Assembly (NCBI GenBank): GCA_027484425.1 | Contig: JAIXSZ010000081.1 | Span: 124,001 to 188,000, forward strand | Length of the DNA: 64,000 nucleotides | Reading direction: 5' to 3' | From: Sphingobacteriales bacterium | GTDB lineage: Bacteria > Bacteroidota > Bacteroidia > Chitinophagales > Chitinophagaceae | Part shown: piece after piece, positions 1 through 64,000 of the stretch | How the letters are laid out: every line of letters begins with the position of its first letter | How positions within the stretch are numbered: position 1 is the first letter of the stretch | The notes under the pieces: model-generated | Database searches by the model: none | Seen by the model: the letters and a program-made list of their open reading frames with translations, nothing else | What the model was told of the DNA's origin: nothing | Position numbers and translations under genes: made by a program

Positions 1-2
1 TC

Positions 3-2168
3 CCAAATACTGGTTCGGCTAGTGTGTCTCTGCCCAATCCCACTGTAGCAACAACAACAGCTCGAATTAAAGTGAAGGGTACAGGTAACATCTTCTTCAA
101 TATCAACTCAAATAATTTCACAGTAAATCCCGGTGGAACCACAGCCCCTATTACCGGCACACTCACTTTATGTACTGGTAGCACTACTACGCTCAGCAAT
201 GCAACAACTGGCGGCACGTGGACAAGTAGTACACCAGCAGTAGCGACTGTAGGCTCTCTTACTGGTATTGTTACTGGTCTTACAGCAGGCACTACTACTA
301 TTACTTACAACGCATCAACAGGCAACGTGACTGCAGTAGTAACTGTAAATACACTACCTACTCCAGCTGCTATCACAGGTAGTGGCTCTGTTTGTATTGG
401 GCTGACAACTGCTCTAAGCAGCGGCACTCCTGGTGGTGTATGGAGTAGTAGCAATACTGCACGCGCCACTGTCAATACTTCGGGCGTAGTCTCTGGTATT
501 TCTGCAGGCACCGTTACCATTACGTATTCTGTTACTAATACTTGTGGCACAGGCATTACTACTCGTATCTTGACAGTGAATGCACCTACCGCAGTAGCCC
601 CCATAACTGGCACATTAAGTGCATGTAGCGGCAACACAACAGCATTAGCATCTGCTACACCGTCAGGTGTTTGGAGCAGCACTGATGCCACTATAGCTAC
701 AATAAACACTTCAGGCATCGTTACAGGTATTTCTGCAGGAACAGCCACAATTAGCTACACTGTTACAAATGCATTTGGTTGTGTTTCTGCAGCCACAGCT
801 GTAGTATCTATCAACGCACTTCCGGTAGCTACAACATCTCCATCGGGCGCAGTAGTTATATGCCTGGGTGGTAGTCAGCTTATCTCTGCAGCGCCAACTG
901 GTGCAGGCTTTACTTATCAATGGCAAAATGGCGGTATCAATATTGCAGGTGCTACTAGCAATACTTATCTGGCTACAACAGCAGGCACATTCAGAGTTAT
1001 AGTTACCAATACCGCCAACACTTGTGCTGGCACTTCAGCTGTACTTACTATTACTACGAGTGCTACAAGTGCAGTAGTGCCGGCAGTAAGCGTTGCTGCT
1101 ACACCAGGCACCACCATTTGTGCTACAGTAGGTGCGGTAAACTTTACAGCAACTCCAGTAAATGGTGGTACAACACCGGCTTACCAATGGTATGTCAACA
1201 ACATAGCTACAACAGGTACAGGGGCAACCTACTCCTACACTCCAGCCAATGGTGATATTGTAAAATGTATGCTCACCAGCAGCTTGGCATGTGCCACTCC
1301 AGCTACTGTTGCAGATAGTGTTACAATGACGGTTACAACAGCCGTGACACCCGATGTAAGCATCGACGCAGTGCCTAATGACACCGTTTGTGTTGGACAA
1401 CCTGCGACTTATAATGCTATACCTGTAAATGGTGGCACAGCACCTACTTATCAGTGGACCAAAAACGGGGTTAATGTAGCTACTGGACCATCATATACCC
1501 ACACGCCAGCTAATGGAGATATTATCTTCTGCCAAATGGTAAGTAACGCATCTTGTCGTTCTACAACAGCAGTTACAAGTGATCCACTGGTGATGACAGT
1601 ACAGGTGCCAGCAACAAACACGGTATCAATAAGCGCTAGCTCTCCTAGTGTAATAGCTGGTGAAAACATAACCTTTGCTGCGATAGCGCTCAATGCTGGA
1701 CCATCACCCAACTATCAATGGTTTATCAATAGCGTGGCGGTACCAGGCGCTACTAATGCCACCTTCACTACCAACACATTAACTAACGGACAAGTAGTGC
1801 ATTGTAAAGTAACCAGCAATTTACCTTGTATACTGCCTAAAACTGCACTTAGTCCGGGTTTCACAATCACTGTCACTTCTAGTGTTACTGATTTGTCAAG
1901 TTCAGCTAATTCCTTTGCGTTGAACCCAAATCCTAACAGAGGTACATTCACTGTCACTGGCAAACTAGCAGCTAACCTAACAGAAAGCATACAAATAAAT
2001 GTAACCAATGTGCTAGGTCAGGTAATGTATACAACAGTATCAAACACCAAAACTGGATCTGTTAATCAGCAAATTTCATTGTCATCAGCTGTCCCTTCAG
2101 GTATCTATTTTGTCACTGTGTTCACAGGCACTGAACAAGTAGTATTGCGTATGGTTCTTGATAAATAA
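3..2168 (+). CDS. T9SS-sorted Ig-like repeat surface protein (5' truncated by window edge)
   Basis: The reading frame is open to the first base, so the real start lies upstream; only the C-terminal ~720 residues are visible. The first ~40 residues resemble the end of a catalytic or adhesive domain. Next come three Ig-like (BIG2-type) repeats, each ending in a motif such as VSGISAGTVTITY. One Ig-like repeat with the YQW motif follows, then three related repeats that each hold YQW, YTPANGD and a cysteine pair. The last ~80 residues are a T9SS type A sorting domain (NPNPNRGTFTV, then YFVTVFTGTEQVVLRMV). Such proteins are exported, cross the outer membrane through the type IX system and are attached to the surface or released. 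The function of the missing N-terminus is unknown. Composition is very rich in Thr, Ser, Ala and Gly. Confidence 0.85.
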   Translation, partial: PNTGSASVSLPNPTVATTTARIKVKGTGNIFFNINSNNFTVNPGGTTAPITGTLTLCTGSTTTLSNATTGGTWTSSTPAVATVGSLTGIVTGLTAGTTTITYNASTGNVTAVVTVNTLPTPAAITGSGSVCIGLTTALSSGTPGGVWSSSNTARATVNTSGVVSGISAGTVTITYSVTNTCGTGITTRILTVNAPTAVAPITGTLSACSGNTTALASATPSGVWSSTDATIATINTSGIVTGISAGTATISYTVTNAFGCVSAATAVVSINALPVATTSPSGAVVICLGGSQLISAAPTGAGFTYQWQNGGINIAGATSNTYLATTAGTFRVIVTNTANTCAGTSAVLTITTSATSAVVPAVSVAATPGTTICATVGAVNFTATPVNGGTTPAYQWYVNNIATTGTGATYSYTPANGDIVKCMLTSSLACATPATVADSVTMTVTTAVTPDVSIDAVPNDTVCVGQPATYNAIPVNGGTAPTYQWTKNGVNVATGPSYTHTPANGDIIFCQMVSNASCRSTTAVTSDPLVMTVQVPATNTVSISASSPSVIAGENITFAAIALNAGPSPNYQWFINSVAVPGATNATFTTNTLTNGQVVHCKVTSNLPCILPKTALSPGFTITVTSSVTDLSSSANSFALNPNPNRGTFTVTGKLAANLTESIQINVTNVLGQVMYTTVSNTKTGSVNQQISLSSAVPSGIYFVTVFTGTEQVVLRMVLDK

Positions 2169-2190
2169 CATCTAGTACAAAAACAAAGTT

Positions 2191-2229
2191 TAATGAGAAA
2201 GCCACTGAGTTTCAGTGGCTTTCTCATTA
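2191..2229. terminator. Long perfect hairpin after the surface-protein gene
   Basis: An 18-bp perfect stem (arm TAATGAGAAAGCCACTGA) closes a 3-nt loop 22 bp downstream of the stop codon. It is likely a rho-independent terminator for the T9SS gene; being symmetric it could also act on the other strand. Confidence 0.8.
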
Positions 2230-2359
2230 GATGATTTCTTGCTAAAATTGCCAAAATCCACTAATTATTAACCTACAAAAGACAGGGAGATAGTGTGCGA
2301 TTAGTGCCCAAAAATGGCCTAAAAAAACCTCTGTTACTTTAACAGAAAATAGTTTTGTT

Positions 2360-2393
2360 TTTGTTGTTGTTTTATAAAAAAAATGTAGATTTG
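2360..2393 (+). promoter_or_regulatory. Predicted Bacteroidota-type promoter of the cold-shock gene
   Basis: A -7 box TAGATTTG (2386-2393) matches the Bacteroidota consensus TAnnTTTG. TTG-containing -33 candidates lie at 2360-2363 and 2367-2369 in a T-rich stretch. It would give a leader of about 25 nt before the start codon at 2423. Confidence 0.55.
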
Positions 2394-2422
2394 CCTATTA
2401 TTAATTTTTTATTCTTTTCAAA

Positions 2423-2614
2423 ATGCAAGAAGGTACAGTAAAATTTTTCAATGAAACTAAAGGATTTGGTTTCATTACGCCAACAAACGGCGGCCAGGAC
2501 ATCTTTGTTCACGTATCAGGACTGAAAGACCAGATTCGCGAAAACGATAGAGTGTCTTTCGAGGTGCAAAATGGTAAGAAAGGTTTAAATGCAGTAAACG
2601 TTAAAGTAATTTAA
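2423..2614 (+). CDS. Cold-shock domain protein (CspA family)
   Basis: A 63-residue single cold-shock domain of typical length. It has RNP1-like KGFGFITP (about residues 14-21) and RNP2-like DIFVHVS (about residues 26-32). Proteins of this family bind single-stranded RNA/DNA in the cytoplasm, melt RNA structure and act as RNA chaperones. It is monocistronic, with a predicted promoter just upstream and a strong hairpin 30 bp downstream. Whether this copy is cold-induced or constitutive cannot be told from sequence. Confidence 0.95.
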   Translation: MQEGTVKFFNETKGFGFITPTNGGQDIFVHVSGLKDQIRENDRVSFEVQNGKKGLNAVNVKVI

Positions 2615-2643
2615 TTTACAGCATCACTTAACTATATCATTCC

Positions 2644-2669
2644 AAGACGTGCCGCGCACGTCTTTTTTT
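2644..2669 (+). terminator. Rho-independent terminator of the cold-shock gene
   Basis: A 9-bp G+C-rich stem (AAGACGTGC / GCACGTCTT) with a 3-nt loop is followed directly by a T run, 30 bp after the csp stop codon. Confidence 0.9.
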
Positions 2670-2688
2670 ATGCCCCTATTTACCACTA

Positions 2689-3291
2689 CTATTTATTAGC
2701 CTCCTTTATACTTACCCAAGTTGTATATAGCGACTCTTGCGATGGCCTGTTGGCAGGCATTTCACTCAATGGCTCACATGGCACCAAGCTTTCTCTGCAT
2801 TCCGCAGGCAGTGCTTGATAGAGCCCCGTTCCTTTAGTTTTCCAAGCTATCATTTCATCGCTCACCTGCTTCACTATTTTACCTGGGTTTCCCACCACCA
2901 GCGATCTGGGAGGAAGTATAGTTTTAGCAGGAACAAAGGTCATTGCGCCTATTATGCATTCATCACCTACCTCTACTTCATCCATCAGCACAGCATTCAT
3001 ACCTACCATCACATTCCTGCCCACATTGGCACCATGTACTATAGCACCGTGCCCTATGTGTGCCCCTTCCTTTAGGGTAACGGTGATGCCTGGAAACATA
3101 TGTATAGTACAATTCTCCTGTACATTGCAGCCGTCTTCTATAACTATACCTCCCCAATCGCCACGTATTGCAGCACCAGGACCGATATATACATCCTTAC
3201 CTATTATCACATTCCCCGTCACTGCAGCCTGTGGATGCACAAATGCAGTAGGATGAACAACAGGTATAAATCCCTTGAAAGAATAGAACAT
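2689..3291 (-). CDS. PaaY-like gamma-carbonic-anhydrase-family hexapeptide protein
   Basis: 200 residues of left-handed beta-helix hexapeptide repeats (PVVHPTAFVHPQAAVTGNV, then repeated [LIV]G units). It closely follows the E. coli PaaY pattern, including RGDWGGIVIEDGCNVQENCT, an HIGHGAIVHG stretch with the histidines expected for metal binding, VGMNAVLMDEV, and the C-terminal AWKTKGTGLYQ. PaaY is a trimeric thioesterase that hydrolyses dead-end CoA esters during phenylacetate degradation; related proteins are gamma carbonic anhydrases. No other paa gene is in view, so a housekeeping thioesterase or carbonic-anhydrase-like role is equally possible. Family assignment is firm, substrate is inference. 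Confidence 0.85.
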   Translation of the reverse strand: MFYSFKGFIPVVHPTAFVHPQAAVTGNVIIGKDVYIGPGAAIRGDWGGIVIEDGCNVQENCTIHMFPGITVTLKEGAHIGHGAIVHGANVGRNVMVGMNAVLMDEVEVGDECIIGAMTFVPAKTILPPRSLVVGNPGKIVKQVSDEMIAWKTKGTGLYQALPAECRESLVPCEPLSEMPANRPSQESLYTTWVSIKEANK

Positions 3292-3348
3292 AATCTATAG
3301 TATTGAAAAATAAAAAAACAATATCGACAATACACCGTTATTTTCGAT

Positions 3349-4023
3349 CTACCGCATATTGCCATAGATATACATAAACCCACACAAAGCTAAGGTTACT
3401 AACAATACTATATACGGAAACATTCTGGAACGTTGTTCGTCGCGCTGCCTGCTAGCTGCGTATGCTTCTATTTGTTGTTTAGTGTCTGCATTATTGCCTG
3501 CTATTATTATTAGTGGCTTCAGTATGGCATCTAGATATTTGAGCTCTAGTTTGGTTGTAGCTTTTAGCAATTCATCCACAATCACACTGTTGGTTTTCAC
3601 ATCATCTTCCTGTATCAATATACCCAAGTGTGCGTCTTCCAAAATGAGTAAAATGTATGCTTGCAATGCTTTTTGACTCATACGGTAGGTATCCATTTTA
3701 GCTAAACTGTTATTGAGCTCTACACATACATTCTTAAGCCACACAGGTGTCACTGCATCATTATAGGATGTTTTACTACCCATTCCCGCCATCCATCTGT
3801 CATCATCATACTTTGCTCGTTTAGCAGTATTCCCCAGCACATTATAGGCCTCATTTATTTCCTTAAACTGTGCCTCACTCCATACATTATCTGGATTTTT
3901 ATCTGGGTGATATTTTACTGCAAGCGCGCGGTATGCCTTCTTAATATCGGGCATAGGCGCACTAGGTTTTACTCCTAGTGTTTTGTAGTAATCTTTAAGC
4001 TGCAAAGGTGGCACAGTTAGCAA
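3349..4023 (-). CDS. Membrane-anchored J-domain (DnaJ-like) protein
   Basis: The N-terminal J domain (about residues 11-75, DYYKTLGV then [10 protein letters not shown]) carries the HPD tripeptide that stimulates DnaK ATPase activity. There is no Gly/Phe-rich or zinc domain, so this is a type III J protein. A middle ~110 residues of predicted helical sequence has no family I recognise. The last ~20 residues form one hydrophobic segment ([18 protein letters not shown]), suggesting tail anchoring with the J domain in the cytoplasm. It may recruit DnaK to the inner membrane; the client is unknown. Confidence 0.85.
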
Positions 4024-4066
4024 AATTAGTTATAGGAAAGGAGAAACTATGATTGCTTTCTATTTT

Positions 4067-4675
4067 TCATTTACCATCCTTATACCGCCATAAGTAGAAA
4101 CACGCATGGGTACGATAGGGAGACCATACCGATGCAATGTCCTCCATCTGTTGCCTAAGCACCCTTTTATCTGTTGCATCAAGTTTATACAGCTTTACCA
4201 TTGATTGTTGTATACCCAAATCATCAGGCGCAAATATATCTTCATGCCCTAAGGAAAACATCTGTAACATCTGCACAGTCCATTTGCCCACACCCTTTAT
4301 AGGCAGGAGGAACTCCATTACTTCGTCAGCGCTCATGTTGTAGAGCAGTTCATCGGTAATATTATGCGCTATGAAGTAGTTGGCTACATTCAGCACGTAG
4401 TTTGCCTTGGCATTAGATAAGCCTATACTGCGTAGGGTTTCGAAGGGTGTGGCAGCTATTTGAATAGCATCAGGTTCAGTATCGCCATATATCGCTTTGA
4501 AACGACCAAAAATGACATCAGCAACTCTGGTAGATAACTGCTGGCTCATAATGGAAGCACACAATCTTACACAAACATTAGTACGAAGAACCAGCTTATA
4601 TGGCTCCACAGTAGCCAGTAATTGCTTTAAGTTTTCATCGGTAGATAAGTGAGTGATGTGTTGATTTACAGACAT
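4067..4675 (-). CDS. DNA-3-methyladenine glycosylase, AlkA/HhH-GPD superfamily
   Basis: The helix-hairpin-helix motif LLPIKGVGKWTVQML is followed about 20 residues later by the catalytic Asp region FAPDDLGIQ, as in AlkA. The enzyme would flip out and excise alkylated purines as the first step of base-excision repair. I chose the start at MSVNQHITHL (4675): an upstream in-frame ATG at 4708 would add only an 11-residue extension that looks non-native. At 202 residues it is of the short AlkA-like type, lacking AlkA's N-terminal TBP-like domain. Confidence 0.88.
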   Translation of the reverse strand: MSVNQHITHLSTDENLKQLLATVEPYKLVLRTNVCVRLCASIMSQQLSTRVADVIFGRFKAIYGDTEPDAIQIAATPFETLRSIGLSNAKANYVLNVANYFIAHNITDELLYNMSADEVMEFLLPIKGVGKWTVQMLQMFSLGHEDIFAPDDLGIQQSMVKLYKLDATDKRVLRQQMEDIASVWSPYRTHACFYLWRYKDGK

Positions 4676-4805
4676 AAAATAAAGATACCAAAAATGAAGA
4701 CACTTCAATTTTACAGCCTACTTGTGAAATAAAAAGTTTCAATTTGGGTACTGATACAACAATCGAAAGTAATTGTTTCCTTTGCTAGGAAATAACTTTG
4801 ACATT

Positions 4806-5732
4806 ATGAATCATAAAATAGCCATAGCCATACATGGTGGAGCAGGAACAATACTACGCAGCACTATGACTCCGGATTTACAAACGCAATATGAAGAAGG
4901 GCTTCGTGCGGCACTGGATGCGGGTTACAGCATACTGGAGGCAGGAGGAAGTAGCTTAGATGCTGTGGCGGCGGCGGTGGCTTCATTAGAAGATTTCCCG
5001 CTGTTTAATGCTGGGAAAGGTTCGGTTTTCAACAACGCGGGCAATCATGAAATGGATGCTTGTATCATGAATGGCAAAAACCTGGAAGCTGGTGCGGTGT
5101 GTGGTATCAGCAATGTAAAAAACCCAGTATTTGTGGCTAGGGTGGTAATGGAGCATAGCGGACACGTGTTGTTATCAGGTAAGGGTGCTGAAGATTATGC
5201 ACGGTCTATGGGTATGGCTTTTGAGCAAGATGACTATTTCTACACCGAGCAACGATATAAGCAATGGCAGGATGCAGTAGCTGAAGATAGGGTGCAACTA
5301 GATCATAGCGACAAAAAATTTGGGACTGTGGGTGCGGTTGCATTGGATGTAGAGGGCAATCTGGCTGCTGCTACTAGTACGGGAGGTATGACCAATAAAA
5401 AGTATGGCAGAATAGGTGATAGCCCTATCCCTGGGGCAGGCACCTATGCCAATAATGACACCTGCGCTATATCTTGCACTGGTCATGGAGAGTTGTTTAT
5501 AAGAGCAGTAGTTGCACACGATATTTCTTGCCTTATGTCCTACAAAAACTTATCGCTGACAGACGCATGTGACATAGTAGTGCACGACAAACTGGTGAAA
5601 ATAGCCGGTGAAGGTGGGCTGGTGGCTATAGACAAAAAAGGCAACATATACATGCCCTTCAATAGTGAAGGGATGTATAGAGCATGCCGCAGCAATAGTG
5701 GGAAATATGAAGTAAGCATATACAAAGACTGA
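4806..5732 (+). CDS. iaaA: Isoaspartyl peptidase / L-asparaginase (Ntn hydrolase)
   Basis: 308 residues from ATG at 4806; an in-frame ATG at 4773 would add 11 non-conserved residues. The N-terminus AIAIHGGAGT and the self-cleavage site GTVGAVA (Thr174 of this start) mark a plant-type asparaginase / isoaspartyl dipeptidase. The enzyme is made as a precursor, cleaved before Thr to give alpha and beta subunits, and uses that Thr as nucleophile. GGMTNKKYGRIGDSP and GHGEL contribute to the substrate pocket. It hydrolyses beta-Asp peptides, including the beta-Asp-Arg dipeptides released by cyanophycinase, which is encoded convergently only 9 bp away. No signal peptide is evident. Confidence 0.95.
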   Translation: MNHKIAIAIHGGAGTILRSTMTPDLQTQYEEGLRAALDAGYSILEAGGSSLDAVAAAVASLEDFPLFNAGKGSVFNNAGNHEMDACIMNGKNLEAGAVCGISNVKNPVFVARVVMEHSGHVLLSGKGAEDYARSMGMAFEQDDYFYTEQRYKQWQDAVAEDRVQLDHSDKKFGTVGAVALDVEGNLAAATSTGGMTNKKYGRIGDSPIPGAGTYANNDTCAISCTGHGELFIRAVVAHDISCLMSYKNLSLTDACDIVVHDKLVKIAGEGGLVAIDKKGNIYMPFNSEGMYRACRSNSGKYEVSIYKD

Positions 5733-5749
5733 TAATTATAATCAGTCTT
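5725..5749. terminator. Bidirectional hairpin containing both stop codons of iaaA and cphB
   Basis: A perfect 9-bp stem (AAGACTGAT / ATCAGTCTT) with a 7-nt A+T loop. The left arm contains the iaaA stop codon (5730-5732) and the right arm the cphB stop codon (5742-5744, minus strand), so a single short hairpin serves two convergent genes. Confidence 0.7.
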
Positions 5750-6614
5750 CGTCTATGACTTCGATATGTCTGCCTGAAAAATTTCTGGTTTCTACATTAT
5801 ATTCATCGCCTTTGGACATAATGTGTACAATGATATTCTCTACAGATATCGGCTTGCCGAAGTCTATATCTGCTATGTTGTTATACTCTATTTTTTTGCC
5901 ATCTATGATGATGACACTACCCGAGCCAATAGCAGTGAACACATGACCTTGGTTGACAATGATACCAGTATCTTCGCCAAGGCCTATACCTATAGCACCG
6001 GGCTGAGCAGACACTGCTTGTGCCAGCCTGTTGAATCTACCTCTTTTGTCGAAGTGGGTATCTATGATTACATTCTGCATAAAGCCTAAGCCAGTGGTAA
6101 TTTTCACCTCGCCCTTTAGGTGGGCCAATGCAGCACTACCCTCATACACCATTGTATTGCTCATGGCCATAGCACCGGCACTGGTACCTGCTATCACAAA
6201 CTCCTCCTCCATATATCGCTGCTTGAGTATATCTAAAAACTCAGTTCCACCAAAAATAGAGGAAAGCCTTAGCTGGTTGCCGCCAGAAAACATTACGCAA
6301 TTACAAGCTTTTAAACGCTCTATATACTCGGGCGTGCCCACATTCTCCCTGCTGCGAATGCGCATATGCCCTACATTGTTGCACCCTAACTTTTGAAAAC
6401 CTGAAATATAGTTCTCAGCAACCTCATCCGGTATAGAAGATGCAGTAGTTATTACTTCCACTCGTGGCTCAGTTCCGATAACGCTTATAATATTTTTCAG
6501 TATGCCTAACTCAAAAAAATTGAGGCGATTACGCTGTACTATACCCTTTTCAAGGTCTGTCCCCTTATCTTCTGCGCCGCCTATAGCTATTAAATGTCCT
6601 TTAGGATAAATCAC
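5742..6614 (-). CDS. cphB: Cyanophycinase (peptidase family S51)
   Basis: 290 residues, the normal length. It has IAIGGAEDKG near the N-terminus, FSGGNQLRLSS (about 109-119) and the nucleophile elbow GTSAGA with Ser145. It is an exo-acting serine peptidase that cuts the storage polymer cyanophycin (multi-Arg-poly-Asp) into beta-Asp-Arg dipeptides. No signal peptide is visible, so it probably acts in the cytoplasm on an internal store or on imported fragments. The convergent isoaspartyl peptidase supplies the next step. No cyanophycin synthetase (cphA) lies in the window. Confidence 0.93.
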   Translation of the reverse strand: MIYPKGHLIAIGGAEDKGTDLEKGIVQRNRLNFFELGILKNIISVIGTEPRVEVITTASSIPDEVAENYISGFQKLGCNNVGHMRIRSRENVGTPEYIERLKACNCVMFSGGNQLRLSSIFGGTEFLDILKQRYMEEEFVIAGTSAGAMAMSNTMVYEGSAALAHLKGEVKITTGLGFMQNVIIDTHFDKRGRFNRLAQAVSAQPGAIGIGLGEDTGIIVNQGHVFTAIGSGSVIIIDGKKIEYNNIADIDFGKPISVENIIVHIMSKGDEYNVETRNFSGRHIEVIDED

Positions 6615-6779
6615 TTAAAATTGTTGGTTTTGTAAAAAAATAAAGTTGCAAACTTACTCTTTTTTGCCTAACAGCTAGTATTAATGCCAAATTTTTACCG
6701 AAAGCAATGACTAATGCAGTTACAAAAGTTTGGCATTTAGTTGCATATTCAATACCTTTTCACCTAGAAACAGAAATTT

Positions 6780-9734
6780 ATGATTACCGCAAAATACTTT
6801 GCCAGAAAGGCATTCTTGGCCATCGCTTTACTGACACACACTGCCATATGGGCTAAAGACGACAACTACAGCAAATACCAATGGAGCAGCAACAGAGCTG
6901 CTGGATATACCTACAAATACGTAACCAACGACCCTACCAAAACTAGATTTTACAAACTAGATAATGGACTGACAGTAATATTGAGCCCCAACAAGAAGGA
7001 GCCACGTATGCAAGTATTCATAGCCATAAAAGCCGGCAGCAAAACTGACCCTGCAACTCATACTGGTTTGGCACACTATCTGGAGCATATGATGTTTAAA
7101 GGTACTTCTACATATGGCTCGCTAGATTGGAAGAAAGAGCAACCCCTACTGAATAGAATAAACATGCTGTATGAAGAATACAACAAAACTAAAGATGAAT
7201 CACAACGCACCGCCATATACAAACGAATTGACTCTGTATCAGGCGTGGCAGCAAAATATGCCATAGCCAATGAGTATGATAAAATGATGGGTGCTATGGG
7301 CGTAAAAGGCACTAATGCCTTTACATCCTTTGAGCAAACTGTTTACACCGAAGATGTACCTGCAAACTCGGTAGATAAATTCTTTAAGGTGCAGGCAGAG
7401 CGTTTTCGTGACCCAGTTTTTAGAATATTTCACACTGAATTGGAAGCTGTTTATGAGGAAAAAAATCGCGGCTTAGACAATGACAATCGCAAAGTATCAG
7501 AACTGATGCTGGAAGAACTATTCAAGAACCACAATTACGGTAAACAAACTACAATTGGCACAGTAGAACATCTCAAAAATCCGTCGCTTATGGAGATACG
7601 GAAATACTACAACACTTACTACGTACCCAACAACATGGGAATTATTATAGCTGGTGATTTTGAACCTGATGTAATGATAAAAAAAGTAGAAGACTACTTC
7701 TCTTTTATGAAAAAAGCGGAGGTGCCAAAATACACCTTCAAACCAGAAGAGCCCATAACTAAACCAGTAGAAAAAGAAGTGCTAGGTCCCGATGCCGAAT
7801 ATGTAAGCATAGGCTACCGGATGCCTGGAATACATGACGAAGATGCACTCCTTGCCGATCTTGTAAGTCAAGTACTTACCAATGGTCGCGCTGGACTCAT
7901 TGACCTCAATCTGGTAAAGAAACAAAAATTGCTCCGCGCCAGTGCTGGTGTAGATGTTTTGATCGATTACGGTTACATGTTTTTGCAAGGCACACCTACC
8001 ATGGGCCAAAGTCTTGATGATGTAAGAAAACTAATGCTGGGTGAAATAGACAATCTAAAAAAAGGAAACTTTGACGAAGCGCTCCTTACATCTATCATTA
8101 ACAATGCTAAAAAGGCAGTGATGGAGCAGAATGAGAAGTATAGCTCATTGGCTTATGCACTTATGGGCACCTTCACCAGCGAAGATGATTGGCGCAACTA
8201 CGCCGCTTATACAGACCGCTTGTCACGCCTCACAAAAAATGACATCATTACTTTTGCCAATAAGTACTTTGCTGATAACTATGTTGTAATAAACAAACGT
8301 AAAGGCGAAGATAAAAACATAACCAAGGTACCAAAACCACCTATCACCGCCGTAGAAACTAACAGAGATGCCCAATCACAATTTGTGAAAACAGTTAGCA
8401 GCATGCCTGTGCCTCCTATAGCTCCAGTGTGGATAGATTACAATAAAGATATAAAGAAGAGCAATGTAGGCCCAGCTGAATTATTGTACGTAGCCAACAC
8501 AGACAACGACCTTTTCCGTATGTCTTACCGATACAAAACAGGAACTTGGAACAACAAAAAAATAGCCATTGCTGCCCAATATTTACAGTTCTTAGGCACC
8601 AACAATATGAGTGCAGAAGAAATTTCGAAAGAGTTTTATAAACTAGCTTGTAGCTTTTCATTGAGCGCCGATAGAGAATATACGACATTGCGCATAGAAG
8701 GATTGCAAGAAAACTTTGATAAAGCGGTAAAACTTCTGGAAGATTTAGTTGCTAATTGCCAGCCAGACGAAACGGCACTAGCCTCTCTCAAAGCTCGAAT
8801 CAGCAAAAGCAGAGCAGATGCTAAGAACAACAAAGGTGCAATCATGCAAGGATTGGTAAGCTATGCAAGATTTGGCGAAAAAAATCCTTTCAATAATACA
8901 CTCAGCAATACAGAATTAGATGCTATTACCAGTTCAGAATTGGTAAGTATACTTCATAGCATGTCTGCCACCAGCCACAGGATACTATATTACGGTCCTG
9001 CTACTATGACTGCACTTACAGCATCACTTACAGAGCGCCATAAACTGCCATCTATGTTCACCCCAGCACCGGCTGCTACTGTGTTTAACTACACCACACA
9101 GACAGAAAATCAGGTGCTGTTCGCCGATTATGATATGGTGCAAAGCGAAATTCGCTGGGTGAGAAACATAAGTGGTTATGACCCCGCCAAACAACCTGTA
9201 ATAGATATGTTCAACAACTATTTTGGGGGTAATATGGGAGCGCTAGTATTTCAAACCATACGCGAGAGCAAAGCACTTGCATACTCTACCAACTCGTACG
9301 TAGCTGCACCAGAAAAACGTGAAGATCCTTACTACATATCTGCCTATGTCGGTTGCCAGTCTGATAAACTAGGTGAATCTGTAACAGCTATGAATGAGTT
9401 GCTGAACGAACTACCATCAGTAGAAAACAACCTGCAAACTGCAAAATCGGGACTGAAAAAGGATATAGAAACAGAGCGCATAACGCAGGACGATATCATC
9501 TTTAACTATCTGGATGCGGAACGCAAAGGACTGAACGAAGACCTGCGTAAAGTGATATACACTGCTGCCGACAAACTGAGTTATGCCGACTTGAAAAAAT
9601 TCCATGCCGACTATATGGCCAACAAGCCCTACACATACTGTGTAGTAGCTTCTGAAAAGAAGGTAAATATGGACGATGTGCGTAAATGTGGCCCAGTAAA
9701 AAAGCTAACGTTGACTGAGATTTTTGGGTATTGA
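6780..9734 (+). CDS. Large two-domain M16 zinc metallopeptidase, exported
   Basis: 984 residues with an N-terminal signal-like segment (KAFLAIALLTHTAIWA). The inverted zinc motif HxxEH is at His99-Tyr-Leu-Glu102-His103 (LAHYLEHMMFKG), with the downstream glutamate ligand near Glu220 (TELEAVYEEKNRG). Two M16 halves are visible: an active N-terminal half and a C-terminal half (from about residue 550) that has lost the motif, as in pitrilysin/insulysin and Bacteroidota periplasmic M16 proteins. It probably degrades peptides in the periplasm. It stands alone, converging on the phosphoesterase gene through a shared hairpin. Confidence 0.93.
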   Translation: MITAKYFARKAFLAIALLTHTAIWAKDDNYSKYQWSSNRAAGYTYKYVTNDPTKTRFYKLDNGLTVILSPNKKEPRMQVFIAIKAGSKTDPATHTGLAHYLEHMMFKGTSTYGSLDWKKEQPLLNRINMLYEEYNKTKDESQRTAIYKRIDSVSGVAAKYAIANEYDKMMGAMGVKGTNAFTSFEQTVYTEDVPANSVDKFFKVQAERFRDPVFRIFHTELEAVYEEKNRGLDNDNRKVSELMLEELFKNHNYGKQTTIGTVEHLKNPSLMEIRKYYNTYYVPNNMGIIIAGDFEPDVMIKKVEDYFSFMKKAEVPKYTFKPEEPITKPVEKEVLGPDAEYVSIGYRMPGIHDEDALLADLVSQVLTNGRAGLIDLNLVKKQKLLRASAGVDVLIDYGYMFLQGTPTMGQSLDDVRKLMLGEIDNLKKGNFDEALLTSIINNAKKAVMEQNEKYSSLAYALMGTFTSEDDWRNYAAYTDRLSRLTKNDIITFANKYFADNYVVINKRKGEDKNITKVPKPPITAVETNRDAQSQFVKTVSSMPVPPIAPVWIDYNKDIKKSNVGPAELLYVANTDNDLFRMSYRYKTGTWNNKKIAIAAQYLQFLGTNNMSAEEISKEFYKLACSFSLSADREYTTLRIEGLQENFDKAVKLLEDLVANCQPDETALASLKARISKSRADAKNNKGAIMQGLVSYARFGEKNPFNNTLSNTELDAITSSELVSILHSMSATSHRILYYGPATMTALTASLTERHKLPSMFTPAPAATVFNYTTQTENQVLFADYDMVQSEIRWVRNISGYDPAKQPVIDMFNNYFGGNMGALVFQTIRESKALAYSTNSYVAAPEKREDPYYISAYVGCQSDKLGESVTAMNELLNELPSVENNLQTAKSGLKKDIETERITQDDIIFNYLDAERKGLNEDLRKVIYTAADKLSYADLKKFHADYMANKPYTYCVVASEKKVNMDDVRKCGPVKKLTLTEIFGY

Positions 9735-9756
9735 TAACCTAAAACCATTTTAGGTG

Positions 9757-9794
9757 AAAGGGATATTAGCAATCAAATAAGCTAGTATCCCTTT
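9757..9794. terminator. Bidirectional hairpin between the M16 peptidase and phosphoesterase genes
   Basis: A 14-bp stem with one G-U-type mismatch (AAAGGGATATTAGC at 9757-9770; GCTAGTATCCCTTT at 9781-9794) and a 10-nt A-rich loop. The right arm overlaps the last codons of the minus-strand gene. Confidence 0.75.
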
Positions 9795-10555
9795 CTTAGC
9801 ATATCGGCATACTTGTTGGGTAGCGGGCTGTTCTCTACTGCCATTGCTGCTTGTTCCACATCATAGTCAAAGTGCATAAATGAAACACTTATACTGTCCG
9901 TATTTAGTACGCTACTGTCTTCGTTGATTGTAAGCAATGCGTAGCATCCTCTTGGGTCACCATCTTTAGGCTTGCCCACAGACCCAATGTTTATAGCATG
10001 ACGATACACGGTGCTTTCGCCCCTCGCATCCTCAATAACGCGGTGGTAGGGCTTGTGAGTGTGCCCAAAACACATAATATCTGCATCTGCCTGCTGCATT
10101 ATGCGCAGCATACTTCCCTCCTCTCTATCTTCAAACAAGTATTCGTTTATCTTGCGCGGACTACCATGTACCATTAAGAGATTCAACTTGTCTTCATTAA
10201 GCTGAAACTCTACCTTGATATGTGCCGGTAAAGTGCGCAGATATTGCCGCTCACTAGAGTTCACTATACTATTAGTGTAAGAGATTGATACCTTACCCAT
10301 TTCTTTATCTTCTTCAGTTTTGTAAGCGCAGCCGCATTCATCGCTTGCCCGCCCTATACCAAAATCATAATTACCAGCTATTGTTGGTATTCCTCGGTGG
10401 CGAATTGTATTTATTACCTCATTTGGCCATATATTGTAGCCCACCATGTCGCCTAGACAATAAATGGCATCAGGCCGCTGGTCATCTATATGCTTTAAGC
10501 AAGCTTCTAACGCTGGTAGATTGGCGTGTACATCTGAAAAAAGTGCTATTTTCAT
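9782..10555 (-). CDS. Calcineurin-like metallophosphoesterase (YfcE/MJ0936-like)
   Basis: 257 residues with the ordered metal motifs DVHAN (near residue 8), GDMVGY, GNYD, VHGSP and GHTHKP. These make up the di-metal site of small bacterial phosphodiesterases/phosphatases. The third motif is GNYD rather than GNHD, a variant seen in this subfamily. It is cytoplasmic, with no signal. It lies downstream of the ars genes on the same strand (40 bp after acr3), but nothing in its sequence ties it to arsenic; read-through co-transcription is the only link. Substrate unknown. Confidence 0.88.
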   Translation of the reverse strand: MKIALFSDVHANLPALEACLKHIDDQRPDAIYCLGDMVGYNIWPNEVINTIRHRGIPTIAGNYDFGIGRASDECGCAYKTEEDKEMGKVSISYTNSIVNSSERQYLRTLPAHIKVEFQLNEDKLNLLMVHGSPRKINEYLFEDREEGSMLRIMQQADADIMCFGHTHKPYHRVIEDARGESTVYRHAINIGSVGKPKDGDPRGCYALLTINEDSSVLNTDSISVSFMHFDYDVEQAAMAVENSPLPNKYADMLRKGY

Positions 10556-10595
10556 TTTTGAGTAATTTTTTTAGCGTGTTAGTTTTATTAGTCTC

Positions 10596-11678
10596 TTAGC
10601 TCTCCGCTGCTACTTCATTATTGTAGTATTTGTTGCGCAACCAAAAGGCAACATTAACCAGAGCTATAAGTGCTGGCACCTCTACCAACGGACCTATTAC
10701 TCCCACAAAAGCCTGACCACTATTGATGCCAAATACCCCAATTGCCACAGCTATTGCCAATTCGAAATTATTACCTGCGGCAGTGAAGGCAATTGATGCA
10801 TTTTGGGCATAATCTGCTCCCAGCCATTTACCAATAAAGAAGCTAGCTATGAACATAATGGCGAAGTAGACCAGTAGTGGCACAGCTATGCGCAATACAT
10901 CCAACGGAATAGCCACTATCATTTCGCCTTTCAATGCAAACATGACTACAATCGTGAACAACAATGCTATTAGCGTAACGGGCGACACAGCGGGTATGAA
11001 TCTGCGTTGAAACCACTCCTCCCCTTTCATTGCGATGAGCCCATATCGGCTGATAATACCTGCTGCAAATGGCAAGCCCAGATATATGCCCACACTCTTA
11101 GCTATTTCGCCAATGGTGACGTGTACCTGTAAGCCCTCTACACCAAACATTGGCGGTAGAATAGTAATAAACAACCATGCATATACACTGTAGAGTAGCA
11201 CCTGAAAAACGCTGTTGATAGCTACTAGCCCTGCTGCGTATTCGCGGCTGCCATCTGCCAGTTCGTTCCATACGATTACCATTGCTATGCATCGAGCCAG
11301 CCCTATGAGTATAAGCCCCATCATGTATTCAGGATAACCATTAAGGAACAAAATGGCAAGCAGAAACATGAGTATAGGACCAATAACCCAGTTGAGAAGG
11401 AGTGACACTCCCAATATCTTTACATTTCTAAATACCTCCCCCATCTTTTCATAACGCACCTTAGCAAGCGGCGGATACATCATTAGTATCAGTCCCACAG
11501 CCAGCGGTATGTTAGTAGCGCCTTTAGAGAAGGAATTGATAAAAACAGAACTGGATGGAATAAAATATCCAATACCTACTCCCAGAACCATAGCGAGGAA
11601 TATCCACAAAGTGAGAAAACGATCGAGGAAACTGAGTTTTTTTCGTTGGTGCACCGGTGCGCAGTTATTTGCAGCCAT
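10596..11678 (-). CDS. acr3: ACR3-family arsenite efflux transporter
   Basis: About 360 residues from ATG at 11678 (MAANNCAP); an earlier in-frame ATG would add a 29-residue non-conserved tail. About ten hydrophobic helices are visible, beginning [19 protein letters not shown]. It contains the ACR3 hallmark region [18 protein letters not shown], with the conserved Cys thought to bind arsenite, and [19 protein letters not shown]. It exports As(III) across the inner membrane using the proton gradient. It is the third gene of the minus-strand cluster arsR-arsM-acr3. Confidence 0.95.
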
Positions 11679-11783
11679 AAAGAAGTAAGTAAAATGTGTA
11701 CAGACTAAAAAGTCAATATTGAAGTAAAAAATGGTCTGGGATGTATAGATATGCAAATCACCCAACCCAGACCATTTCGTTAG

Positions 11784-12620
11784 TTATGAGCAGCACCCAG
11801 GTGCGCAGCATGCGGCTGGTTTTTTACCAAAAACTGTCACACTAAATATGCCCATTTTGCTATCTCTGAATGCCTTTATTTCTTCAGGTGTCATGTAGCC
11901 AGATAGTATATCCCCGGGTAGTACTATTTCTTTTTGTTTTTGCACTACAACATCAGTAAATCTGTTTTTGTTTATCAGCGCAAGGTACTCCTCTTTTTGT
12001 ATGGCACCTGATATGCAACCTGCATACATCTCAGCAGTACCTTTTAGTTTCTCAGGTAGCTCACCTACCAGTACCACATCTGATATACTGAAGTGTCCGC
12101 CCGGTTTCAATACTCTGAATATGTCTTTCAGCACATTATTTTTATTGGGTACCAGATTCAGTACACAGTTGCTTACCACTACATCTGCAGTGTTAGCTGT
12201 CACTGGCATTTTTTCTATATCTCCATATCTGAACTCTACATTGTTGAAACCCAGTTTTTCGGCATTTTCACGGGCTTTATTTATCATGGCCTCTGTGAAG
12301 TCTATACCTATTACCTTCCCTGTTTCGCCAGTTGCAGCTCTTGCCACAAAACAATCATTGCCGGCTCCGCTCCCTAGGTCTATTACCGTATTTCCAGGTT
12401 CTATTTGTGCAAACTGTGTTGGCAAGCCACAACCCAGGCCCAAATCGGCATCGGCATTATAGCCATCCAGGGTCGCGTAGTCATCACTCATTATGTTGTA
12501 CACCTCTGTGCTGCAACCGCCAGCTCCACAACAAGAGCTCATATTAGTTCCTTTGTCTTGTAGTGCTATTTCAGCATATTTCTGTTTTACTATTTCTTTC
12601 AGTTCTTGTTCTGTTTGCAT
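11784..12620 (-). CDS. arsM: Arsenite S-adenosylmethionine methyltransferase
   Basis: 278 residues. SAM motif I is VIDLGSGAGNDCFVA (about 79-93). The three cysteines that bind As(III) in ArsM enzymes are present at Cys64 (LGCGLPT), Cys152 (SNCVLNL) and Cys202 (YAGCISGA). It methylates arsenite to mono- and dimethylated, partly volatile species. Extra Cys clusters sit at the N-terminus (SSCCGAGGC) and the extreme C-terminus (ACCAPGCCS), possibly additional arsenic-binding sites. It lies between arsR and acr3 on the same strand. Confidence 0.95.
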   Translation of the reverse strand: MQTEQELKEIVKQKYAEIALQDKGTNMSSCCGAGGCSTEVYNIMSDDYATLDGYNADADLGLGCGLPTQFAQIEPGNTVIDLGSGAGNDCFVARAATGETGKVIGIDFTEAMINKARENAEKLGFNNVEFRYGDIEKMPVTANTADVVVSNCVLNLVPNKNNVLKDIFRVLKPGGHFSISDVVLVGELPEKLKGTAEMYAGCISGAIQKEEYLALINKNRFTDVVVQKQKEIVLPGDILSGYMTPEEIKAFRDSKMGIFSVTVFGKKPAACCAPGCCS

Positions 12621-12676
12621 TTTTATTAAAGTTTTGAAGTATAAAAAATCAAAAATTTCCTATTTTATCTTGTTTG

Positions 12677-13045
12677 TTATTCACAACAATCTGTGCTACA
12701 CGCTTTGTTATCGAGGTCAGGAAGCTGCACAAAAAAAGCCTCAAACAATCCTCTGTATTTTTTCCATGCTAAAGGATTGATGCAATAACAAATGCTAGTA
12801 CCGTCTACTGAGCCTTTTATTATTCCAGCATTTTTAAGCTCTCTCAGGTGCTGTGATATTGTAGCTTGAGCCAACCCTAACTCCTGTACAAGATCATTGC
12901 AAATACAGGCATTTATACTGATAAGATGCTCTATAATGGCTATTCTTGCCGGATGCCCCAATGTCTTTGCGATGCTGGCTATCTCATTTTGTCTTTCCGT
13001 AAACAACTCTGTTTTGCTAACTCCCATATTATTCAATCGTTTCAT
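12677..13045 (-). CDS. arsR: ArsR-type arsenic-responsive repressor
   Basis: A winged-helix protein with the metalloid-sensing motif ACICNDL (equivalent to ELCVCDL) just before the recognition helix (LAQATISQHLRELKNAG) and a C-terminal CSTDCCE tail. It would repress the ars genes and release DNA on binding As(III). Possible starts are 13117, 13045 (MKRLNN) and 13027 (MGVSKTE). The palindrome at 13044-13059 overlaps the 13045 start, so 13027 may be the true one; the conserved domain is complete from either. Confidence 0.9.
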   Translation of the reverse strand: MKRLNNMGVSKTELFTERQNEIASIAKTLGHPARIAIIEHLISINACICNDLVQELGLAQATISQHLRELKNAGIIKGSVDGTSICYCINPLAWKKYRGLFEAFFVQLPDLDNKACSTDCCE

Positions 13046-13059
13046 TGCAATATTACGAT
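13044..13059 (-). promoter_or_regulatory. Candidate ArsR operator/promoter overlap
   Basis: A 16-bp imperfect palindrome (ATTGCAATATTACGAT on the plus strand; 6 of 8 positions symmetric). On the minus strand it contains TAATATTG, one mismatch from the TAnnTTTG box, with a TTG about 17 nt upstream. An operator overlapping the -7 box just before arsR fits autorepression. Confidence 0.5.
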
Positions 13060-13126
13060 GAATGATTGAATTCAAGTCACTTTTTAAAATAAGATTTAAT
13101 GATGTACCCATTGGCACATAAAAAAA

Positions 13127-13149
13127 TGGCGCAACTTAGAGTTACGCCA
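13127..13149 (-). terminator. Terminator of the serine hydrolase gene
   Basis: A 9-bp stem with one mismatch (TGGCGCAAC / GTTACGCCA) and a 5-nt loop. It is followed on the minus strand by a run of T residues and lies 30 bp after the stop codon of the gene at 13179-14207. Confidence 0.75.
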
Positions 13150-13178
13150 GATCTATAATTATAATAAAATTTAACTGT

Positions 13179-14207
13179 TTACATTACAGGGCCTACCATT
13201 GCATCAAATACAATTTTAGAAATATTACCAATGGTTTCGGAAAGCATATTCATGTCCTTACCTCGTGTCATGATCGTTATGATGTATGGATTATTCTCAA
13301 TATATACTATACCACAGTCATGTAACTCCACTGTGTTGCCATCGCCCCATTCCCCCATTTTATGAGCCACAGGCACTGTACGTGGTATTTTCTTGAGTAT
13401 ACCATCTTTAAATGTAGCTTCTACCAATAGTTCAGAAGCGTATTCAGATGACTGCATAGATAGATAAGCAGCATTATACAGCGTTTCTAAAAACCTCGAA
13501 TAATCTCGTGCTCCAATTGTATAGTTCTGATCCATTAAATCAGGTGGTGTAAGCTTTAGGTCTTTGAATGTTTTATTAAATACGTTCATATCCATTCTGG
13601 ATACAATCTCTATATTGGCGAAATTATCTGAGTATACAATCATATAGTGAAACAACTCCTTGATAGAATACTTGTGTCCAGGTTGTAACGATTTTGCTGA
13701 ATAATACTGCACTGGCATTTGACCTGCTGGCGGATTGAAAACAAACTTCTTTTCTAGTAAGCCTGGAGAATTCTCAGCCATTTTGAGGTAAGTTATAAGC
13801 TGAGGTACTTTGAGCAAAGATGCTGGATGGTAGGTGAATTCAGGATAAACATTAACCCACCCGTCATCTGATAATCTACGCATATATACAGATGCATTGA
13901 TTACACGGCCTGCATTAACTTCGTTATCAATATAACTGGTTAAACTCATTTTCAAAGGCATTAGTGCCTCAGCCTCACAGTCTTGAGCAGCAGAAACAAT
14001 TGGACCTATTCGCTTATACCCTTGTAAACGAGTGATGTCATAACGACAATCAGGTTTTGGAAGGTTTTTAATATTTGAACCTGAAACAGTATTATCTTCT
14101 GTATTTTCATTGCCGCTAAAGAGAATTTTAGCTGATACAAACGATACTGCTGCTGTAACTACTACTGTAGAAAGTATATATACTACTAACGTTTTTTTGG
14201 AAATCAT
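13179..14207 (-). CDS. Membrane-anchored class A beta-lactamase-fold serine hydrolase
   Basis: 342 residues. One N-terminal hydrophobic segment (TLVVYILSTVVVTAAVSFV) suggests anchoring with the catalytic domain in the periplasm. The SxxK motif is HPASLLKVP (Ser130, Lys133), an SDN motif is present (YSDNFANIEIV), and the KTG position appears as HKMGEWG. These are penicilloyl-serine hydrolase motifs, but the KTG box is altered and the omega-loop Glu is not obvious. Peptidase or amidase activity is therefore as likely as beta-lactamase, and resistance should not be assumed. Confidence 0.8.
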   Translation of the reverse strand: MISKKTLVVYILSTVVVTAAVSFVSAKILFSGNENTEDNTVSGSNIKNLPKPDCRYDITRLQGYKRIGPIVSAAQDCEAEALMPLKMSLTSYIDNEVNAGRVINASVYMRRLSDDGWVNVYPEFTYHPASLLKVPQLITYLKMAENSPGLLEKKFVFNPPAGQMPVQYYSAKSLQPGHKYSIKELFHYMIVYSDNFANIEIVSRMDMNVFNKTFKDLKLTPPDLMDQNYTIGARDYSRFLETLYNAAYLSMQSSEYASELLVEATFKDGILKKIPRTVPVAHKMGEWGDGNTVELHDCGIVYIENNPYIITIMTRGKDMNMLSETIGNISKIVFDAMVGPVM

Positions 14208-14782
14208 CCCAACATATTTATTGCAATTTAGTTAATGTTTTGAACTGAAAATAAATAAATGATATTCGAATATTTAGTTGCTACATGAAATATTATTTCT
14301 AATATCCAATACTAAAAACAGAAGCACAAACAAAATACAGTAGCCCAATTAATAACTAATGGTCAATTTAATATGAGCTCTTCTTAAACACAAATACGCA
14401 AAGTATTCTACGGTATAACCCCTCTCCATTTTAACAAACTATGAAGTTAAAAATTAGATAAACAGTAAAGCTGTATTTACGTTTAATAGCTGGAATGTAT
14501 TAAAATCCCGCTTACAATCGCCCAATTATTTAGCAGCTTTTCCTAATCTAGAGCCATTATTCTTTATAAAATACAGATAAAACCCGCTCTCAAAATATCT
14601 GAATTTATATTTGTTTAAATGTTACTTAGTTAATTATTTAACAACCAATCTATTTTTTACACTATCACTTTAATCAGATGTATTAGTAAGTAAAATATCT
14701 ATTTTTTCCACTGTGAAGATGAAAACAGGAAACAATCTATATCCTATATTTGGCTTTAAAATAATAAACAAAAAAACAGAAA
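14208..14782. other. 575-bp A+T-rich intergenic region
   Basis: This gap between divergent genes holds no convincing ORF or RNA gene. Its only recognisable signal is a perfect TAnnTTTG-type box, TATATTTG at 14745-14752, about 30 nt before the amidinotransferase start. A matching -33 TTG is not clear. The rest looks like ordinary A+T-rich spacer. Confidence 0.5.
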
Positions 14783-15886
14783 ATGTCAACGCAAACGAAC
14801 CAAACAAACAGTACATGCCCTGTAAATTCTTACAACGAGTGGGACCCGCTGGAGGAAGTAATAGTAGGTGGACTTGTGGATGCGATGTTCCCTGAATGGA
14901 CATTGATAAACGAAGTTACAGTGCCACCAGGTGAGTGGAGAGAAGTTGAAAAAAGAATAGGCGGCAGGGGCATTCCCTACCCTAAAGAAATGGTAGAAAA
15001 CGGCTTAAAGGCAAGGAAAGAATTCATAACCATATTGGAGGGCGAAGGTGTAAAAGTCCGTCATGTTAGCCCAACACCTTTCTCTAATCCGTTTGCTACT
15101 CCAGAATGGAAGGTCGACTGCGGCTTCTGCGCAGCTAACCCTCGCGATCCGTTTCTGGTAGTGGGCAATGAGATAATTGAAGCACCTATGGCAGACAGAG
15201 CTAGGTATTTCGAAAGCTGGGCATACAGGGAACTTTTTAAAGAATATTTTCATGCTGGTGCCAAATGGAGCGCAGCGCCTAAACCACAGTTGCTAGACGC
15301 ACTTTACGACCACAACTATACCCTACCCAAGGAGGGTGAAAAAATGAGGTATATTGTTACCGAATTTGAGCCAGTGTTTGATGCAGCCGACTGCGTGCGT
15401 TGCGGTAAAGATATCTTTATGCAACTCAGCAATGTGACCAACATGGCGGGTATTACTTGGCTACAAAGACACCTAGGCGATGAGTATAAAGTGCATGTCA
15501 TCAACAATCTATCACCAGAAGCCATTCATATCGACACAACCTTTATGCCACTAGGACCAGGCAAAATGCTAGTGAACCCAGAGTGGATAGATGTAAAGAA
15601 ACTACCTGAGATACTAAAAAAATGGGACATGCTCATTGCACCAGATCCATTGCCTAACAAAGACCCATTGAAGGTGGTAAGCGACTGGATAAGTATCAAT
15701 TTCTTACTGCTTGACGAGGAACGTATAATAGTAGATAAATATCAAGAACCCCTGATAAAAGCACTAAAAAGCTGGGGAATGAAACCTATATTGTGCGATT
15801 TCTCAGCTTATTTCCCGTTTCTAGGTGCTTTTCATTGTGCTACTTTGGATGTGAGACGCAGAGGGGAACTTCGTAGCTACTTTTAG
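14783..15886 (+). CDS. Glycine/inosamine-type amidinotransferase
   Basis: 367 residues of the pentein-fold amidinotransferase family. Active-site signatures match AGAT-type enzymes: DAADCVRCGKDIF (Asp203), AIHIDTTFMPLGPG (His249, Asp251) and GAFHCATLDVRRRGEL (Cys352, the nucleophile that carries the amidino group). Family members move an amidino group from arginine to glycine, an inosamine or another amine. The acceptor here cannot be read from sequence. A PACE-type efflux gene starts 3 bp after the stop codon, so the two are almost certainly co-transcribed. Confidence 0.9.
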   Translation: MSTQTNQTNSTCPVNSYNEWDPLEEVIVGGLVDAMFPEWTLINEVTVPPGEWREVEKRIGGRGIPYPKEMVENGLKARKEFITILEGEGVKVRHVSPTPFSNPFATPEWKVDCGFCAANPRDPFLVVGNEIIEAPMADRARYFESWAYRELFKEYFHAGAKWSAAPKPQLLDALYDHNYTLPKEGEKMRYIVTEFEPVFDAADCVRCGKDIFMQLSNVTNMAGITWLQRHLGDEYKVHVINNLSPEAIHIDTTFMPLGPGKMLVNPEWIDVKKLPEILKKWDMLIAPDPLPNKDPLKVVSDWISINFLLLDEERIIVDKYQEPLIKALKSWGMKPILCDFSAYFPFLGAFHCATLDVRRRGELRSYF

Positions 15887-15889
15887 GGT

Positions 15890-16300
15890 ATGACAGGCAT
15901 TAAACGCAAAGTAGTACACGCTACACTGTATGAGCTAATAGCAATTGGTTTAGTATCGTCAATACTCACTTACTTTTTTGATGAGCAGTTGGGGCATACA
16001 GTTGTATTGAGTACTATAGTTTCAGCTATTGCTGTGATATGGAACATTGTATTCAATTATGTGTTTGAGGCATTCGAACGTTGGATAGGCAATACAAGTA
16101 GACCAACTACAATTAGGGTAGCTCATACCATTTTCTTCGAGGTAGGGCTAATAGTATTTTTGGTGCCACTGTTTGCTTATTGGCTACATACATCGCTATT
16201 GACTGCTTTCCTTACAGACCTTGGGCTGATGTCGTTCTTCCTATTATATACCTTCCTTTTCAATATTGCATTCGACCGAATTTTCGGGCTGCCACAATGA
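15890..16300 (+). CDS. PACE-family (BTP repeat) small multidrug efflux protein
   Basis: 136 residues with four hydrophobic helices arranged as two copies of the bacterial transmembrane pair. The first begins RKVVHATLYELIAIGLVS and the second RVAHTIFFEVGLIVFLVP; each carries the conserved H-x(5)-E-like pattern at its start. PACE proteins (AceI type) export chlorhexidine and other compounds, with polyamines proposed as natural substrates. It follows the amidinotransferase gene by 3 bp, which hints at export of a guanidino or amine product (inference). Confidence 0.88.
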   Translation: MTGIKRKVVHATLYELIAIGLVSSILTYFFDEQLGHTVVLSTIVSAIAVIWNIVFNYVFEAFERWIGNTSRPTTIRVAHTIFFEVGLIVFLVPLFAYWLHTSLLTAFLTDLGLMSFFLLYTFLFNIAFDRIFGLPQ

Positions 16301-16374
16301 GGGCTCAAGTCGAATAGTTGTGTATAAACAACAAGATCAGTCTTACCGATATGTTGGTAAACATCCCAAAACCA

Positions 16375-16404
16375 AAAGAGCTCGACATAAATGTCGAGCT
16401 CTTT
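16375..16404. terminator. Perfect hairpin, probably the original terminator of the tRNA-Pro/Ser unit
   Basis: Fourteen complementary bases on each side (AAAGAGCTCGACAT / ATGTCGAGCTCTTT) around AA. It sits immediately left of the element. If the element is removed, this hairpin falls just 3' of the minus-strand tRNA-Pro gene, so it reads as that gene's terminator, displaced by ~39.7 kb. It also terminates the PACE operon on the plus strand. Confidence 0.8.
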
Positions 16405-16408
16405 CTTT

Positions 16409-16430
16409 AAGTCGGGATGACTGGACAACT
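16409..16430 (+). other. attL: left recombination site
   Basis: AAGTCGGG (16409-16416) is shared with the tRNA-Pro 3' end on the right and is followed by A and the 13-bp repeat TGACTGGACAACT. Extending the comparison, 16409-16425 matches 56133-56149 at 14 of 17 positions, so the left side looks like a diverged tRNA 3' end. Confidence 0.75.
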
Positions 16431-16558
16431 TTCGAACCATTTCATCAAGGATTTGCTTGCTTTGAATGCACTTTTGGGGATGATTGGGGAAGTATAGGGA
16501 ACAACTGATAAGAACTGGCAGAAACTTGCCGGTACTCGACTGGACAACTTTCGAACCC
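16419..16558 (+). repeat. Two exact 20-bp direct repeats, 120 bp apart, at the left end
   Basis: GACTGGACAACTTTCGAACC occurs at 16419-16438 and again at 16539-16558. The first copy overlaps the terminal inverted repeat. Together with the extra inverted copy at 56096-56107 it suggests accessory recombinase binding sites. Between the copies, 16417-16497 is open in the frame that continues the recombinase gene in the circular form. Confidence 0.7.
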
Positions 16559-16631
16559 AGCAAAATGTGTTTCAATAATATCTTTCGCTGTCTGTCATTG
16601 CAAACATTAAAAAGCAGTCATATATTGTGAT

Positions 16632-17306
16632 ATGATTTATGCACTATCTACAAAAAGGGGTTTAGGTTTAGAACTGTGGGGAACCTATGACGATTTATAT
16701 CTTTTATATGAGGTTGTCGGAAACTTTTGGAACGATGAGATTAAAACGAAAGTAAAAGGATTTGAAAATCGGGATGCATTGATTAGTAGCTTTTCGTACG
16801 AAATTAGACATACCTATCAGGGAGATAGGTTAAAAAGCAAAACGAACCATTTAACTTACCAAAGTGGCCAATATTTTGGTTGTAAATTATCCTGGGTACA
16901 CATCTTTTTCTCTTTGGCTGCATTGAAATATAATATGCGATTCAAGGCGGTTTCAAAGCTTGATACAGCAATTTTCTTGCAACTTGAGTATTGGATTGAA
17001 AAATGTCTGTGTTCATTTGACAATTGTGGTGCTGAGTTACTACCATATATCGACAATGCCATTTATTCCGCGAACGAATATATTTACCAATATATGCGAA
17101 CAATAAATGCGGAGTATTTCAAGTTGGGTGGTGGCAAAAATGCATTTAGAAAACTACCACAACTACTCAAGAAATCAGTTTATGGAACTACTGAGTATCT
17201 GGATTATTGGGAATTTCTTAAAAGTGAAGCCAAAAGGTTAGACTGTAAAGTAGATGACCTCGAGATTAATGACGATGATATCGACTATTCAAAAATTGTT
17301 TGGTAA
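16632..17306 (+). CDS. Conserved hypothetical protein, possibly DUF6904-like
   Basis: 224 residues, no signal peptide or membrane segment. The N-terminus (GLELWGTYDDLYLLYEVVG) and the block YEIRHTYQGDR, followed by a CKLSWVHIFFSLAALK stretch, are reminiscent of the small uncharacterised family DUF6904; that assignment is from memory and tentative. It is the first gene of the element, transcribed toward the NurA operon but separated from it by 185 bp with its own promoter-like sequence (TTG 16598-16600). Low G+C and passenger position suggest an accessory, perhaps defence-related, role; no function can be assigned. Confidence 0.6.
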   Translation: MIYALSTKRGLGLELWGTYDDLYLLYEVVGNFWNDEIKTKVKGFENRDALISSFSYEIRHTYQGDRLKSKTNHLTYQSGQYFGCKLSWVHIFFSLAALKYNMRFKAVSKLDTAIFLQLEYWIEKCLCSFDNCGAELLPYIDNAIYSANEYIYQYMRTINAEYFKLGGGKNAFRKLPQLLKKSVYGTTEYLDYWEFLKSEAKRLDCKVDDLEINDDDIDYSKIVW

Positions 17307-17444
17307 CTTTTCCTTTTGCAGTAAGCACACTCTTTTGTTGTATCATAGCAGGTTGCATCCTAATAAAAAGCTATAGGCCGTACTAACCAAATGTGCTAAG
17401 GGTCAGTGAGCAGAATAAAGCCTATAATATTAGCCGAAGATGGC

Positions 17445-17473
17445 TTGCATTAAAAAACCGCTTATTATATTTG
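17445..17473 (+). promoter_or_regulatory. Predicted promoter of the NurA-HerA operon
   Basis: TTG at 17445-17447, an 18-bp spacer and a perfect TATATTTG box at 17466-17473 match the Bacteroidota promoter pattern. Transcription would start about 10 nt before the GTG start codon at 17492, giving a very short leader. Confidence 0.65.
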
Positions 17474-17491
17474 TGCGCTAAGTACATTTAA

Positions 17492-18658
17492 GTGGATAAA
17501 ATACTACATCTGGTTGCTAATGAAACGAATGGCAAATGTTACACTTCGTTCCGCTATTGTGCGGATGATGAAATACGTATACCTACCCTAGACTTTGATA
17601 CCAAAGGACACGAAATTTCTCTTGTCGTTAAGGAATATGGAGAAACTGACACAACACTCACGTCTTCAAAAAGTCTTAAGCAATTAGCCGATAAAATACT
17701 GCATGATAGCCCACTCTTTCATTTTTTTTTGGATGGCTCTCGGCGAACTTATAAAGTTGACGACATAGAGTTAAATCGAAATGTTTATCCTGTAATAGCA
17801 GGGCAAATTGGAGTTGCTTGTTGCCACAGAAAGTCACCTAGCGAATTCAAATGTGCCGAGTTTGAACATAACCTTGTTATCTCTCTTCCCAAAATCGCAA
17901 ACCCCAATGGTGGAGACGCTTCGCTCTTTTTTAATGCTCTTGCAGCAAAAATCAATAAAACTAAGCGAGTTGAGAAAGCTGAAGCGAAATTCTCAAAAGT
18001 ACTTTCCTATGATTCTAAAAAACAAGATGAAGGAAAGAAATATGAACACTTGGGAATTGCGACTATTCAAGATGAAATGATTGAGACAGAGAAACGGATT
18101 GTTTCCTATCTGAGCACAAAGAATTTAATTAATCCTGATAGATATCTGATTAAAGACGGCTCGTTACAATACAAACCGATGAAAACGGGAGATTTTCGGG
18201 AGCTTACAAAAATTAAAAGTCATTACAAATGTGTAGTGGGAGTATCGAAAATGTTTAATCCTGAACTATGCAGAGATAGGAATGATAAGAGTAATGCCGA
18301 TAAGATAGCTCAATTGCCTCTTTATCACAGAACGCCCGCATATAAATATAAAAGTGAGATTGTTGGAAGTGTTTTTTTTTCTATTTGGTATGTAAGAATA
18401 AGAAGTGCCGAACGTTCGTTTAGTCCATTTTCTGGTGTGCTAAAAATTGAAAAAATTTTGATTTCAGAAGAAGAACATGATAATGGACTTGATAGTCAGG
18501 AAATAGACTTAATTACGGCGAATATTATCAACGAACGAAATCCGGTTTGTTATGGGAATGATCCAAGATGGGCAAATCACTTGTACCCAATATATTTGAC
18601 AGAAAGCTTTATTAAAAGTAAATATTTTAGTGACATAAATTTCTTGAACTTATTCTAA
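17492..18658 (+). CDS. NurA-like nuclease (first gene of candidate system)
   Basis: 388 residues, GTG start. It has the two-Asp architecture of NurA nucleases: HFFLDGSRRTYKV (Asp81) followed by NVYPVIAGQIGVACC, then RYLIKDGSLQYKP (Asp222), VVGVSKMF, and a C-terminal GNDPRWANHLYPIYLTESFI block typical of the family. NurA is a Mn-dependent 5'-3' and single-strand nuclease acting through a hexameric HerA ring. Its stop codon overlaps the ATG of the HerA-like gene (TAATG), as expected for an obligate pair. In bacteria such pairs occur in defence loci; in archaea they resect DNA ends. The NurA call rests on motif recognition at low overall similarity. Confidence 0.75.
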   Translation: MDKILHLVANETNGKCYTSFRYCADDEIRIPTLDFDTKGHEISLVVKEYGETDTTLTSSKSLKQLADKILHDSPLFHFFLDGSRRTYKVDDIELNRNVYPVIAGQIGVACCHRKSPSEFKCAEFEHNLVISLPKIANPNGGDASLFFNALAAKINKTKRVEKAEAKFSKVLSYDSKKQDEGKKYEHLGIATIQDEMIETEKRIVSYLSTKNLINPDRYLIKDGSLQYKPMKTGDFRELTKIKSHYKCVVGVSKMFNPELCRDRNDKSNADKIAQLPLYHRTPAYKYKSEIVGSVFFSIWYVRIRSAERSFSPFSGVLKIEKILISEEEHDNGLDSQEIDLITANIINERNPVCYGNDPRWANHLYPIYLTESFIKSKYFSDINFLNLF

Positions 18659-20316
18659 TGAAGAAAATCGGCAAAATAATAGCGACAGAAAAGGTGCCAA
18701 CAACGGTAGATGAATTTTACTTCTGGACAGATAAGTATTTAGTTATAAAACCATTCGACGTTGTAAAAGTGGAACATGTGAAAGGATCGGTAACTTTCGG
18801 AGTTGTCGAGGAAATTTCACATCTAACAGACGGGGCTAGTTTTCTTGCAGGTTATATTTCGAGTGACTTTGGCGAAGTGGAATCAAAGTCGAACTCTCAT
18901 CGAATTGGGATGAACTATGTGAAGGCAAAAGTTATAGCCAATTCTGAGAACATATATACACCAGTGATCGATGGCTACACTGTGTCACTAGCCAATGAGG
19001 AGGACGTTAAGATGGCATTAGGATTACAAGGAATTAAGCATCCACTGCCCTGTGGCGTTATCGAAATGTACGAGGAGGAAGATCGAATAACTGTTCCGGT
19101 GCATTTCAACTCACACTTTCTGATTGGGCCAGAAGGTGCACATTTGAATATTTCCGGAATCTCCGGGTTGGCTTCAAAGACATCGTATGCGATGTTCTTA
19201 CTAAAGGCAATCCAGGAACAATATCTAATGACAAAATCAGGTGAAAGCGTTGCATTTGTGTTACTTAATGTAAAGGGTCGCGATTTGTTGGCTATCGACG
19301 AGGCAAATGAGGATATCACTGATATAGACCTTAAAATTTATAAGGAGCTCAACATAGATACGAATCCGTTTAAAAATGTCAAATATTATTACCCTTTTTC
19401 TAAAGATATCAAATCTACGACCTACGCAGATGTCGATGATGTTCTTAGTCAGAAACATTTAAAAAAAGCATTTCAGTATAAGTATCTGTTCGAGAATGAC
19501 AAGGATAGTCTAGATCTCCTTTTTTCTAATATTGATGACCCAACACAATCTATGGACTCGATTGTAAATTATATTGTTTCTGGTGAGGGTCACTTTAATG
19601 GGATAACGAATTGGGATGACTTAAAAGAGGAAATTAAACGACATCAAGAAAAAGGAGATACGGGCAAAGACAAAACAATTTCTGTGCTTAGCTGGCGAAA
19701 ATTCTATCGGCTTTTTAAGAAGGCTTTAGACAGGAATTTGTTTTTTGCAAATTCTCTAAAAAAAGATGGATCTGAGGTTCGCCTTCAAGAGTCAATCAAG
19801 CAAATAAAAAAGAATGAAATTCATGTTATTGATATCGCTAAGCTTGATGAAGAAGCTCAAGGGTTTGTTTTTGGAGATGTCATGAGAGCTATATATGATT
19901 TAAAGCTGGGCCAGATTACAGACCGTGAAGAATCTGAAATACCTTCCAAGGTCATAATTTTCATTGACGAATTAAATAAGTATGGGAGTAAAGACGTTCC
20001 CAAAAGTTCACCTATCTTAAGACAATTACTAGACATAACTGAGCGTGGTCGCTCCTTAGGAATTATTCTGTTCGCGGCGGAACAGTTTAAAAGTGATATT
20101 CATGATAGAGTTAAAGGAAACTGCGCAACTCATGCATATGGTAGGACAAACGCCATTGAAGTTTCTAAACCGGATTATCAATTTGTACCGCCAGTATATA
20201 AGTCTATGTTAACTCGATTAAAGCAAGGAGAGTATATTTTACAAAATCCGATTTTTCGATCATTGTTAAATATTAAATTTCCACGCCCACTCTATAAACA
20301 ATTTAAGAATGGATAA
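18658..20316 (+). CDS. HerA-like hexameric DNA translocase ATPase
   Basis: 552 residues. An N-terminal beta-barrel-like (HAS) domain spans about 15-110. The P-loop is NISGISGLASKTS (Lys174, Thr175), a variant GxxGxxxKT form instead of GxxGSGKS. Walker B is KVIIFIDELN (Asp437, Glu438), followed by a TERGRSLGI segment with candidate arginine-finger residues and a C-terminal block (GEYILQNP, LNIKFPRP). HerA rings pump DNA and activate their NurA partner, encoded immediately upstream. It overlaps the next gene by 8 bp. A packaging-ATPase role for the virion-like block of the same element is an alternative to keep in mind. Confidence 0.85.
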   Translation: MKKIGKIIATEKVPTTVDEFYFWTDKYLVIKPFDVVKVEHVKGSVTFGVVEEISHLTDGASFLAGYISSDFGEVESKSNSHRIGMNYVKAKVIANSENIYTPVIDGYTVSLANEEDVKMALGLQGIKHPLPCGVIEMYEEEDRITVPVHFNSHFLIGPEGAHLNISGISGLASKTSYAMFLLKAIQEQYLMTKSGESVAFVLLNVKGRDLLAIDEANEDITDIDLKIYKELNIDTNPFKNVKYYYPFSKDIKSTTYADVDDVLSQKHLKKAFQYKYLFENDKDSLDLLFSNIDDPTQSMDSIVNYIVSGEGHFNGITNWDDLKEEIKRHQEKGDTGKDKTISVLSWRKFYRLFKKALDRNLFFANSLKKDGSEVRLQESIKQIKKNEIHVIDIAKLDEEAQGFVFGDVMRAIYDLKLGQITDREESEIPSKVIIFIDELNKYGSKDVPKSSPILRQLLDITERGRSLGIILFAAEQFKSDIHDRVKGNCATHAYGRTNAIEVSKPDYQFVPPVYKSMLTRLKQGEYILQNPIFRSLLNIKFPRPLYKQFKNG

Positions 20317-21856
20317 TAGTGTAAAAACGATTATCGGTAAAGATGTTATTGAATCGCTTACAATTGGCATGTATGATGATTCAAGATTCATTTATCGTGA
20401 GTATATACAAAATGCGGCAGACCAGATTGATAAAGCTCGACAAGTTGGACTAGTTGATGAAGGCGAGATACACATCTTAATCGATTCTCAGAAAAGAACA
20501 ATTTCAATCGAGGATGACGCAACCGGAATTGAAAGCAACAAGGTGGAGTCGATTCTAAAAAACATCGCACAATCAACCAAGCAGCGTGGAATAAACAAAG
20601 GCTTTAGAGGAATCGGCAGATTAGGGGGACTGGGATATTGTGCTAAGCTTAGATTTGAAACTTCAGCAAAAGGCGAACGAATAAAATCTACAATGGTTTG
20701 GGATGCAAATAAACTCAAAGCAATAATCAACGATAGAAATACTAAAGAAGAGGCATCTGCAGTAATAGACGCAGTAACATCGTATCAAACAGAAAGAGAA
20801 GAAAGCGACAAACATTACTTTAGAGTAACTCTGGAAGGTGTAACAAATAGTGACCTTCTTGATGTAAAAGAGATTAGGACGTACTTATCGATGGTTGCAC
20901 CAGCACCTTATAGCAAATCTTTTGTTTACGCTAAGCGGATATACGATGAGATAAAAAACTCGGATTTGTCATTAGATGAGTACAAGATATTTATCAACAC
21001 TGACCAATTGTTTAAGGGGTATAACTCTTACATATATGAAGGGAGCGATTCTTCCAATAAAAAGAAAATCGGGGAAATAATCGACATTCTCTTTTTCAAA
21101 GAGTATGATAAAAGCAAAAAATTACTTTACTGGGGTTGGTACGGTGTAACCGAGAAAAATCAATCGCTCAATCAGATAAATTTTGCTCGAGGATTTAGGT
21201 TACGTAAAGCGAATATCCAAATTGGCACGGAAGATACCCTGACTAAATTCCATCGAGATAGAAGGTTCCAATTTTATTTCTTTGGGGAAGTACATGCTTT
21301 TCATAATGATCTTATACCGAATGCTAGAAGAGACAATTTTTCGGAAAATGACACTTATTATGAATACGAAACGAAGCTAAAGTCATTTTTTCATACCACA
21401 ATTCATAAACTTTGTTATACTGCTGCAGACGTTAACAGTGCTGTCAAGGCTATACACACGTACAATGAATCTGTGTCACAGTTCAAACAAAAAGAGGAAG
21501 AAGGTTTTGTCGATGGGAGTGAAAAAAAATCTCTTCTTGAAAATCTTGAAAAGAAGAAAGATGAAGCAATTAAAGCGCAGGCTAAATTAGAAAGTATCAG
21601 AAGTAAAACGGTTGAGTCCATAGCACCTACAATCACTAAGATCATCGAAAGAGCCACGTCTAATAGTACTTTGAATATAGATCAGGCTTTTGCACCTGCT
21701 AGTGATAATAAGCCTGTTTTCAGAACAGATAAACTTTCAAAGCTGACTAAAGAACAACGGAAATTTTTAGGGAATATATTCAGTGTTATCAAAAATGTAT
21801 TGCCGAAAGAAACGGCAGAACTGTTGATTATTAAAATTGAAGAGCAGTATATATGA
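20309..21856 (+). CDS. GHKL (Hsp90/MORC-like) ATPase, copy 1
   Basis: 515 residues. The Bergerat ATP-binding fold is at the N-terminus: EYIQNAADQ (Glu31, Asn35), IEDDATGI (Asp70, Gly73) and the glycine-rich lid KGFRGIGRLGGLGYC (97-111). A conserved ARRDNF motif follows near residue 345, then a charged coiled coil (about 395-435) and a C-terminal helical tail. GHKL ATPases dimerise on ATP binding and act as clamps (Hsp90, MutL, MORC, gyrase). A paralogue of the same length is encoded two genes downstream. It overlaps both neighbours. Bacterial Hsp90/MORC-type clamps recur in anti-phage loci, but the role here is inference. Confidence 0.88.
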   Translation: MDNSVKTIIGKDVIESLTIGMYDDSRFIYREYIQNAADQIDKARQVGLVDEGEIHILIDSQKRTISIEDDATGIESNKVESILKNIAQSTKQRGINKGFRGIGRLGGLGYCAKLRFETSAKGERIKSTMVWDANKLKAIINDRNTKEEASAVIDAVTSYQTEREESDKHYFRVTLEGVTNSDLLDVKEIRTYLSMVAPAPYSKSFVYAKRIYDEIKNSDLSLDEYKIFINTDQLFKGYNSYIYEGSDSSNKKKIGEIIDILFFKEYDKSKKLLYWGWYGVTEKNQSLNQINFARGFRLRKANIQIGTEDTLTKFHRDRRFQFYFFGEVHAFHNDLIPNARRDNFSENDTYYEYETKLKSFFHTTIHKLCYTAADVNSAVKAIHTYNESVSQFKQKEEEGFVDGSEKKSLLENLEKKKDEAIKAQAKLESIRSKTVESIAPTITKIIERATSNSTLNIDQAFAPASDNKPVFRTDKLSKLTKEQRKFLGNIFSVIKNVLPKETAELLIIKIEEQYI

Positions 21857-23253
21857 AAATATCAATTCAAAATTTCAAGTCAATAAATTCGTTGTCGGGA
21901 TATGCCATTCAACCGCTGACGATTTTATCGGGAACAAATAGTTCCGGTAAATCTTCATTAATACAGTTTCTGCTATTACTTAAACAAACGATTGAACTAG
22001 ATTCGGCAAAATACCCTCTCTACATGGATGGGGATTTTTTTCCAGTACGCAGGTTTCAAGATATCTTGTCTTCGAACGCCAAAGACAACTGCATCTCGGT
22101 AGAACTTGCATTTGATAGAGATGAGCTTCGGAAATATTCTAAGTACCCAGAAATTGGCATTTATGATGTACTGGATGATCTTGAATTAAGGATAAAGGTA
22201 GAGTTCGTTGAGATAAATAACAGAGTAGCGGTAAGAGTGTTTGAGGTGCGTTTTATTTCAAAAGACGGTAGTTTTAACCAATTCTTGAAAATATCGGATT
22301 ATAACGGGAGCTTAAATATTAATACAAATGTCGCTACTCTAAGCAATTCTGATCTTCTCTCATTACAAGGAACATACAAGATCACAAACGTTAATTACTC
22401 TGGGTTTATTCCTTTTGGCTACGAGATTGACTTGCAAAACGGTAGTACGCCATCAAAGGAACTCCTGAAACTTGACGGCATAAAAGCTATCATAGTTGAC
22501 TTTTTTCACAATTTAAATTATGTTGGTCCGTCAAGGGATGAACCTAGGGAGGAATATCGGTATAATGGGCAAAATTTATCTGTTGGCTCACATGGGGAGT
22601 TTGTTGCAGACACATTAGAAGCCCTTTCACTTACCTCCGTCGTTTTCTTCAAAATTCAGGAATCGGAGGGAACATACCAATTCATCAAGTGTGATGGTAC
22701 ATTTCTAGATGCAGTTAGATATTGGATGTGTGAGAAGTTCCAAATGTGCAAGGATATCTATGCAAAGAAGGTAGCAGACTCAGTTGTCATTTATGTTGTA
22801 AACTTTAATGATATAGAATCATCAATCAGGCATGTAGGATTTGGTATAAGCCAAATATTGCCGATTGTTGTTGAGGGGCTACGAATACAAGTAGGACAAA
22901 CACTAATACTTGAACAACCTGAAATTCATTTGCACCCGAAAGTACAAAGTCAGTGTTTAGATTTCATGCTTTCACTAGTTTACTCAGGTAAGACAATTCT
23001 TGTCGAGACTCATAGTGACCATATCATTACTAGATTAAGAAGGCGCGTTGCAGAAAATACTGAAAACGATCTCAGTAACCTAATTGCGCTCACTTTTGTG
23101 GAGTCAACATCGTCGGATTTATTATATAGAAATATAGGCATCAATGATTTCGGGGGGCTGGACTATTTCCCAGACGAGTTCATTGAAAAGACAGATGTTG
23201 AGTTAAAGGCTATTTTGAAAGCACAAATGAAAAAACGTCTAAATCAGAAGTAA
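21853..23253 (+). CDS. SMC/ABC-type AAA ATPase (OLD/DUF3696-like)
   Basis: 466 residues. It begins MKISIQNFKSI, then Walker A SGTNSSGKSS (Lys33). The C-terminal half holds the signature-like GFGISQILPIV, Walker B LILEQPEIHLHP and the H-loop VETHSDHIITRL, followed by a DUF3696-like tail (GGLDYFPDEFIEK). There is no Toprim nuclease domain, so unlike OLD proteins it likely needs a separate effector; the unknown gene immediately downstream is the obvious candidate. Its ATG overlaps the TGA of GHKL copy 1 (ATGA), indicating translational coupling. Confidence 0.85.
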   Translation: MKISIQNFKSINSLSGYAIQPLTILSGTNSSGKSSLIQFLLLLKQTIELDSAKYPLYMDGDFFPVRRFQDILSSNAKDNCISVELAFDRDELRKYSKYPEIGIYDVLDDLELRIKVEFVEINNRVAVRVFEVRFISKDGSFNQFLKISDYNGSLNINTNVATLSNSDLLSLQGTYKITNVNYSGFIPFGYEIDLQNGSTPSKELLKLDGIKAIIVDFFHNLNYVGPSRDEPREEYRYNGQNLSVGSHGEFVADTLEALSLTSVVFFKIQESEGTYQFIKCDGTFLDAVRYWMCEKFQMCKDIYAKKVADSVVIYVVNFNDIESSIRHVGFGISQILPIVVEGLRIQVGQTLILEQPEIHLHPKVQSQCLDFMLSLVYSGKTILVETHSDHIITRLRRRVAENTENDLSNLIALTFVESTSSDLLYRNIGINDFGGLDYFPDEFIEKTDVELKAILKAQMKKRLNQK

Positions 23254-23254
23254 A

Positions 23255-24070
23255 ATGTTCACTGCAGCCCTTGATATTTCGACATTTATATGGAATCCTC
23301 AAGATTTCGAAAGAAATAAACACCATTACTACGAATTAATTTCGTTATCGCCGACCGTTTTTAGCGAGGTGAAAAAAAATAAGATTCCAATTCTATTGCG
23401 AGGAGAACTATATGAGCTTCTATTAACAGAGTTTCCCTATGTGAGCATAAATGGAATCAATCCAGATTACGGGAGAACAACATTATCTTTCCTCGTGGAT
23501 GTAAACTGGACCATCTATGCGGATGGCGACACCTCACATATGCTAACAAATCCGAATATAATTAAAGCTTATTTTAGTGAAGATATAAAAAGAGAGTCTG
23601 GGAGTCAAATCGTACATTTATTCCAAAATGTGCAACCTGAAATTAAATTTATAACTTATCATTGCTTTTATGAGGGGCAAGATGATTTACTTATCGAGAG
23701 GCGTGATGACAAGGTAAAGATAGAAACCTTAAACTATAGTTCTGAGAAAGAAATTACCACTTTTTTTGACAAACATAAAATAAAATTTAAACACAACCCT
23801 AAACACGACAAATATAAAGCAGGAGGAAAAATATCTCCTTTAAGTTGTTACAACGAGAGAACTGCAGATATTACTTATGCACAGAAATTGTTGGATACTT
23901 CATGTCAAGTTGGAAGTGACTTTTATAACTACGATTCAACAAATGAGGTCTATGTGGTGTTTGTGGACTCAAATGATGGAACATTTCATGGATTTGATTT
24001 ATCGGACGAAGGCGATAATGTCCCTGAAGATGTAAAAAAAACATTTAATAAAAATGGCCGACAATTTTGA
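23255..24070 (+). CDS. Unknown protein, candidate effector of the operon
   Basis: 271 residues; I recognise no family. Visible features are an N-terminal beta/alpha-like segment (FTAALDISTFIW), conserved-looking acidic and aromatic residues, a basic central stretch rich in Lys and His (KHKIKFKHNPKHDKYKAGG) followed by SPLSCYNERTADITYAQKLL, and an acidic C-terminus. The KHNPKHDK segment followed by an invariant-looking C-YNER could be a nuclease-type or nucleic-acid-binding site, but that is speculation. It starts 2 bp after the AAA ATPase stop and overlaps GHKL copy 2 by 17 bp, so it is an integral part of the operon. Confidence 0.7.
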   Translation: MFTAALDISTFIWNPQDFERNKHHYYELISLSPTVFSEVKKNKIPILLRGELYELLLTEFPYVSINGINPDYGRTTLSFLVDVNWTIYADGDTSHMLTNPNIIKAYFSEDIKRESGSQIVHLFQNVQPEIKFITYHCFYEGQDDLLIERRDDKVKIETLNYSSEKEITTFFDKHKIKFKHNPKHDKYKAGGKISPLSCYNERTADITYAQKLLDTSCQVGSDFYNYDSTNEVYVVFVDSNDGTFHGFDLSDEGDNVPEDVKKTFNKNGRQF

Positions 24071-25592
24071 TCCTAAAATAGGTAAAACCGTTTTAGAAAC
24101 ACTTACTGAGGGTATGTATGACGACGGAAGGTTTATTTTCCGCGAATACGTTCAAAATGCAGCCGATCAGATAGACCGAGCAGTTGAGTTGGGGCTTTTA
24201 GCTGATAAAAGTGAAGGGAAGATCAATATTTCCATTGATAAAAGTCTAAGAAAAATTGTTGTATACGATAATGCTACTGGTATAAGTCAGAAAGATGTGC
24301 TTCAGTTTTTAGGCGACGTTGCTAATTCGCAAAAAGATGGAGTAAAGCAAAGAGGATTTAGAGGTATAGGTCGTTTGGGAGGCTTGGGGTATTGCAACAA
24401 ACTAATTTTTGAGACATCTTTTAAGGGTGAAGCGGTATGTAGCAAAATGAGCTTGGATGCTAGGCTCCTAAAAAAGATAATTGAGGACCGGAAGGATACT
24501 AGAGATGCAGCAGGGGCGTTAAGTGTGATAACTTCTATCGAGCGACTACAAGAAGATCCAGATCAGCACTATTTCCGTGTAATTTTGCAAGATGTAACTG
24601 TTGAAAAAGTACTTGACATCACAGGTGTCCGTGACTACCTCTCAATGGTAGCACCTGTGCCCTTTAATAATTCATTTTCCTTTTCAGAAGAAATTAAGTC
24701 ATACTTAAAGAGTAGAAACTTAATTCTCGATGAATATAACGTAGCAATAAACGAGGAAACTCTATTTAAGCGTTACAAAAATACCTTCCAGGAAGATGAT
24801 GAGACAACATCCAGTTTAATCGGTGTTGATTTTTTCGATATATACAATGAAGAGCAAGAGCTACTAGCGCTGTGTTGGTACGGCTACAGAGATAAGTCGA
24901 ACTACCAAATTTCTGAAATTAATCTGGAACGCGGATTAAGAATAAGAACAAAGAATATTACGATAGGAGACGAATTTACATGTAATAGATTTTTTAGTCA
25001 GGCTCGGACAAATCATAGATTTATTGGCGAAATTCATACTCTCAGCGAGAGTTTTATACCTAATGCTCGACGAGACTATTTCAACGAAAATCATACTTGT
25101 CAACAGTTTGAAACAAGCGCACGTACAATAATCACGGAGCAGAATTTAGAAAATAGACTAGCTCAAACGGCTTCTAAGTTGTACAGCCGGTTAAAGGAAA
25201 TCGAAACATATCAAAAATCATATAGCGATTTTGCAACTAAGAAGGGTAACTATGATAGTGCTGCCGGGGAAACTTACCATCTGAACCGACTCCGAGTTTT
25301 GGAAGAAAAGGCAGTAAGAGCAAAAGCTGATATTGAAAAAATTGCCGCAAAATCGACTAACTCCCCTAAAATGCAGACCCTTTATACTAGCATTATCGGA
25401 GCCAAAGATTTAGACTTGGTTCGTCTGACTAGCGACGATCTGCGAGTTAGCAAGTACACTCCTCCTGAGTTCTCGAAGTTGAATGACGAACAAAAAGACG
25501 TAGTTTTGGATATTTTCGATATTTTAGAAGACGAGCTGGACTTTGACACTTCTGAGCTAATAAAGAAAAGAATTGTAGAAAAGTTTAATTAG
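24054..25592 (+). CDS. GHKL (Hsp90/MORC-like) ATPase, copy 2
   Basis: 512 residues, clearly homologous to the product of 20309-21856 along its whole length. Matching motifs are EYVQNAADQ (Glu31, Asn35), VYDNATGI (Asp72) and RGFRGIGRLGGLGYC (100-114), then ARRDYF, a charged coiled coil and a helical tail. Both copies keep all catalytic motifs, so they could form two homodimers or one heterodimeric clamp. It overlaps the unknown gene upstream by 17 bp, and the radical-SAM gene begins at the base after its stop codon. Confidence 0.88.
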   Translation: MADNFDPKIGKTVLETLTEGMYDDGRFIFREYVQNAADQIDRAVELGLLADKSEGKINISIDKSLRKIVVYDNATGISQKDVLQFLGDVANSQKDGVKQRGFRGIGRLGGLGYCNKLIFETSFKGEAVCSKMSLDARLLKKIIEDRKDTRDAAGALSVITSIERLQEDPDQHYFRVILQDVTVEKVLDITGVRDYLSMVAPVPFNNSFSFSEEIKSYLKSRNLILDEYNVAINEETLFKRYKNTFQEDDETTSSLIGVDFFDIYNEEQELLALCWYGYRDKSNYQISEINLERGLRIRTKNITIGDEFTCNRFFSQARTNHRFIGEIHTLSESFIPNARRDYFNENHTCQQFETSARTIITEQNLENRLAQTASKLYSRLKEIETYQKSYSDFATKKGNYDSAAGETYHLNRLRVLEEKAVRAKADIEKIAAKSTNSPKMQTLYTSIIGAKDLDLVRLTSDDLRVSKYTPPEFSKLNDEQKDVVLDIFDILEDELDFDTSELIKKRIVEKFN

Positions 25593-27614
25593 ATGGCTGG
25601 AAAGCGTAGAATATTATTAGTCGAACCCAATTATAAAAACAAGTATCCTCCGATTGGTCTCATGAAAATTGCTACTTATCACCGGATGTTAGGTGATGAT
25701 GTAAAATTCTTCAAAGGGGACATGAAGATGCTAGTAGTGGACGAGCTTTTCGTTAAGTGTAGCAGAAAGCTTTTCAAAATTGATAGCTCCATCAACTGGC
25801 TATTGAAGGCTGATACTATCAAGCAATATATAAGGACAGGTAAGAAAGAATTTATCCTCGCACTTTGTATTGATGATAATAGGTTTGCGCCCCTAATTTT
25901 GCAAGTTCTAAATGAATATACTCGACTTTATAAAAAAGCTGAATACGAGCCGTTTTGGGATCGAATTTACGTAACAACTTTATTTACTTTTTATTGGAAG
26001 ATAACGGTTGAAACTATTCAATTTGCAAAACGCTTGGTGAAGGATCCGAGCCAAATTTTTGTGGGCGGGGTTCTCGCTTCTTTACTTCATAATGAACTTG
26101 AATTAGAGACAGGCATTAAACCACATCAAGGGTTATTGGACAAGCCTGGGCTATTAGATGAGGATAGTGATATTGTCATTGACAACCTACCTTTGGATTA
26201 CTCCATTCTCGACGAAATTGACTATAAATACCCTACCCAAAGTGCCTATTTCACATTTATGACAAAAGGATGCACTAGAAAGTGTGCATTTTGTTCGGTT
26301 CCAATATTGGAACCTACATATAAACCGAAAATTGAGACAAAGGGAAAGTTTGATGAAATAAAAGAACTATATGGAGAACAGCAGCATTTATTGCTTATGG
26401 ACAATAATGTCTTGGCGTCGCCAAACTTTCCGGATATTATCCAAGAGATAAAGGACATGGGGTTCGTCAAAGGAGCGACTTATATTGAACCTAATCAATT
26501 AGACATTGCTGTAAAAAATCTTAGACACCATAAAAATCAACGGGCTTATAAAAGAAAGACATTTGACTTGCTTCATGCTATGCTTAATAGGCTAAAAGGC
26601 GACAATAAGCAATATGCGTATGACGTGTTGGATAAGTATAATTTGCTAACCTATGAAACAACAAATAAAGACAATCTTTTGTCGGCCTACAAAGAGCTAA
26701 AAGATCTAAACGAAAAGTATCGGAATAAAGCTCCCAAAAATCGATATGTAGATTTCAATCAGGGAACAGACGCACGCTATGTTACTGATGAAATAATGAA
26801 ATTGATGAGCGAAATAGCCATTAGACCACTTCGAATTGCATTTGATTACATTGGAATCAGAAAGCAATATGAAAATGCAGTTCGGCTAGCAGCTAAATAT
26901 GGGATAAAAGAGCTATCAAACTACATATTGTATAACTTTAATGATAAACCTGAGGAGCTTTACCATCGTCTTGAAATAAACATTAACTTATGCAAAGAAC
27001 TTGATATAGCCATATTCTCATTTCCAATGAAATATATACCATTGTTTGGGGAGGATGCAAAACACAGGGAATACACAGGTAAACATTGGAACAAAAAATT
27101 TATTAGAGCAATACAATCGGTACTGAATGTTACAAAGGGGATTGTTGCGCCTGCTACGCGAACAGACCGTAGCTCTTTTTTTCATAAGGCATTTGGCAAC
27201 AATATTGAAGAATTTTTTGAAATACTTTACATGCCAGAAACCTATATTGTCTATCGAAGTATATTTGAAAATAATCTCGGCTATACCGCTATATGGCAAA
27301 AGGAATATTATGCAATAAAAAATAGTGGTAATTGGGACGAGGCACGAACTATCATTGAATCTAACAATTTTAATGAAATTGAAGAAAAAACAACAAATAT
27401 CGCGGTTCGCCACTTTTTAAGACACTACCAAATTTTGCGTCACTTGATCCCAAAAGAGACTACAGAGTATCGCTCATTTAAACGACAATATGACAAAATG
27501 ATAAAGTCAGACCAGTTTATTGATCTGACTCTAACATATGATTTTGAAGATGAAATCCCTAAAGAAACAATATCGAAAAAAGTAAAATTAGTCGGTAAAA
27601 GTTCTCGAACTTGA
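25593..27614 (+). CDS. Radical-SAM protein with Rossmann-like (B12-domain-like) N-terminus
   Basis: 673 residues. The N-terminal ~170 residues resemble a cobalamin-binding Rossmann domain (RRILLVEPNYKNKYPPIGLM, then IFVGGVLASLL) but lack the DxHxxG cobalamin motif. The [4Fe-4S] motif is KGCTRKCAFC (Cys227, Cys231, Cys234), followed by a typical radical-SAM barrel (LLMDNNVLASP, FNQGTDARY). The last ~200 residues are helical with no match I recognise. Radical-SAM enzymes generate a 5'-deoxyadenosyl radical for difficult modifications. As the last gene of a NurA-HerA-GHKL operon, with no gap to the previous gene, it probably modifies a protein or nucleic acid for the system. Substrate unknown. 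Confidence 0.85.
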   Translation: MAGKRRILLVEPNYKNKYPPIGLMKIATYHRMLGDDVKFFKGDMKMLVVDELFVKCSRKLFKIDSSINWLLKADTIKQYIRTGKKEFILALCIDDNRFAPLILQVLNEYTRLYKKAEYEPFWDRIYVTTLFTFYWKITVETIQFAKRLVKDPSQIFVGGVLASLLHNELELETGIKPHQGLLDKPGLLDEDSDIVIDNLPLDYSILDEIDYKYPTQSAYFTFMTKGCTRKCAFCSVPILEPTYKPKIETKGKFDEIKELYGEQQHLLLMDNNVLASPNFPDIIQEIKDMGFVKGATYIEPNQLDIAVKNLRHHKNQRAYKRKTFDLLHAMLNRLKGDNKQYAYDVLDKYNLLTYETTNKDNLLSAYKELKDLNEKYRNKAPKNRYVDFNQGTDARYVTDEIMKLMSEIAIRPLRIAFDYIGIRKQYENAVRLAAKYGIKELSNYILYNFNDKPEELYHRLEININLCKELDIAIFSFPMKYIPLFGEDAKHREYTGKHWNKKFIRAIQSVLNVTKGIVAPATRTDRSSFFHKAFGNNIEEFFEILYMPETYIVYRSIFENNLGYTAIWQKEYYAIKNSGNWDEARTIIESNNFNEIEEKTTNIAVRHFLRHYQILRHLIPKETTEYRSFKRQYDKMIKSDQFIDLTLTYDFEDEIPKETISKKVKLVGKSSRT

Positions 27615-27643
27615 TTCTAATTAATTGCTCTTTATTTGATTGC

Positions 27644-29110
27644 TTAAAAAATCCGCATTTCCCCACCGGCGTTAAATCGCCCGTATTGCACCGCTTTCCC
27701 CTTTTCCGGCAGCTCAACCACGCTATCTACGTCATGTTGGAATGTATTTGCTCCTCTGAACTTACCCTCTTTAGTGGTTTGGAAGATAAAAACAAAGGAT
27801 TTGTCCGGGTACATAGCCTTTAGCTTGTTCAAATCTTCCGGTTTTAACCCCAAGCGGTTAACACTGTCCAGAAATATGAAATCATAAAAGGTCAGACTTG
27901 CTGGAATGTTAGCTGCAACATAGAGGTTCGGGTGCTTCACTTCTTTATCGTTCAGCTTATCTTGTAGTGTTTTATCCAGCCCTTCTTCCCTTGCAACATA
28001 CAGAACTTTACCGTGGTTACGAGCCAGGTAGCCAGCGAAATCAACGCACAAGTAAGACTTACCCATTTTAGGCTTGCCATACACCATAAGCGAAAAGTTT
28101 GTGGACGGGTCACCGATCAGCTCCAGCCACTTCCCTTTAAACCCAAGCGTGTCAAAGTGCATATTGGCAAAGTCCATGCTATTCATAACGGCTGGTTGTT
28201 CGTAGCTGCCACTTTCTTCATCCCCATCAAATCCATTCAGATTTTGACAGGAGCAACCATTGACAATGCCATGCAAACCATTCAGGGTATTCTTTTCAAT
28301 GGCAAGGGTCTTGATAGCCTTATCCAACAAAAATTGCTCAAGGTTCTTCTTGATCTCGTGCATTTCGACAACATAAGGGTCTCTGTCATTTACCTTGCCC
28401 TGCTGGTAAGCTCTATTGATCTGTCCGAGCAATAGTCTTGCCTTGTCCTTTGTGCCTACCTTTCCGTTTAGGTTGATATACCGCTTGATAAAACCGACCG
28501 AAGGCAATACCTTCTCATCATTGGCAGCCTTTCTTAACGCTTCAAGAGTGTCCGGCTGCAGGGCGATAGTTATCGTTTTACCCATTTCATTATACGCCTG
28601 AATAAGCGTGTCCTGAATGAACTTTATACGCTCCACATGCACGGAGGACTTGCGTATCTTCTTTTCCAAAATAGCTTTTTGCAGGCTGTTGATAAAACGT
28701 AGAATGTCGTCCTTGCTTTTTGCTTTACCGTTGAGGTTGACAAACCTCTTGATGAAGCGTAGTTCTTCAGGTATGCGTTCCACCAAAGATGGCTGGTATA
28801 GGTCAGGCTGCTTAGACCTTGTGGCTGACTTTCGCTGTTTCTTTGGTTCAGCATCCTCCCATTTGTTCGAAGCCTTATTAAAACGGTTTACTTTATGCGT
28901 TGGCTTACCGCTTTTCTTCAGATGGGCAGACAGCTTTTCAAAGTAAGTGTCAATTGTTTTCTTAATTGTTTCGCTGGCGTGGTAGTTATCCCAATGTGCG
29001 CCATTGCCGGTTACTTTCTTCACAAACTCATGCCCCTTGCGTATGGCCTCCGGCATGGTACTGAAATCAACCTGTGCTATTTTATCGTGATAATTCTGAA
29101 CTGTGATCAT
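27644..29110 (-). CDS. RecA-like P-loop ATPase with duplicated FIKR-NLNGK repeats
   Basis: 488 residues. The C-terminal third is a RecA/RadA-like ATPase: Walker A VYGKPKMGKS (Gly345-Ser352), Walker B-like YDFIFLDSVNRLG, and a FIFQTTKEGKFRG segment. The N-terminal part has two related ~55-residue repeats, starting at about residue 119 (FIKRFVNLNGKAKSKD) and 207 (FIKRYINLNGKVGTKD). A four-Cys region is not present. It is the most distal gene of the minus-strand block, 9 bp after the methyltransferase-helicase. Likely roles are replication or recombination of the element, or genome packaging; this is inference. Its stop codon faces the end of the radical-SAM gene 29 bp away. Confidence 0.75.
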   Translation of the reverse strand: MITVQNYHDKIAQVDFSTMPEAIRKGHEFVKKVTGNGAHWDNYHASETIKKTIDTYFEKLSAHLKKSGKPTHKVNRFNKASNKWEDAEPKKQRKSATRSKQPDLYQPSLVERIPEELRFIKRFVNLNGKAKSKDDILRFINSLQKAILEKKIRKSSVHVERIKFIQDTLIQAYNEMGKTITIALQPDTLEALRKAANDEKVLPSVGFIKRYINLNGKVGTKDKARLLLGQINRAYQQGKVNDRDPYVVEMHEIKKNLEQFLLDKAIKTLAIEKNTLNGLHGIVNGCSCQNLNGFDGDEESGSYEQPAVMNSMDFANMHFDTLGFKGKWLELIGDPSTNFSLMVYGKPKMGKSYLCVDFAGYLARNHGKVLYVAREEGLDKTLQDKLNDKEVKHPNLYVAANIPASLTFYDFIFLDSVNRLGLKPEDLNKLKAMYPDKSFVFIFQTTKEGKFRGANTFQHDVDSVVELPEKGKAVQYGRFNAGGEMRIF

Positions 29111-29119
29111 AATTGTGTT

Positions 29120-32100
29120 TTAAGCTGCGAGTAATTCCAATTCCAATGCGAGGGCTTCCGCTTCCAGCTCCAATAAGGAGATGATATTGCTTTCCTCTGT
29201 TACAGGCATATCCGGCATGGCTTCCGGTATGTCAATCTTTCTCCGTGAGCTGTACCTATGAGTTTCAGTTCCGATCTGTCGAAGCTGCGCCGAATTGATA
29301 GTGACCGCACAACTGTGATTTGCTTGCAGTATCTCTACCAGCCTGCTGATATTCCCCTCAGTGACTATCGCATACATTTTGTCCGATGTCTTCTCAAAGT
29401 TGTTGTTCTCCACAACCTCCAGAATTTCCTTGTCCAGGTAGATGTCGCCACCCTTTGCCCTTGACGCGGCAACAATAACCTTGAAGTAACCGCCTTGCCG
29501 GAAAAATGAAATACCGTTGCTGGTGACGATGTGTCCGCCATTGACAAGCGACTTTATCAGGGGTAATGCTTTGATGATCGGTACAACAACCTTGTCCTGC
29601 ACTTCATCCCCCGGATTCCAGTTTTCAGGCATCAGGATGCCTTTTACCGTCCTGCCGTCAATCGTGGTATAACTAACCAGCTTGCCTTTAAAGTCGCTGA
29701 ACGCCTGTAGCAGGTTTCCGGTGATCGTGTGCCGTATCTTCCTGTCCACATGGTTTTGCCGGGTATAATCCTCCCATAGCGTTAGCAAACCTTCCTTATC
29801 CAGCTGTGACACATCTGAGCTTGCCCCTATGATTGCCATTATATCCTGCGAATACGAAGCAGGTATGGACAGGTACTTGCTGCTATTCGCTATCGCAAAC
29901 CGGAGCTTTATCTGGGATGGAGCATACGGATTCTTCTTCTTCCGGTCTATACCATAGCCGATAAAAACGGACGGCACAAGCTCATTACCGGACGAGAAGG
30001 TTTCTATAGGGTATCGAAGGTTCCTGCCCACATAGAAGAACTTGAATATTTTCTCAAGGCTGTACGACCTGCTGTGCGCCTTATTTCTGATGATCTTTAG
30101 TTGTCCCTCCCTTGCTGCTGCCAATTCATTCTCCCTATCCCGTATTGCCTTTTCACGTTCTTGCTCCCCGGCAATCTTCCTGATCTTCTTTTCGCTTGGG
30201 ACATTCTTTATCAGTTCCTCATACTTGGTAATAACGTCCTGCTCCTCTTCAAATAACTTACGCCTGCTTTCATTCTGGTATTCCTCTAACAGTTCCCTTT
30301 GCTGTGTATGCGCATCCTTGTCTTTAAGGCTTTCGTTGAGCAGGTTACTTAGTTCTGCCCGTGTAAACGGCTTTTTCAGCACGTTCGCCCTTATCGTTTC
30401 CAAAATGCTATCCTCACCGAATGCGCTATCTGAACCTTTTCCCATTTTTACGATGCGTGAGTTGATCGTTTCCGCATCAAGGTTCATGGCTTCCACTTCC
30501 AAGTCGTATTCGCCAACCTGCCGGAGATATGCCTCGTAATCGTTGTAACGTTCTGCAACTTCATTGTAAAAGTCCTGCTGCATTTTAGTGGATAGTACCG
30601 CCACACGTCCACTGACCTTATGTGCTGCATCTTCGATAGCTGTCGTATTGCTGTCGCTGTCTGCTTTACTGTCCTCTAACTTCAACGGGTCATCCAGTAA
30701 TCGGTTAATATCCGGGTATTCTAACAGGTACTCCTTAACGATCTTGTCGCCGTACTTGTTCAGGAAGTCTGGCACGTCCAATATTTTGGTGGACTGCTTT
30801 TGGTTTGATGTAGTGTTAGCATCCAGCGACTTTAGTTTCTTCTGCAACATCATCATTAGTCGCTTCTCAGCGGGTATAGCAGATGTTACATAATCGTATA
30901 TCGGCTTTAATATCTGCCCGGTACGATTGATACGTCCTCGCTTCTGCACCTCGGTATTGATGTCCAGCTCTGCCTGCAACACGATCATAACCCTTTGCCT
31001 CACTTCTGTAGCTGGTACTTTAGCCGTTGGTATGGCATGAGCCGAAGCCCCGGTACTGCCGGACTGGTTGATCATCAGCACATCTACCTCGTTATTGTTA
31101 AACTGGCGAAACGCATCATTCGTATTGAGCTTTTTACGGGAGGCTATCAGGGCTTTACTGCCCTTGCCGTTGAATTGCAGCTCATACTTGCGCCCTGTCA
31201 CCTCTGCAACTGAATATCCAGCGTCTTTCAACCGCTTTACAATAACGTCTATTGGCGAAATGGTGATGCCAGTTGCTACAGACTTGATACGTTCGGCAAT
31301 ACGCAGGTATTCCACCTGTGCTTCTGGTGGCAAATCCGATAACTCGAACTTCTTATACACGGAATTTCCGTCAACGTCCTTTTCAGTGTAGCGCAGAATG
31401 CCATCCAGACCACGCTTTAAGACTTCCGAGAAGTCGGCGTTGATAACGTCACCGTCCGAGACGGGTAACCCCTGCTCATTCTCCAGTGTCTCAATGAAAC
31501 TACCCATTGTTGAAGCAAAGGCGATAACAGGCTTTTTACCCTCCTGTAATCGCATAATTGCCCGTTCTGCCACCGCCTCTGCTTTCAGGCTGAACAACAT
31601 CTGGTTGATAACCTGGAATACCTTGGAGAAATACGGCTGATTATCCACACCAGCCTGTGATGTCCCCTCCCGCAACTCAACTTCCTTTCCTTCCGCTACT
31701 GCCACTTTATCTAGCTCATCTACGGCCTCATTGATGAACCTGCCCTGAAACTCGATTATATCCCGCAGCACTTCGGTAATATTATCTGCGATAGCCCTGT
31801 GTTCCTCCGTTTTTTCGTCCAGCGATATGTAGTTTACCTCAACACCCTCAAAGCTGCGCTCACGCCGTAGCATTTGTCCTTCTGCTACCAGTTGTGAGGA
31901 CAACACTTCCTGAAGGGCTACACCTCCTTTCGTAATAGCCTCCACAAGCTCATCCTTGCTCATGTTACAATCCGCTATGGCTGTTTTCATGCCGTAGATG
32001 GGCATGTTATCCGGTCTTTTAGCAAAAGTTGCGGACAAGAACACAACGCCCTTCGTATTGCGCACCACACCCTGTAAAAACTCCCCGGTATTGGAAGAAC

Positions 32101-33790
32101 CGGAGCTATTGTGTGCTTCATCCATGATGAAGATGTTACCCTCCGCTATCGCTTGCAGGAACAATGGCTTTTCGGGCTTCTTTTCAGGGCTGTTGAACTG
32201 CGAATAAGTAGCTACAACAAAGTCGTATTTGTCCGGCACTTTCCTCGACTTGAAGATGGACTGCTGTTCCGTAACCGCTGGGGCTGTGTAGATCACATTG
32301 CCGTCCTCGTCTTTAATATCTGTTTTAGGCTCCCTGCCATTGACGATAAACGGCTTTAGCTTGCCGGAACCGATAGCGGAGAGATCTCGATAGATGTCCG
32401 AAAACAGGTTTGCTTTTTCCGTAAGGAATACCGGCTTCAATCCCTGACATACCGCATAACGTATCATAGAGGCAGCAATTCGCCCCTTGCCGATACCCGT
32501 CTGGTCGCCGATGATCATTCCCTGCCCACGAGCCTCGATATTGTAGATAGCCATTGCCACCGCATCTATCTGCTCCGCTGACAGTGCTTTGCATAGTGAA
32601 GCATGGGAAGGGAATTGCAGCCTGTGGCGCACAAAGTTGTCTATGTTGCCGCCAACTTCCTCTTTAATGCGTGCTACGGCTGATTGCGTTTCAAAAGCCA
32701 TACTATCCGGCACTTGCGTATTCAGCACCACGCAACTGTCGGATGCAGGCATATAGGGAGCGCCTAATGTGCCAAACCCGAACATATCCTGTAATGCCAA
32801 CGCTTCCTGTTCCAGTTGTTTTAACCTGTTCATGTCTTTTACTATCGGTATGTCCATTGCCCCGGTAACCCGGCTATATAATTCATCGAATGTCTTTATC
32901 ACTTCATCCCTTTGCGGGTCATGCACCGGGGCTGCACCTTCCGGCTTTTCCTTCCTGCCATTGATTAGGATAAGGCGGGTATCAAAGGCTGTTCCCTGCC
33001 TTGAATAGAGCTTATGCCCGTCAATCTGCAATACATCCGCTACGTGATACCTGCTGTAGAGGTAATTGAAAAATATTCTGTTCCTTCCCCGTTCAATCCT
33101 GCCCTTGTCGTCATAACGGGTGTGACCGCCGATGATAATGGCAGCCCTGCCGTCATTTGTCATTGTCTCCAGCGCACGTAAAGCCATAAGGTGGTCGAGC
33201 GTGTCTATCCGGTAGGTATCGAACAGTACGGGCTTGTCCAGCCTGCCGAACGGAGGATTACTGATGACCGCAACGAAATTGCGCTGCACATCGAAAAAGG
33301 GCATACTTGCATCACGCTGCCAGACATTAGCGAACCCCTGTGTTCTGAGATTACTGTTCCTTAACCTGTCTATTTCGTTGACGTATATCTGCTCTGGCTT
33401 TCCGGCTACCGTCAGCAAGCCATTACCTGCTGACGGTTCAAAGCCGTACCCGCCCTTGATATGCAGTTTGTCCAACCCACAAAATATACCCGCAATAAAA
33501 CCGATTGGTGCGGGTGTGGAATATTGTTGCAGCAAAATGGAGTGGCTGGTCCGGTGCGATAGGTTGACCTGGGAATGGTAGAGTTCCACAATGCGCTCAT
33601 AGCGTTCCCTCAATGGCTCATCACCCTTTGCTATCTTCCTTGCCTGCTTGACGATTGCCAGCTCTGTCAGCTCCTTTACTTCCGTTTTGTCTGTAATGCC
33701 ATAGGATGCCGCCAGTTTTTCAATGGACAGTTTGTTATGTTTCCTTTTGAGCATCAGCTCCGCTTCCACCGCAAATACAAATGCACTCAT
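29120..33790 (-). CDS. DarB-like N6-adenine methyltransferase / strawberry-notch helicase
   Basis: 1556 residues. The N-terminal methyltransferase has SAM motif I FEPSAGNGLL (117-126) and catalytic NPPF (178-181). A superfamily 2 helicase of the strawberry-notch type follows: Walker A GDQTGIGKGR (428-437), DEAH box IMDEAHNSSG (about 556-565), motif III LSATFAKRP, and motif VI region EVQKRGRINRTGQ. A long charged coiled coil and a beta-rich C-terminal domain complete it. Phage P1 DarB has this methylase-helicase layout and is carried in the virion to protect DNA from type I restriction; similar proteins occur on Bacteroidota elements. An anti-restriction or element-replication role is likely. 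Confidence 0.85.
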   Translation of the reverse strand: MSAFVFAVEAELMLKRKHNKLSIEKLAASYGITDKTEVKELTELAIVKQARKIAKGDEPLRERYERIVELYHSQVNLSHRTSHSILLQQYSTPAPIGFIAGIFCGLDKLHIKGGYGFEPSAGNGLLTVAGKPEQIYVNEIDRLRNSNLRTQGFANVWQRDASMPFFDVQRNFVAVISNPPFGRLDKPVLFDTYRIDTLDHLMALRALETMTNDGRAAIIIGGHTRYDDKGRIERGRNRIFFNYLYSRYHVADVLQIDGHKLYSRQGTAFDTRLILINGRKEKPEGAAPVHDPQRDEVIKTFDELYSRVTGAMDIPIVKDMNRLKQLEQEALALQDMFGFGTLGAPYMPASDSCVVLNTQVPDSMAFETQSAVARIKEEVGGNIDNFVRHRLQFPSHASLCKALSAEQIDAVAMAIYNIEARGQGMIIGDQTGIGKGRIAASMIRYAVCQGLKPVFLTEKANLFSDIYRDLSAIGSGKLKPFIVNGREPKTDIKDEDGNVIYTAPAVTEQQSIFKSRKVPDKYDFVVATYSQFNSPEKKPEKPLFLQAIAEGNIFIMDEAHNSSGSSNTGEFLQGVVRNTKGVVFLSATFAKRPDNMPIYGMKTAIADCNMSKDELVEAITKGGVALQEVLSSQLVAEGQMLRRERSFEGVEVNYISLDEKTEEHRAIADNITEVLRDIIEFQGRFINEAVDELDKVAVAEGKEVELREGTSQAGVDNQPYFSKVFQVINQMLFSLKAEAVAERAIMRLQEGKKPVIAFASTMGSFIETLENEQGLPVSDGDVINADFSEVLKRGLDGILRYTEKDVDGNSVYKKFELSDLPPEAQVEYLRIAERIKSVATGITISPIDVIVKRLKDAGYSVAEVTGRKYELQFNGKGSKALIASRKKLNTNDAFRQFNNNEVDVLMINQSGSTGASAHAIPTAKVPATEVRQRVMIVLQAELDINTEVQKRGRINRTGQILKPIYDYVTSAIPAEKRLMMMLQKKLKSLDANTTSNQKQSTKILDVPDFLNKYGDKIVKEYLLEYPDINRLLDDPLKLEDSKADSDSNTTAIEDAAHKVSGRVAVLSTKMQQDFYNEVAERYNDYEAYLRQVGEYDLEVEAMNLDAETINSRIVKMGKGSDSAFGEDSILETIRANVLKKPFTRAELSNLLNESLKDKDAHTQQRELLEEYQNESRRKLFEEEQDVITKYEELIKNVPSEKKIRKIAGEQEREKAIRDRENELAAAREGQLKIIRNKAHSRSYSLEKIFKFFYVGRNLRYPIETFSSGNELVPSVFIGYGIDRKKKNPYAPSQIKLRFAIANSSKYLSIPASYSQDIMAIIGASSDVSQLDKEGLLTLWEDYTRQNHVDRKIRHTITGNLLQAFSDFKGKLVSYTTIDGRTVKGILMPENWNPGDEVQDKVVVPIIKALPLIKSLVNGGHIVTSNGISFFRQGGYFKVIVAASRAKGGDIYLDKEILEVVENNNFEKTSDKMYAIVTEGNISRLVEILQANHSCAVTINSAQLRQIGTETHRYSSRRKIDIPEAMPDMPVTEESNIISLLELEAEALALELELLAA

Positions 33791-33792
33791 AA

Positions 33793-33972
33793 TTATTGCT
33801 GTTTTAATGCCGCCTTTGCAGCTCTCCTGTGCTTCCTGTTCCTTCTGCTGCCATAAATGACCAGCCTGACTATCTGTGCCGCCTTTTTGGGGTCTTTAGC
33901 CACCCGTATCAGTACCCATCGGTACAGTGCGAACAGTTCCTTCAGGCTGGTGATGATTACTATTGTTTCCAT
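33793..33972 (-). CDS. Small basic protein with hydrophobic N-terminus
   Basis: 59 residues encoded exactly between the helicase gene (2 bp away) and the spike-like gene (3 bp away). It begins METIVIITSLKELFALYRW and ends in a very basic stretch (SRRNRKHRRAAKAALKQQ). The tight fit in the operon and strand agreement support it as a real gene. It could be a small membrane- or nucleic-acid-associated protein; no family recognised. Confidence 0.6.
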   Translation of the reverse strand: METIVIITSLKELFALYRWVLIRVAKDPKKAAQIVRLVIYGSRRNRKHRRAAKAALKQQ

Positions 33973-33975
33973 TGC

Positions 33976-35250
33976 TTAGTCCTGTTCAAAGTAGAATGTG
34001 AAGTATAAATGGCTGGCTGAAGCATACGTTGGTGTTCCGTTACAGATGGCTACCGCATAGAGGTTGCCTCCAGCGGTGGAAAGCACACGCTTACAGAGGT
34101 TGCCAAGGCACACGCCAGAACTGGTAGATAATGTAGAGTAGTTGGCAGCGACAATATTGGTAATGCCGATGATGTTGCCATAGTCATTTGTCCAAGTCGG
34201 CGCAACGTGATCCGTGAAGTTGGCCGCTGTTGGGTTCTGCGTGAACAACACAATATCAATCGGTGCTTTTTGCGTACTCTTTTCCACTACCTGAACACCC
34301 ATCCATGAACCGCTAAGTATTGCGGCACGTAATGCCCCCGTTAGGGTCATTACGCCGCCGATAACCTGACCTGCTGCATACGCTGTTGTGCCGATAACTG
34401 GCTGAACAGTTATAGTCTTTAGCTTACGGCTAACATTGCCCAAAAAACCATTGTTGCCGAACTTGTTATCAAGGCTGGCAAGGTATTGGTTGCCGTTCGT
34501 GCCATTACTAATGATACTGCCGTTACCCTGATTGAGTACGCTTAACTGGTCATTGCCTGCGCTTACGGTTGTCCTGACGTTCATTAGCTCCGTTTTCAGC
34601 CCTGCAAGCGTTTGCAGTGTGGCGGCATGATTGTCGGCAAGTACCTGGTTGGTCGCCAGAATGTTTGCCGAGGATGCTGCCGAGGACTGAGCGATAACGT
34701 CCAATTTATTGTTCCCTGCGGCGGTATTGGTAGATACCTTTACTGTCTCGTTCAGCACATTATTCAATCCCTGCGCATTTACGGCTGCATGGTCTGTCAC
34801 GATCTGGTTCAGTGAAACGCCATTGTTATAAATGCCTGTTGTGGTCTGCGCATGAACATCCAGTTTGCCGTTACCCTCCAGCACTGCCGCCGTTACATTC
34901 TTCAGCTCTGCGTTGGTTGCTTCTATGAGCGGGGCGCAAGCACAATCCCCATCCCCGCCATTGCCTCCCGAAACTTTACCGAGCATTGCCCACAACAAAT
35001 CCCGTAATTCCCCGGCATTGGCTACAACTGGTGCTGATATATCACTGTACTTCAGGAATATGGTACTGCTGGTATTCCCGCCCATTTCAACCCTGACCGT
35101 ATCACCTTTGATGACCTCAACAATGCTTACCTGCGTTTTGTTCAGCAAGATGATGTTGTCATCGAACGCTATGGCTATGCAGTTCCCTGCATCCTGTATG
35201 CGAACATTCTTAAATGCTGAGGCATTCAACGCCTTTACAACCGTGTCCAT
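33976..35250 (-). CDS. Virion spike/fibre-like structural protein
   Basis: 424 residues. The N-terminal ~110 residues form a beta-rich domain. A Gly/Asp/Cys linker (GGNGGDGDCACAP) leads into repeated helical, N/A/T/V-rich segments (about 115-270) such as AGNNKLDVIAQ, EGNGKLDVHAQ and AGNDQLSVLNQ, suggesting a trimeric fibrous stalk. The C-terminal ~150 residues resemble a domain common in phage structural proteins (TAYAAGQVIGGVMTLTGA, then KAPIDIVLFTQNPTAANFTDH and a terminal beta sheet). No membrane segment. It is last in a run of small structural-like genes. The spike/receptor-binding interpretation is inference from family resemblance; a surface adhesin is the alternative. Confidence 0.6.
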   Translation of the reverse strand: MDTVVKALNASAFKNVRIQDAGNCIAIAFDDNIILLNKTQVSIVEVIKGDTVRVEMGGNTSSTIFLKYSDISAPVVANAGELRDLLWAMLGKVSGGNGGDGDCACAPLIEATNAELKNVTAAVLEGNGKLDVHAQTTTGIYNNGVSLNQIVTDHAAVNAQGLNNVLNETVKVSTNTAAGNNKLDVIAQSSAASSANILATNQVLADNHAATLQTLAGLKTELMNVRTTVSAGNDQLSVLNQGNGSIISNGTNGNQYLASLDNKFGNNGFLGNVSRKLKTITVQPVIGTTAYAAGQVIGGVMTLTGALRAAILSGSWMGVQVVEKSTQKAPIDIVLFTQNPTAANFTDHVAPTWTNDYGNIIGITNIVAANYSTLSTSSGVCLGNLCKRVLSTAGGNLYAVAICNGTPTYASASHLYFTFYFEQD

Positions 35251-35423
35251 TAGTTCTTTTCTTTTTTCTGTAACTGCTCAACAATCTGCTCCCCGATAAG
35301 TGACCCGACAAAACCACCTAACATGACCATCGGGCCTGTATCCTTTTCGGTGGTCTTGGCGTACCAATAGGCAAGGAGTGATGTAACCAGTGTGGCTGCT
35401 GAAATAATAGTTTTGTCTTTCAT
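35250..35423 (-). CDS. Small membrane protein
   Basis: 57 residues from ATG at 35423 (MKDKTIISAATL), chosen over an upstream in-frame start that would add 18 unlikely residues. Two hydrophobic stretches (IISAATLVTSLLAYWYA and VMLGGFVGSLIGEQIV) and a basic/acidic C-terminus (QLQKKEKN). Its stop overlaps the start of the spike-like gene (TAATG). Size and topology would suit a holin or small virion-membrane protein; not provable here. Confidence 0.6.
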   Translation of the reverse strand: MKDKTIISAATLVTSLLAYWYAKTTEKDTGPMVMLGGFVGSLIGEQIVEQLQKKEKN

Positions 35424-35425
35424 GT

Positions 35426-36085
35426 TTAATGCTGCTGATGTATGAATTGGTAGGCTGCTATGCCGGAGATGATGCATACCCCGGCGGAAAGCAGTTTGTT
35501 TTTGATCTTAAAGCCCTTGAGCTTGTGTTCCAGCCCAAGGTGCTGCGCTGTTAGCAAATCCTGCTGCGCAAGGCTTTGGTCGAATGATAGCCGGAGTACA
35601 TTGTATCGCTCCTGCTGCGTGGATATGACAGAATCCTTATTGCTGACCTGCGCCTGTAAAGCCGTTGTCATATCCTCATACAAGCTGTCTTTCAGGTTAG
35701 TTGTTACAATAAGTTCCTGAACCGTTGCGCCCAAGCTGTCACATTGCGCCAGCTTTGCGGCTGTATCTGTCGTTTGCGCTGAGTGCGCCAGTAACGTGTC
35801 TACCAGCTCCAGCAAAACCTTGTTGTCATGCTTTGCCTTTTGCAGTTCGGTTTTGCTGCTGCTCACCTTACGGTTAAGGTTGTCAGCGGTTTGAGAAAGG
35901 GAATCCAGCCTTTCCTGAAACTTTGCCTCAACCAGTACGCTGGTGCTTTTCATATCAGCGGGCGTTTGTATTCCCGTTACTACTACCGGCTGCGCTGCCT
36001 TGTGGCTGCCGAACATCATGGTGCCGCCGATACCAATGATCAGCCCAAGCACTAAAAACATAATCCTGTTCATTTTTTGTTGCAT
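35426..36085 (-). CDS. Membrane-anchored coiled-coil protein
   Basis: 219 residues. An N-terminal hydrophobic helix (IMFLVLGLIIGIGGTMMFG) is followed by a long Q/L/S/K-rich coiled coil (about 50-190), and a short hydrophobic C-terminal segment (LLSAGVCIISGIAAYQF). This layout resembles spanin-like, tape-like or membrane-bridging proteins. It begins 51 bp after a two-helix membrane gene and ends 2 bp before the small membrane gene. Function unknown; a role in lysis or virion membrane organisation is speculative. Confidence 0.65.
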   Translation of the reverse strand: MQQKMNRIMFLVLGLIIGIGGTMMFGSHKAAQPVVVTGIQTPADMKSTSVLVEAKFQERLDSLSQTADNLNRKVSSSKTELQKAKHDNKVLLELVDTLLAHSAQTTDTAAKLAQCDSLGATVQELIVTTNLKDSLYEDMTTALQAQVSNKDSVISTQQERYNVLRLSFDQSLAQQDLLTAQHLGLEHKLKGFKIKNKLLSAGVCIISGIAAYQFIHQQH

Positions 36086-36136
36086 TGTTGTTTGATTTTT
36101 ATTAGAGATAGAAAATGATAGGGTTTACAGGCTGCG

Positions 36137-36364
36137 CTATTCCACGCTTTGCTGTGCGCCTTTACGCTCAAACGTGTACCCGAAACATCCGGCTGCTATC
36201 AGGCTGCCGAAAGTGTAGAACATGAACTCCGGCACATCCTTGTTGAAGAACTGTTTGGCTATCCAGCTTATGATGAGAGCTGTGAGCAGTACTGCTATTA
36301 CGGCTTCCCTCATGCTGTAGCTGCCGAGCTTGTCTTTAAAAAGCTGTTGGAGGAATTGTTTCAT
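36137..36364 (-). CDS. Holin-like two-helix membrane protein
   Basis: 75 residues: amphipathic N-terminus (MKQFLQQLFKDKLGSYS), two hydrophobic helices (AVIAVLLTALIISWIAKQF and FMFYTFGSLIAAGCFGYTF) and a charged tail. Size and topology fit class II holins, and cell-wall-active genes lie nearby upstream (36462-38181). Family membership is not established. Confidence 0.6.
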   Translation of the reverse strand: MKQFLQQLFKDKLGSYSMREAVIAVLLTALIISWIAKQFFNKDVPEFMFYTFGSLIAAGCFGYTFERKGAQQSVE

Positions 36365-36461
36365 TTGCTTCCTGTTCGTTTAGATGTTGAATGATCTGGT
36401 AAGTGGTCAGCCCGATAATGGCTGCTATCAGTATACCTATTGTCGCGTATATCCTTTCTTT
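36336..36461 (-). other. In-frame membrane-helix reading frame after a TGA stop
   Basis: The 98-bp gap between the holin-like and L,D-transpeptidase-like genes is open in the frame of the latter, directly after its TGA. It encodes KERIYATIGILIAAIIGL then TTYQIIQHLNEQE and ends at 36336, overlapping the holin-like ATG. It is clearly a transmembrane-type sequence but has no ATG, GTG or TTG start. Possible explanations: TGA read-through, a point mutation or sequencing error in a longer gene, or a non-standard start. Confidence 0.4.
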
Positions 36462-37052
36462 TCAGGCTGCAAGGCTCATGGCAGGCGTTTCGTGCAGCAG
36501 GGTGTACGAAAAGGTATTTCCGTACAACGCCTGATGTTTGTCGCACAATGCCATGAACTTTTTAAAGTCGTCAGCATTGGCGATCACCTGGCAGCCCGCT
36601 GAGAATTTGTCAATGAACCTCGTGGTTCCCTGCTGCAATGCACGGTGGATATTGATGCCGAACATGCCTGTATCCTCCTTGCCGCTGAAATCAAGGGAGC
36701 CATCCCTCGTTATATCCCTGATGACCGTAACGGGTGCCCTTTGCACCAGTGCGAGATACTTGCTGCGGTGCAGCCCTACACTATAGGTGTTCAGGTATTG
36801 CCCTTCTTTCAGGATAGCCGTCCCCTGCGGGTTAAGCGGGTTTTTCAGCCAGAAAGTGCCGGGGTCTGTGGTTGCTGCAAAGCTGTGCAGTTGCCACGCC
36901 CCTGTATCGTCCTTGTACAGGATATTAAGCTGGTCGTTGAAAAGGTTCGGTACTGCGCTCTTACTTCTGATACCGATGATATTCAGTTCAAACGGGCGTG
37001 TAAATACCCTGTAGCCATGCCCCATGAGGGCAGCTATTAGCTTTTCTTTCAT
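36462..37052 (-). CDS. L,D-transpeptidase-like (SxGC) cell-wall protein
   Basis: 196 residues, soluble. The pattern FGINIHRA (His136) followed by KFSAGCQVIA (Ser151-Ala-Gly-Cys154) matches the H...SxGC active site of YkuD-type L,D-transpeptidases, with Cys154 as nucleophile. The N-terminal ~110 residues are beta-rich. In this setting, next to peptidoglycan-binding and holin-like genes, it could trim or cross-link murein during entry or release. Overall similarity to classic YkuD proteins is low, so the call rests on the catalytic motif. Its frame continues open past the TGA into a membrane helix (see 36336-36461). Confidence 0.6.
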   Translation of the reverse strand: MKEKLIAALMGHGYRVFTRPFELNIIGIRSKSAVPNLFNDQLNILYKDDTGAWQLHSFAATTDPGTFWLKNPLNPQGTAILKEGQYLNTYSVGLHRSKYLALVQRAPVTVIRDITRDGSLDFSGKEDTGMFGINIHRALQQGTTRFIDKFSAGCQVIANADDFKKFMALCDKHQALYGNTFSYTLLHETPAMSLAA

Positions 37053-37077
37053 GCTTGTCTTTTTTTAATGACGGAGG

Positions 37078-38181
37078 TTAGAGATACTTTACCGCCTCCG
37101 TTTTGATTAAATAATACTTGCCGTTGTTCTCAAACAGGGTGTAATCCAGTTTGGTCGTTACTTCATTGCCGATGACCGTCTGTGCTGGCACCTGCACACT
37201 CTCCGTTGGCGACACCCATACTGTTGCCGCACTCTTAGTCACCAATGGTTTGCCGTCAAAGCCGGACAGGCTGAACTTATTGTTGCGGTATTGCAAACCC
37301 ATGCGGATGAACTCCATCCGTATCTGCTGTTTCTGGCCTTCATCGTGAAAGCTGCTGAGCATACCGTTCACCAGTGTTTGACGGACACCGTTGAGGCGCA
37401 TCTGCATAAAGCTGTTGCTTACCTGCTGGTACTGGTCTTTGTTGCCTATCTTCTTGAGCAGGCCGATTGCCGAACTGAAGCTTTTGCTTTCCGCTGCCTT
37501 GTGCAGTTGCTCTGCAAGGGGATAGTTGCCGGAGCTGCCATCGCTGCCTTGTGTGATGACATTGAATGCACTCTCCGTGACAATGGTCGGTAGCCCTTTC
37601 TTCTTGAGTGCCGCAACTGTCTCGCTGCCGAAGTCGCCATCCGCACCATACTTAGGCAAAATGGATGAACCGTACTTTTCTATGAGTGCCTGCTGCATCT
37701 GTCTTACCATCTCACCCTTGCTGCCTTTTTTCAGCGGGAAATCATCATTGCGGCTGCTGCTGCCACTGCTGCTTCCGGTATGTGTCGTGTCCGTTGGCGG
37801 TGTGTAAGGCTTCGGATTAACGGGCGGTATCGGCGGTAGCTTTGTTTCCTTTACGGGCGTAGGCTGTATCTTATCCAGCTCGTTGTCGAGATTGCCCGCT
37901 TTAGCCGCTTTATGCTTCTTCCAAAGCTGTAACCCTAAATAGCCTACAACTCCCGCCGCTCCTATGGTAAGGGTGGTCAGCACGATCTTGGATGCACTGC
38001 TTCCCTGTGCTGCTGCTGGTGTGAACCATTGTCCGGTGGGTTTTCTTGCCGAAGCCGTTTTGCGAGCTGGCGTTTTGCTCCTTACCGCTGGTACTTTCCC
38101 CAACCCCTTGCCCTTTTTTTTACCCTTTGTTTTTGCTTTGCCTTTCGGTTTGGCTGTCTTTCTCTTTTTTTTAGCTTCCAT
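37078..38181 (-). CDS. Membrane-anchored peptidoglycan-binding-domain protein
   Basis: 367 residues. The N-terminus is extremely basic (Lys/Ala/Pro/Gly repeats to about residue 45, e.g. KPKGKAKTKGKKKGKG), then a single hydrophobic helix (IVLTTLTIGAAGVVGYLGLQ) and a Pro-rich linker. A PG_binding_1 domain follows at about 150-210 (PLKKGSKGEMVRQMQQALI, then YGADGDFGSETVAALKKKG). The C-terminal ~150 residues are unassigned. Exposed wall-binding after an anchor suggests attachment of a membrane or virion to peptidoglycan. The basic tail may contact nucleic acid or phospholipid. Confidence 0.75.
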   Translation of the reverse strand: MEAKKKRKTAKPKGKAKTKGKKKGKGLGKVPAVRSKTPARKTASARKPTGQWFTPAAAQGSSASKIVLTTLTIGAAGVVGYLGLQLWKKHKAAKAGNLDNELDKIQPTPVKETKLPPIPPVNPKPYTPPTDTTHTGSSSGSSSRNDDFPLKKGSKGEMVRQMQQALIEKYGSSILPKYGADGDFGSETVAALKKKGLPTIVTESAFNVITQGSDGSSGNYPLAEQLHKAAESKSFSSAIGLLKKIGNKDQYQQVSNSFMQMRLNGVRQTLVNGMLSSFHDEGQKQQIRMEFIRMGLQYRNNKFSLSGFDGKPLVTKSAATVWVSPTESVQVPAQTVIGNEVTTKLDYTLFENNGKYYLIKTEAVKYL

Positions 38182-38184
38182 CGT

Positions 38185-38895
38185 TTAGTTTTTTGGCTTG
38201 CTGTAAATAATCTGCATCATCGGGTCGTATTCCCAGAGTTCCAGCTCGCTTTTCAGGTCTGCTGTCAGGTCGCTGCCGAACAGGGAACGGTAAACTGTTG
38301 CTACATGGCTGAACGCTTCCTGTGTGGGTATCTCGATGAACACGGCTTTAATGGCGGGTTCATCTGTTCCGGGGAACGGCCCATAGGAAATGTTGAAGGC
38401 TGTATTCAGGCGTTTTGCCCATGCTTCCAGTTGCGCTGCATTGACTTGTCCGGCGTTATCTGCATTATAGGTCTCCGGCTTTGCCGAAATGATGTATAGC
38501 ATCTCGTTATACTCCGAACTCTTCAGCTCCTTTTGCATATCGCCCAGCAAGCTGCTGTTATAAAGCCGCTGATAGGACACCATCACCTTCCTGAAGTCGC
38601 TCTTGCTCGGTATGTCCCTTATTGCCAGCCTTAGCGCATCCTTGTCTGTACCGAACCAACCGTCATTCTCAAACGCCATTTTGATCTGTTTGGCAATGGT
38701 TGGTGCGCTGCCTTCCTCCAGCGTTTTGCGTTCTTCACCGTTCGCCCTTGCGTTCCTGACCCAGTTCCTGCCGATAATAACAGCGCCGCCCACCACGATG
38801 ATACCAAGGAGGGAGAACTGCAGCTTATCCTTCAGGGTAAGCTCCTGCGGGTGTTCCGCATACATTTCTGCTCCGTTGCTGATTGCGTAATCCAC
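38185..38895 (-). CDS. Single-pass membrane protein with two annexin-like repeats
   Basis: 236 residues, GTG start. One hydrophobic helix (about 28-42, SLLGIIVVGGAVIIG). Two repeats, about 82-136 (FGTDKDALRLAIRDIP ... YQRLYNSSLLGDMQKEL) and 176-231 (GTDEPAIKAVFIEIP ... YRSLFGSDLTADLKSEL), follow the annexin consensus: GTDE, alternating hydrophobics, Y-x(3)-G-x-[DS]-L and DLKSEL. Annexins bind membranes through Ca2+; only two of the usual four repeats are present. The resemblance is strong by eye but needs a profile search. Adjacent genes are also membrane-associated. Confidence 0.7.
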   Translation of the reverse strand: MDYAISNGAEMYAEHPQELTLKDKLQFSLLGIIVVGGAVIIGRNWVRNARANGEERKTLEEGSAPTIAKQIKMAFENDGWFGTDKDALRLAIRDIPSKSDFRKVMVSYQRLYNSSLLGDMQKELKSSEYNEMLYIISAKPETYNADNAGQVNAAQLEAWAKRLNTAFNISYGPFPGTDEPAIKAVFIEIPTQEAFSHVATVYRSLFGSDLTADLKSELELWEYDPMMQIIYSKPKN

Positions 38896-38926
38896 TGTTG
38901 CTGTATTTTATCGTGCCTGAAATTGG

Positions 38927-39109
38927 TTATACGCCCAGGTATGCTTTTGCCATAGCCGTTTTGACGGGGTCGTGCTGCACGGTATGTGCCAGCTTCGTCA
39001 ACTCTTTTCCCGTCAGCTTGGTCGCCAATACCGAAAGGGCTTTGATCTTGTCCGCTGCCTCTGCTTCTGTTTTAGCGGGTATGCTTATCGAATAGTTGTG
39101 CTTATCCAT
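38927..39109 (-). CDS. Small conserved-position hypothetical protein
   Basis: 60 residues (MDKHNYSISIPAKTEAEAAD...), predicted beta then helical, no membrane segment. It overlaps the upstream 284-aa gene by 8 bp and lies 31 bp before the annexin-like gene, so it belongs to the same transcription unit. No family recognised. Confidence 0.6.
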   Translation of the reverse strand: MDKHNYSISIPAKTEAEAADKIKALSVLATKLTGKELTKLAHTVQHDPVKTAMAKAYLGV

Positions 39110-39956
39110 TTTCCTTGTCCAGATTTAAGAATTGCGCTACCGGGATCACCTGTTCAGGGCTGCCCATCAGCTTTTGAATAATGGCAATGACGATCTGCAA
39201 CTGGTCTGTCGTGAAAGCCGCTTCCATCATCTCAATATTCTTGAGGTGGCGAAGCTGCTGCTCCGTGAACTGAGATGAGGCTTGCGCATCCTGTTTCTGG
39301 AATGTCGCCTCCATTTCCGGTTCGGATTGTGTTTGAGCCGCCGGTGCATCCGGTGTTCCCATCAGTCCGTTGAGCAAGCCGGAGATCTGCGGCATGTTCT
39401 TCTTGACAAGGTTGCCCACAAGTGCTGCGCCTATCTCGCCAAGTTGCAGGTTGATCGCATTCGGTTTAGGCTTTGCCGCCACCTCCGTTTCCAGCTCCTT
39501 TATCCTTTCCTGTAGCTGCCTGTGGTAATCTTCGGCTTCCGTTAGCTGCTGCTGTGTTTCCTCCAGTTCTTTTTCCAGTGCAGTGATCTTGTAGTCCCTG
39601 TCCTTTTCTTCCAGTTTCTGCTGGATGATTTCGTCTATCTCACCGAGGCCGCCGATACCGTTGATCGGTTTTGTAGGTATCGGGCTGGTGTTGTCCTGAT
39701 TGAGGGAGAACGAATAGCGGGTGTTCCGGTTCGTGCCTGCACCGTCATAGATGAGAATGGCGATATTGCGGGTGTTGTCCTGTATCTCGTCCTCGTAGTC
39801 GTCAAACTCTTCTACGTCATTGGTGCGGGAGACTACCTTGAAGCCGTCCACGATGATTTCGTAGTCCCTCGTCCTGCCTTTTTCCGCTTCCCGCTTCAGG
39901 TAGCGTTTCAGGCTGTCTATCTTGTTCTGGTCGTACCGTTCTTCTATTACTGGCAT
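39102..39956 (-). CDS. Coiled-coil structural-like protein
   Basis: 284 residues. The N-terminal ~95 residues are charged (YDQNKIDSLKRYLKREAEKG), then an uninterrupted coiled coil at about 100-170 (LEKELEETQQQLTEAEDYH). An Ala/Gly/Pro helix pair near 180-200 (LGEIGAALVGNLVKKNMPQ) could touch a membrane. The Gln-rich C-terminal helical segment ends in LMGSPEQVIPVAQFL. No enzyme motif. Possibly a scaffold or internal structural protein of the putative particle (inference from position). Confidence 0.65.
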   Translation of the reverse strand: MPVIEERYDQNKIDSLKRYLKREAEKGRTRDYEIIVDGFKVVSRTNDVEEFDDYEDEIQDNTRNIAILIYDGAGTNRNTRYSFSLNQDNTSPIPTKPINGIGGLGEIDEIIQQKLEEKDRDYKITALEKELEETQQQLTEAEDYHRQLQERIKELETEVAAKPKPNAINLQLGEIGAALVGNLVKKNMPQISGLLNGLMGTPDAPAAQTQSEPEMEATFQKQDAQASSQFTEQQLRHLKNIEMMEAAFTTDQLQIVIAIIQKLMGSPEQVIPVAQFLNLDKENG

Positions 39957-39960
39957 TTGT

Positions 39961-40275
39961 TTACTTGTTTTTGAATATTACCTGTATCATTTTTACCTGC
40001 TGTGGCAGGACACTGTAATTGGTCAGCTCAATTGTCCCCTGATGCTCGTACTGCAATTCATTGGCTGTCGTTTCGGTCAGGTCGAATACGCCTATCTCGC
40101 TTTTTACCCTGATACTGCTATTGGGTTCTGTCAGGATGAATAGTTGCCTGTTCCCCGATATGCTCCGCAGTTCTTTGGGTCGGAGGAAGAAGTGGCGGAA
40201 ACGGATATGGTACTTGCTATGACCTAATTCTTCCATTCTTCGCCTGATGTAGTCGTGCGCTAAGTCTGCTGTCAT
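39961..40275 (-). CDS. Small beta-rich hypothetical protein
   Basis: 104 residues; predicted beta-rich with no membrane segment (e.g. SSIRVKSEIGVFDLTE, GTIELTNYSVLPQQVKMI). It is the last of three consecutive beta-rich genes of similar size (41154 to 39961), which could encode related capsid-like or penton-like subunits. No family recognised. Confidence 0.6.
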   Translation of the reverse strand: MTADLAHDYIRRRMEELGHSKYHIRFRHFFLRPKELRSISGNRQLFILTEPNSSIRVKSEIGVFDLTETTANELQYEHQGTIELTNYSVLPQQVKMIQVIFKNK

Positions 40276-40285
40276 TGCGTTGTTT

Positions 40286-40738
40286 TTAATTCCAAACCGT
40301 ATAGAGGTGTAATCCCAGGTTATAGGCTACGTCCTGATTCATCTGCCTGCCGATGTTGTCCTCAAAACACCCGAACACCACATAGCTGTTAGGTATCTTC
40401 ACTGGCTGTACGCCACGGAAAGTGCTGCCTGAATACACCGATGGATAGAGATCCGTGATATTCCCTCCCGCATAAGTGAAGCCTGTTATAACATCCTCTA
40501 TGGCGTTTTTTCCGGTGTACAACTGGCAACTGTAACAGATGCCTGCATTCTGCTCCGCTTGCAGCTTTAATGTGCCTGCAAGGGTTCGTGTGGACAGGTC
40601 GGGAGCGGCACTGAAGCCTCTTAGTTCCGCAACTATGCCCGTGATGCCTTTCACGTCATCTGGCAGGTTCACCTGAAAGAAGTTCAGCTCGCCCTTCCTG
40701 CTTATGGGTATGTTGACAGCTATGATATTGCCTTGCAT
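40286..40738 (-). CDS. Beta-rich hypothetical structural-like protein
   Basis: 150 residues, strongly beta-predicted with aromatic turns (GELNFFQVNLPDDVKGI, TFRGVQPVKIPNSYVVFG). It sits 2 bp after the preceding 137-aa gene and 10 bp before the 104-aa gene. The composition and size would suit a jelly-roll or small virion protein, but no motif proves it. Confidence 0.6.
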   Translation of the reverse strand: MQGNIIAVNIPISRKGELNFFQVNLPDDVKGITGIVAELRGFSAAPDLSTRTLAGTLKLQAEQNAGICYSCQLYTGKNAIEDVITGFTYAGGNITDLYPSVYSGSTFRGVQPVKIPNSYVVFGCFEDNIGRQMNQDVAYNLGLHLYTVWN

Positions 40739-40740
40739 CG

Positions 40741-41154
40741 TTAGTTATCTTTGAGTTCACAATCAAGAACGACCCGTATGCTGTAAGGCTCGAATGGAGC
40801 GGTTGCATCACTGGTGTCCTTGTATTCCACTTTCACGATACCGTTACCAACCGGTATCCGGTCACCACGCCTGTAGAACCGCTTGTGGGATTCCACGTCC
40901 GGCAGGTGATATACTTTTTTGGTCGGAAAACCTTCAGGAAATACCTCAAAACGGTTGACCTCCAGTTTGTGCGTCCCCCGCTGGTACATCAGCTTATCCC
41001 TGTTGGTAGTGAAGTCAATACCTGTGATATAGCCGATGGTCTTGTCCAGCTCGTAGGACACGGAATAGGTCTTGTCCGCTTCCGTCACATTGATGTCGAA
41101 CCATTTGAAGATGAGACCCGTTATCGGTGTTCCTTTCTGATTGATGTTTTCCAT
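40741..41154 (-). CDS. Beta-rich hypothetical structural-like protein
   Basis: 137 residues, predicted all-beta (TGLIFKWFDINVTEADK, GNGIVKVEYKDTS, YSIRVVLDCEL). It directly follows the lysozyme-like gene (12 bp). Together with the two following genes it forms a set of small beta proteins downstream of the candidate major structural protein. No recognised family. Confidence 0.6.
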   Translation of the reverse strand: MENINQKGTPITGLIFKWFDINVTEADKTYSVSYELDKTIGYITGIDFTTNRDKLMYQRGTHKLEVNRFEVFPEGFPTKKVYHLPDVESHKRFYRRGDRIPVGNGIVKVEYKDTSDATAPFEPYSIRVVLDCELKDN

Positions 41155-41166
41155 TTGTTTTGTTTT

Positions 41167-41718
41167 TTATGCTGCCAACTGGCCGCCTGCGTACTGGTAA
41201 ACCTGCGCAAGTGAGGCAAAGCTGCGCTCGTGTTGCCCGTAACCCGCCCCCGGCAGGGATGCCCATTCTTTACGGCACTTGTAGATGGCTTCGCCAAAAC
41301 GCCCCGCCATAACATCCTCCAATGCACCCCGCCGCCTGATCAGTTCTACCGCCGCCCTGTCCTGGCTGGCAGGGCTGAAATCCTGCAAGCCTAATGCCTG
41401 CTGCACGCTCTGCCACGTCCTGAAGAGTATCTGGTAGGCTCCTGCCGCTGTACTGGTGATACCGCCCTTCGTGATGGCTACCCTCGGGTGCTGTGCATAG
41501 CTGTTGAAAAGCTGTCCTCCATAGAGGGTGCGGTAAGCGTTTGCCCCGTAAGTGCCTTCGGCATATTGTATCATCGTCAGGAATGCCCGCAGATTGAGGG
41601 AGGCAGTGTTTTTAGGTGCTGCCTGCGCCCTGAGCTTAGTGCTGATCGCCATAAGCAGGGCGGGTGCTGCGAGTGCGGCAAGTATGTACTTCCAGTTTTC
41701 TTTGAACAGGTCGCCCAT
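41167..41718 (-). CDS. Membrane-anchored lysozyme-like muramidase (lambda-endolysin/GH24-like)
   Basis: 183 residues. An N-terminal hydrophobic segment (YILAALAAPALLMAIS) acts as signal or anchor. The catalytic domain starts NLRAFLTMIQYAEGTYG, with Glu54 as likely acid. It continues AYRTLYGG, HPRVAITKGGITSTAAGAYQ and the LGLQDFSPASQDRAAVELI block typical of phage lysozyme-like lytic enzymes, ending GEAIYKCRKEWASLPGAGY. It would cleave peptidoglycan during genome entry or particle release. An anchored lysin inside a structural cluster is common in tailless, membrane-containing phages. Confidence 0.8.
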   Translation of the reverse strand: MGDLFKENWKYILAALAAPALLMAISTKLRAQAAPKNTASLNLRAFLTMIQYAEGTYGANAYRTLYGGQLFNSYAQHPRVAITKGGITSTAAGAYQILFRTWQSVQQALGLQDFSPASQDRAAVELIRRRGALEDVMAGRFGEAIYKCRKEWASLPGAGYGQHERSFASLAQVYQYAGGQLAA

Positions 41719-41771
41719 ATTGCTGCTTTTTTAAGGCTTGCAGCCGTAACGGCTGCAAACCGCTGTTACCA

Positions 41772-42488
41772 TTATGGAGTGGTGATCGTACCGTGCATAG
41801 CTGCGAATATGTGGGTATTCGCTTGCAGGCCGTCTGTTGTACCTAACTCCACCGTCAGCTCTATCAGCACGTCATCGAGGATGAGGCGTGGGTTGGCGAG
41901 CTTGTAGTAGCCCAGCGGCTTCAGGTGATAGTTGGCGGTCTTGAAGATGCTGCAACTTGTTTCCGGCAATATCTGCTTCTTGTTCGCTTTCAGGTTGATC
42001 TCACCTGTTGCCAGTGCAGGGAACCCTTCAATGCCCTGGAAGTTGGTAGCCATGATCTTGTCCTTGGTCAGGTCGGCTGACACGCCAGCAAGCAGGGTAA
42101 TGCCGCTTACGAGGAAGGCCTGATTTTTCGGCAGTTTGGCGTTCGATACGTTACAGATACCTACGGACTTGCTGTCCTGTGTTTCGAACATCTTCACCGT
42201 CTTGCTGCTTACCTGCTTGATCGAGTAGATCACGTTGTCCGCAAGGCGAAGCTCACCTTTCACGAGGGCTTCCTTGATATTGGGAGGCAGCTCCCCGAAA
42301 TGCTTCTCCATTTCCGCCCTTGAACCCCTGCTTGATGCGCCGGGGTTGGCGAGCTTGTTGATGGTCTTTGCCCTTGCAATAGGGTTCATCCTGCGCAGTG
42401 CGCCCAGCAATTCATCGCCGTCCAGACCGTCAATACCGAGCAATGCGCCTGTGTTGTTGTACTCTTCTACTCCTTCAAATCCGTACAT
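41772..42488 (-). CDS. Candidate major structural (capsid-like) protein
   Basis: 238 residues, soluble. The N-terminal ~60 residues are helical/Gly-rich (GLDGDELLGALRRMNPIARA), the rest predicted beta-rich (KQVSSKTVKMFETQDS, LLAGVSADLTKD, YHLKPLGYYKLANPRLIL, ELTVELGTTDGL). A size of 25-27 kDa with a beta-rich C-terminal two-thirds, its own intergenic gaps and a position ahead of the lysin and the small beta proteins would fit a single jelly-roll capsid protein. This is inference; structure prediction would test it directly. Confidence 0.5.
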   Translation of the reverse strand: MYGFEGVEEYNNTGALLGIDGLDGDELLGALRRMNPIARAKTINKLANPGASSRGSRAEMEKHFGELPPNIKEALVKGELRLADNVIYSIKQVSSKTVKMFETQDSKSVGICNVSNAKLPKNQAFLVSGITLLAGVSADLTKDKIMATNFQGIEGFPALATGEINLKANKKQILPETSCSIFKTANYHLKPLGYYKLANPRLILDDVLIELTVELGTTDGLQANTHIFAAMHGTITTP

Positions 42489-42544
42489 AATTGTTGTTTT
42501 TGGTTTTTAAAATTGATTGTTGTGTTTTCTGTTTTTTGTTTGCG

Positions 42545-43249
42545 TTAGAGGTTGCGGTCTTCTATGTCGGACAAGTCGCCCATTTCGCCAAGCTCTCCGA
42601 ACTCGTTTGCTTCGCCAATTTCCCCAACGTCATCGTAGCCCTCCATGTCGCCCATACCGATGCCCGTCATTTCCATGTGTTCAAGGCCGCTCATCTCTAT
42701 CTGGCGTTCTATCTGGTCAAGAGCTGCCAGTTCGTTGTTCAGCTCATTGTAGGCACGGGCATCATTGGGATGCTGGAAGAATTGCAGTGCGCCAATGCCG
42801 TTTGCGCTTTCTTCCTTGTTCTTGTTGAGGAACGGTACTTTGTCGAGGTAGAGCTTTTCCTTCAGGGTGCTGCCGTATGCGCTGACCCGTTCCTTTACTG
42901 CATCAATGCTCAACCCGTCCACGCCCGATACCGATTTGTTCTGGAAGCCATTGGCTGCCATTAGCCCGACACCGAACAGCGTGGCAAGGTGATTGCCCAT
43001 GTAGTGACCGATGCCCGTTACGCCCAGCCCGACTAGGAAGGATGGCTTGCCGATAGCTGCCCCGGCAAGGCCGCCGCCTACAACGCCTATCGCCACGTCC
43101 TTTACGGTTTCTATCGCCGTGTTCTTGGGGTCGCCCTTAGTCTCTGTGCGGGTGGCGACACTTTGCAGGAAGCTGGCATTGTGCGCTTTTTTCGAATAGC
43201 GGTTACCCTTCGGTTTCCCCTTGGCACTTTTGTGTTTTCCTTTTGCCAT
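42545..43249 (-). CDS. Glycine-zipper membrane protein with acidic tail
   Basis: 234 residues from ATG at 43249 (MAKGKHKSAKGK), preferred over a TTG start 9 codons upstream. The N-terminus is basic, then two Gly-zipper membrane segments (AIGVVGGGLAGAAIG and FLVGLGVTGIGHYMG), a charged middle, and a highly acidic Gly/Glu/Met-rich tail repeated as GELGEMGD / GEIGEANE. Such Gly-zipper proteins occur as internal-membrane or DNA-delivery proteins of membrane-containing phages; here that remains a suggestion. Confidence 0.65.
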   Translation of the reverse strand: MAKGKHKSAKGKPKGNRYSKKAHNASFLQSVATRTETKGDPKNTAIETVKDVAIGVVGGGLAGAAIGKPSFLVGLGVTGIGHYMGNHLATLFGVGLMAANGFQNKSVSGVDGLSIDAVKERVSAYGSTLKEKLYLDKVPFLNKNKEESANGIGALQFFQHPNDARAYNELNNELAALDQIERQIEMSGLEHMEMTGIGMGDMEGYDDVGEIGEANEFGELGEMGDLSDIEDRNL

Positions 43250-43272
43250 ATCTGTTATTTGGTTTTTACTGA

Positions 43273-45291
43273 TCAATGAAACATCACCGCTTTCAGCTTG
43301 CCTCGGCTTACCGTTTTACCACCTTTTTTGTGATGCATGGTTTTCTTTTTTGCCGCTGGTTTGCTTCGTTTGTGGTTTTTCTTTTTCCTGTGGTTCGGTA
43401 CGCCATGCATTGCCCTGGAACTGGTGCGTGACGGTGAGGGAGCTGGTGCGGCTGCGCTCATGGACTTGGCAATGAGTGCGCCCACTGTAAGGACACCTAC
43501 GCCTATGCCTACGGGCATGATCCATTTCTTGTTCTTTTCAAAGAAACCCTCTTTAGGTTCGTCACCGCCGCCGCTATCATCCGCACTTTTCTTGGCGGCA
43601 CCCTTTGTAGGTGCTTCTGCTACACCGCTTTCCTCATCTCCTCCGCCGGAAGGGGCTACTGCCGTGCTTCCACCGCCGCCGCCGCCGCCTGCGCTTGGAA
43701 GGCTAGAGGGGCTTTCAGCTTCTCCACCGCCACCACCTCCTGAACTGCTGCCGCCGCCGGAACTGCCTCCTGAACTACTACCGCCACCTGAAGAAGAACC
43801 GCTTTTGGATGAGCTGCTACCGCCAGAGCTTTCATCAGACGATGAACCACCATCTGTAAGGCTCTCTGCTGCTTTGGCATCTTCGCCATTCTTACCTTCT
43901 GGTATTTCCTTTTCCGCTTCTTTGTTGGCTTCTTCGTCAAAGTCCTCTGAGCCTTTCCCCTTACCGCCGAAGATGTCGCCGATCTTCTTGAGCGTGGATG
44001 CTATGGCGGCGATAACACCGGATGCTGCCGCTATAGTAGCTGCCGTGATCGGTTCGCCGAGTTCGCCGAGTTCACCTACAGGGTTTTCCGATTCAAACAT
44101 CTCATTGCCGATAACATTCCTTACAGGCATATTCCTGTGCAGCCTGTTTACAGGGTGGTGCGGGTGCATCGGGCTTAGATGCTTCATCCGGCTATTCATT
44201 GCCATTGGCCTGTGAAATCTGCCTGTCCTGTGGTTATACAAAGCCCCGAAGCCGTCCAGCCCATGCACTTCATGGTTCTTGTTGCCCTTGCCGTTGAGAA
44301 TGGCTTTTTTCAGGTTCTCCGGTTTGCCGCCTGCACCATAAAAGATCTTCTCCAGCTTCTTACGGGTTTCCACCAGCTTGTTCCACTTGCCCATGTCCAT
44401 CTTCTTGGCTTTCGCCTGTTCCGGTGTGATATAGCTCCAGCGTAAACGCTTGCCTACATTCCCGATGTTCAGCTTCATGGAGGCGAGAACCCCATTGCGT
44501 AGGGCTACCGTAGCAGGGTTGAACTTGTTGACCACGTTCAGCACCTTTTTCAGGTTAACCTTCTTGACCGCTTTCTTTACGCCCTGTCCGGCTTTCTTGA
44601 TGCCTTGCCCTATCTTTTTGAACAAGCCGCCTTTCTTCTTGCCGCCACCGGATGAGCCGCCGCTTTTCGCTTTCTTTTTGAAGAGCTTGCCGAGTTCGTC
44701 CATGCCCCCGGTGCCTTCCATATAGCCATCGCTATATCCGTCTAAACCGTTTAAATACTGTAGATCCATTTTGTAATCCTTTTTTTCGCTGTATGGTACT
44801 TCGTAGTCGAACTTGTCTGTCACGCAGTCAATGGCTACCTGTTTTCCGGGCAGTTCCGCTATCGGGTAGATGTGCTGGAAATAATCCCTGTGATACTTCG
44901 TAATGCGCAGCTTATGCCTGATGCCCAGGTTGGTCAATATGCTGCTGATAAACGTTGTGTAGCAATCACAATCCACACCCGCTTTCCGGTCATGCCAGCT
45001 ACGTGCAGGGCTTCTTATCTGCTCATAACCGTCCCTGTCCTTGCAGTAGGCGATATGCCCGTACACGAATTGCCAGATATTGCGGCAGGTCTCGTAGTCA
45101 TTCCTTCCTTTCAGGACACCCGCTATCCCTTTTGTGTGCTGGAGTGTCTTATATACCACTTTCGGTATGAATGATACGGTATCACCCACGCCTGCATTTT
45201 TCATGACGGTATGCGTGTCCACGTTCGCCTTGGGAAACAGGTGGTCATACTCAGTCCCGCTTTTAATCGTCCTCGCTTTTCTTGCTTCCAT
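43273..45291 (-). CDS. Transglutaminase-like cysteine protease fused to a Ser/Gly-rich membrane-anchored tail
   Basis: 672 residues. The N-terminal domain (about 40-165) has a Cys-His-Asp set typical of transglutaminase-like proteases: GVDCDCYTTFISSIL (Cys108), DYFQHIYPIAEL (His140) and QVAIDCVTD (Asp155). A very basic Lys/Gly region follows (about 205-260), then a long low-complexity stretch of Ser and Gly (about 490-585). After that come one membrane helix (MPVGIGVGVLTVGALIA) and a basic end (HRKKKNHKRSKPAAKKK). A protease at the head of a structural operon could mature virion proteins. Shares a 29-bp overlap with the upstream gene. Confidence 0.7.
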   Translation of the reverse strand: MEARKARTIKSGTEYDHLFPKANVDTHTVMKNAGVGDTVSFIPKVVYKTLQHTKGIAGVLKGRNDYETCRNIWQFVYGHIAYCKDRDGYEQIRSPARSWHDRKAGVDCDCYTTFISSILTNLGIRHKLRITKYHRDYFQHIYPIAELPGKQVAIDCVTDKFDYEVPYSEKKDYKMDLQYLNGLDGYSDGYMEGTGGMDELGKLFKKKAKSGGSSGGGKKKGGLFKKIGQGIKKAGQGVKKAVKKVNLKKVLNVVNKFNPATVALRNGVLASMKLNIGNVGKRLRWSYITPEQAKAKKMDMGKWNKLVETRKKLEKIFYGAGGKPENLKKAILNGKGNKNHEVHGLDGFGALYNHRTGRFHRPMAMNSRMKHLSPMHPHHPVNRLHRNMPVRNVIGNEMFESENPVGELGELGEPITAATIAAASGVIAAIASTLKKIGDIFGGKGKGSEDFDEEANKEAEKEIPEGKNGEDAKAAESLTDGGSSSDESSGGSSSSKSGSSSGGGSSSGGSSGGGSSSGGGGGGEAESPSSLPSAGGGGGGGSTAVAPSGGGDEESGVAEAPTKGAAKKSADDSGGGDEPKEGFFEKNKKWIMPVGIGVGVLTVGALIAKSMSAAAPAPSPSRTSSRAMHGVPNHRKKKNHKRSKPAAKKKTMHHKKGGKTVSRGKLKAVMFH

Positions 45292-45775
45292 TCTTTTCGT
45301 GTTTTAACGTCAGGTCTTGTTTATGTTCGAAGGGTATCTGCGACCAGCCGAGGTCTATGGTCGTGATGACACCTACGTTGAAAACAATTGACTTGTTATT
45401 GAGCAATGACTTGACCACATCATACATCACCGAGAAAAAGCTGAGGACGGGTATCTTGACCATCATGTCCTTTATCAGCACTTGTCCGTAGGCAGGTATC
45501 TTAATGTCTTTGTTGACGACCTGTGAGCTTCCGGCAAGCACATCTTTATGGGTGATCTCTATGAACGGGTACTTGATCTTGAAACTCGCCCCGGTTGGGT
45601 TCTTCAGCAGTGCATCTACCCGTATCGTCAGCCCGTCAAGGCTTAACTGGTGGATGTTTGCATTGGGTATCACCTGCAATTGAACTCCTGCTCTGCGTAT
45701 TCGTGCGAAGTAGATGGCTCCTGCGATCATTCCTGCTCCGATGGCTGTTCCTGCGATAACTTTTGTTGCGCTCAT
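45263..45775 (-). CDS. LEA-14-like (WHy) domain protein with N-terminal membrane helix
   Basis: 170 residues. An N-terminal hydrophobic segment (VIAGTAIGAGMIAGAIYFA) precedes a ~120-residue beta sandwich like LEA14/WHy proteins: LTIRVDALLKNPTGASFKIKY, then alternating strands and KIPAYGQVLIKDMMVKIP. The C-terminus is charged. WHy domains occur in stress and membrane proteins; the role here is unknown. Overlaps the upstream small membrane gene by 4 bp. Confidence 0.65.
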   Translation of the reverse strand: MSATKVIAGTAIGAGMIAGAIYFARIRRAGVQLQVIPNANIHQLSLDGLTIRVDALLKNPTGASFKIKYPFIEITHKDVLAGSSQVVNKDIKIPAYGQVLIKDMMVKIPVLSFFSVMYDVVKSLLNNKSIVFNVGVITTIDLGWSQIPFEHKQDLTLKHEKNGSKKSEDD

Positions 45776-45963
45776 TGTTCCCTTTGTTTTCTCTTTCTCT
45801 CGATATATTCAGCCGTTAGCTTGTAGCCGAGCCAGACTGCACCGCCCAAAAAGGCTTTGAGGCCATAATCCAGCAGGCCATTTACGTCCACATTGGCGAG
45901 GAGTATCGTACCTGTAAGCAATACATTGCTGAAATGCGTTGTCGCACTATCTGTCTTTACCAT
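45772..45963 (-). CDS. Small membrane protein
   Basis: 63 residues with a hydrophobic core (LLTGTILLANVDVNGLL, AFLGGAVWLGYKLTA) and a very basic C-terminal tail (EYIERKRKQREQ). Translationally coupled (4-bp overlap) to the LEA-like gene. Size and topology would suit a small virion-membrane or holin-type protein. Confidence 0.55.
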   Translation of the reverse strand: MVKTDSATTHFSNVLLTGTILLANVDVNGLLDYGLKAFLGGAVWLGYKLTAEYIERKRKQREQ

Positions 45964-46004
45964 AAATTCTTAGTTGATTTTATGAAAGGTATCACCGGCG
46001 GGAA

Positions 46005-46059
46005 GGGGTGATGTCCGTGTTTGGGCCAAAGAGGACAGTTGTTCCACCACAATCCCCAT
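46005..46059 (-). pseudogene. Truncated copy of the start of the gene at 54267
   Basis: The minus strand from 46059 reads ATGGGGATTGTGGTGGA, then (after a ~10-nt deletion) ACTGTCCTCTTTGGCCCAA and CGGACAT. This aligns with 54267-54326 on the plus strand. The copied frame is shifted and short. As at 54 kb, it lies directly downstream of a small HTH gene. A 14-bp direct repeat TCCACCACAATCCC (46043-46056 and 46063-46076) marks a local duplication. Confidence 0.6.
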
Positions 46060-46086
46060 AAATCCACCACAATCCCTGAACTTCCA

Positions 46087-46314
46087 TTATCCGGTAATGG
46101 TCTCGGACGGCATTCCCAGCTTTTGCAGGATGATCTTTACCTGCGCATTGGTGTAGTATCTCCCACGCTTATCGCCTATGTCGGCTTTGAATGGTGTTAC
46201 CCATCTATAGAAGGTCTTCAGGCTGATACCGTATAACTCCGCAAGCTGCAAACTGGTCAGCGGCTTGAGGGTAAACGTAATATCTCCGTTAGCCTCGTTG
46301 ACGTGTTTGTCCAT
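46087..46314 (-). CDS. Small helix-turn-helix (MerR/excisionase-like) protein, copy 1
   Basis: 75 residues. SLQLAELYGISLKTFYRWVTP is a compact helix-turn-helix followed by a wing-like DIGDKRGRYYT and a terminal helix (NAQVKIILQKLGMP). The closest relative in the window is the 71-aa protein at 54048-54263, with matching YG[IV]S, KTF, [DE]KRGRY and KLG[MF]P positions. Likely a DNA-binding regulator of the minus-strand block or an excision factor. It precedes the structural block and follows the 180-aa gene by 2 bp. Confidence 0.7.
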   Translation of the reverse strand: MDKHVNEANGDITFTLKPLTSLQLAELYGISLKTFYRWVTPFKADIGDKRGRYYTNAQVKIILQKLGMPSETITG

Positions 46315-46316
46315 AA

Positions 46317-46859
46317 TTATTGGTTGATGTAGTTAAAGTGATAGATCGTAGTATAGAATGACTGTAGCAGGCTCTTGGCGTTCATATCTACGAGCTTGTC
46401 GTGGCACTGCTGGAGTATGCCCTTTGACGGATGCAGGCAATACAGGTAGTAGTGGTTAGCCAACACCGTATAGTGTTTAAGGTGTCCGGGTACGTTCTTA
46501 CGTGTTTCTTCCACCGCATGAAGCCAGCCCTTTGTTTCGGGGAAGCCTTGGTGATACTTCGGGTTCAGCCAGATAGAGGGTGACGGCAGCACGCTCTGCT
46601 CTTTTGAGGCGAGGTAGTTCTTGGTCAGGATGATGCGCTCACAAAAAGCAATAAGGGCTTTCTTGCGGTGGGTAGCTTCTTTGAAATAAGTGATCAGGTG
46701 TTCTTTCGCCTGCCTTATTTCATCGTCAGTAAATTTCTGCTCGCTCCATAACAGGGCGTGGGCGAAGTTCCATGCTACCTTGCCCAGGTAGAACACGTTC
46801 ATTTTCCTTTGTGCGAACTTCTTTTTCGGCGGCATGAGGTCTTTCATCTTTGTATTCAT
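46317..46859 (-). CDS. Hypothetical protein, first gene of the minus-strand block
   Basis: 180 residues, basic N-terminus (MPPKKKFAQRKMNVFYLGK), predicted all-helical, with Trp/His/Tyr-rich segments (HALLWSEQKF, LKHYTVLANHYYLYCLHP). No membrane segment and no recognised family. It lies next to the HTH gene and downstream of the iterated repeats at 46921-47020, so it could be a replication initiator or regulator acting on them (inference only). Confidence 0.55.
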   Translation of the reverse strand: MNTKMKDLMPPKKKFAQRKMNVFYLGKVAWNFAHALLWSEQKFTDDEIRQAKEHLITYFKEATHRKKALIAFCERIILTKNYLASKEQSVLPSPSIWLNPKYHQGFPETKGWLHAVEETRKNVPGHLKHYTVLANHYYLYCLHPSKGILQQCHDKLVDMNAKSLLQSFYTTIYHFNYINQ

Positions 46860-46920
46860 AATCGTCTGTTTTTGACTTTTTTCGACACAAAGATGCTATT
46901 GCCGCAAAGGGCTACTTTCC

Positions 46921-47020
46921 AGTTAGCGCAGGTAACGAAGGGTAACGCAAACAAATAGCAGGAAATAGCAGGTAACTGCATGAAACGTAACGAAACGTAT
47001 CAAAACGTAAGGTTTCGGCA
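46921..47020. repeat. Tract of ten imperfect 10-bp units (iteron- or operator-like) in the 487-bp divergent region
   Basis: Units in strict 10-bp register from 46921 include GGTAACGAAG, GGTAACGCAA, ACAAATAGCA, GGAAATAGCA, GGTAACTGCA, TGAAACGTAA, CGAAACGTAT and CAAAACGTAA. The period equals one DNA turn. It lies in the gap 46860-47346 between the divergent minus-strand block and the DUF262 operon. That gap has no convincing gene; a 70-codon minus-strand frame at 47108-47320 has no supporting feature. Candidate replication origin or operator. Confidence 0.65.
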
Positions 47021-47346
47021 CGTTTGTGACAGTTGTTGAGAGTTTATGCCAGTTTCCACCAATTTCTACGAGGATAAAGTAAAGTTCAATGGCGGATAAA
47101 CAATTGTTCAGTTTGAGTTAATTGCGATTTGCCCGGAAATCGGCGGAGGTTTAAAATAAGTTGAAAATACTTGACCAAACATTGCCGAAAGTCGAAAATT
47201 AATAGGCAACTTATCGTCCGCAATCAAAAATACCGTGTTTTTACGGTCTAAAATGTTGAAAAAATCACGTTTATTGGGACGAAAAATGATTAGATGGTAG
47301 GAAAATACCTTTACAGCCAATAAAATTAAAGTAGTTTATAAAGATT

Positions 47347-49137
47347 ATGAGCAATCTGCTATATACAGTATACGATATTTTCAACGATAGTAAAGAGGGT
47401 TATCTGACCAAAGAGGGCAAGGAGTATTTTAATATACCGGTCTATCAACGGGGGTACAAATGGAGACCACTTCAAGTAAGGAAGTTGCTGGCTGACATAA
47501 ATAATTTTCAACCTGAAGGAGACAAGTTTTATTGTCTACAAAATATCACTATTGTACCAGATAAGGACTTGCCTGCCTTTAGTGTTGTTGATGGACAGCA
47601 AAGATTGACGACCCTTGTTGTTCTACTTTCCTATCTAAACAAAAAGGAATTGATAAGAAGCAAAGTCCGCTTTCCGCACCAATCAATTCGAGAAGAAACA
47701 AACAATTTTATCAACAACATCATTATAGATGATGAAGGGTTTATTGAAGATCAGCAGTGGGATACATTCATCAAGCATAACCCCAATTTCGACCATCAGG
47801 ACATATTTTATTTGTTTTCCGCCTATCAGGCAATTGACGGTTGGTTTAAGGAAACCAAAATTGATAAGAGTGGTTTCGCAAATAAGCTTTTAGCGAACGT
47901 TCGACTTATCGTGAATAATATTTCAGATGACAGCAAGGAAGAAAAGATATTCGGCAATTTGAATTCAAAGCGAATCCCTTTGGACGGTGCAGATCTCGTT
48001 CGTGCCATATTAATTACACGTGTTGCATACGAAGAAGGGAAAAGAGATTTAGGTACGGACATAAAAAACATAGTGCGGGTAAATGAAAGACGGGTGCGTA
48101 TCGGTTGGGAACTTGATGAGATAAATAATTGGTGGAGTAGAAGAGAAGTCAAAAGCTACTACCGAAGATTTATTTCAGTCAAATCAGATGAAATTAATGA
48201 CGGGAACAAGCTATTTAAGGACGATAAATTTCCGATAAATAACTTGCTTCTATTGTTTGCAGAAAAAAGCGGTAAAGACAAACTAACATTGGAATTTATC
48301 GAAGAAAGAAATAATAATGCCTTAGAGCTTTACAAGGAAATTATTAAGCTTCATACAACACTAAAGGATTGGTTTCAGGATAAGGAGATATATCATTACT
48401 TGGGATTTTTATTTGCACAAAGTCGTATTAAGTTCAAAGATGTGTGGGAAACATGGGACACATCGGCAGGAACCAGGAAACAATTTATTGCCTACCTGAA
48501 AAGTAAAATGAAGGATGTAATCCAAAAGGCTGACGAAATATTAGACCTTCAAGACGAGGATATAAATTGGTATGATGACCAACAAGATAAGCTTATAAAA
48601 ATACTTGTCCTCCTCGATGTGATTTGGAGTGTAAAGGAAAACAACCCTCTATTACCTAGTTCCGCGTTTGAAAGATACGGTCATGATATAGAGCATATCT
48701 TCCCTCAAAATCCCAAAGAAATAAAAGACAAAAAGGGGTATATCCAGTTCTTAAACACTTATGTATTGAAAACTCCAAACAAAAAGATTTTAGAGGAGTT
48801 TGATAGTAAGTATGATGATCTTGAATTTCAAAAAAAGGTTGAGGAGTTTATTTCCCGACATACGTCGGAAATAAAAATCCATTCAATTGGAAATTTGGTA
48901 CTCCTGAACTCCATAAAGAACAGGAGCATAGGGAATAACCCTTACGCAAAAAAAAGGGCTTCTCTAGTTGACGATGTTAATAACGGCATTTTTATGCGAC
49001 CACACACCCTGAAAGTTTTTGTTCGCTATTTTGACAATGGGAAGATGGAACATCCTGATACGGCGCACTGGACTAATATAGACGTTGAAGCAAATGCTGG
49101 CGCAATTCAACGAACTCTTACTTCATTTTTAAACTAG
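47347..49137 (+). CDS. DUF262/DUF1524 (GmrSD-like) protein with HNH nuclease
   Basis: 596 residues. The DUF262 domain begins IPVYQRGYKWRPLQVRKLL and includes the nucleotide-binding signature FSVVDGQQRLTTLVVLL (near residue 80). DUF1524 is C-terminal, with the HNH-type motif HDIEHIFPQNPKE and the downstream GNLVLLNSIKNRSIGNNPYA. GmrSD enzymes are type IV, NTP-dependent endonucleases that cut modified (e.g. glucosylated hydroxymethylcytosine) phage DNA. A second DUF262 protein is encoded 6 bp downstream, so this is a two-protein variant. It is the first gene of a three-gene operon. Confidence 0.9.
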   Translation: MSNLLYTVYDIFNDSKEGYLTKEGKEYFNIPVYQRGYKWRPLQVRKLLADINNFQPEGDKFYCLQNITIVPDKDLPAFSVVDGQQRLTTLVVLLSYLNKKELIRSKVRFPHQSIREETNNFINNIIIDDEGFIEDQQWDTFIKHNPNFDHQDIFYLFSAYQAIDGWFKETKIDKSGFANKLLANVRLIVNNISDDSKEEKIFGNLNSKRIPLDGADLVRAILITRVAYEEGKRDLGTDIKNIVRVNERRVRIGWELDEINNWWSRREVKSYYRRFISVKSDEINDGNKLFKDDKFPINNLLLLFAEKSGKDKLTLEFIEERNNNALELYKEIIKLHTTLKDWFQDKEIYHYLGFLFAQSRIKFKDVWETWDTSAGTRKQFIAYLKSKMKDVIQKADEILDLQDEDINWYDDQQDKLIKILVLLDVIWSVKENNPLLPSSAFERYGHDIEHIFPQNPKEIKDKKGYIQFLNTYVLKTPNKKILEEFDSKYDDLEFQKKVEEFISRHTSEIKIHSIGNLVLLNSIKNRSIGNNPYAKKRASLVDDVNNGIFMRPHTLKVFVRYFDNGKMEHPDTAHWTNIDVEANAGAIQRTLTSFLN

Positions 49138-49143
49138 TCGACA

Positions 49144-51318
49144 ATGGCCATAAATAAATTCCTTGAAGAGCTTTCGGTAGAGGATTTGCTAAATAAGTAT
49201 AACTTCATTATTCCTGAAATTCAACGAGAGTATGTTTGGGGGAGTAATGAGCAAAATATTCTTGATAAGTTCTTCTTAGACATTAAAGAGGGAATAAACG
49301 AAACATCCTTGAGCGAGGAGGACACCGTACAAATTGAAGCCTTTCAAAAGATGCTTCAGAAAGTGGATAGTAAGGACAAGGAAAACGTCCGAAAACTAAT
49401 GGATACATACCTTGCAAAAAAGGACATGAACATTGGCTTTTTATATTCCTATAAGCCCGGCTACTATATCTATAATGATCTTGATGAAGACGTTTATCTG
49501 ATAGATGGGCAGCAACGTCTTACAACTCTTTTTTTATCGTTGTTTTATTTTGCCTTAAAGGAGAAAGAGAACTACGAAGATTTTTTGAACTTATTTAGGT
49601 TCGATCAGTCTTTGGAGCGCATTGCATTTGATTATAGGGTCAGGACTCTCACGCACAATTTTTTAATTGAATTACTTGCTCGATGCCAATCAATAGAAGA
49701 CCTTGTTAACATTAAAGAGAAAACTTGGTTTTTGACTGACTTCGCATTAGATGTAACTGTGAATTCAATGGTCAATACGTTAAGAAAACTACATGAGTTT
49801 TTCGGTAAGGACGACAAAAAGTACTATCAGTTTATCAAGAAACAAATCAGGTTTTGGCATTTTAAAACTGAAGAGACCTCGCAAGGTGAAGAGCTATATA
49901 TCACAATGAATTCAAGAGGCCAACAATTGGCAGACAATGAGACATTACGAGCAAGTCTTTTTGAAAATGAAAAAGTAAAAAAGCAGCAGATTGCTTGGGG
50001 TGCTAAATGGGAAAGATGGCAAGACTTCTTTTGGCAAAACAAACAGGCTGGAGGAAATGCCGATTTAGGGCTTAACCAATTTCTAAAATGGGTTAATATT
50101 ATAGAGTGCTTCACAACAAAACAATTTAAGACGAAGGATGAAGGTGAGAAGATGTATAAAAGTTTAATCTCCGAAAATCGGCTGCTTGACTATGTTACGC
50201 TATTCGAAATTGAACCGTACTTTGAATCACTATATAAACTAGCTGAACTTCATAAACAGGGTTATTTTAATGATAGTTATTTCAAAGCCAACTTTTCCAG
50301 TGATTGGCTGAAAGCAGAAATGTCTCAGCTCAACTTAATGAAGCTTTTACCTGCTATTCTTTATTTAAAATATAATCAGGATGCTGACCAGCATCTAAAT
50401 AGGTTTATCAGGTTTTTTGCCAATCTGACAAACGAAGTTGACATTGCTAAGAACCCCGACACCTATATAATAGACGCAATCGCTATCACAAATCTATTCG
50501 TTAAAAAGGGATATTCAGATGTGGCAAGCATTACAGAATTCAAAGATCAATTTCCTAAATTTCTCACAAGTGAAGAAGTCTTTAAATTGAATCAATTCAG
50601 CAACGAAACAGATGAAGTAAAGAGAACTGAAACAGAAATCGCATTTTGGAACGCGGAGGATTTTCAAATTCCCAAGGGAAGAATTGGCCACCTGATACAA
50701 ATGACAGTGTTTCAAGGTCAACCGGGGCAATTTATATTCAATCGCCAATATAACTACCAAAACATCAATGATTTTAATTTAACCATTTTCAAAGAGATTT
50801 TTGCACTCTATAAAGAGGCTAATAATAACATTGGCATTGTTTGGGGTAATCTCATCAATTCAGATTTATATATACAAGCTGGCGACAGAGTTTACTATCA
50901 GGGATCGTGGAAAACCAACAATTCCCTTTTGCGGCTGATATTAGAACGGTACACAAGGAAATCGGAGAGTTTGACAGAATATCTTATTTCTAAAGAAAGA
51001 GACTTTATAAAGCTGTACACGGAGGACGGGATGCGAGCTGAAAGCGACCCCAAAAAGCAACTCTATCTGTACTATATACTGCATAAACGGGTGCTTAACA
51101 AATGGGAATGGAAGAAGTGGAATTTCGGAATGTACGATGAAGATGACTATCCTGACCACGACAGTCTGTTTAATAGGGGATTTATATACCAATTCTACAA
51201 TTCACAATGGCGTTATAACGTAGGTTACGAGGCAGGTTCAGGGTTGTGGGTGCAAGACAATTATGATCCAAAGCGAAAATACTTTACTGAGTTACTTACC
51301 TGGGCAAACCTAAATTAG
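49144..51318 (+). CDS. Second DUF262-family protein without recognisable HNH
   Basis: 724 residues. The N-terminal DUF262 signature has IIPEIQREYVWGSNEQNIL and VYLIDGQQRLTTLFLSLFY, plus the conserved YITMNSRGQQLADNETLRA. The C-terminal part is helical and then aromatic-rich (WEWKKWNFGMYDEDDYPDH), with no HNH pair, so nuclease activity probably resides in the partner at 47347-49137. Pairs of DUF262 proteins with and without DUF1524 occur in defence islands. Confidence 0.88.
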   Translation: MAINKFLEELSVEDLLNKYNFIIPEIQREYVWGSNEQNILDKFFLDIKEGINETSLSEEDTVQIEAFQKMLQKVDSKDKENVRKLMDTYLAKKDMNIGFLYSYKPGYYIYNDLDEDVYLIDGQQRLTTLFLSLFYFALKEKENYEDFLNLFRFDQSLERIAFDYRVRTLTHNFLIELLARCQSIEDLVNIKEKTWFLTDFALDVTVNSMVNTLRKLHEFFGKDDKKYYQFIKKQIRFWHFKTEETSQGEELYITMNSRGQQLADNETLRASLFENEKVKKQQIAWGAKWERWQDFFWQNKQAGGNADLGLNQFLKWVNIIECFTTKQFKTKDEGEKMYKSLISENRLLDYVTLFEIEPYFESLYKLAELHKQGYFNDSYFKANFSSDWLKAEMSQLNLMKLLPAILYLKYNQDADQHLNRFIRFFANLTNEVDIAKNPDTYIIDAIAITNLFVKKGYSDVASITEFKDQFPKFLTSEEVFKLNQFSNETDEVKRTETEIAFWNAEDFQIPKGRIGHLIQMTVFQGQPGQFIFNRQYNYQNINDFNLTIFKEIFALYKEANNNIGIVWGNLINSDLYIQAGDRVYYQGSWKTNNSLLRLILERYTRKSESLTEYLISKERDFIKLYTEDGMRAESDPKKQLYLYYILHKRVLNKWEWKKWNFGMYDEDDYPDHDSLFNRGFIYQFYNSQWRYNVGYEAGSGLWVQDNYDPKRKYFTELLTWANLN

Positions 51319-51337
51319 ACAATCAGGCTCTATTTCA

Positions 51338-52879
51338 ATGTTCAAAAAACTTGCTGAATTTTTCAAAAAAATAGCCACACCAATAGCGGACACGAGAATG
51401 CAGGACTATATCGCAAAGAATAGTCCATCGCAAACTCGTGCTAAAAACTTAGTCTCTTTTAAATACAATGGTGAATATCGAGTTCCAAATTTAATGGTGG
51501 CATTTGATGTAGCTCAATCAGTGAAAAGCGAATCAAATCCCAAAGTGCATTATGAGGTAAATCTATCTCGCTTGACATGTACATGTAAATCATACGAACA
51601 TCTGAAAGGAACTTACCCGGATCGACATCCAGGTAACCTTTGCAAACACTTGATTAACTCATTAATCGAAAATGCAAAGCCAATAGGTTTTAAGCCGTGT
51701 GAAGTTTCTTGTCTGCAATTGACAAAAAATAGGAAGGGGCAAGAAAAATATTTAATACTATCTGATCACACTGGCGATTTTATTGCTGCATACACAAAGG
51801 GTAGAAGTTGGGTAAACATCTGCAAAGAAGATTATTGGGGTTATTCACCTGATGAAAAGAGATGGGCTGGAGATGGGAAACCAAAACAGGCGGGGTGTTA
51901 TCAGGCTGTGGCAAGATACATATCAAATATCAGCGTTATTCCAGCGTCATTTAGCTTAGAACCAGAGATAGAGCAAGCAAGCACTCAAGAGCTGGCTAAA
52001 ATTGCAGTAGCAAAACGTCCGGTATGGATTAGAACTTATGAGGCATCTAATGGAAATGCGGAAATACATTTTACGATAGGCGAAAGTTTGACGCTTTCTA
52101 ATTGTCCATCCAACGGCATTTCCGAAATGGTTGAGCAGACAAGGTACACGAAGGATGATTCAACTATCGGCTTAGTCCTTTCGTCTTTTCTTTTTAAATA
52201 CAATGTAAGGGTCAAAGAGATTGAAGACTACTATGACAGGTATCGCCTTAAATATCAAGAAAGACAAAAAGAAGTGAAGGAGCCAATGGAAGCCGCCAAG
52301 TTCCTTAATATACGACCATTCCGATGTTGTAACCGTGAGATGCAGATTTTATCCGGTTATGACAAACAACATCTCATTGAAGTCTTTACATTTCACAATA
52401 TCGTGAGTGTCGACAAAATCAAGCTGGTCGAATTATTTGGTGGAAATGAGCAGTTCAAGTTCAACTTCTCCTTCTATATGGCACGGGGTGCAAACACAAT
52501 TCACAAGAGCACTGCCACCGACTATTACCGAGCAAGATTTGAAACTCTTGTTCGTACTGGTATGGCAATTCAGGGAAAAGCTCTAAAAATAGAAGATCTG
52601 TTGACTTCGCTTGCAATGAAGGATATACGGATAATTTTGACTGGTACAGGCTTGAAATGTAGTAAGAAAGAAGAAGGTATTGCCCATATACTCTCTTTAC
52701 CAAACTATGAAAGTATTGTAGCTCCATACCTGTCGGAGGTTGGCGATTACTTTAAGTTGCTCCCACTTCCATTTGTTGTGAACGAGAACTTCCGCAAAGA
52801 AGTTGAAGAAGAACTAAAATATTATAGTTCGATTGCATCTGTTGTCGTGAATCTGACAAGTACGGCTTTTATTATGTAA
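51338..52879 (+). CDS. SWIM zinc-finger protein
   Basis: 513 residues. A SWIM-type finger CxCx(18)CxH is formed by Cys81, Cys83, Cys102 and His104 (LTCTCKSYEH ... NLCKHLINSLI). SWIM domains bind DNA or proteins in MuDR transposases, SWI2/SNF2-linked bacterial proteins and others. The C-terminal ~300 residues hold a region with clustered Cys (RPFRCCNREMQ) and a segment IRIILTGTGLKCSKKEEGI that is BRCT- or SAP-like at best. It lies 19 bp downstream of the DUF262 pair on the same strand, so it is probably an accessory or recognition subunit of that system. Confidence 0.75.
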   Translation: MFKKLAEFFKKIATPIADTRMQDYIAKNSPSQTRAKNLVSFKYNGEYRVPNLMVAFDVAQSVKSESNPKVHYEVNLSRLTCTCKSYEHLKGTYPDRHPGNLCKHLINSLIENAKPIGFKPCEVSCLQLTKNRKGQEKYLILSDHTGDFIAAYTKGRSWVNICKEDYWGYSPDEKRWAGDGKPKQAGCYQAVARYISNISVIPASFSLEPEIEQASTQELAKIAVAKRPVWIRTYEASNGNAEIHFTIGESLTLSNCPSNGISEMVEQTRYTKDDSTIGLVLSSFLFKYNVRVKEIEDYYDRYRLKYQERQKEVKEPMEAAKFLNIRPFRCCNREMQILSGYDKQHLIEVFTFHNIVSVDKIKLVELFGGNEQFKFNFSFYMARGANTIHKSTATDYYRARFETLVRTGMAIQGKALKIEDLLTSLAMKDIRIILTGTGLKCSKKEEGIAHILSLPNYESIVAPYLSEVGDYFKLLPLPFVVNENFRKEVEEELKYYSSIASVVVNLTSTAFIM

Positions 52880-52909
52880 TATTCCGATTGTTTTATTGAT
52901 ACTTTTTTT

Positions 52910-52939
52910 TTGTTTTTACAAACGATGGTCATATTTTTG
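52910..52939 (+). promoter_or_regulatory. Predicted promoter of the XRE/ImmA-like gene
   Basis: TTG at 52910-52912, a 19-bp spacer and TATTTTTG at 52932-52939 (perfect TAnnTTTG). The start codon at 52959 would have a leader of roughly 12 nt. Confidence 0.6.
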
Positions 52940-52958
52940 TGCCAACATTCCAAAGAAA

Positions 52959-53990
52959 ATGGCAGAAAAGGTATCAAAAGGACTAATTGTTTTGGCAAGG
53001 GAATCAAGAGGCTATACGCAGCTTGAGTTGTCAAACCGGATAGGCATGTCCCAACAGAACATGGGAAAAATCGAAAGTGGAGATATTGGCGTAAAGGATG
53101 AGACACTTGATCTTATCGCCGAAGCCACAAATTATCCCGTTTCATTTTTCAGGCAGGATAACGAAGTTTATCCTGAACATTTGATTTACCGCCGTAGGGA
53201 TAAAGTTTCTGCTGGCCTTCTTACGCCAATCAATGCTAAAGTGAACGTAATAAGGTTTCACGTAGAGCATTTACTGAAGACAATTAATGCAAGTAATCCC
53301 GATTTACCACTCTTTGAAGTATCGGAAAAGAATACCCCTCAGGTCATTGCTCAAAAAGTAAGGAAGGCTTGGAAAATAAATACGCCTCTTATACCTAACG
53401 TGGTCAAGTTGTTGGAAGATAATGGCGTGGCGGTAGCTTGTTTTGATTTTGGTACAGAGCGAGTAGATAGCCGTTGCATACTTACGAATTCTAAATACCC
53501 GGTAATTATATTCAACAAGACCTTGTTAGGGGATCGCCAAAGGTTTTCAATAGCCTACCAACTTGGGCATCTGCTAATGCACACGGGCTTTCAAGTCAAT
53601 TGGGAAAGGGATATTGCTCACGAGGCGAACCTATTTGCAGCAGAGTTTTTAATGCCGGAGGCTGAAATAAGGAAAGACTTTGAGAACGGTATAACGTTAC
53701 CGTTACTTGCCCATTTAAAGACAAAATGGAAAGCCTCGATGATCTCTTTACTTTATCGGGCTGATGATTTGGGATTTCTTACGCCTAATCAAAAAAGATA
53801 TTTGATACAACAATTTAACGAACAAAAGCTGCGTAGGCGGGAGCCGGTAGAACTTGATATTGAAGTAGAAAACCCTGCGCTAATACGAAGATGGATAAGT
53901 GAGGTCAAGGCAAAACAAAAGCTTGATACAAATGGCATGGCATCCCTGCTCCATCTTAATACCGATGAGTTCATTGAAATATATGGATAG
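52959..53990 (+). CDS. XRE regulator fused to an ImmA/IrrE-like domain with a degenerate zinc motif
   Basis: 343 residues from ATG at 52959 (MAEKVSKGLIVLARES); an upstream in-frame ATG would add an unlikely 21 residues. The N-terminal XRE helix-turn-helix is at about 9-62 (YTQLELSNRIGMSQQNMGKIESG). The C-terminal IrrE/ImmA-like domain has RFSIAYQLGHLLMH where family members have HELGH. Tyr200 and Gln201 replace the zinc His and catalytic Glu, while His204 and the downstream Glu222 (HEANLFAAEFLMP) remain. It probably acts as a sensor or regulator without protease activity. Its own promoter separates it from the DUF262 operon. Confidence 0.88.
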   Translation: MAEKVSKGLIVLARESRGYTQLELSNRIGMSQQNMGKIESGDIGVKDETLDLIAEATNYPVSFFRQDNEVYPEHLIYRRRDKVSAGLLTPINAKVNVIRFHVEHLLKTINASNPDLPLFEVSEKNTPQVIAQKVRKAWKINTPLIPNVVKLLEDNGVAVACFDFGTERVDSRCILTNSKYPVIIFNKTLLGDRQRFSIAYQLGHLLMHTGFQVNWERDIAHEANLFAAEFLMPEAEIRKDFENGITLPLLAHLKTKWKASMISLLYRADDLGFLTPNQKRYLIQQFNEQKLRRREPVELDIEVENPALIRRWISEVKAKQKLDTNGMASLLHLNTDEFIEIYG

Positions 53991-54047
53991 AATTGCTGCC
54001 TCTATAGTTCACAACCCATCAAGTAGTAAATTCTAAAACGATATATT

Positions 54048-54263
54048 ATGGTAGGAAATGAAAATGTTACCTCGATCAATGTCAGGCCGTATAACTACAA
54101 GGAGCTAACTACCCTCTACGGCGTTAGCCAGCGCACCTTTAAAACTTGGCTTGAGCCTTTTATGGGAGAGATTGGCGAAAAACGTGGCCGATATTTCACC
54201 GTGAAACAAATGGAAGTAATTTTTAAGAAACTTGGGTTTCCTAAAAACATGCAAGAAGTGTAA
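54048..54263 (+). CDS. Small helix-turn-helix (excisionase-like) protein, copy 2
   Basis: 71 residues: NYKELTTLYGVSQRTFKTWLEP, wing GEIGEKRGRYFT, final helix MEVIFKKLGFP. Homologous to the protein at 46087-46314. Immediately followed (3 bp) by the 100-aa gene and then the recombinase, an arrangement typical of a recombination-directionality factor or regulator next to an integrase. Function is inferred from position. Confidence 0.72.
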   Translation: MVGNENVTSINVRPYNYKELTTLYGVSQRTFKTWLEPFMGEIGEKRGRYFTVKQMEVIFKKLGFPKNMQEV

Positions 54264-54266
54264 TCT

Positions 54267-54565
54267 ATGGGGATTGTGGTGGATATACTGGCAAAAACTG
54301 TCCTTTATGGCCCAAATGCGGACATGTCCCGCTTTCAGCCGGATAGCTTTAAAATTTTCAACCTGAAAATTTTAAAGACTATGACGATTGAAGAACTGAG
54401 GACATTCCCTAACTGCGCCCACTACACAGATGAACAGGCAGATAACATAGTGCGAACGCTTGATAAACTCGCCACAATCATCTTTGATTACACATGCCAG
54501 CAATATGGCATAAAAGTTGACAATATTAAAGTACAAGACGAAAACAACACTTTAAACGAAGCCGC

Positions 54566-54569
<4 letters not shown>
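54267..54569 (+). CDS. Small acidic helical protein next to the recombinase
   Basis: 100 residues, coupled by ATGA overlap to the serine recombinase gene. The conserved-looking core is MTIEELRTFPNCAHYTDEQA followed by DNIVRTLDKLATIIFDYTCQ; the first ~35 residues are less typical, so a later start (such as the ATG at 54324) is possible. No family name recognised. A truncated copy of its 5' region occurs at 46005-46059. Confidence 0.6.
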
Positions 54570-56233
<1,664 letters not shown>

Positions 56234-56257
56234 ACTTCCGGTATGATGTAAAATCAG

Positions 56258-56347
<90 letters not shown>

Positions 56348-56460
56348 TGTAACGGCCTTTTTGTTACCCCCTTATTCCTAAGGGACTGCAAAGATAATGT
56401 AAAAGTGCAAATAGGCAAGCAGTTTTATAAATGATTTATTTTCACAAGTGTACACATTTC

Positions 56461-57936
56461 TTAGATACTAGCCATCTGCACCTTCTGCTGTATCTCCATC
56501 AGATTCTCCTTATACTCTGGGTCGGTCTCCATCAGGTTCTCTACAGTTTGGCAGGAGTGTATCACAGTGGTATGATCAAACCCACCAAAGTGGTCACCTA
56601 TGGTCTTAAGCGATTGTTTGGTGAATTTTTTGGCAAAGTACATCGTTATCTGTCGTGCCAGCACTACCTCACGTTTGCGGGTTTTGGTCAGCAGTCTTTC
56701 GTAGGCTACATGATAATAGTCGCACACCATTTTCTGTATGTTTTCTATGGTCATTTCGCGTGCAGCTGTCTTCACAAAATTTTTCATCACACGTTTTGCC
56801 AGATCTAGGTCTATCTCTTTTTTATTGAGAGTAGCCTGTGCAAACAGTGCTATAAGTGCACCTTCTAGCTCGCGTACGTTGCTTTGTATGTTGTATGCCA
56901 CATAACGCACCACCTCGTCGGGTATTTCCAACCCTTCTTGTCTCATCTTCACACGTAGTATCGCCTGACGTGTTTCGAAGTCTGGTGCTTGTATGTCAGC
57001 ATTGAGCCCCCAGCGGAAGCGGCTAAGCAGCCGCTCTTGCATACCTTCTAGGTCGCGTGGTGCGGTATCGCTGGTCAGTATTATCTGTTTACCATTCTGG
57101 TGCAGGTGATTGAAGATGGCAAAAAACACATCTTGCGACTTCACCGCAGATACAAACAGGTGTATATCATCCATAATGAGCACATCTATCAACTGGTAGA
57201 AGTGAATGAAATCATTTACTTCATTGTTTTTAGAGTGATCAATAAACTGATTGATGAATTTTTCGGCACTTACATACAGCACAGACTTATTGGGGTGCAT
57301 ACGGCGCACCTCATTGCCTATGGCCTGCACCAGATGGGTTTTACCCCAGCCTACCCCACCATATACTACCAGCGGATTGAAAGAGGTAGTACCAGGCTTT
57401 TGTGCCACGTGCATACCTGCCGAGCGGGCTACACGGTTGCAGTCACCCTCCACATAGTTGTCAAATATATAATTACTATTCAGCTGTGGGTCTATCTGCA
57501 TTCGCTTCAGACCCGGTATAGCATAGGGTGTCTTTATACTATGCGGATCATCCCATTTCAAGGGCATATCTACATAATTACTATCCTTACCAGGCTTACC
57601 ATTAGTACTACCTGGCATGTTCACCGATGCTGGTTTGCGAGAGTTACTCTCCATCATGATGCGGTACTCAAGCCTTCCTTCCTTCCCTAATACACGTTTT
57701 ATGGTTTTACCCAATAGTTCTACATAATGTTCCTCAAGCCACTCATAAAAAAACTGACTTGGCACCTGTAGCGTAAGAACACTATCCACTAAGCTCACAG
57801 CTTTCACAGGCTCAAACCATGTCTGGTATGACCTAAAACTGAGATTGTCTTTGATAATCACAAGACATTTCTCCCAAAGCTGTTCTGCTTCGGTAAGAAG
57901 GTTATTATTGATAGAATTGTAAAATTGATTATCCAT
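56461..57936 (-). CDS. dnaA: Chromosomal replication initiator DnaA
   Basis: 491 residues from ATG at 57936 (MDNQFYNSINNN), chosen over an in-frame start 24 codons upstream that adds a non-conserved leader. Domain I is at about 15-90; AAA+ Walker A is YGGVGWGKTHLVQA, Walker B VLIMDDIHLF, and the domain III motif TSDTAPRDLEGMQERLLSRF is present. The domain IV DNA-binding signature FGGFDHTTVIHS is near the C-terminus. It binds DnaA boxes and opens the origin. The 600-bp region upstream carries three DnaA-box matches. Confidence 0.97.
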   Translation of the reverse strand: MDNQFYNSINNNLLTEAEQLWEKCLVIIKDNLSFRSYQTWFEPVKAVSLVDSVLTLQVPSQFFYEWLEEHYVELLGKTIKRVLGKEGRLEYRIMMESNSRKPASVNMPGSTNGKPGKDSNYVDMPLKWDDPHSIKTPYAIPGLKRMQIDPQLNSNYIFDNYVEGDCNRVARSAGMHVAQKPGTTSFNPLVVYGGVGWGKTHLVQAIGNEVRRMHPNKSVLYVSAEKFINQFIDHSKNNEVNDFIHFYQLIDVLIMDDIHLFVSAVKSQDVFFAIFNHLHQNGKQIILTSDTAPRDLEGMQERLLSRFRWGLNADIQAPDFETRQAILRVKMRQEGLEIPDEVVRYVAYNIQSNVRELEGALIALFAQATLNKKEIDLDLAKRVMKNFVKTAAREMTIENIQKMVCDYYHVAYERLLTKTRKREVVLARQITMYFAKKFTKQSLKTIGDHFGGFDHTTVIHSCQTVENLMETDPEYKENLMEIQQKVQMASI

Positions 57937-58008
57937 ATTGTGCTGAAACAACATTCCTTTTTGAAACTTGTTATTTTTTGTGCGGAAGAATAGAGGACAA
58001 AAAATCAA

Positions 58009-58604
58009 CGAAACATAAAATTTCGCAAAATATACTTTGAAATCGATCCTTACCTAAAGTTATTGCTTTTTTCGTGATTCCTCAACCCCTTTCTGCTTAT
58101 TAGTGATGCTTATAGTACTACTGACTCTTTTATAAATCAGGAGGACGAAATTGCTAACAAATTGTTGAAAAAAAAAATCAGAATCCACTTGTTTGTTTAA
58201 GAAAACTTACAGAATGGGGATTGAGGTTATTGTTGGATTTTCCGCATTTTTTAACAACTTTTTTTCTTCCTGCCACACCCATTATTTACATTCCCAAAAA
58301 ACAAACTACTGAGCACACCCAACAACCTCGAAACACAATACTGTAGCGGATTTCAATCGATATAACTATTTTTCAATTCCACTCTTCGTATCACTAATTT
58401 ACTACAAATCCTAATAATTTTTCAAAGAAAAAAACACCTACTATCATTAGGGGTAAAAAGCTAAAAATCAAGCCAAAACACCGCAAAGACCAACTAGTTA
58501 TACACACAGCTACTTACAAGTGAGTATTGTGGATAAAATAGCCTATGCAGACCTTTAGAAACAGGATAATATGAGGTAAAATGTACGTATTGTTGCAGTA
58601 GAAT
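58009..58604. other. Candidate chromosomal origin (oriC) upstream of dnaA
   Basis: A ~600-bp A+T-rich non-coding region between divergent dnaA and the RNA-methylase gene. DnaA boxes: a perfect TGTGGATAA (58528-58536, reverse of TTATCCACA), TTATACACA (58498-58506), and TGTGGATAC (58615-58623, inside the first codons of the next gene). A/T tracts at about 58170-58180 and 58250-58265 could be unwinding sequence. Origin versus dnaA autoregulation cannot be separated by eye. Confidence 0.55.
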
Positions 58605-59741
58605 ATGCGCTACCTGTGGATACACATAAAAACCTTAATAAGTACCTGCGATGGCAGTGTACCACTGGCCCACTTTATCAAAAACCACTGCAAACACCAC
58701 CCAAAACTAGGCAGCCGCGACCGCAAAATGCTAAGTACTATACTGTATAGCTGGTATAGGTGCGAAAAAGGTATCTACTACACCTACAATCAGGACAATG
58801 ACTATTTGCTGGAAAACAAAGTGAAATACTGCCTGATACTGTGCGATGCCCTTACACCTCAGTACGACAAACTATTTGCAGAAATACGTGTACTTCCTTA
58901 TGAACTGAAATTTGAGATAAATAACCTGGCCGACAATGAACCAGTGCTTTCTACCGGTATTACACGTACCGAATGGCTGGGCACAATGCTGCTTCAGCCA
59001 AAACTATTTATTAGGGTAAGAAAAAACAAAAAACAACTAGAGGCACTTCTTACCCACCATAACCTACCTTACGAAACCATTGCCGACAACTGCCTAGCAT
59101 TACCCAATGGTGCAGCTATAGATTCGATCCTACCAGCAGACTGGTATGTGGTGCAAGATGCATCTTCACAGGCTACAGGCGCGTACTTCCAGCCCAAAGA
59201 TGGCGAGCACTGGTACGATTGCTGTGCCGGCGCAGGTGGTAAATCGCTATTGCTTACAGATAACGGCGCCAAGATTCAACTTACGGTCAGCGACAGGCGG
59301 GCGAGTATACTCAGCAACCTCAAAGAACGGTTCAAAACATACGGACTTACCCCACCCACAGCCATGATTACAGATGTGGCTGATGCCACTGCTGTAGCTG
59401 CTCGAATCGGCAAAGAATTGTATAACAATATCATATGCGATGCCCCCTGTAGTGGTAGTGGCACCTGGGCTCGCACACCCGAGCAAATGTATTTTTGGGA
59501 GCCCGATAAGATTCATGAATTTTCTGCTTTGCAACTAGCAATAGCAACCAATGCAAGTAAGCTACTACGCCCAAGCGGTAGGCTCATTTATATTACCTGT
59601 TCTGTATACCAAGCAGAAAATGAAGGTGTAATAAGTGCACTGGTAGCAGCCACTGGCATGCATGTACTCACACAGACCATCATCAATGGCACTGCTCACA
59701 AAGCTGATAGTATGTATGTAGCTGTGCTGCAAAAATCATAA
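58605..59741 (+). CDS. RsmB/NOP2-family RNA cytosine-C5 methyltransferase
   Basis: 378 residues. An N-terminal NusB-like helical region (about 1-95) is followed by the methyltransferase: SAM motif I YDCCAGAGGKSLLL, motif IV CDAPCSGSGTWARTPE, and motif VI YITCSVYQAENE with the catalytic Cys. It methylates C5 of cytosine in rRNA or tRNA; the exact site cannot be assigned. It diverges from dnaA across the putative origin and has a DnaA-box-like sequence in its first codons. Confidence 0.92.
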   Translation: MRYLWIHIKTLISTCDGSVPLAHFIKNHCKHHPKLGSRDRKMLSTILYSWYRCEKGIYYTYNQDNDYLLENKVKYCLILCDALTPQYDKLFAEIRVLPYELKFEINNLADNEPVLSTGITRTEWLGTMLLQPKLFIRVRKNKKQLEALLTHHNLPYETIADNCLALPNGAAIDSILPADWYVVQDASSQATGAYFQPKDGEHWYDCCAGAGGKSLLLTDNGAKIQLTVSDRRASILSNLKERFKTYGLTPPTAMITDVADATAVAARIGKELYNNIICDAPCSGSGTWARTPEQMYFWEPDKIHEFSALQLAIATNASKLLRPSGRLIYITCSVYQAENEGVISALVAATGMHVLTQTIINGTAHKADSMYVAVLQKS

Positions 59742-59818
59742 ACAATTGATGGGTGCTTGAATGTACACAGACCACAAAAAGAACTGTACTTTTGAGTAAC
59801 ACAAATAAACCATACCTG

Positions 59819-60463
59819 ATGCAACTGACCATGCACAATGTTTTACCCAATTATTTGCAGCCAACCCCAAAAGAGCGAGTGTCTGCAATATGGGGTAATA
59901 CTGTGAGCATACAACAGGGCGATCTGGTAAGCGTACAAGCACCGTCAGGCGCAGGCAAAACTACTTTTGTACAGCTACTATATGGCCTGCGAAAAGACTA
60001 CACTGGCACCGCACTTTGGGACAACCTCGCCCCAAATACCACCGATGAAGAAGCACTGGCAGCACTGAGAACCAACAATGTAAGTATCGTATTTCAAGAC
60101 CTGCGTTTGTTTGGCGAACTAACAGCTATGGAAAACATAGAAATTAAACGCTGCCAAACTAACACTACAAGCACCGCCACTGCCCACGAATACCTGCAAA
60201 GACTGGGCATGAGCCATAAAATTGACGCAAAAGCAGACACCCTATCTTATGGCGAAAGGCAGCGAATAGCTATCATTAGAGCACTGATGCAGCCATTCAA
60301 CTGGCTGCTTATGGATGAGCCATTCAGCCACCTAGATAATAGTAATCGTCAAAAAGCTATAGAATTGATAGGGGAAATAGTACATGCCCGCAAGGCAGGC
60401 ATGATACTTGCCGACCTCAATGCCAACAACTACTTTGCTTACACCCAAACACTGATAATGTGA
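59819..60463 (+). CDS. ABC transporter ATP-binding protein (LolD/FtsE-like)
   Basis: 214 residues from ATG at 59819 (MQLTMHNVLP). Walker A APSGAGKTTF, Q-loop region SIVFQDLRLFGEL, signature LSYGERQRIAI, Walker B WLLMDEPFSHLD. The short single-domain form and its overlap (ATGTGA) with a four-helix permease gene match MacB/FtsX-type exporters, which move lipoproteins or peptides or regulate cell-wall enzymes rather than import solutes. Specific substrate unknown. Confidence 0.9.
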   Translation: MQLTMHNVLPNYLQPTPKERVSAIWGNTVSIQQGDLVSVQAPSGAGKTTFVQLLYGLRKDYTGTALWDNLAPNTTDEEALAALRTNNVSIVFQDLRLFGELTAMENIEIKRCQTNTTSTATAHEYLQRLGMSHKIDAKADTLSYGERQRIAIIRALMQPFNWLLMDEPFSHLDNSNRQKAIELIGEIVHARKAGMILADLNANNYFAYTQTLIM

Positions 60464-61659
60464 GCAACCCAACCCAACATAAGCTACTGCGAAAGTTACT
60501 CCTACAATCTGGGGGCAAGCTGCGCCTTACCGTAGCCATAGGTACACTGGTAGCTGGCACTACCCTACTATTATTGAGTGTACTTGTGTGGTGGAACTTT
60601 GGGATGCTGCTAAGTGGCGATGCACAAAAGGGCAATGCCACCAAAAACTATGTAATAATAGCCAAGCAGGTGACCGACTATAACATGGCTAATACCGCCG
60701 GCAACACCTTCACTCCACAAGAAGTAAAAGACCTACTCCAAGCACCACAGGTGCAAGATGTGGGAGAGGTAATACCGGCAAGGTTTGCAGTATATGCAGT
60801 AATAGGGGGCAGGCTGGCTATGGCCACTGACCTACCACTAGAGAGTGTACCAGACCGCTTTCTGGATGAAGTACCAGAAGATTGGACTTGGGAGCCCGGC
60901 AAGCGACAACTACCCGTCATACTATCATCACAGTTCTTAGATGTGTACAATTACGTGTTTGCGCCCAGCCAAGGGCTACCACAGCTATCACGCACATCAG
61001 TTAAGGCTGTGGGGCTAAAACTACAAGTGGGCGGCGAGCAAGGCAATACACTATCGGCGCATGTGGCGGGCTTTTCAGAGTATCTGGGTTCTGTGCTGGC
61101 ACCACCAGCTTTTATAGCCTACGGCAACAAGACCTACGGACAAGACGCAGCCAGCGAGCAACCCTCAAGACTCGTACTGAAAGTAGCCGACCCATCTGAT
61201 ACCCGCTTTGCTGCCTATCTGGAGCAGCATGGCTACACTGCCAATCCTCAAAACCTGCGCTGGAGCAAGATGCGAGCCATAGTAGAGGTAGTCACCACCG
61301 CTACAGGCGTACTGGCATTACTACTCATGGGTATGAGCACACTGGTGTTTGTGCTGTTTATACAACTTAGTATCACCCGCGCGCAACAGTCACTAGTGTT
61401 ACTGGGCCAGCTAGGCTATAGCCCTCGGCACATATACAGGTTTGTAGCCGGCCGATACATCCCCCTTATAGTTGGCGCTATGTTGTGCGCTATGCTACTG
61501 TGTTGTAGCATGCAACTCATAGCAGCTCAGGTAGCCTCACGCAGCCAATTGATACTGCCCTCATTGCCCGGAATACCTGTGTGGGGGGCTTTAATCATCA
61601 GCACTTCACTGTTACTTATACTGGTGAGTAAGTCCATAAAAAAAGCCATCAGGCGCTAA
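60460..61659 (+). CDS. FtsX/MacB-like ABC permease
   Basis: 399 residues, GTG start overlapping the ATPase stop. One N-terminal membrane helix (LVAGTTLLLLSVLVWWNFGML), a ~220-residue periplasmic domain (about 50-270), then three helices near the C-terminus (VVTTATGVLALLLMGMSTLV; YIPLIVGAMLCAMLLCCSM; WGALIISTSLLLILVSK). That layout is the FtsX/MacB permease fold. Partner of the ATPase at 59819-60463. Confidence 0.88.
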   Translation: MSNPTQHKLLRKLLLQSGGKLRLTVAIGTLVAGTTLLLLSVLVWWNFGMLLSGDAQKGNATKNYVIIAKQVTDYNMANTAGNTFTPQEVKDLLQAPQVQDVGEVIPARFAVYAVIGGRLAMATDLPLESVPDRFLDEVPEDWTWEPGKRQLPVILSSQFLDVYNYVFAPSQGLPQLSRTSVKAVGLKLQVGGEQGNTLSAHVAGFSEYLGSVLAPPAFIAYGNKTYGQDAASEQPSRLVLKVADPSDTRFAAYLEQHGYTANPQNLRWSKMRAIVEVVTTATGVLALLLMGMSTLVFVLFIQLSITRAQQSLVLLGQLGYSPRHIYRFVAGRYIPLIVGAMLCAMLLCCSMQLIAAQVASRSQLILPSLPGIPVWGALIISTSLLLILVSKSIKKAIRR

Positions 61660-61676
61660 AACTATCTTAAAACAAC

Positions 61677-61702
61677 AATGCTACCTCCGGACAGGTAGCA
61701 TT
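61677..61702. terminator. Hairpin between the ABC permease and glutathione peroxidase genes
   Basis: A perfect 10-bp stem (AATGCTACCT / AGGTAGCATT) with a 6-nt loop in the 73-bp gap between convergent genes. A T-rich run follows further right, so it may serve the plus strand best. Confidence 0.65.
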
Positions 61703-61732
61703 GAGCAGTATAGTGTTGTAGTATTTTTTTAC

Positions 61733-62320
61733 CTACTTGCTGATCGCAGTGATGATCTCAGGATTCATCGGATTCATACTAGGCTCAAAAACTGCTACCA
61801 ATTCTCCTTTTTCGTTAATCAGATATTTCTGAAAATTCCACCTTACATCGCTGTCTTTGTAGCCGTTGTGTTTTTTCTCTGTTAGCCAGTGGTATATAGG
61901 TGCCATATCGCCACCTTTCACAGATATTTTGGCTGCCATCGGGAAGGTAACACTGTATTGTTTCTGGCAGAAAGCTGCTATTTCAGAGTTGCTACCAGGC
62001 TCTTGTGCGCCAAAGTTGTTGGCAGGAAAACCTATGATCACCAATTTTCCTTGATACTTCAGATGCAATTTCTGTAGGTCGGCATACTGTGGCGTATTAC
62101 CGCACTGCGATGCAGTGTTCACTATCAGTATCTTTTTACCCTTGTACTTTGCGAAGTCGATTGTTTTTCCGTCTACCGCCTCTACCTTGAAATCATAAAT
62201 ACTCTTCGGCACTTCGCTTTTCGGTGCACTAAAGAAAAACAGAAGATTCAACATCATCATCAGTTGCATTGTCATATACATTAGTTTTAGTAGTGCGAAT
62301 TTACGGGGTTTTAAACCCAT
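61733..62320 (-). CDS. Glutathione peroxidase family thiol peroxidase
   Basis: 195 residues. Peroxidatic Cys73 lies in VNTASQCGNTPQY; the catalytic Gln is in GFPANNFGAQEPG and the Trp/Asn in VRWNFQKYL. Cys replaces selenocysteine. The N-terminal ~33 residues are hydrophobic (LMYMTMQLMMMLNLLFFFSA), so the enzyme is likely exported or membrane-anchored. It reduces hydroperoxides with thioredoxin or glutathione. Confidence 0.92.
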   Translation of the reverse strand: MGLKPRKFALLKLMYMTMQLMMMLNLLFFFSAPKSEVPKSIYDFKVEAVDGKTIDFAKYKGKKILIVNTASQCGNTPQYADLQKLHLKYQGKLVIIGFPANNFGAQEPGSNSEIAAFCQKQYSVTFPMAAKISVKGGDMAPIYHWLTEKKHNGYKDSDVRWNFQKYLINEKGELVAVFEPSMNPMNPEIITAISK

Positions 62321-62546
62321 GAAATAAAGATTTTTCTATAGGGGTATATACAACACCAAGTGGGCGCCACTAGCCCAGCCATCTAAAACCAATAGGGTTT
62401 GGCAATAAGTGAATTAATGATTATTTTGCCCATATATATAAGGAATTCAAACACAAACAAAACGACCACACTCCCCCTCCAAACATTAGTTGCCAAAGGG
62501 AAGAAATTGTGGGCACTACGTTTTACTTTTGAGCATTACATACTAT

Positions 62547-64000
62547 ATGGCAAAGCAAAAACAACCTAGCAAAACACCACAACCCAAGCCGCAACCAGCC
62601 GCTGCCCCCAAGCAAGCTACTGCTACCAGCGTACCATCACCAGCTACCTCTGATGCTCCATCACTCAAGTGGCTCATGATAATACTAGCCGCAGTGGTGC
62701 TGCTCGTCAATGTGCGCACTATAGGTTACGACTACACACTCGACGATCCTTTTTTCACCAAAGACAACCCAAACGTAAGCAAAGGCCTATCGGCAGTGAA
62801 GGAGTTCTTCACCCATGCTGCTTACTATGGCGTATTCAAAAACCATGATGCTTCTTATCGCCCGCTGATGCTCACCAGCTTTGCTGCTGAGAAAGACCTC
62901 TTTGGCTTCAACCCACATACTGGCCACCTTATCAATCTGTTGTTGTTTGCGCTAGAAGTTGTGCTGCTGTTTCAGTTGCTACGGCGGCTATTTAACAGCA
63001 TGTCGGTATATGTACCGTTTTTTATGACCATGCTTTTTGCCTTGCACCCCATACACACAGAGGTGATAGCCAGCATCAAAAGCCGAGATGAGATAATGGG
63101 TTTGCTATTCTCTATCCTCACACTCACCCAAACCCTCAAATATGCCGACACTGGCAAGATGAAACACATGCTACTTACAGGGCTGTTTTTCTTCTGTGCA
63201 CTCATGTCCAAGGAAACACCCATAGCACTGGTGCTCATTGCCCCCATGACGTTATATTTTTTCAGAGAGCAGCCATTATCTGCCATCATCAGGGCCACTG
63301 TGCCCTATGTGGCTGTGGCAGCGGTCTACATGGTAATGCGTGCTCTATTTATAGAGAGCGATGGCGAAAAAGTAGTGATACTAGTAAACAACAATGCACT
63401 GATGGCTGCCACCAACTATGGCGAAAAACTAGCCACCATTCTGTTCATCCAACTAAAATACCTGATACTGCTGGTTTTGCCTCACCCGCTGTCTTACGAC
63501 TATTCTTACAGCCAAATACCCATCATCAGTTTTGCCAACCCCAAGGCGTTGGCAGCACTGGCAGCTATAGTAGCCATGTTTGTGTACGCCCTTCGAGGCT
63601 TCAGCAAAAAAAATGTGTTTGCCTATTGCATACTGTTTTATGGCATGTCGGTTATTATCACCTCCAATCTGCTGGTAGATATAGGTGCTACGATGGCCGA
63701 GCGATTTATTTTCACTGGCTCTCTGGGTTTCTGTATGGCGGCGGTGTTGTTAATAGCTCGTGCCATGAAGGCCGATACTAAAAGCATCAGCATGGCAACG
63801 GCAAAGCCCTTTCTGGGAGTAATGACAGTGGTATGCGCCCTCTATGCTGGCAAAACATTTGCTCGCAACGAGGCTTGGCGCGATAATTTATCCCTATACC
63901 TTACCGGCATGGAAACAGCACCAGATAGCTGGCGGGCACAGTACCTGCTAGGCGTGGAGTACACCAAAATGATCAGCACCGAAACCGATCTAGCTACCAA
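62547..64000 (+). CDS. TMTC-like multi-pass glycosyltransferase (GT-C), truncated by window edge
   Basis: Open from ATG at 62547 to the last base; 484 residues visible, C-terminus missing. A Pro/Ala/Gln-rich cytoplasmic N-terminus (about 1-40) leads to a first helix (LKWLMIILAAVVLLVNV). The first loop carries the acidic GT-C motif GYDYTLDDPFF, and about nine further helices follow. It contains a DUF1736-like region (VILVNNNALMAA ... YLILLVLPHPLSYDYSYSQIP). The visible end (APDSWRAQYLLGVEY) looks like the start of TPR repeats, as in TMTC O-mannosyltransferases and bacterial relatives. Probably a polyprenyl-phosphate-sugar-dependent protein glycosylase; the acceptor is unknown. Confidence 0.8.
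   Translation, partial: MAKQKQPSKTPQPKPQPAAAPKQATATSVPSPATSDAPSLKWLMIILAAVVLLVNVRTIGYDYTLDDPFFTKDNPNVSKGLSAVKEFFTHAAYYGVFKNHDASYRPLMLTSFAAEKDLFGFNPHTGHLINLLLFALEVVLLFQLLRRLFNSMSVYVPFFMTMLFALHPIHTEVIASIKSRDEIMGLLFSILTLTQTLKYADTGKMKHMLLTGLFFFCALMSKETPIALVLIAPMTLYFFREQPLSAIIRATVPYVAVAAVYMVMRALFIESDGEKVVILVNNNALMAATNYGEKLATILFIQLKYLILLVLPHPLSYDYSYSQIPIISFANPKALAALAAIVAMFVYALRGFSKKNVFAYCILFYGMSVIITSNLLVDIGATMAERFIFTGSLGFCMAAVLLIARAMKADTKSISMATAKPFLGVMTVVCALYAGKTFARNEAWRDNLSLYLTGMETAPDSWRAQYLLGVEYTKMISTETDLAT

Follow-up and report, generated by a model that had tools for sequence, protein, structure and literature searches.

In the systems closest to this locus, TdpAB (PDB 8wfd) is a phosphorothioate-linked, HerA/NurA-like antiphage nuclease, NsnA is the DUF262 protein of Menshen, and DUF4297 is one of the partners of HerA; to our knowledge, viperin is the sole radical-SAM precedent in immune systems. 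HerA and NurA are described as an end-resection complex (PMC9960219 and PMC12977600, in the available excerpts), HerA-Sir2 and HerA-DUF4297 as couplings for anti-phage defence (available excerpt of PMC11291478; titles cited in PMC12977600), and Menshen as including a DUF262 protein (available excerpt of PMC10952713). The locus compared with them here lies in a window of 64,000 nucleotides (the whole stretch of DNA analysed) and joins NurA and HerA to two GHKL ATPases, relatives of NsnB and NsnC, and a radical-SAM enzyme; it is probably an undescribed anti-invader system, widespread in unrelated microbes.

The seven-gene operon and its mobile setting

The seven-gene operon is confirmed as real: all seven plus-strand ORFs are present at the coordinates of the original prediction (17492..27614; Table 1), and the tight junctions, recomputed as -1, -8, -4, +1, -17, and 0 bp from gene 1 to gene 7, agree with it as well. 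The N-terminus of gene 1, as read from the GTG at 17492, lines up with the starts of its homologues in the alignment.

Table 1. Features of the operon and of the surrounding element, in window coordinates.
Feature	Position	Strand	Description
Gene 1	17492..18658	+	NurA-type nuclease by fold, 388 aa, GTG start
Gene 2	18658..20316	+	HerA-type DNA-translocating ATPase, 552 aa
Gene 3	20309..21856	+	GHKL (HSP90-like) ATPase a, 515 aa; fixed frame
Gene 4	21853..23253	+	OLD/SMC-type AAA ATPase, NsnB-related, 466 aa; cassette
Gene 5	23255..24070	+	NsnC-like protein, 271 aa; cassette
Gene 6	24054..25592	+	GHKL ATPase b, 512 aa; cassette
Gene 7	25593..27614	+	radical-SAM enzyme, 673 aa, N-terminal B12-binding-like region; fixed frame
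Large serine recombinase	54566..56233	+	Pfam Resolvase 4.2e-24, Recombinase 7.7e-12; reaches into tRNA-Pro
tRNA-Pro	56135-56209	-	overlapped by the serine recombinase gene
Probable left element end	16410..16556		doubled 20-nt direct repeat, at 16419 and 16538
Possible Bacteroidota-type promoter	17445..17473	+	TTG-N18-TATATTTG; weak, loose pattern

Gene 1 is a NurA by its RNase-H-like fold and is encoded adjoining HerA; D81 (FLDGSR) and K253 (VGVSK), invariant in the homologue alignment, are candidate catalytic residues (those of drNurA are D53, K201, and R309, according to the available excerpt of PMC9960219). The family profile of gene 2 matches Deinococcus radiodurans HerA (7f6d_B) at 3.5e-48; in the alignment, Walker A K174/T175 corresponds to K175/T176 of drHerA and Walker B D437/E438 to D487/E488 (drHerA numbering from the same excerpt), and the motifs KTS and DELNK are present in 61/61. 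Genes 3 and 6 match Pfam HATPase_c_3 (2e-9 and 4.7e-9, respectively), and gene 3 further carries the motifs REYIQN and GFRGIGRL, its family profile matching HtpG/Hsp90 structures at 3.4e-12. Gene 4 carries Walker A and LEQPE motifs; its PADLOC match to NsnB spans the full length (4.9e-65), followed by HEC-03B (3.6e-52) and PDC-M55A (3.9e-40), among the best 25 of 98 matching families; the earlier labels 'clamps' for the GHKL proteins and 'sensor-type ATPase' for gene 4 remain guesses. Gene 5 had been taken for a partner of unknown kind; that it is an undescribed protein is ruled out by its match to NsnC of Menshen (PADLOC 4.3e-11), which covers only residues 145-267, the C-terminal half. Its N-terminal part is PIN-like and its C-terminal part resembles a CDI toxin domain, both weakly, and every Foldseek match to its fold lies above 0.001.

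The radical-SAM enzyme encoded by gene 7 is intact, belongs to a distinct family, and has the cluster motif CTRKCAFC; CxxxCxxC is found in 89/90 relatives and DFNQG in 90/90. It matches Pfam Radical_SAM just under the cut-off (7e-6, 26.7 bits against 29.5) and phrog_9298 at 2.1e-38, and its N-terminal region, as read from the sequence, resembles a B12-binding domain. The nearest PDB profile matches are RimO-type cores (5e-4) and MiaB (0.03); since the substrates of these closest relatives of solved structure are a ribosomal protein and tRNA, respectively, the target could be RNA or protein. Assignment as a methylthiotransferase was rejected: the only invariant cysteines in an 11-row alignment of the family are the three of CxxxCxxC.

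The operon probably sits in a mobile element of about 40 kb at tRNA-Pro. This placement, already proposed in the original prediction, is supported by cargo of lower G+C, which lies beside a block of about 0.50, by the serine recombinase at the tRNA, and by a relative (G017) in which the stretch 16410-16556 recurs 2.4 kb beyond tRNA-Pro; the search for a clean empty site, however, found none, as the left flank (14783-16300) matched its own genome only (1/35). On the right flank, dnaA was matched in 33/35 genomes. The single good promoter that had been proposed is reduced to one of eight plus-strand matches in the window to a loose Bacteroidota-type pattern; the sigma-70 scan placed nothing immediately ahead of 17492, with a total near chance (49 found against 38.9 +/- 7.7 in shuffles), and Rfam at gathering scores gave two tRNAs only.

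A fixed frame and an exchangeable cassette

A single pattern scan across 84,980 species genomes returned 393 relatives of the radical-SAM enzyme; the loci of the best 80, ranked by likeness to the enzyme in the window, were fetched, a choice that favours finding the same arrangement. At least 8 kb lie upstream of the radical-SAM gene in 59 of the 80, and 53 of these 59, from several phyla, hold NurA, HerA, and GHKL. NurA and HerA share a strand in all 53, as do all labelled genes, always on that of the radical-SAM gene, with gaps of at most 30 bp at 188 of the 191 junctions. A chance arrangement is thus excluded by conservation elsewhere, and the co-occurrence of the genes in other genomes holds: NurA-HerA, the two GHKL proteins, and the radical-SAM enzyme are all present, as originally named, and travel together across phyla. 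Since many loci are metagenome bins, odd single host names may be binning errors; two loci, L127 and L128, have contigs equal in length to those of L023 and L034, with which they are apparently identical, and are therefore not independent.

The frame is NurA-HerA-GHKL-radicalSAM, and an exchangeable cassette sits between GHKL and radicalSAM, so that the single fixed seven-part machine of the original prediction does not hold: genes 4-6 are exchanged or missing in most relatives. The cassette is either nothing, GHKL with a protein of about 330 aa, or NsnB-NsnC, usually with GHKL. In most loci with a cassette, the second GHKL (gene 6 type) accompanies either NsnB-NsnC or the ~330-aa gene, two loci (L062, L100) having NsnB-NsnC with a single GHKL; in the mapped loci, NsnB-NsnC lies upstream of the radical-SAM gene within one gene run. 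For the ~330-aa protein (A6), one member gave Pfam 0.03 at best, a weak match, and no PADLOC match, and the family profile gave nothing in PDB up to E 10. On a tree of the enzyme, built by a quick method without bootstrap and leaving out nine loci labelled partial and one with a short radical-SAM protein (L012), the NsnB-NsnC label, borne by 11 rows, takes 9 changes to explain, of which starred branches force at least 7, and the ~330-aa gene, in 15 rows, takes 12, at least 9 of them forced; shuffled labels scored as low in 45/500 and 39/500 cases, respectively, so the cassette labels are close to shuffled. The four-gene form alone accounts for 48 rows, and two loci with identical rows (L046, L047) may represent a single sequence binned twice. 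Divergence is faster in NsnC (27-45%) and in the AAA protein (39-57%) than in HerA (63-86%) or the radical-SAM enzyme (52-75%); the cassette GHKL (47-67%, against 44-73% for that of the frame) is not faster-evolving.

The radical-SAM enzyme and NurA-HerA are not inseparable, since the former occurs without the latter in 6 of the 59 loci with enough flank (L037, L043, L044, L048, L084, L089) and without a HerA match in 12 plasmid records. One of the six, L037, has NsnB-NsnC-GHKLb-rSAM with NurA-HerA absent nearby; conversely, L140 has a divergent NurA-HerA without the enzyme, followed by a gene with a weak DNA-methylase-like motif. The 12 plasmid records, several of them repeats of one plasmid, carry GHKL, and none is among the 6 plasmid records with a HerA match. 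In alphaproteobacterial plasmids, a DndB/DpdB-like gene (one protein tested: Pfam DndB 3.4e-8, PADLOC DpdB 7e-11) precedes the radical-SAM gene, with GHKL, and replaces the NurA-HerA pairing; on the three plasmids inspected for it, the distant relative of HerA adjoins SbcCD-type genes. A gut phage contig carries NurA, HerA, GHKL, and the radical-SAM gene, a Marinitoga phage all but GHKL as judged by profile, and in two viral contigs enzymes of the same family stand behind type IV Cas7/Cas5.

Among 296 genomes sampled evenly from the phylum, own included, the enzyme occurs in 5 (one a broken fragment), HerA of this type in 4 of those 5, and NsnC of this type in 3 of those 4; NsnC of the type in the window is thus never found without the enzyme and HerA (3/3). 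That these are house-keeping genes of the genus was rejected: the enzyme is matched in 9/99 relatives at E 1e-3, own genome included, and the eight others are weak matches (best 2.6e-5) of generic radical-SAM proteins. Of flanking genes, the two nearest complete ORFs of at least 180 aa per locus number 136; with eight left out by choice and five large ones also omitted, 123 were compared with PADLOC (threshold 1e-15) and Pfam (threshold 1e-6). Models of PDC-S01, SoFic, HNH, Cas3, and AbiEii appear among the best 25 of 140 matching PADLOC families; these counts come without a control, and no enrichment is therefore claimed.

Proposed function and alternatives

We put at about one half the probability that the operon, mobile and modular, defends against invading DNA in the manner of a restriction system, with radical-SAM chemistry on nucleic acid. 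That the gene set serves defence at all is likely. The HerA ring would pump duplex DNA into NurA for degradation, gated by GHKL ATPases that, in the manner of MutL or HSP90, would close on a partner or on DNA. The radical-SAM enzyme would covalently alter nucleic acid, a target that the DndB/DpdB-like plasmid partner and the type IV Cas partners point to and that is, on balance, slightly favoured; most plausibly it would mark self DNA, leaving only unmarked DNA open to attack by NurA-HerA, although a self mark as the product is a tentative proposal. The NsnB-NsnC-GHKLb cassette may serve as an additional arm for sensing or killing, which lineages would exchange as phages escape. More tentative still is the full scheme, in which the enzyme writes a new kind of DNA mark, the GHKL-gated pump destroys whatever lacks it, and type IV Cas7/Cas5 aims the same enzyme family in viral contigs.

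The same partners, DndB/DpdB-like on plasmids and type IV Cas in two viral contigs, speak against a reading, rather unlikely in our view, that keeps the defence role and has the enzyme modify a partner protein, for instance NurA, GHKL, or one from a phage, or make an antiviral small molecule, recognition falling to GHKL and the cassette; it would accommodate the activities of RimO and MiaB, the exchange of the cassette rather than the enzyme, and the six loci in which the enzyme lacks NurA-HerA. A repair or replication-support module of mobile elements, acting in end resection, would fit the described role of HerA-NurA (PMC9960219 and PMC12977600, in the available excerpts) and the SbcCD-type neighbours on three plasmids; it is improbable given the patchy occurrence (5/296) and an exchanged, defence-related cassette with fast-diverging NsnC and AAA proteins, unexpected for repair genes. 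To the same low degree we credit two independent neighbours, with a separate NsnB-NsnC-GHKL system landed inside the four-gene unit: the 48 rows of that unit alone and the arrangement in L037 would suit it, whereas the position of NsnB-NsnC upstream of the enzyme in the same gene run, with near-zero junctions (188/191 within 30 bp in 53 loci), and the 3/3 association of NsnC with the enzyme and HerA speak against it.

If the restriction-type reading is true, a widespread, unnamed HerA-nuclease system is added, which may be the first in immunity to owe its self mark or effector chemistry to a radical-SAM enzyme other than viperin, and the full marking scheme would imply that several immune architectures share a radical enzyme directed at nucleic acid. 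The family members adjoining type IV Cas genes suggest a guided radical enzyme, and the exchangeable cassette makes it possible to probe directly what the individual modules sense.

Comparison with known systems

No named system with this combination of genes turned up in searches of PADLOC, Pfam, NCBIfam, and the literature, in line with the original prediction, which did not recognise it as published. The operon resembles Menshen (NsnA-NsnB-NsnC) in gene 4, over the full length of NsnB, and in gene 5, over the C-terminal half of NsnC. It differs in that this pair is embedded with GHKL, radical SAM, NurA, and HerA, and a complete Menshen is ruled out: the operon is without a DUF262 gene (no GmrSD_N/DUF262 match in Pfam for the seven proteins), the two DUF262 genes of the element belonging to a separate group of genes at a distance of 20 kb. 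With the HerA-NurA complexes of D. radiodurans (7f6d), S. solfataricus, and T. kodakarensis it shares the NurA fold and the HerA catalytic motifs and differs in its partners, GHKL and radical SAM here, SbcCD-type beside the three distant plasmid relatives. HerA-Sir2 and HerA-DUF4297 likewise couple a HerA-type ATPase to another enzyme for anti-phage defence, whereas the partner here is NurA by fold, with GHKL and radical SAM in addition, and the Pfam matches of the seven proteins include neither Sir2 nor DUF4297. TdpA is absent from the HerA-profile matches of gene 2 up to E 1; Tdp (TdpA-TdpB-TdpC) has a NurA-like nuclease subunit in common with the operon, in which the modification slot would be filled by the radical-SAM enzyme and GHKL. 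For the seven proteins, Pfam and NCBIfam give no match to any Dnd or Dpd family, DndCDE and DpdA included, and these core genes are also absent from the PADLOC matches listed; the connection to Dnd/Dpd lies in the alphaproteobacterial plasmids, where a DndB/DpdB-like gene precedes the same radical-SAM and GHKL genes.

Gene set and its exchangeable interval

The identities and motifs of the operon's genes are established: the seven plus-strand ORFs of the original prediction, coding for NurA, HerA, GHKLa, an NsnB-like AAA protein, an NsnC-like protein, GHKLb and a radical-SAM enzyme (rSAM), are all present, and their recomputed junctions of -1, -8, -4, +1, -17 and 0 bp agree with it. Conservation and linkage are equally well established. 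When 84,980 species genomes were pattern-scanned with the rSAM alignment and the best 80 of 393 relatives kept, at least 8 kb of upstream sequence was available in 59 of these 80, and 53 of the 59 carry NurA, HerA and GHKL, five carry GHKL without HerA, and one carries neither. The labelled genes are co-oriented in all 53, and 188 of the 191 junctions between them measure 30 bp or less. The relatives, many of whose source records are metagenome bins, are assigned to taxa that include the Bacteroidota, Bacillota, Deferribacterota, Lentisphaerota, Thermodesulfobacteriota, Ignavibacteriota, Acidobacteriota and Melainabacteria, and one Woesearchaeota bin. Across 296 genomes sampled evenly from the host's phylum, Bacteroidota, with the window's own among them, rSAM occurs in five (one broken, L130; cut-off 1e-30), operon-type HerA in four (1e-30) and operon-type NsnC in three (1e-5), each set nested in the previous one; the gene set is thus rare and patchy, yet linked. 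L130 retains only an rSAM fragment with two in-frame stops.

The frame consists of four genes, NurA-HerA-GHKLa-rSAM, and the interval between GHKLa and rSAM holds an exchangeable cassette. This interval is empty in 48 rows labelled core4, is filled by GHKLb and a ~330-aa protein in 15, and by NsnB-NsnC, mostly with GHKLb, in 10 and the window, counts that take in some rows cut off upstream whose cassette is nevertheless visible. Among the core4 rows, L022 shows two GHKL ORFs; its rSAM row is without CxxxCxxC. Three of the ~330-aa rows (L043, L044, L048) have a convergent gene order, without NurA-HerA. On an rSAM tree of 82 rows, built by a quick method and compared with 500 label shuffles, the NsnBC label requires nine changes (at least seven forced by starred branches; 45/500 shuffles as low) and the ~330-aa label twelve (at least nine forced; 39/500 as low), and all three cassette states are found among the five relatives closest to the window. 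When the window's proteins are compared with those of nine NsnBC relatives out of ten, identity is lowest for NsnC (27-45%) and the AAA protein (39-57%); it is 63-86% for HerA and 50-80% for NurA, both present in six of these nine, and 52-75% for rSAM. GHKLb (47-67%) is comparable to GHKLa (44-73%).

Downstream of rSAM, 12 of the best 80 loci, all assigned to Bacteroidota (L060, L064, L066, L070-L073, L076, L079, L080, L082, L085), encode a large protein of 485-1105 aa; the one scanned gave only weak Pfam matches, RNA-polymerase-alpha-CTD and sigma-like.

Mobile settings

The operon is probably the left cargo of a ~40 kb element that extends from 16.4 kb to tRNA-Pro (56.1 kb) and encodes, at the right end, a large serine recombinase. 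The stretch at the probable left boundary reappears 2.4 kb beyond tRNA-Pro in a relative genome, G017; comparison of the host flanks with relatives yielded no empty site. The block following the operon is mostly on the minus strand, has a higher G+C content and differs from it in make-up, and a second cargo lies on the right side.

Alphaproteobacterial plasmids carry rSAM in 12 records, some of them repeats, all with operon-type GHKL. The seven examined share the order DGQHR-rSAM-GHKL, with a PIN-like and GHKL pair nearby in six; the one DGQHR protein scanned is DndB/DpdB-like, and the DGQHR label requires one change on the rSAM tree.

Phages carry the genes as well. Marinitoga camini virus 1 has rSAM (3.5e-63; it matches phrog_9298 at 4e-116), HerA (9.5e-98) and NurA (9.6e-31), with no GHKL detected by profile, and an uncultured gut phage contig holds all four frame genes. 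Scanning viral contigs with HerA gave five loci, four with NurA-HerA-GHKL-rSAM; the fifth (L140, 35% identity) has NurA-HerA and, after them, a gene with a methylase-like motif, whose top PDB match is a modification methylase (0.0084). The rSAM scan gave 54 loci. In L153-L192 the family profile detects rSAM in 34 of 40, mostly of ~300 aa, and for most of these no HerA, NurA or GHKL appears among the neighbours shown. Two aligned ~300-aa proteins of this group have DNN and DFNQG signatures in common.

In two viral contigs, L013 and L152, rSAM lies directly 3' of type IV Cas7 and Cas5 genes and is followed by a protein of 411 and 415 aa, respectively; these loci are possibly a guided radical-SAM variant of type IV.

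Coordinates of the operon, its surroundings and related loci (window positions unless a locus is named)
Feature	Coordinates	Match or remark
Stretch repeated in G017	16410-16556	
DUF6904 gene	16632-17306	1.1e-36; just upstream of operon, within probable element
Seven-gene operon	17492-27614	plus strand
Mostly minus-strand block	27644-46859	
Second cargo, whole block	47347-53990	
Second cargo, GmrSD/DUF262 genes	47347-49137; 49144-51318	
Second cargo, further gene	51338-52879	only weak SWIM match
Second cargo, HTH-ImmA/IrrE gene	52896-53990	PADLOC RmrA, 2.6e-57
Marinitoga camini virus 1 rSAM/HerA/NurA	L131:7899-11725	2.4 kb from the phage's resolvase gene
Divergent NurA-HerA	L140:9896-14125	then gene with methylase-like motif DPFVGAGTT in place of GHKL and rSAM
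Cas7-Cas5-rSAM	L013:8306-12609	Cas7 5e-79, Cas5 3e-38
Cas7-Cas5-rSAM	L152:8342-12591	Cas7 2.3e-89, Cas5 2e-35
CRISPR-like array	L152:20136-20329	three copies, repeat about 37 nt, spacing 71-73
Mesorhizobium plasmid, CBASS-type annotations	L015:25312-28901	patatin-like, DncV-like nucleotidyltransferase, ThiF; ~5 kb past PIN-GHKL pair

Proposed mechanism and known systems

We infer a role in defence, in which HerA would feed NurA, GHKL would gate, and rSAM would act on nucleic acid, writing a self mark. Such a mark is our preferred reading of the rSAM product for two reasons. The enzyme's partner is a DndB/DpdB-like gene on plasmids, and in two viral contigs it stands with Cas proteins of the guide-RNA type; and TdpAB offers a precedent for a DNA mark that controls a HerA/NurA-like nuclease. 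The closest enzymes of solved structure act on a ribosomal protein or tRNA.

The matches listed from PADLOC, Pfam and NCBIfam name no system for the seven-gene set. No description came up in searches of an open-licence literature collection, nor in term searches of PMC10853773, PMC10952713, PMC13092281, PMC4158269, PMC5379612, PMC11291478, PMC9960219, PMC12904381, PMC12977600, PMC10910872, PMC8175902 and PMC9723712; one may exist in a subscription-only article, a preprint or supplementary material. PMC10910872 names NurA and HerA in the legend to a figure on putative auxiliary genes of CRISPR. The gene set would represent a variant among HerA-nuclease defence systems, its cassette being known in part, since the NsnB-like and NsnC-like proteins are related to those of Menshen; in a bolder reading, it may distinguish itself by a self mark made through radical chemistry.
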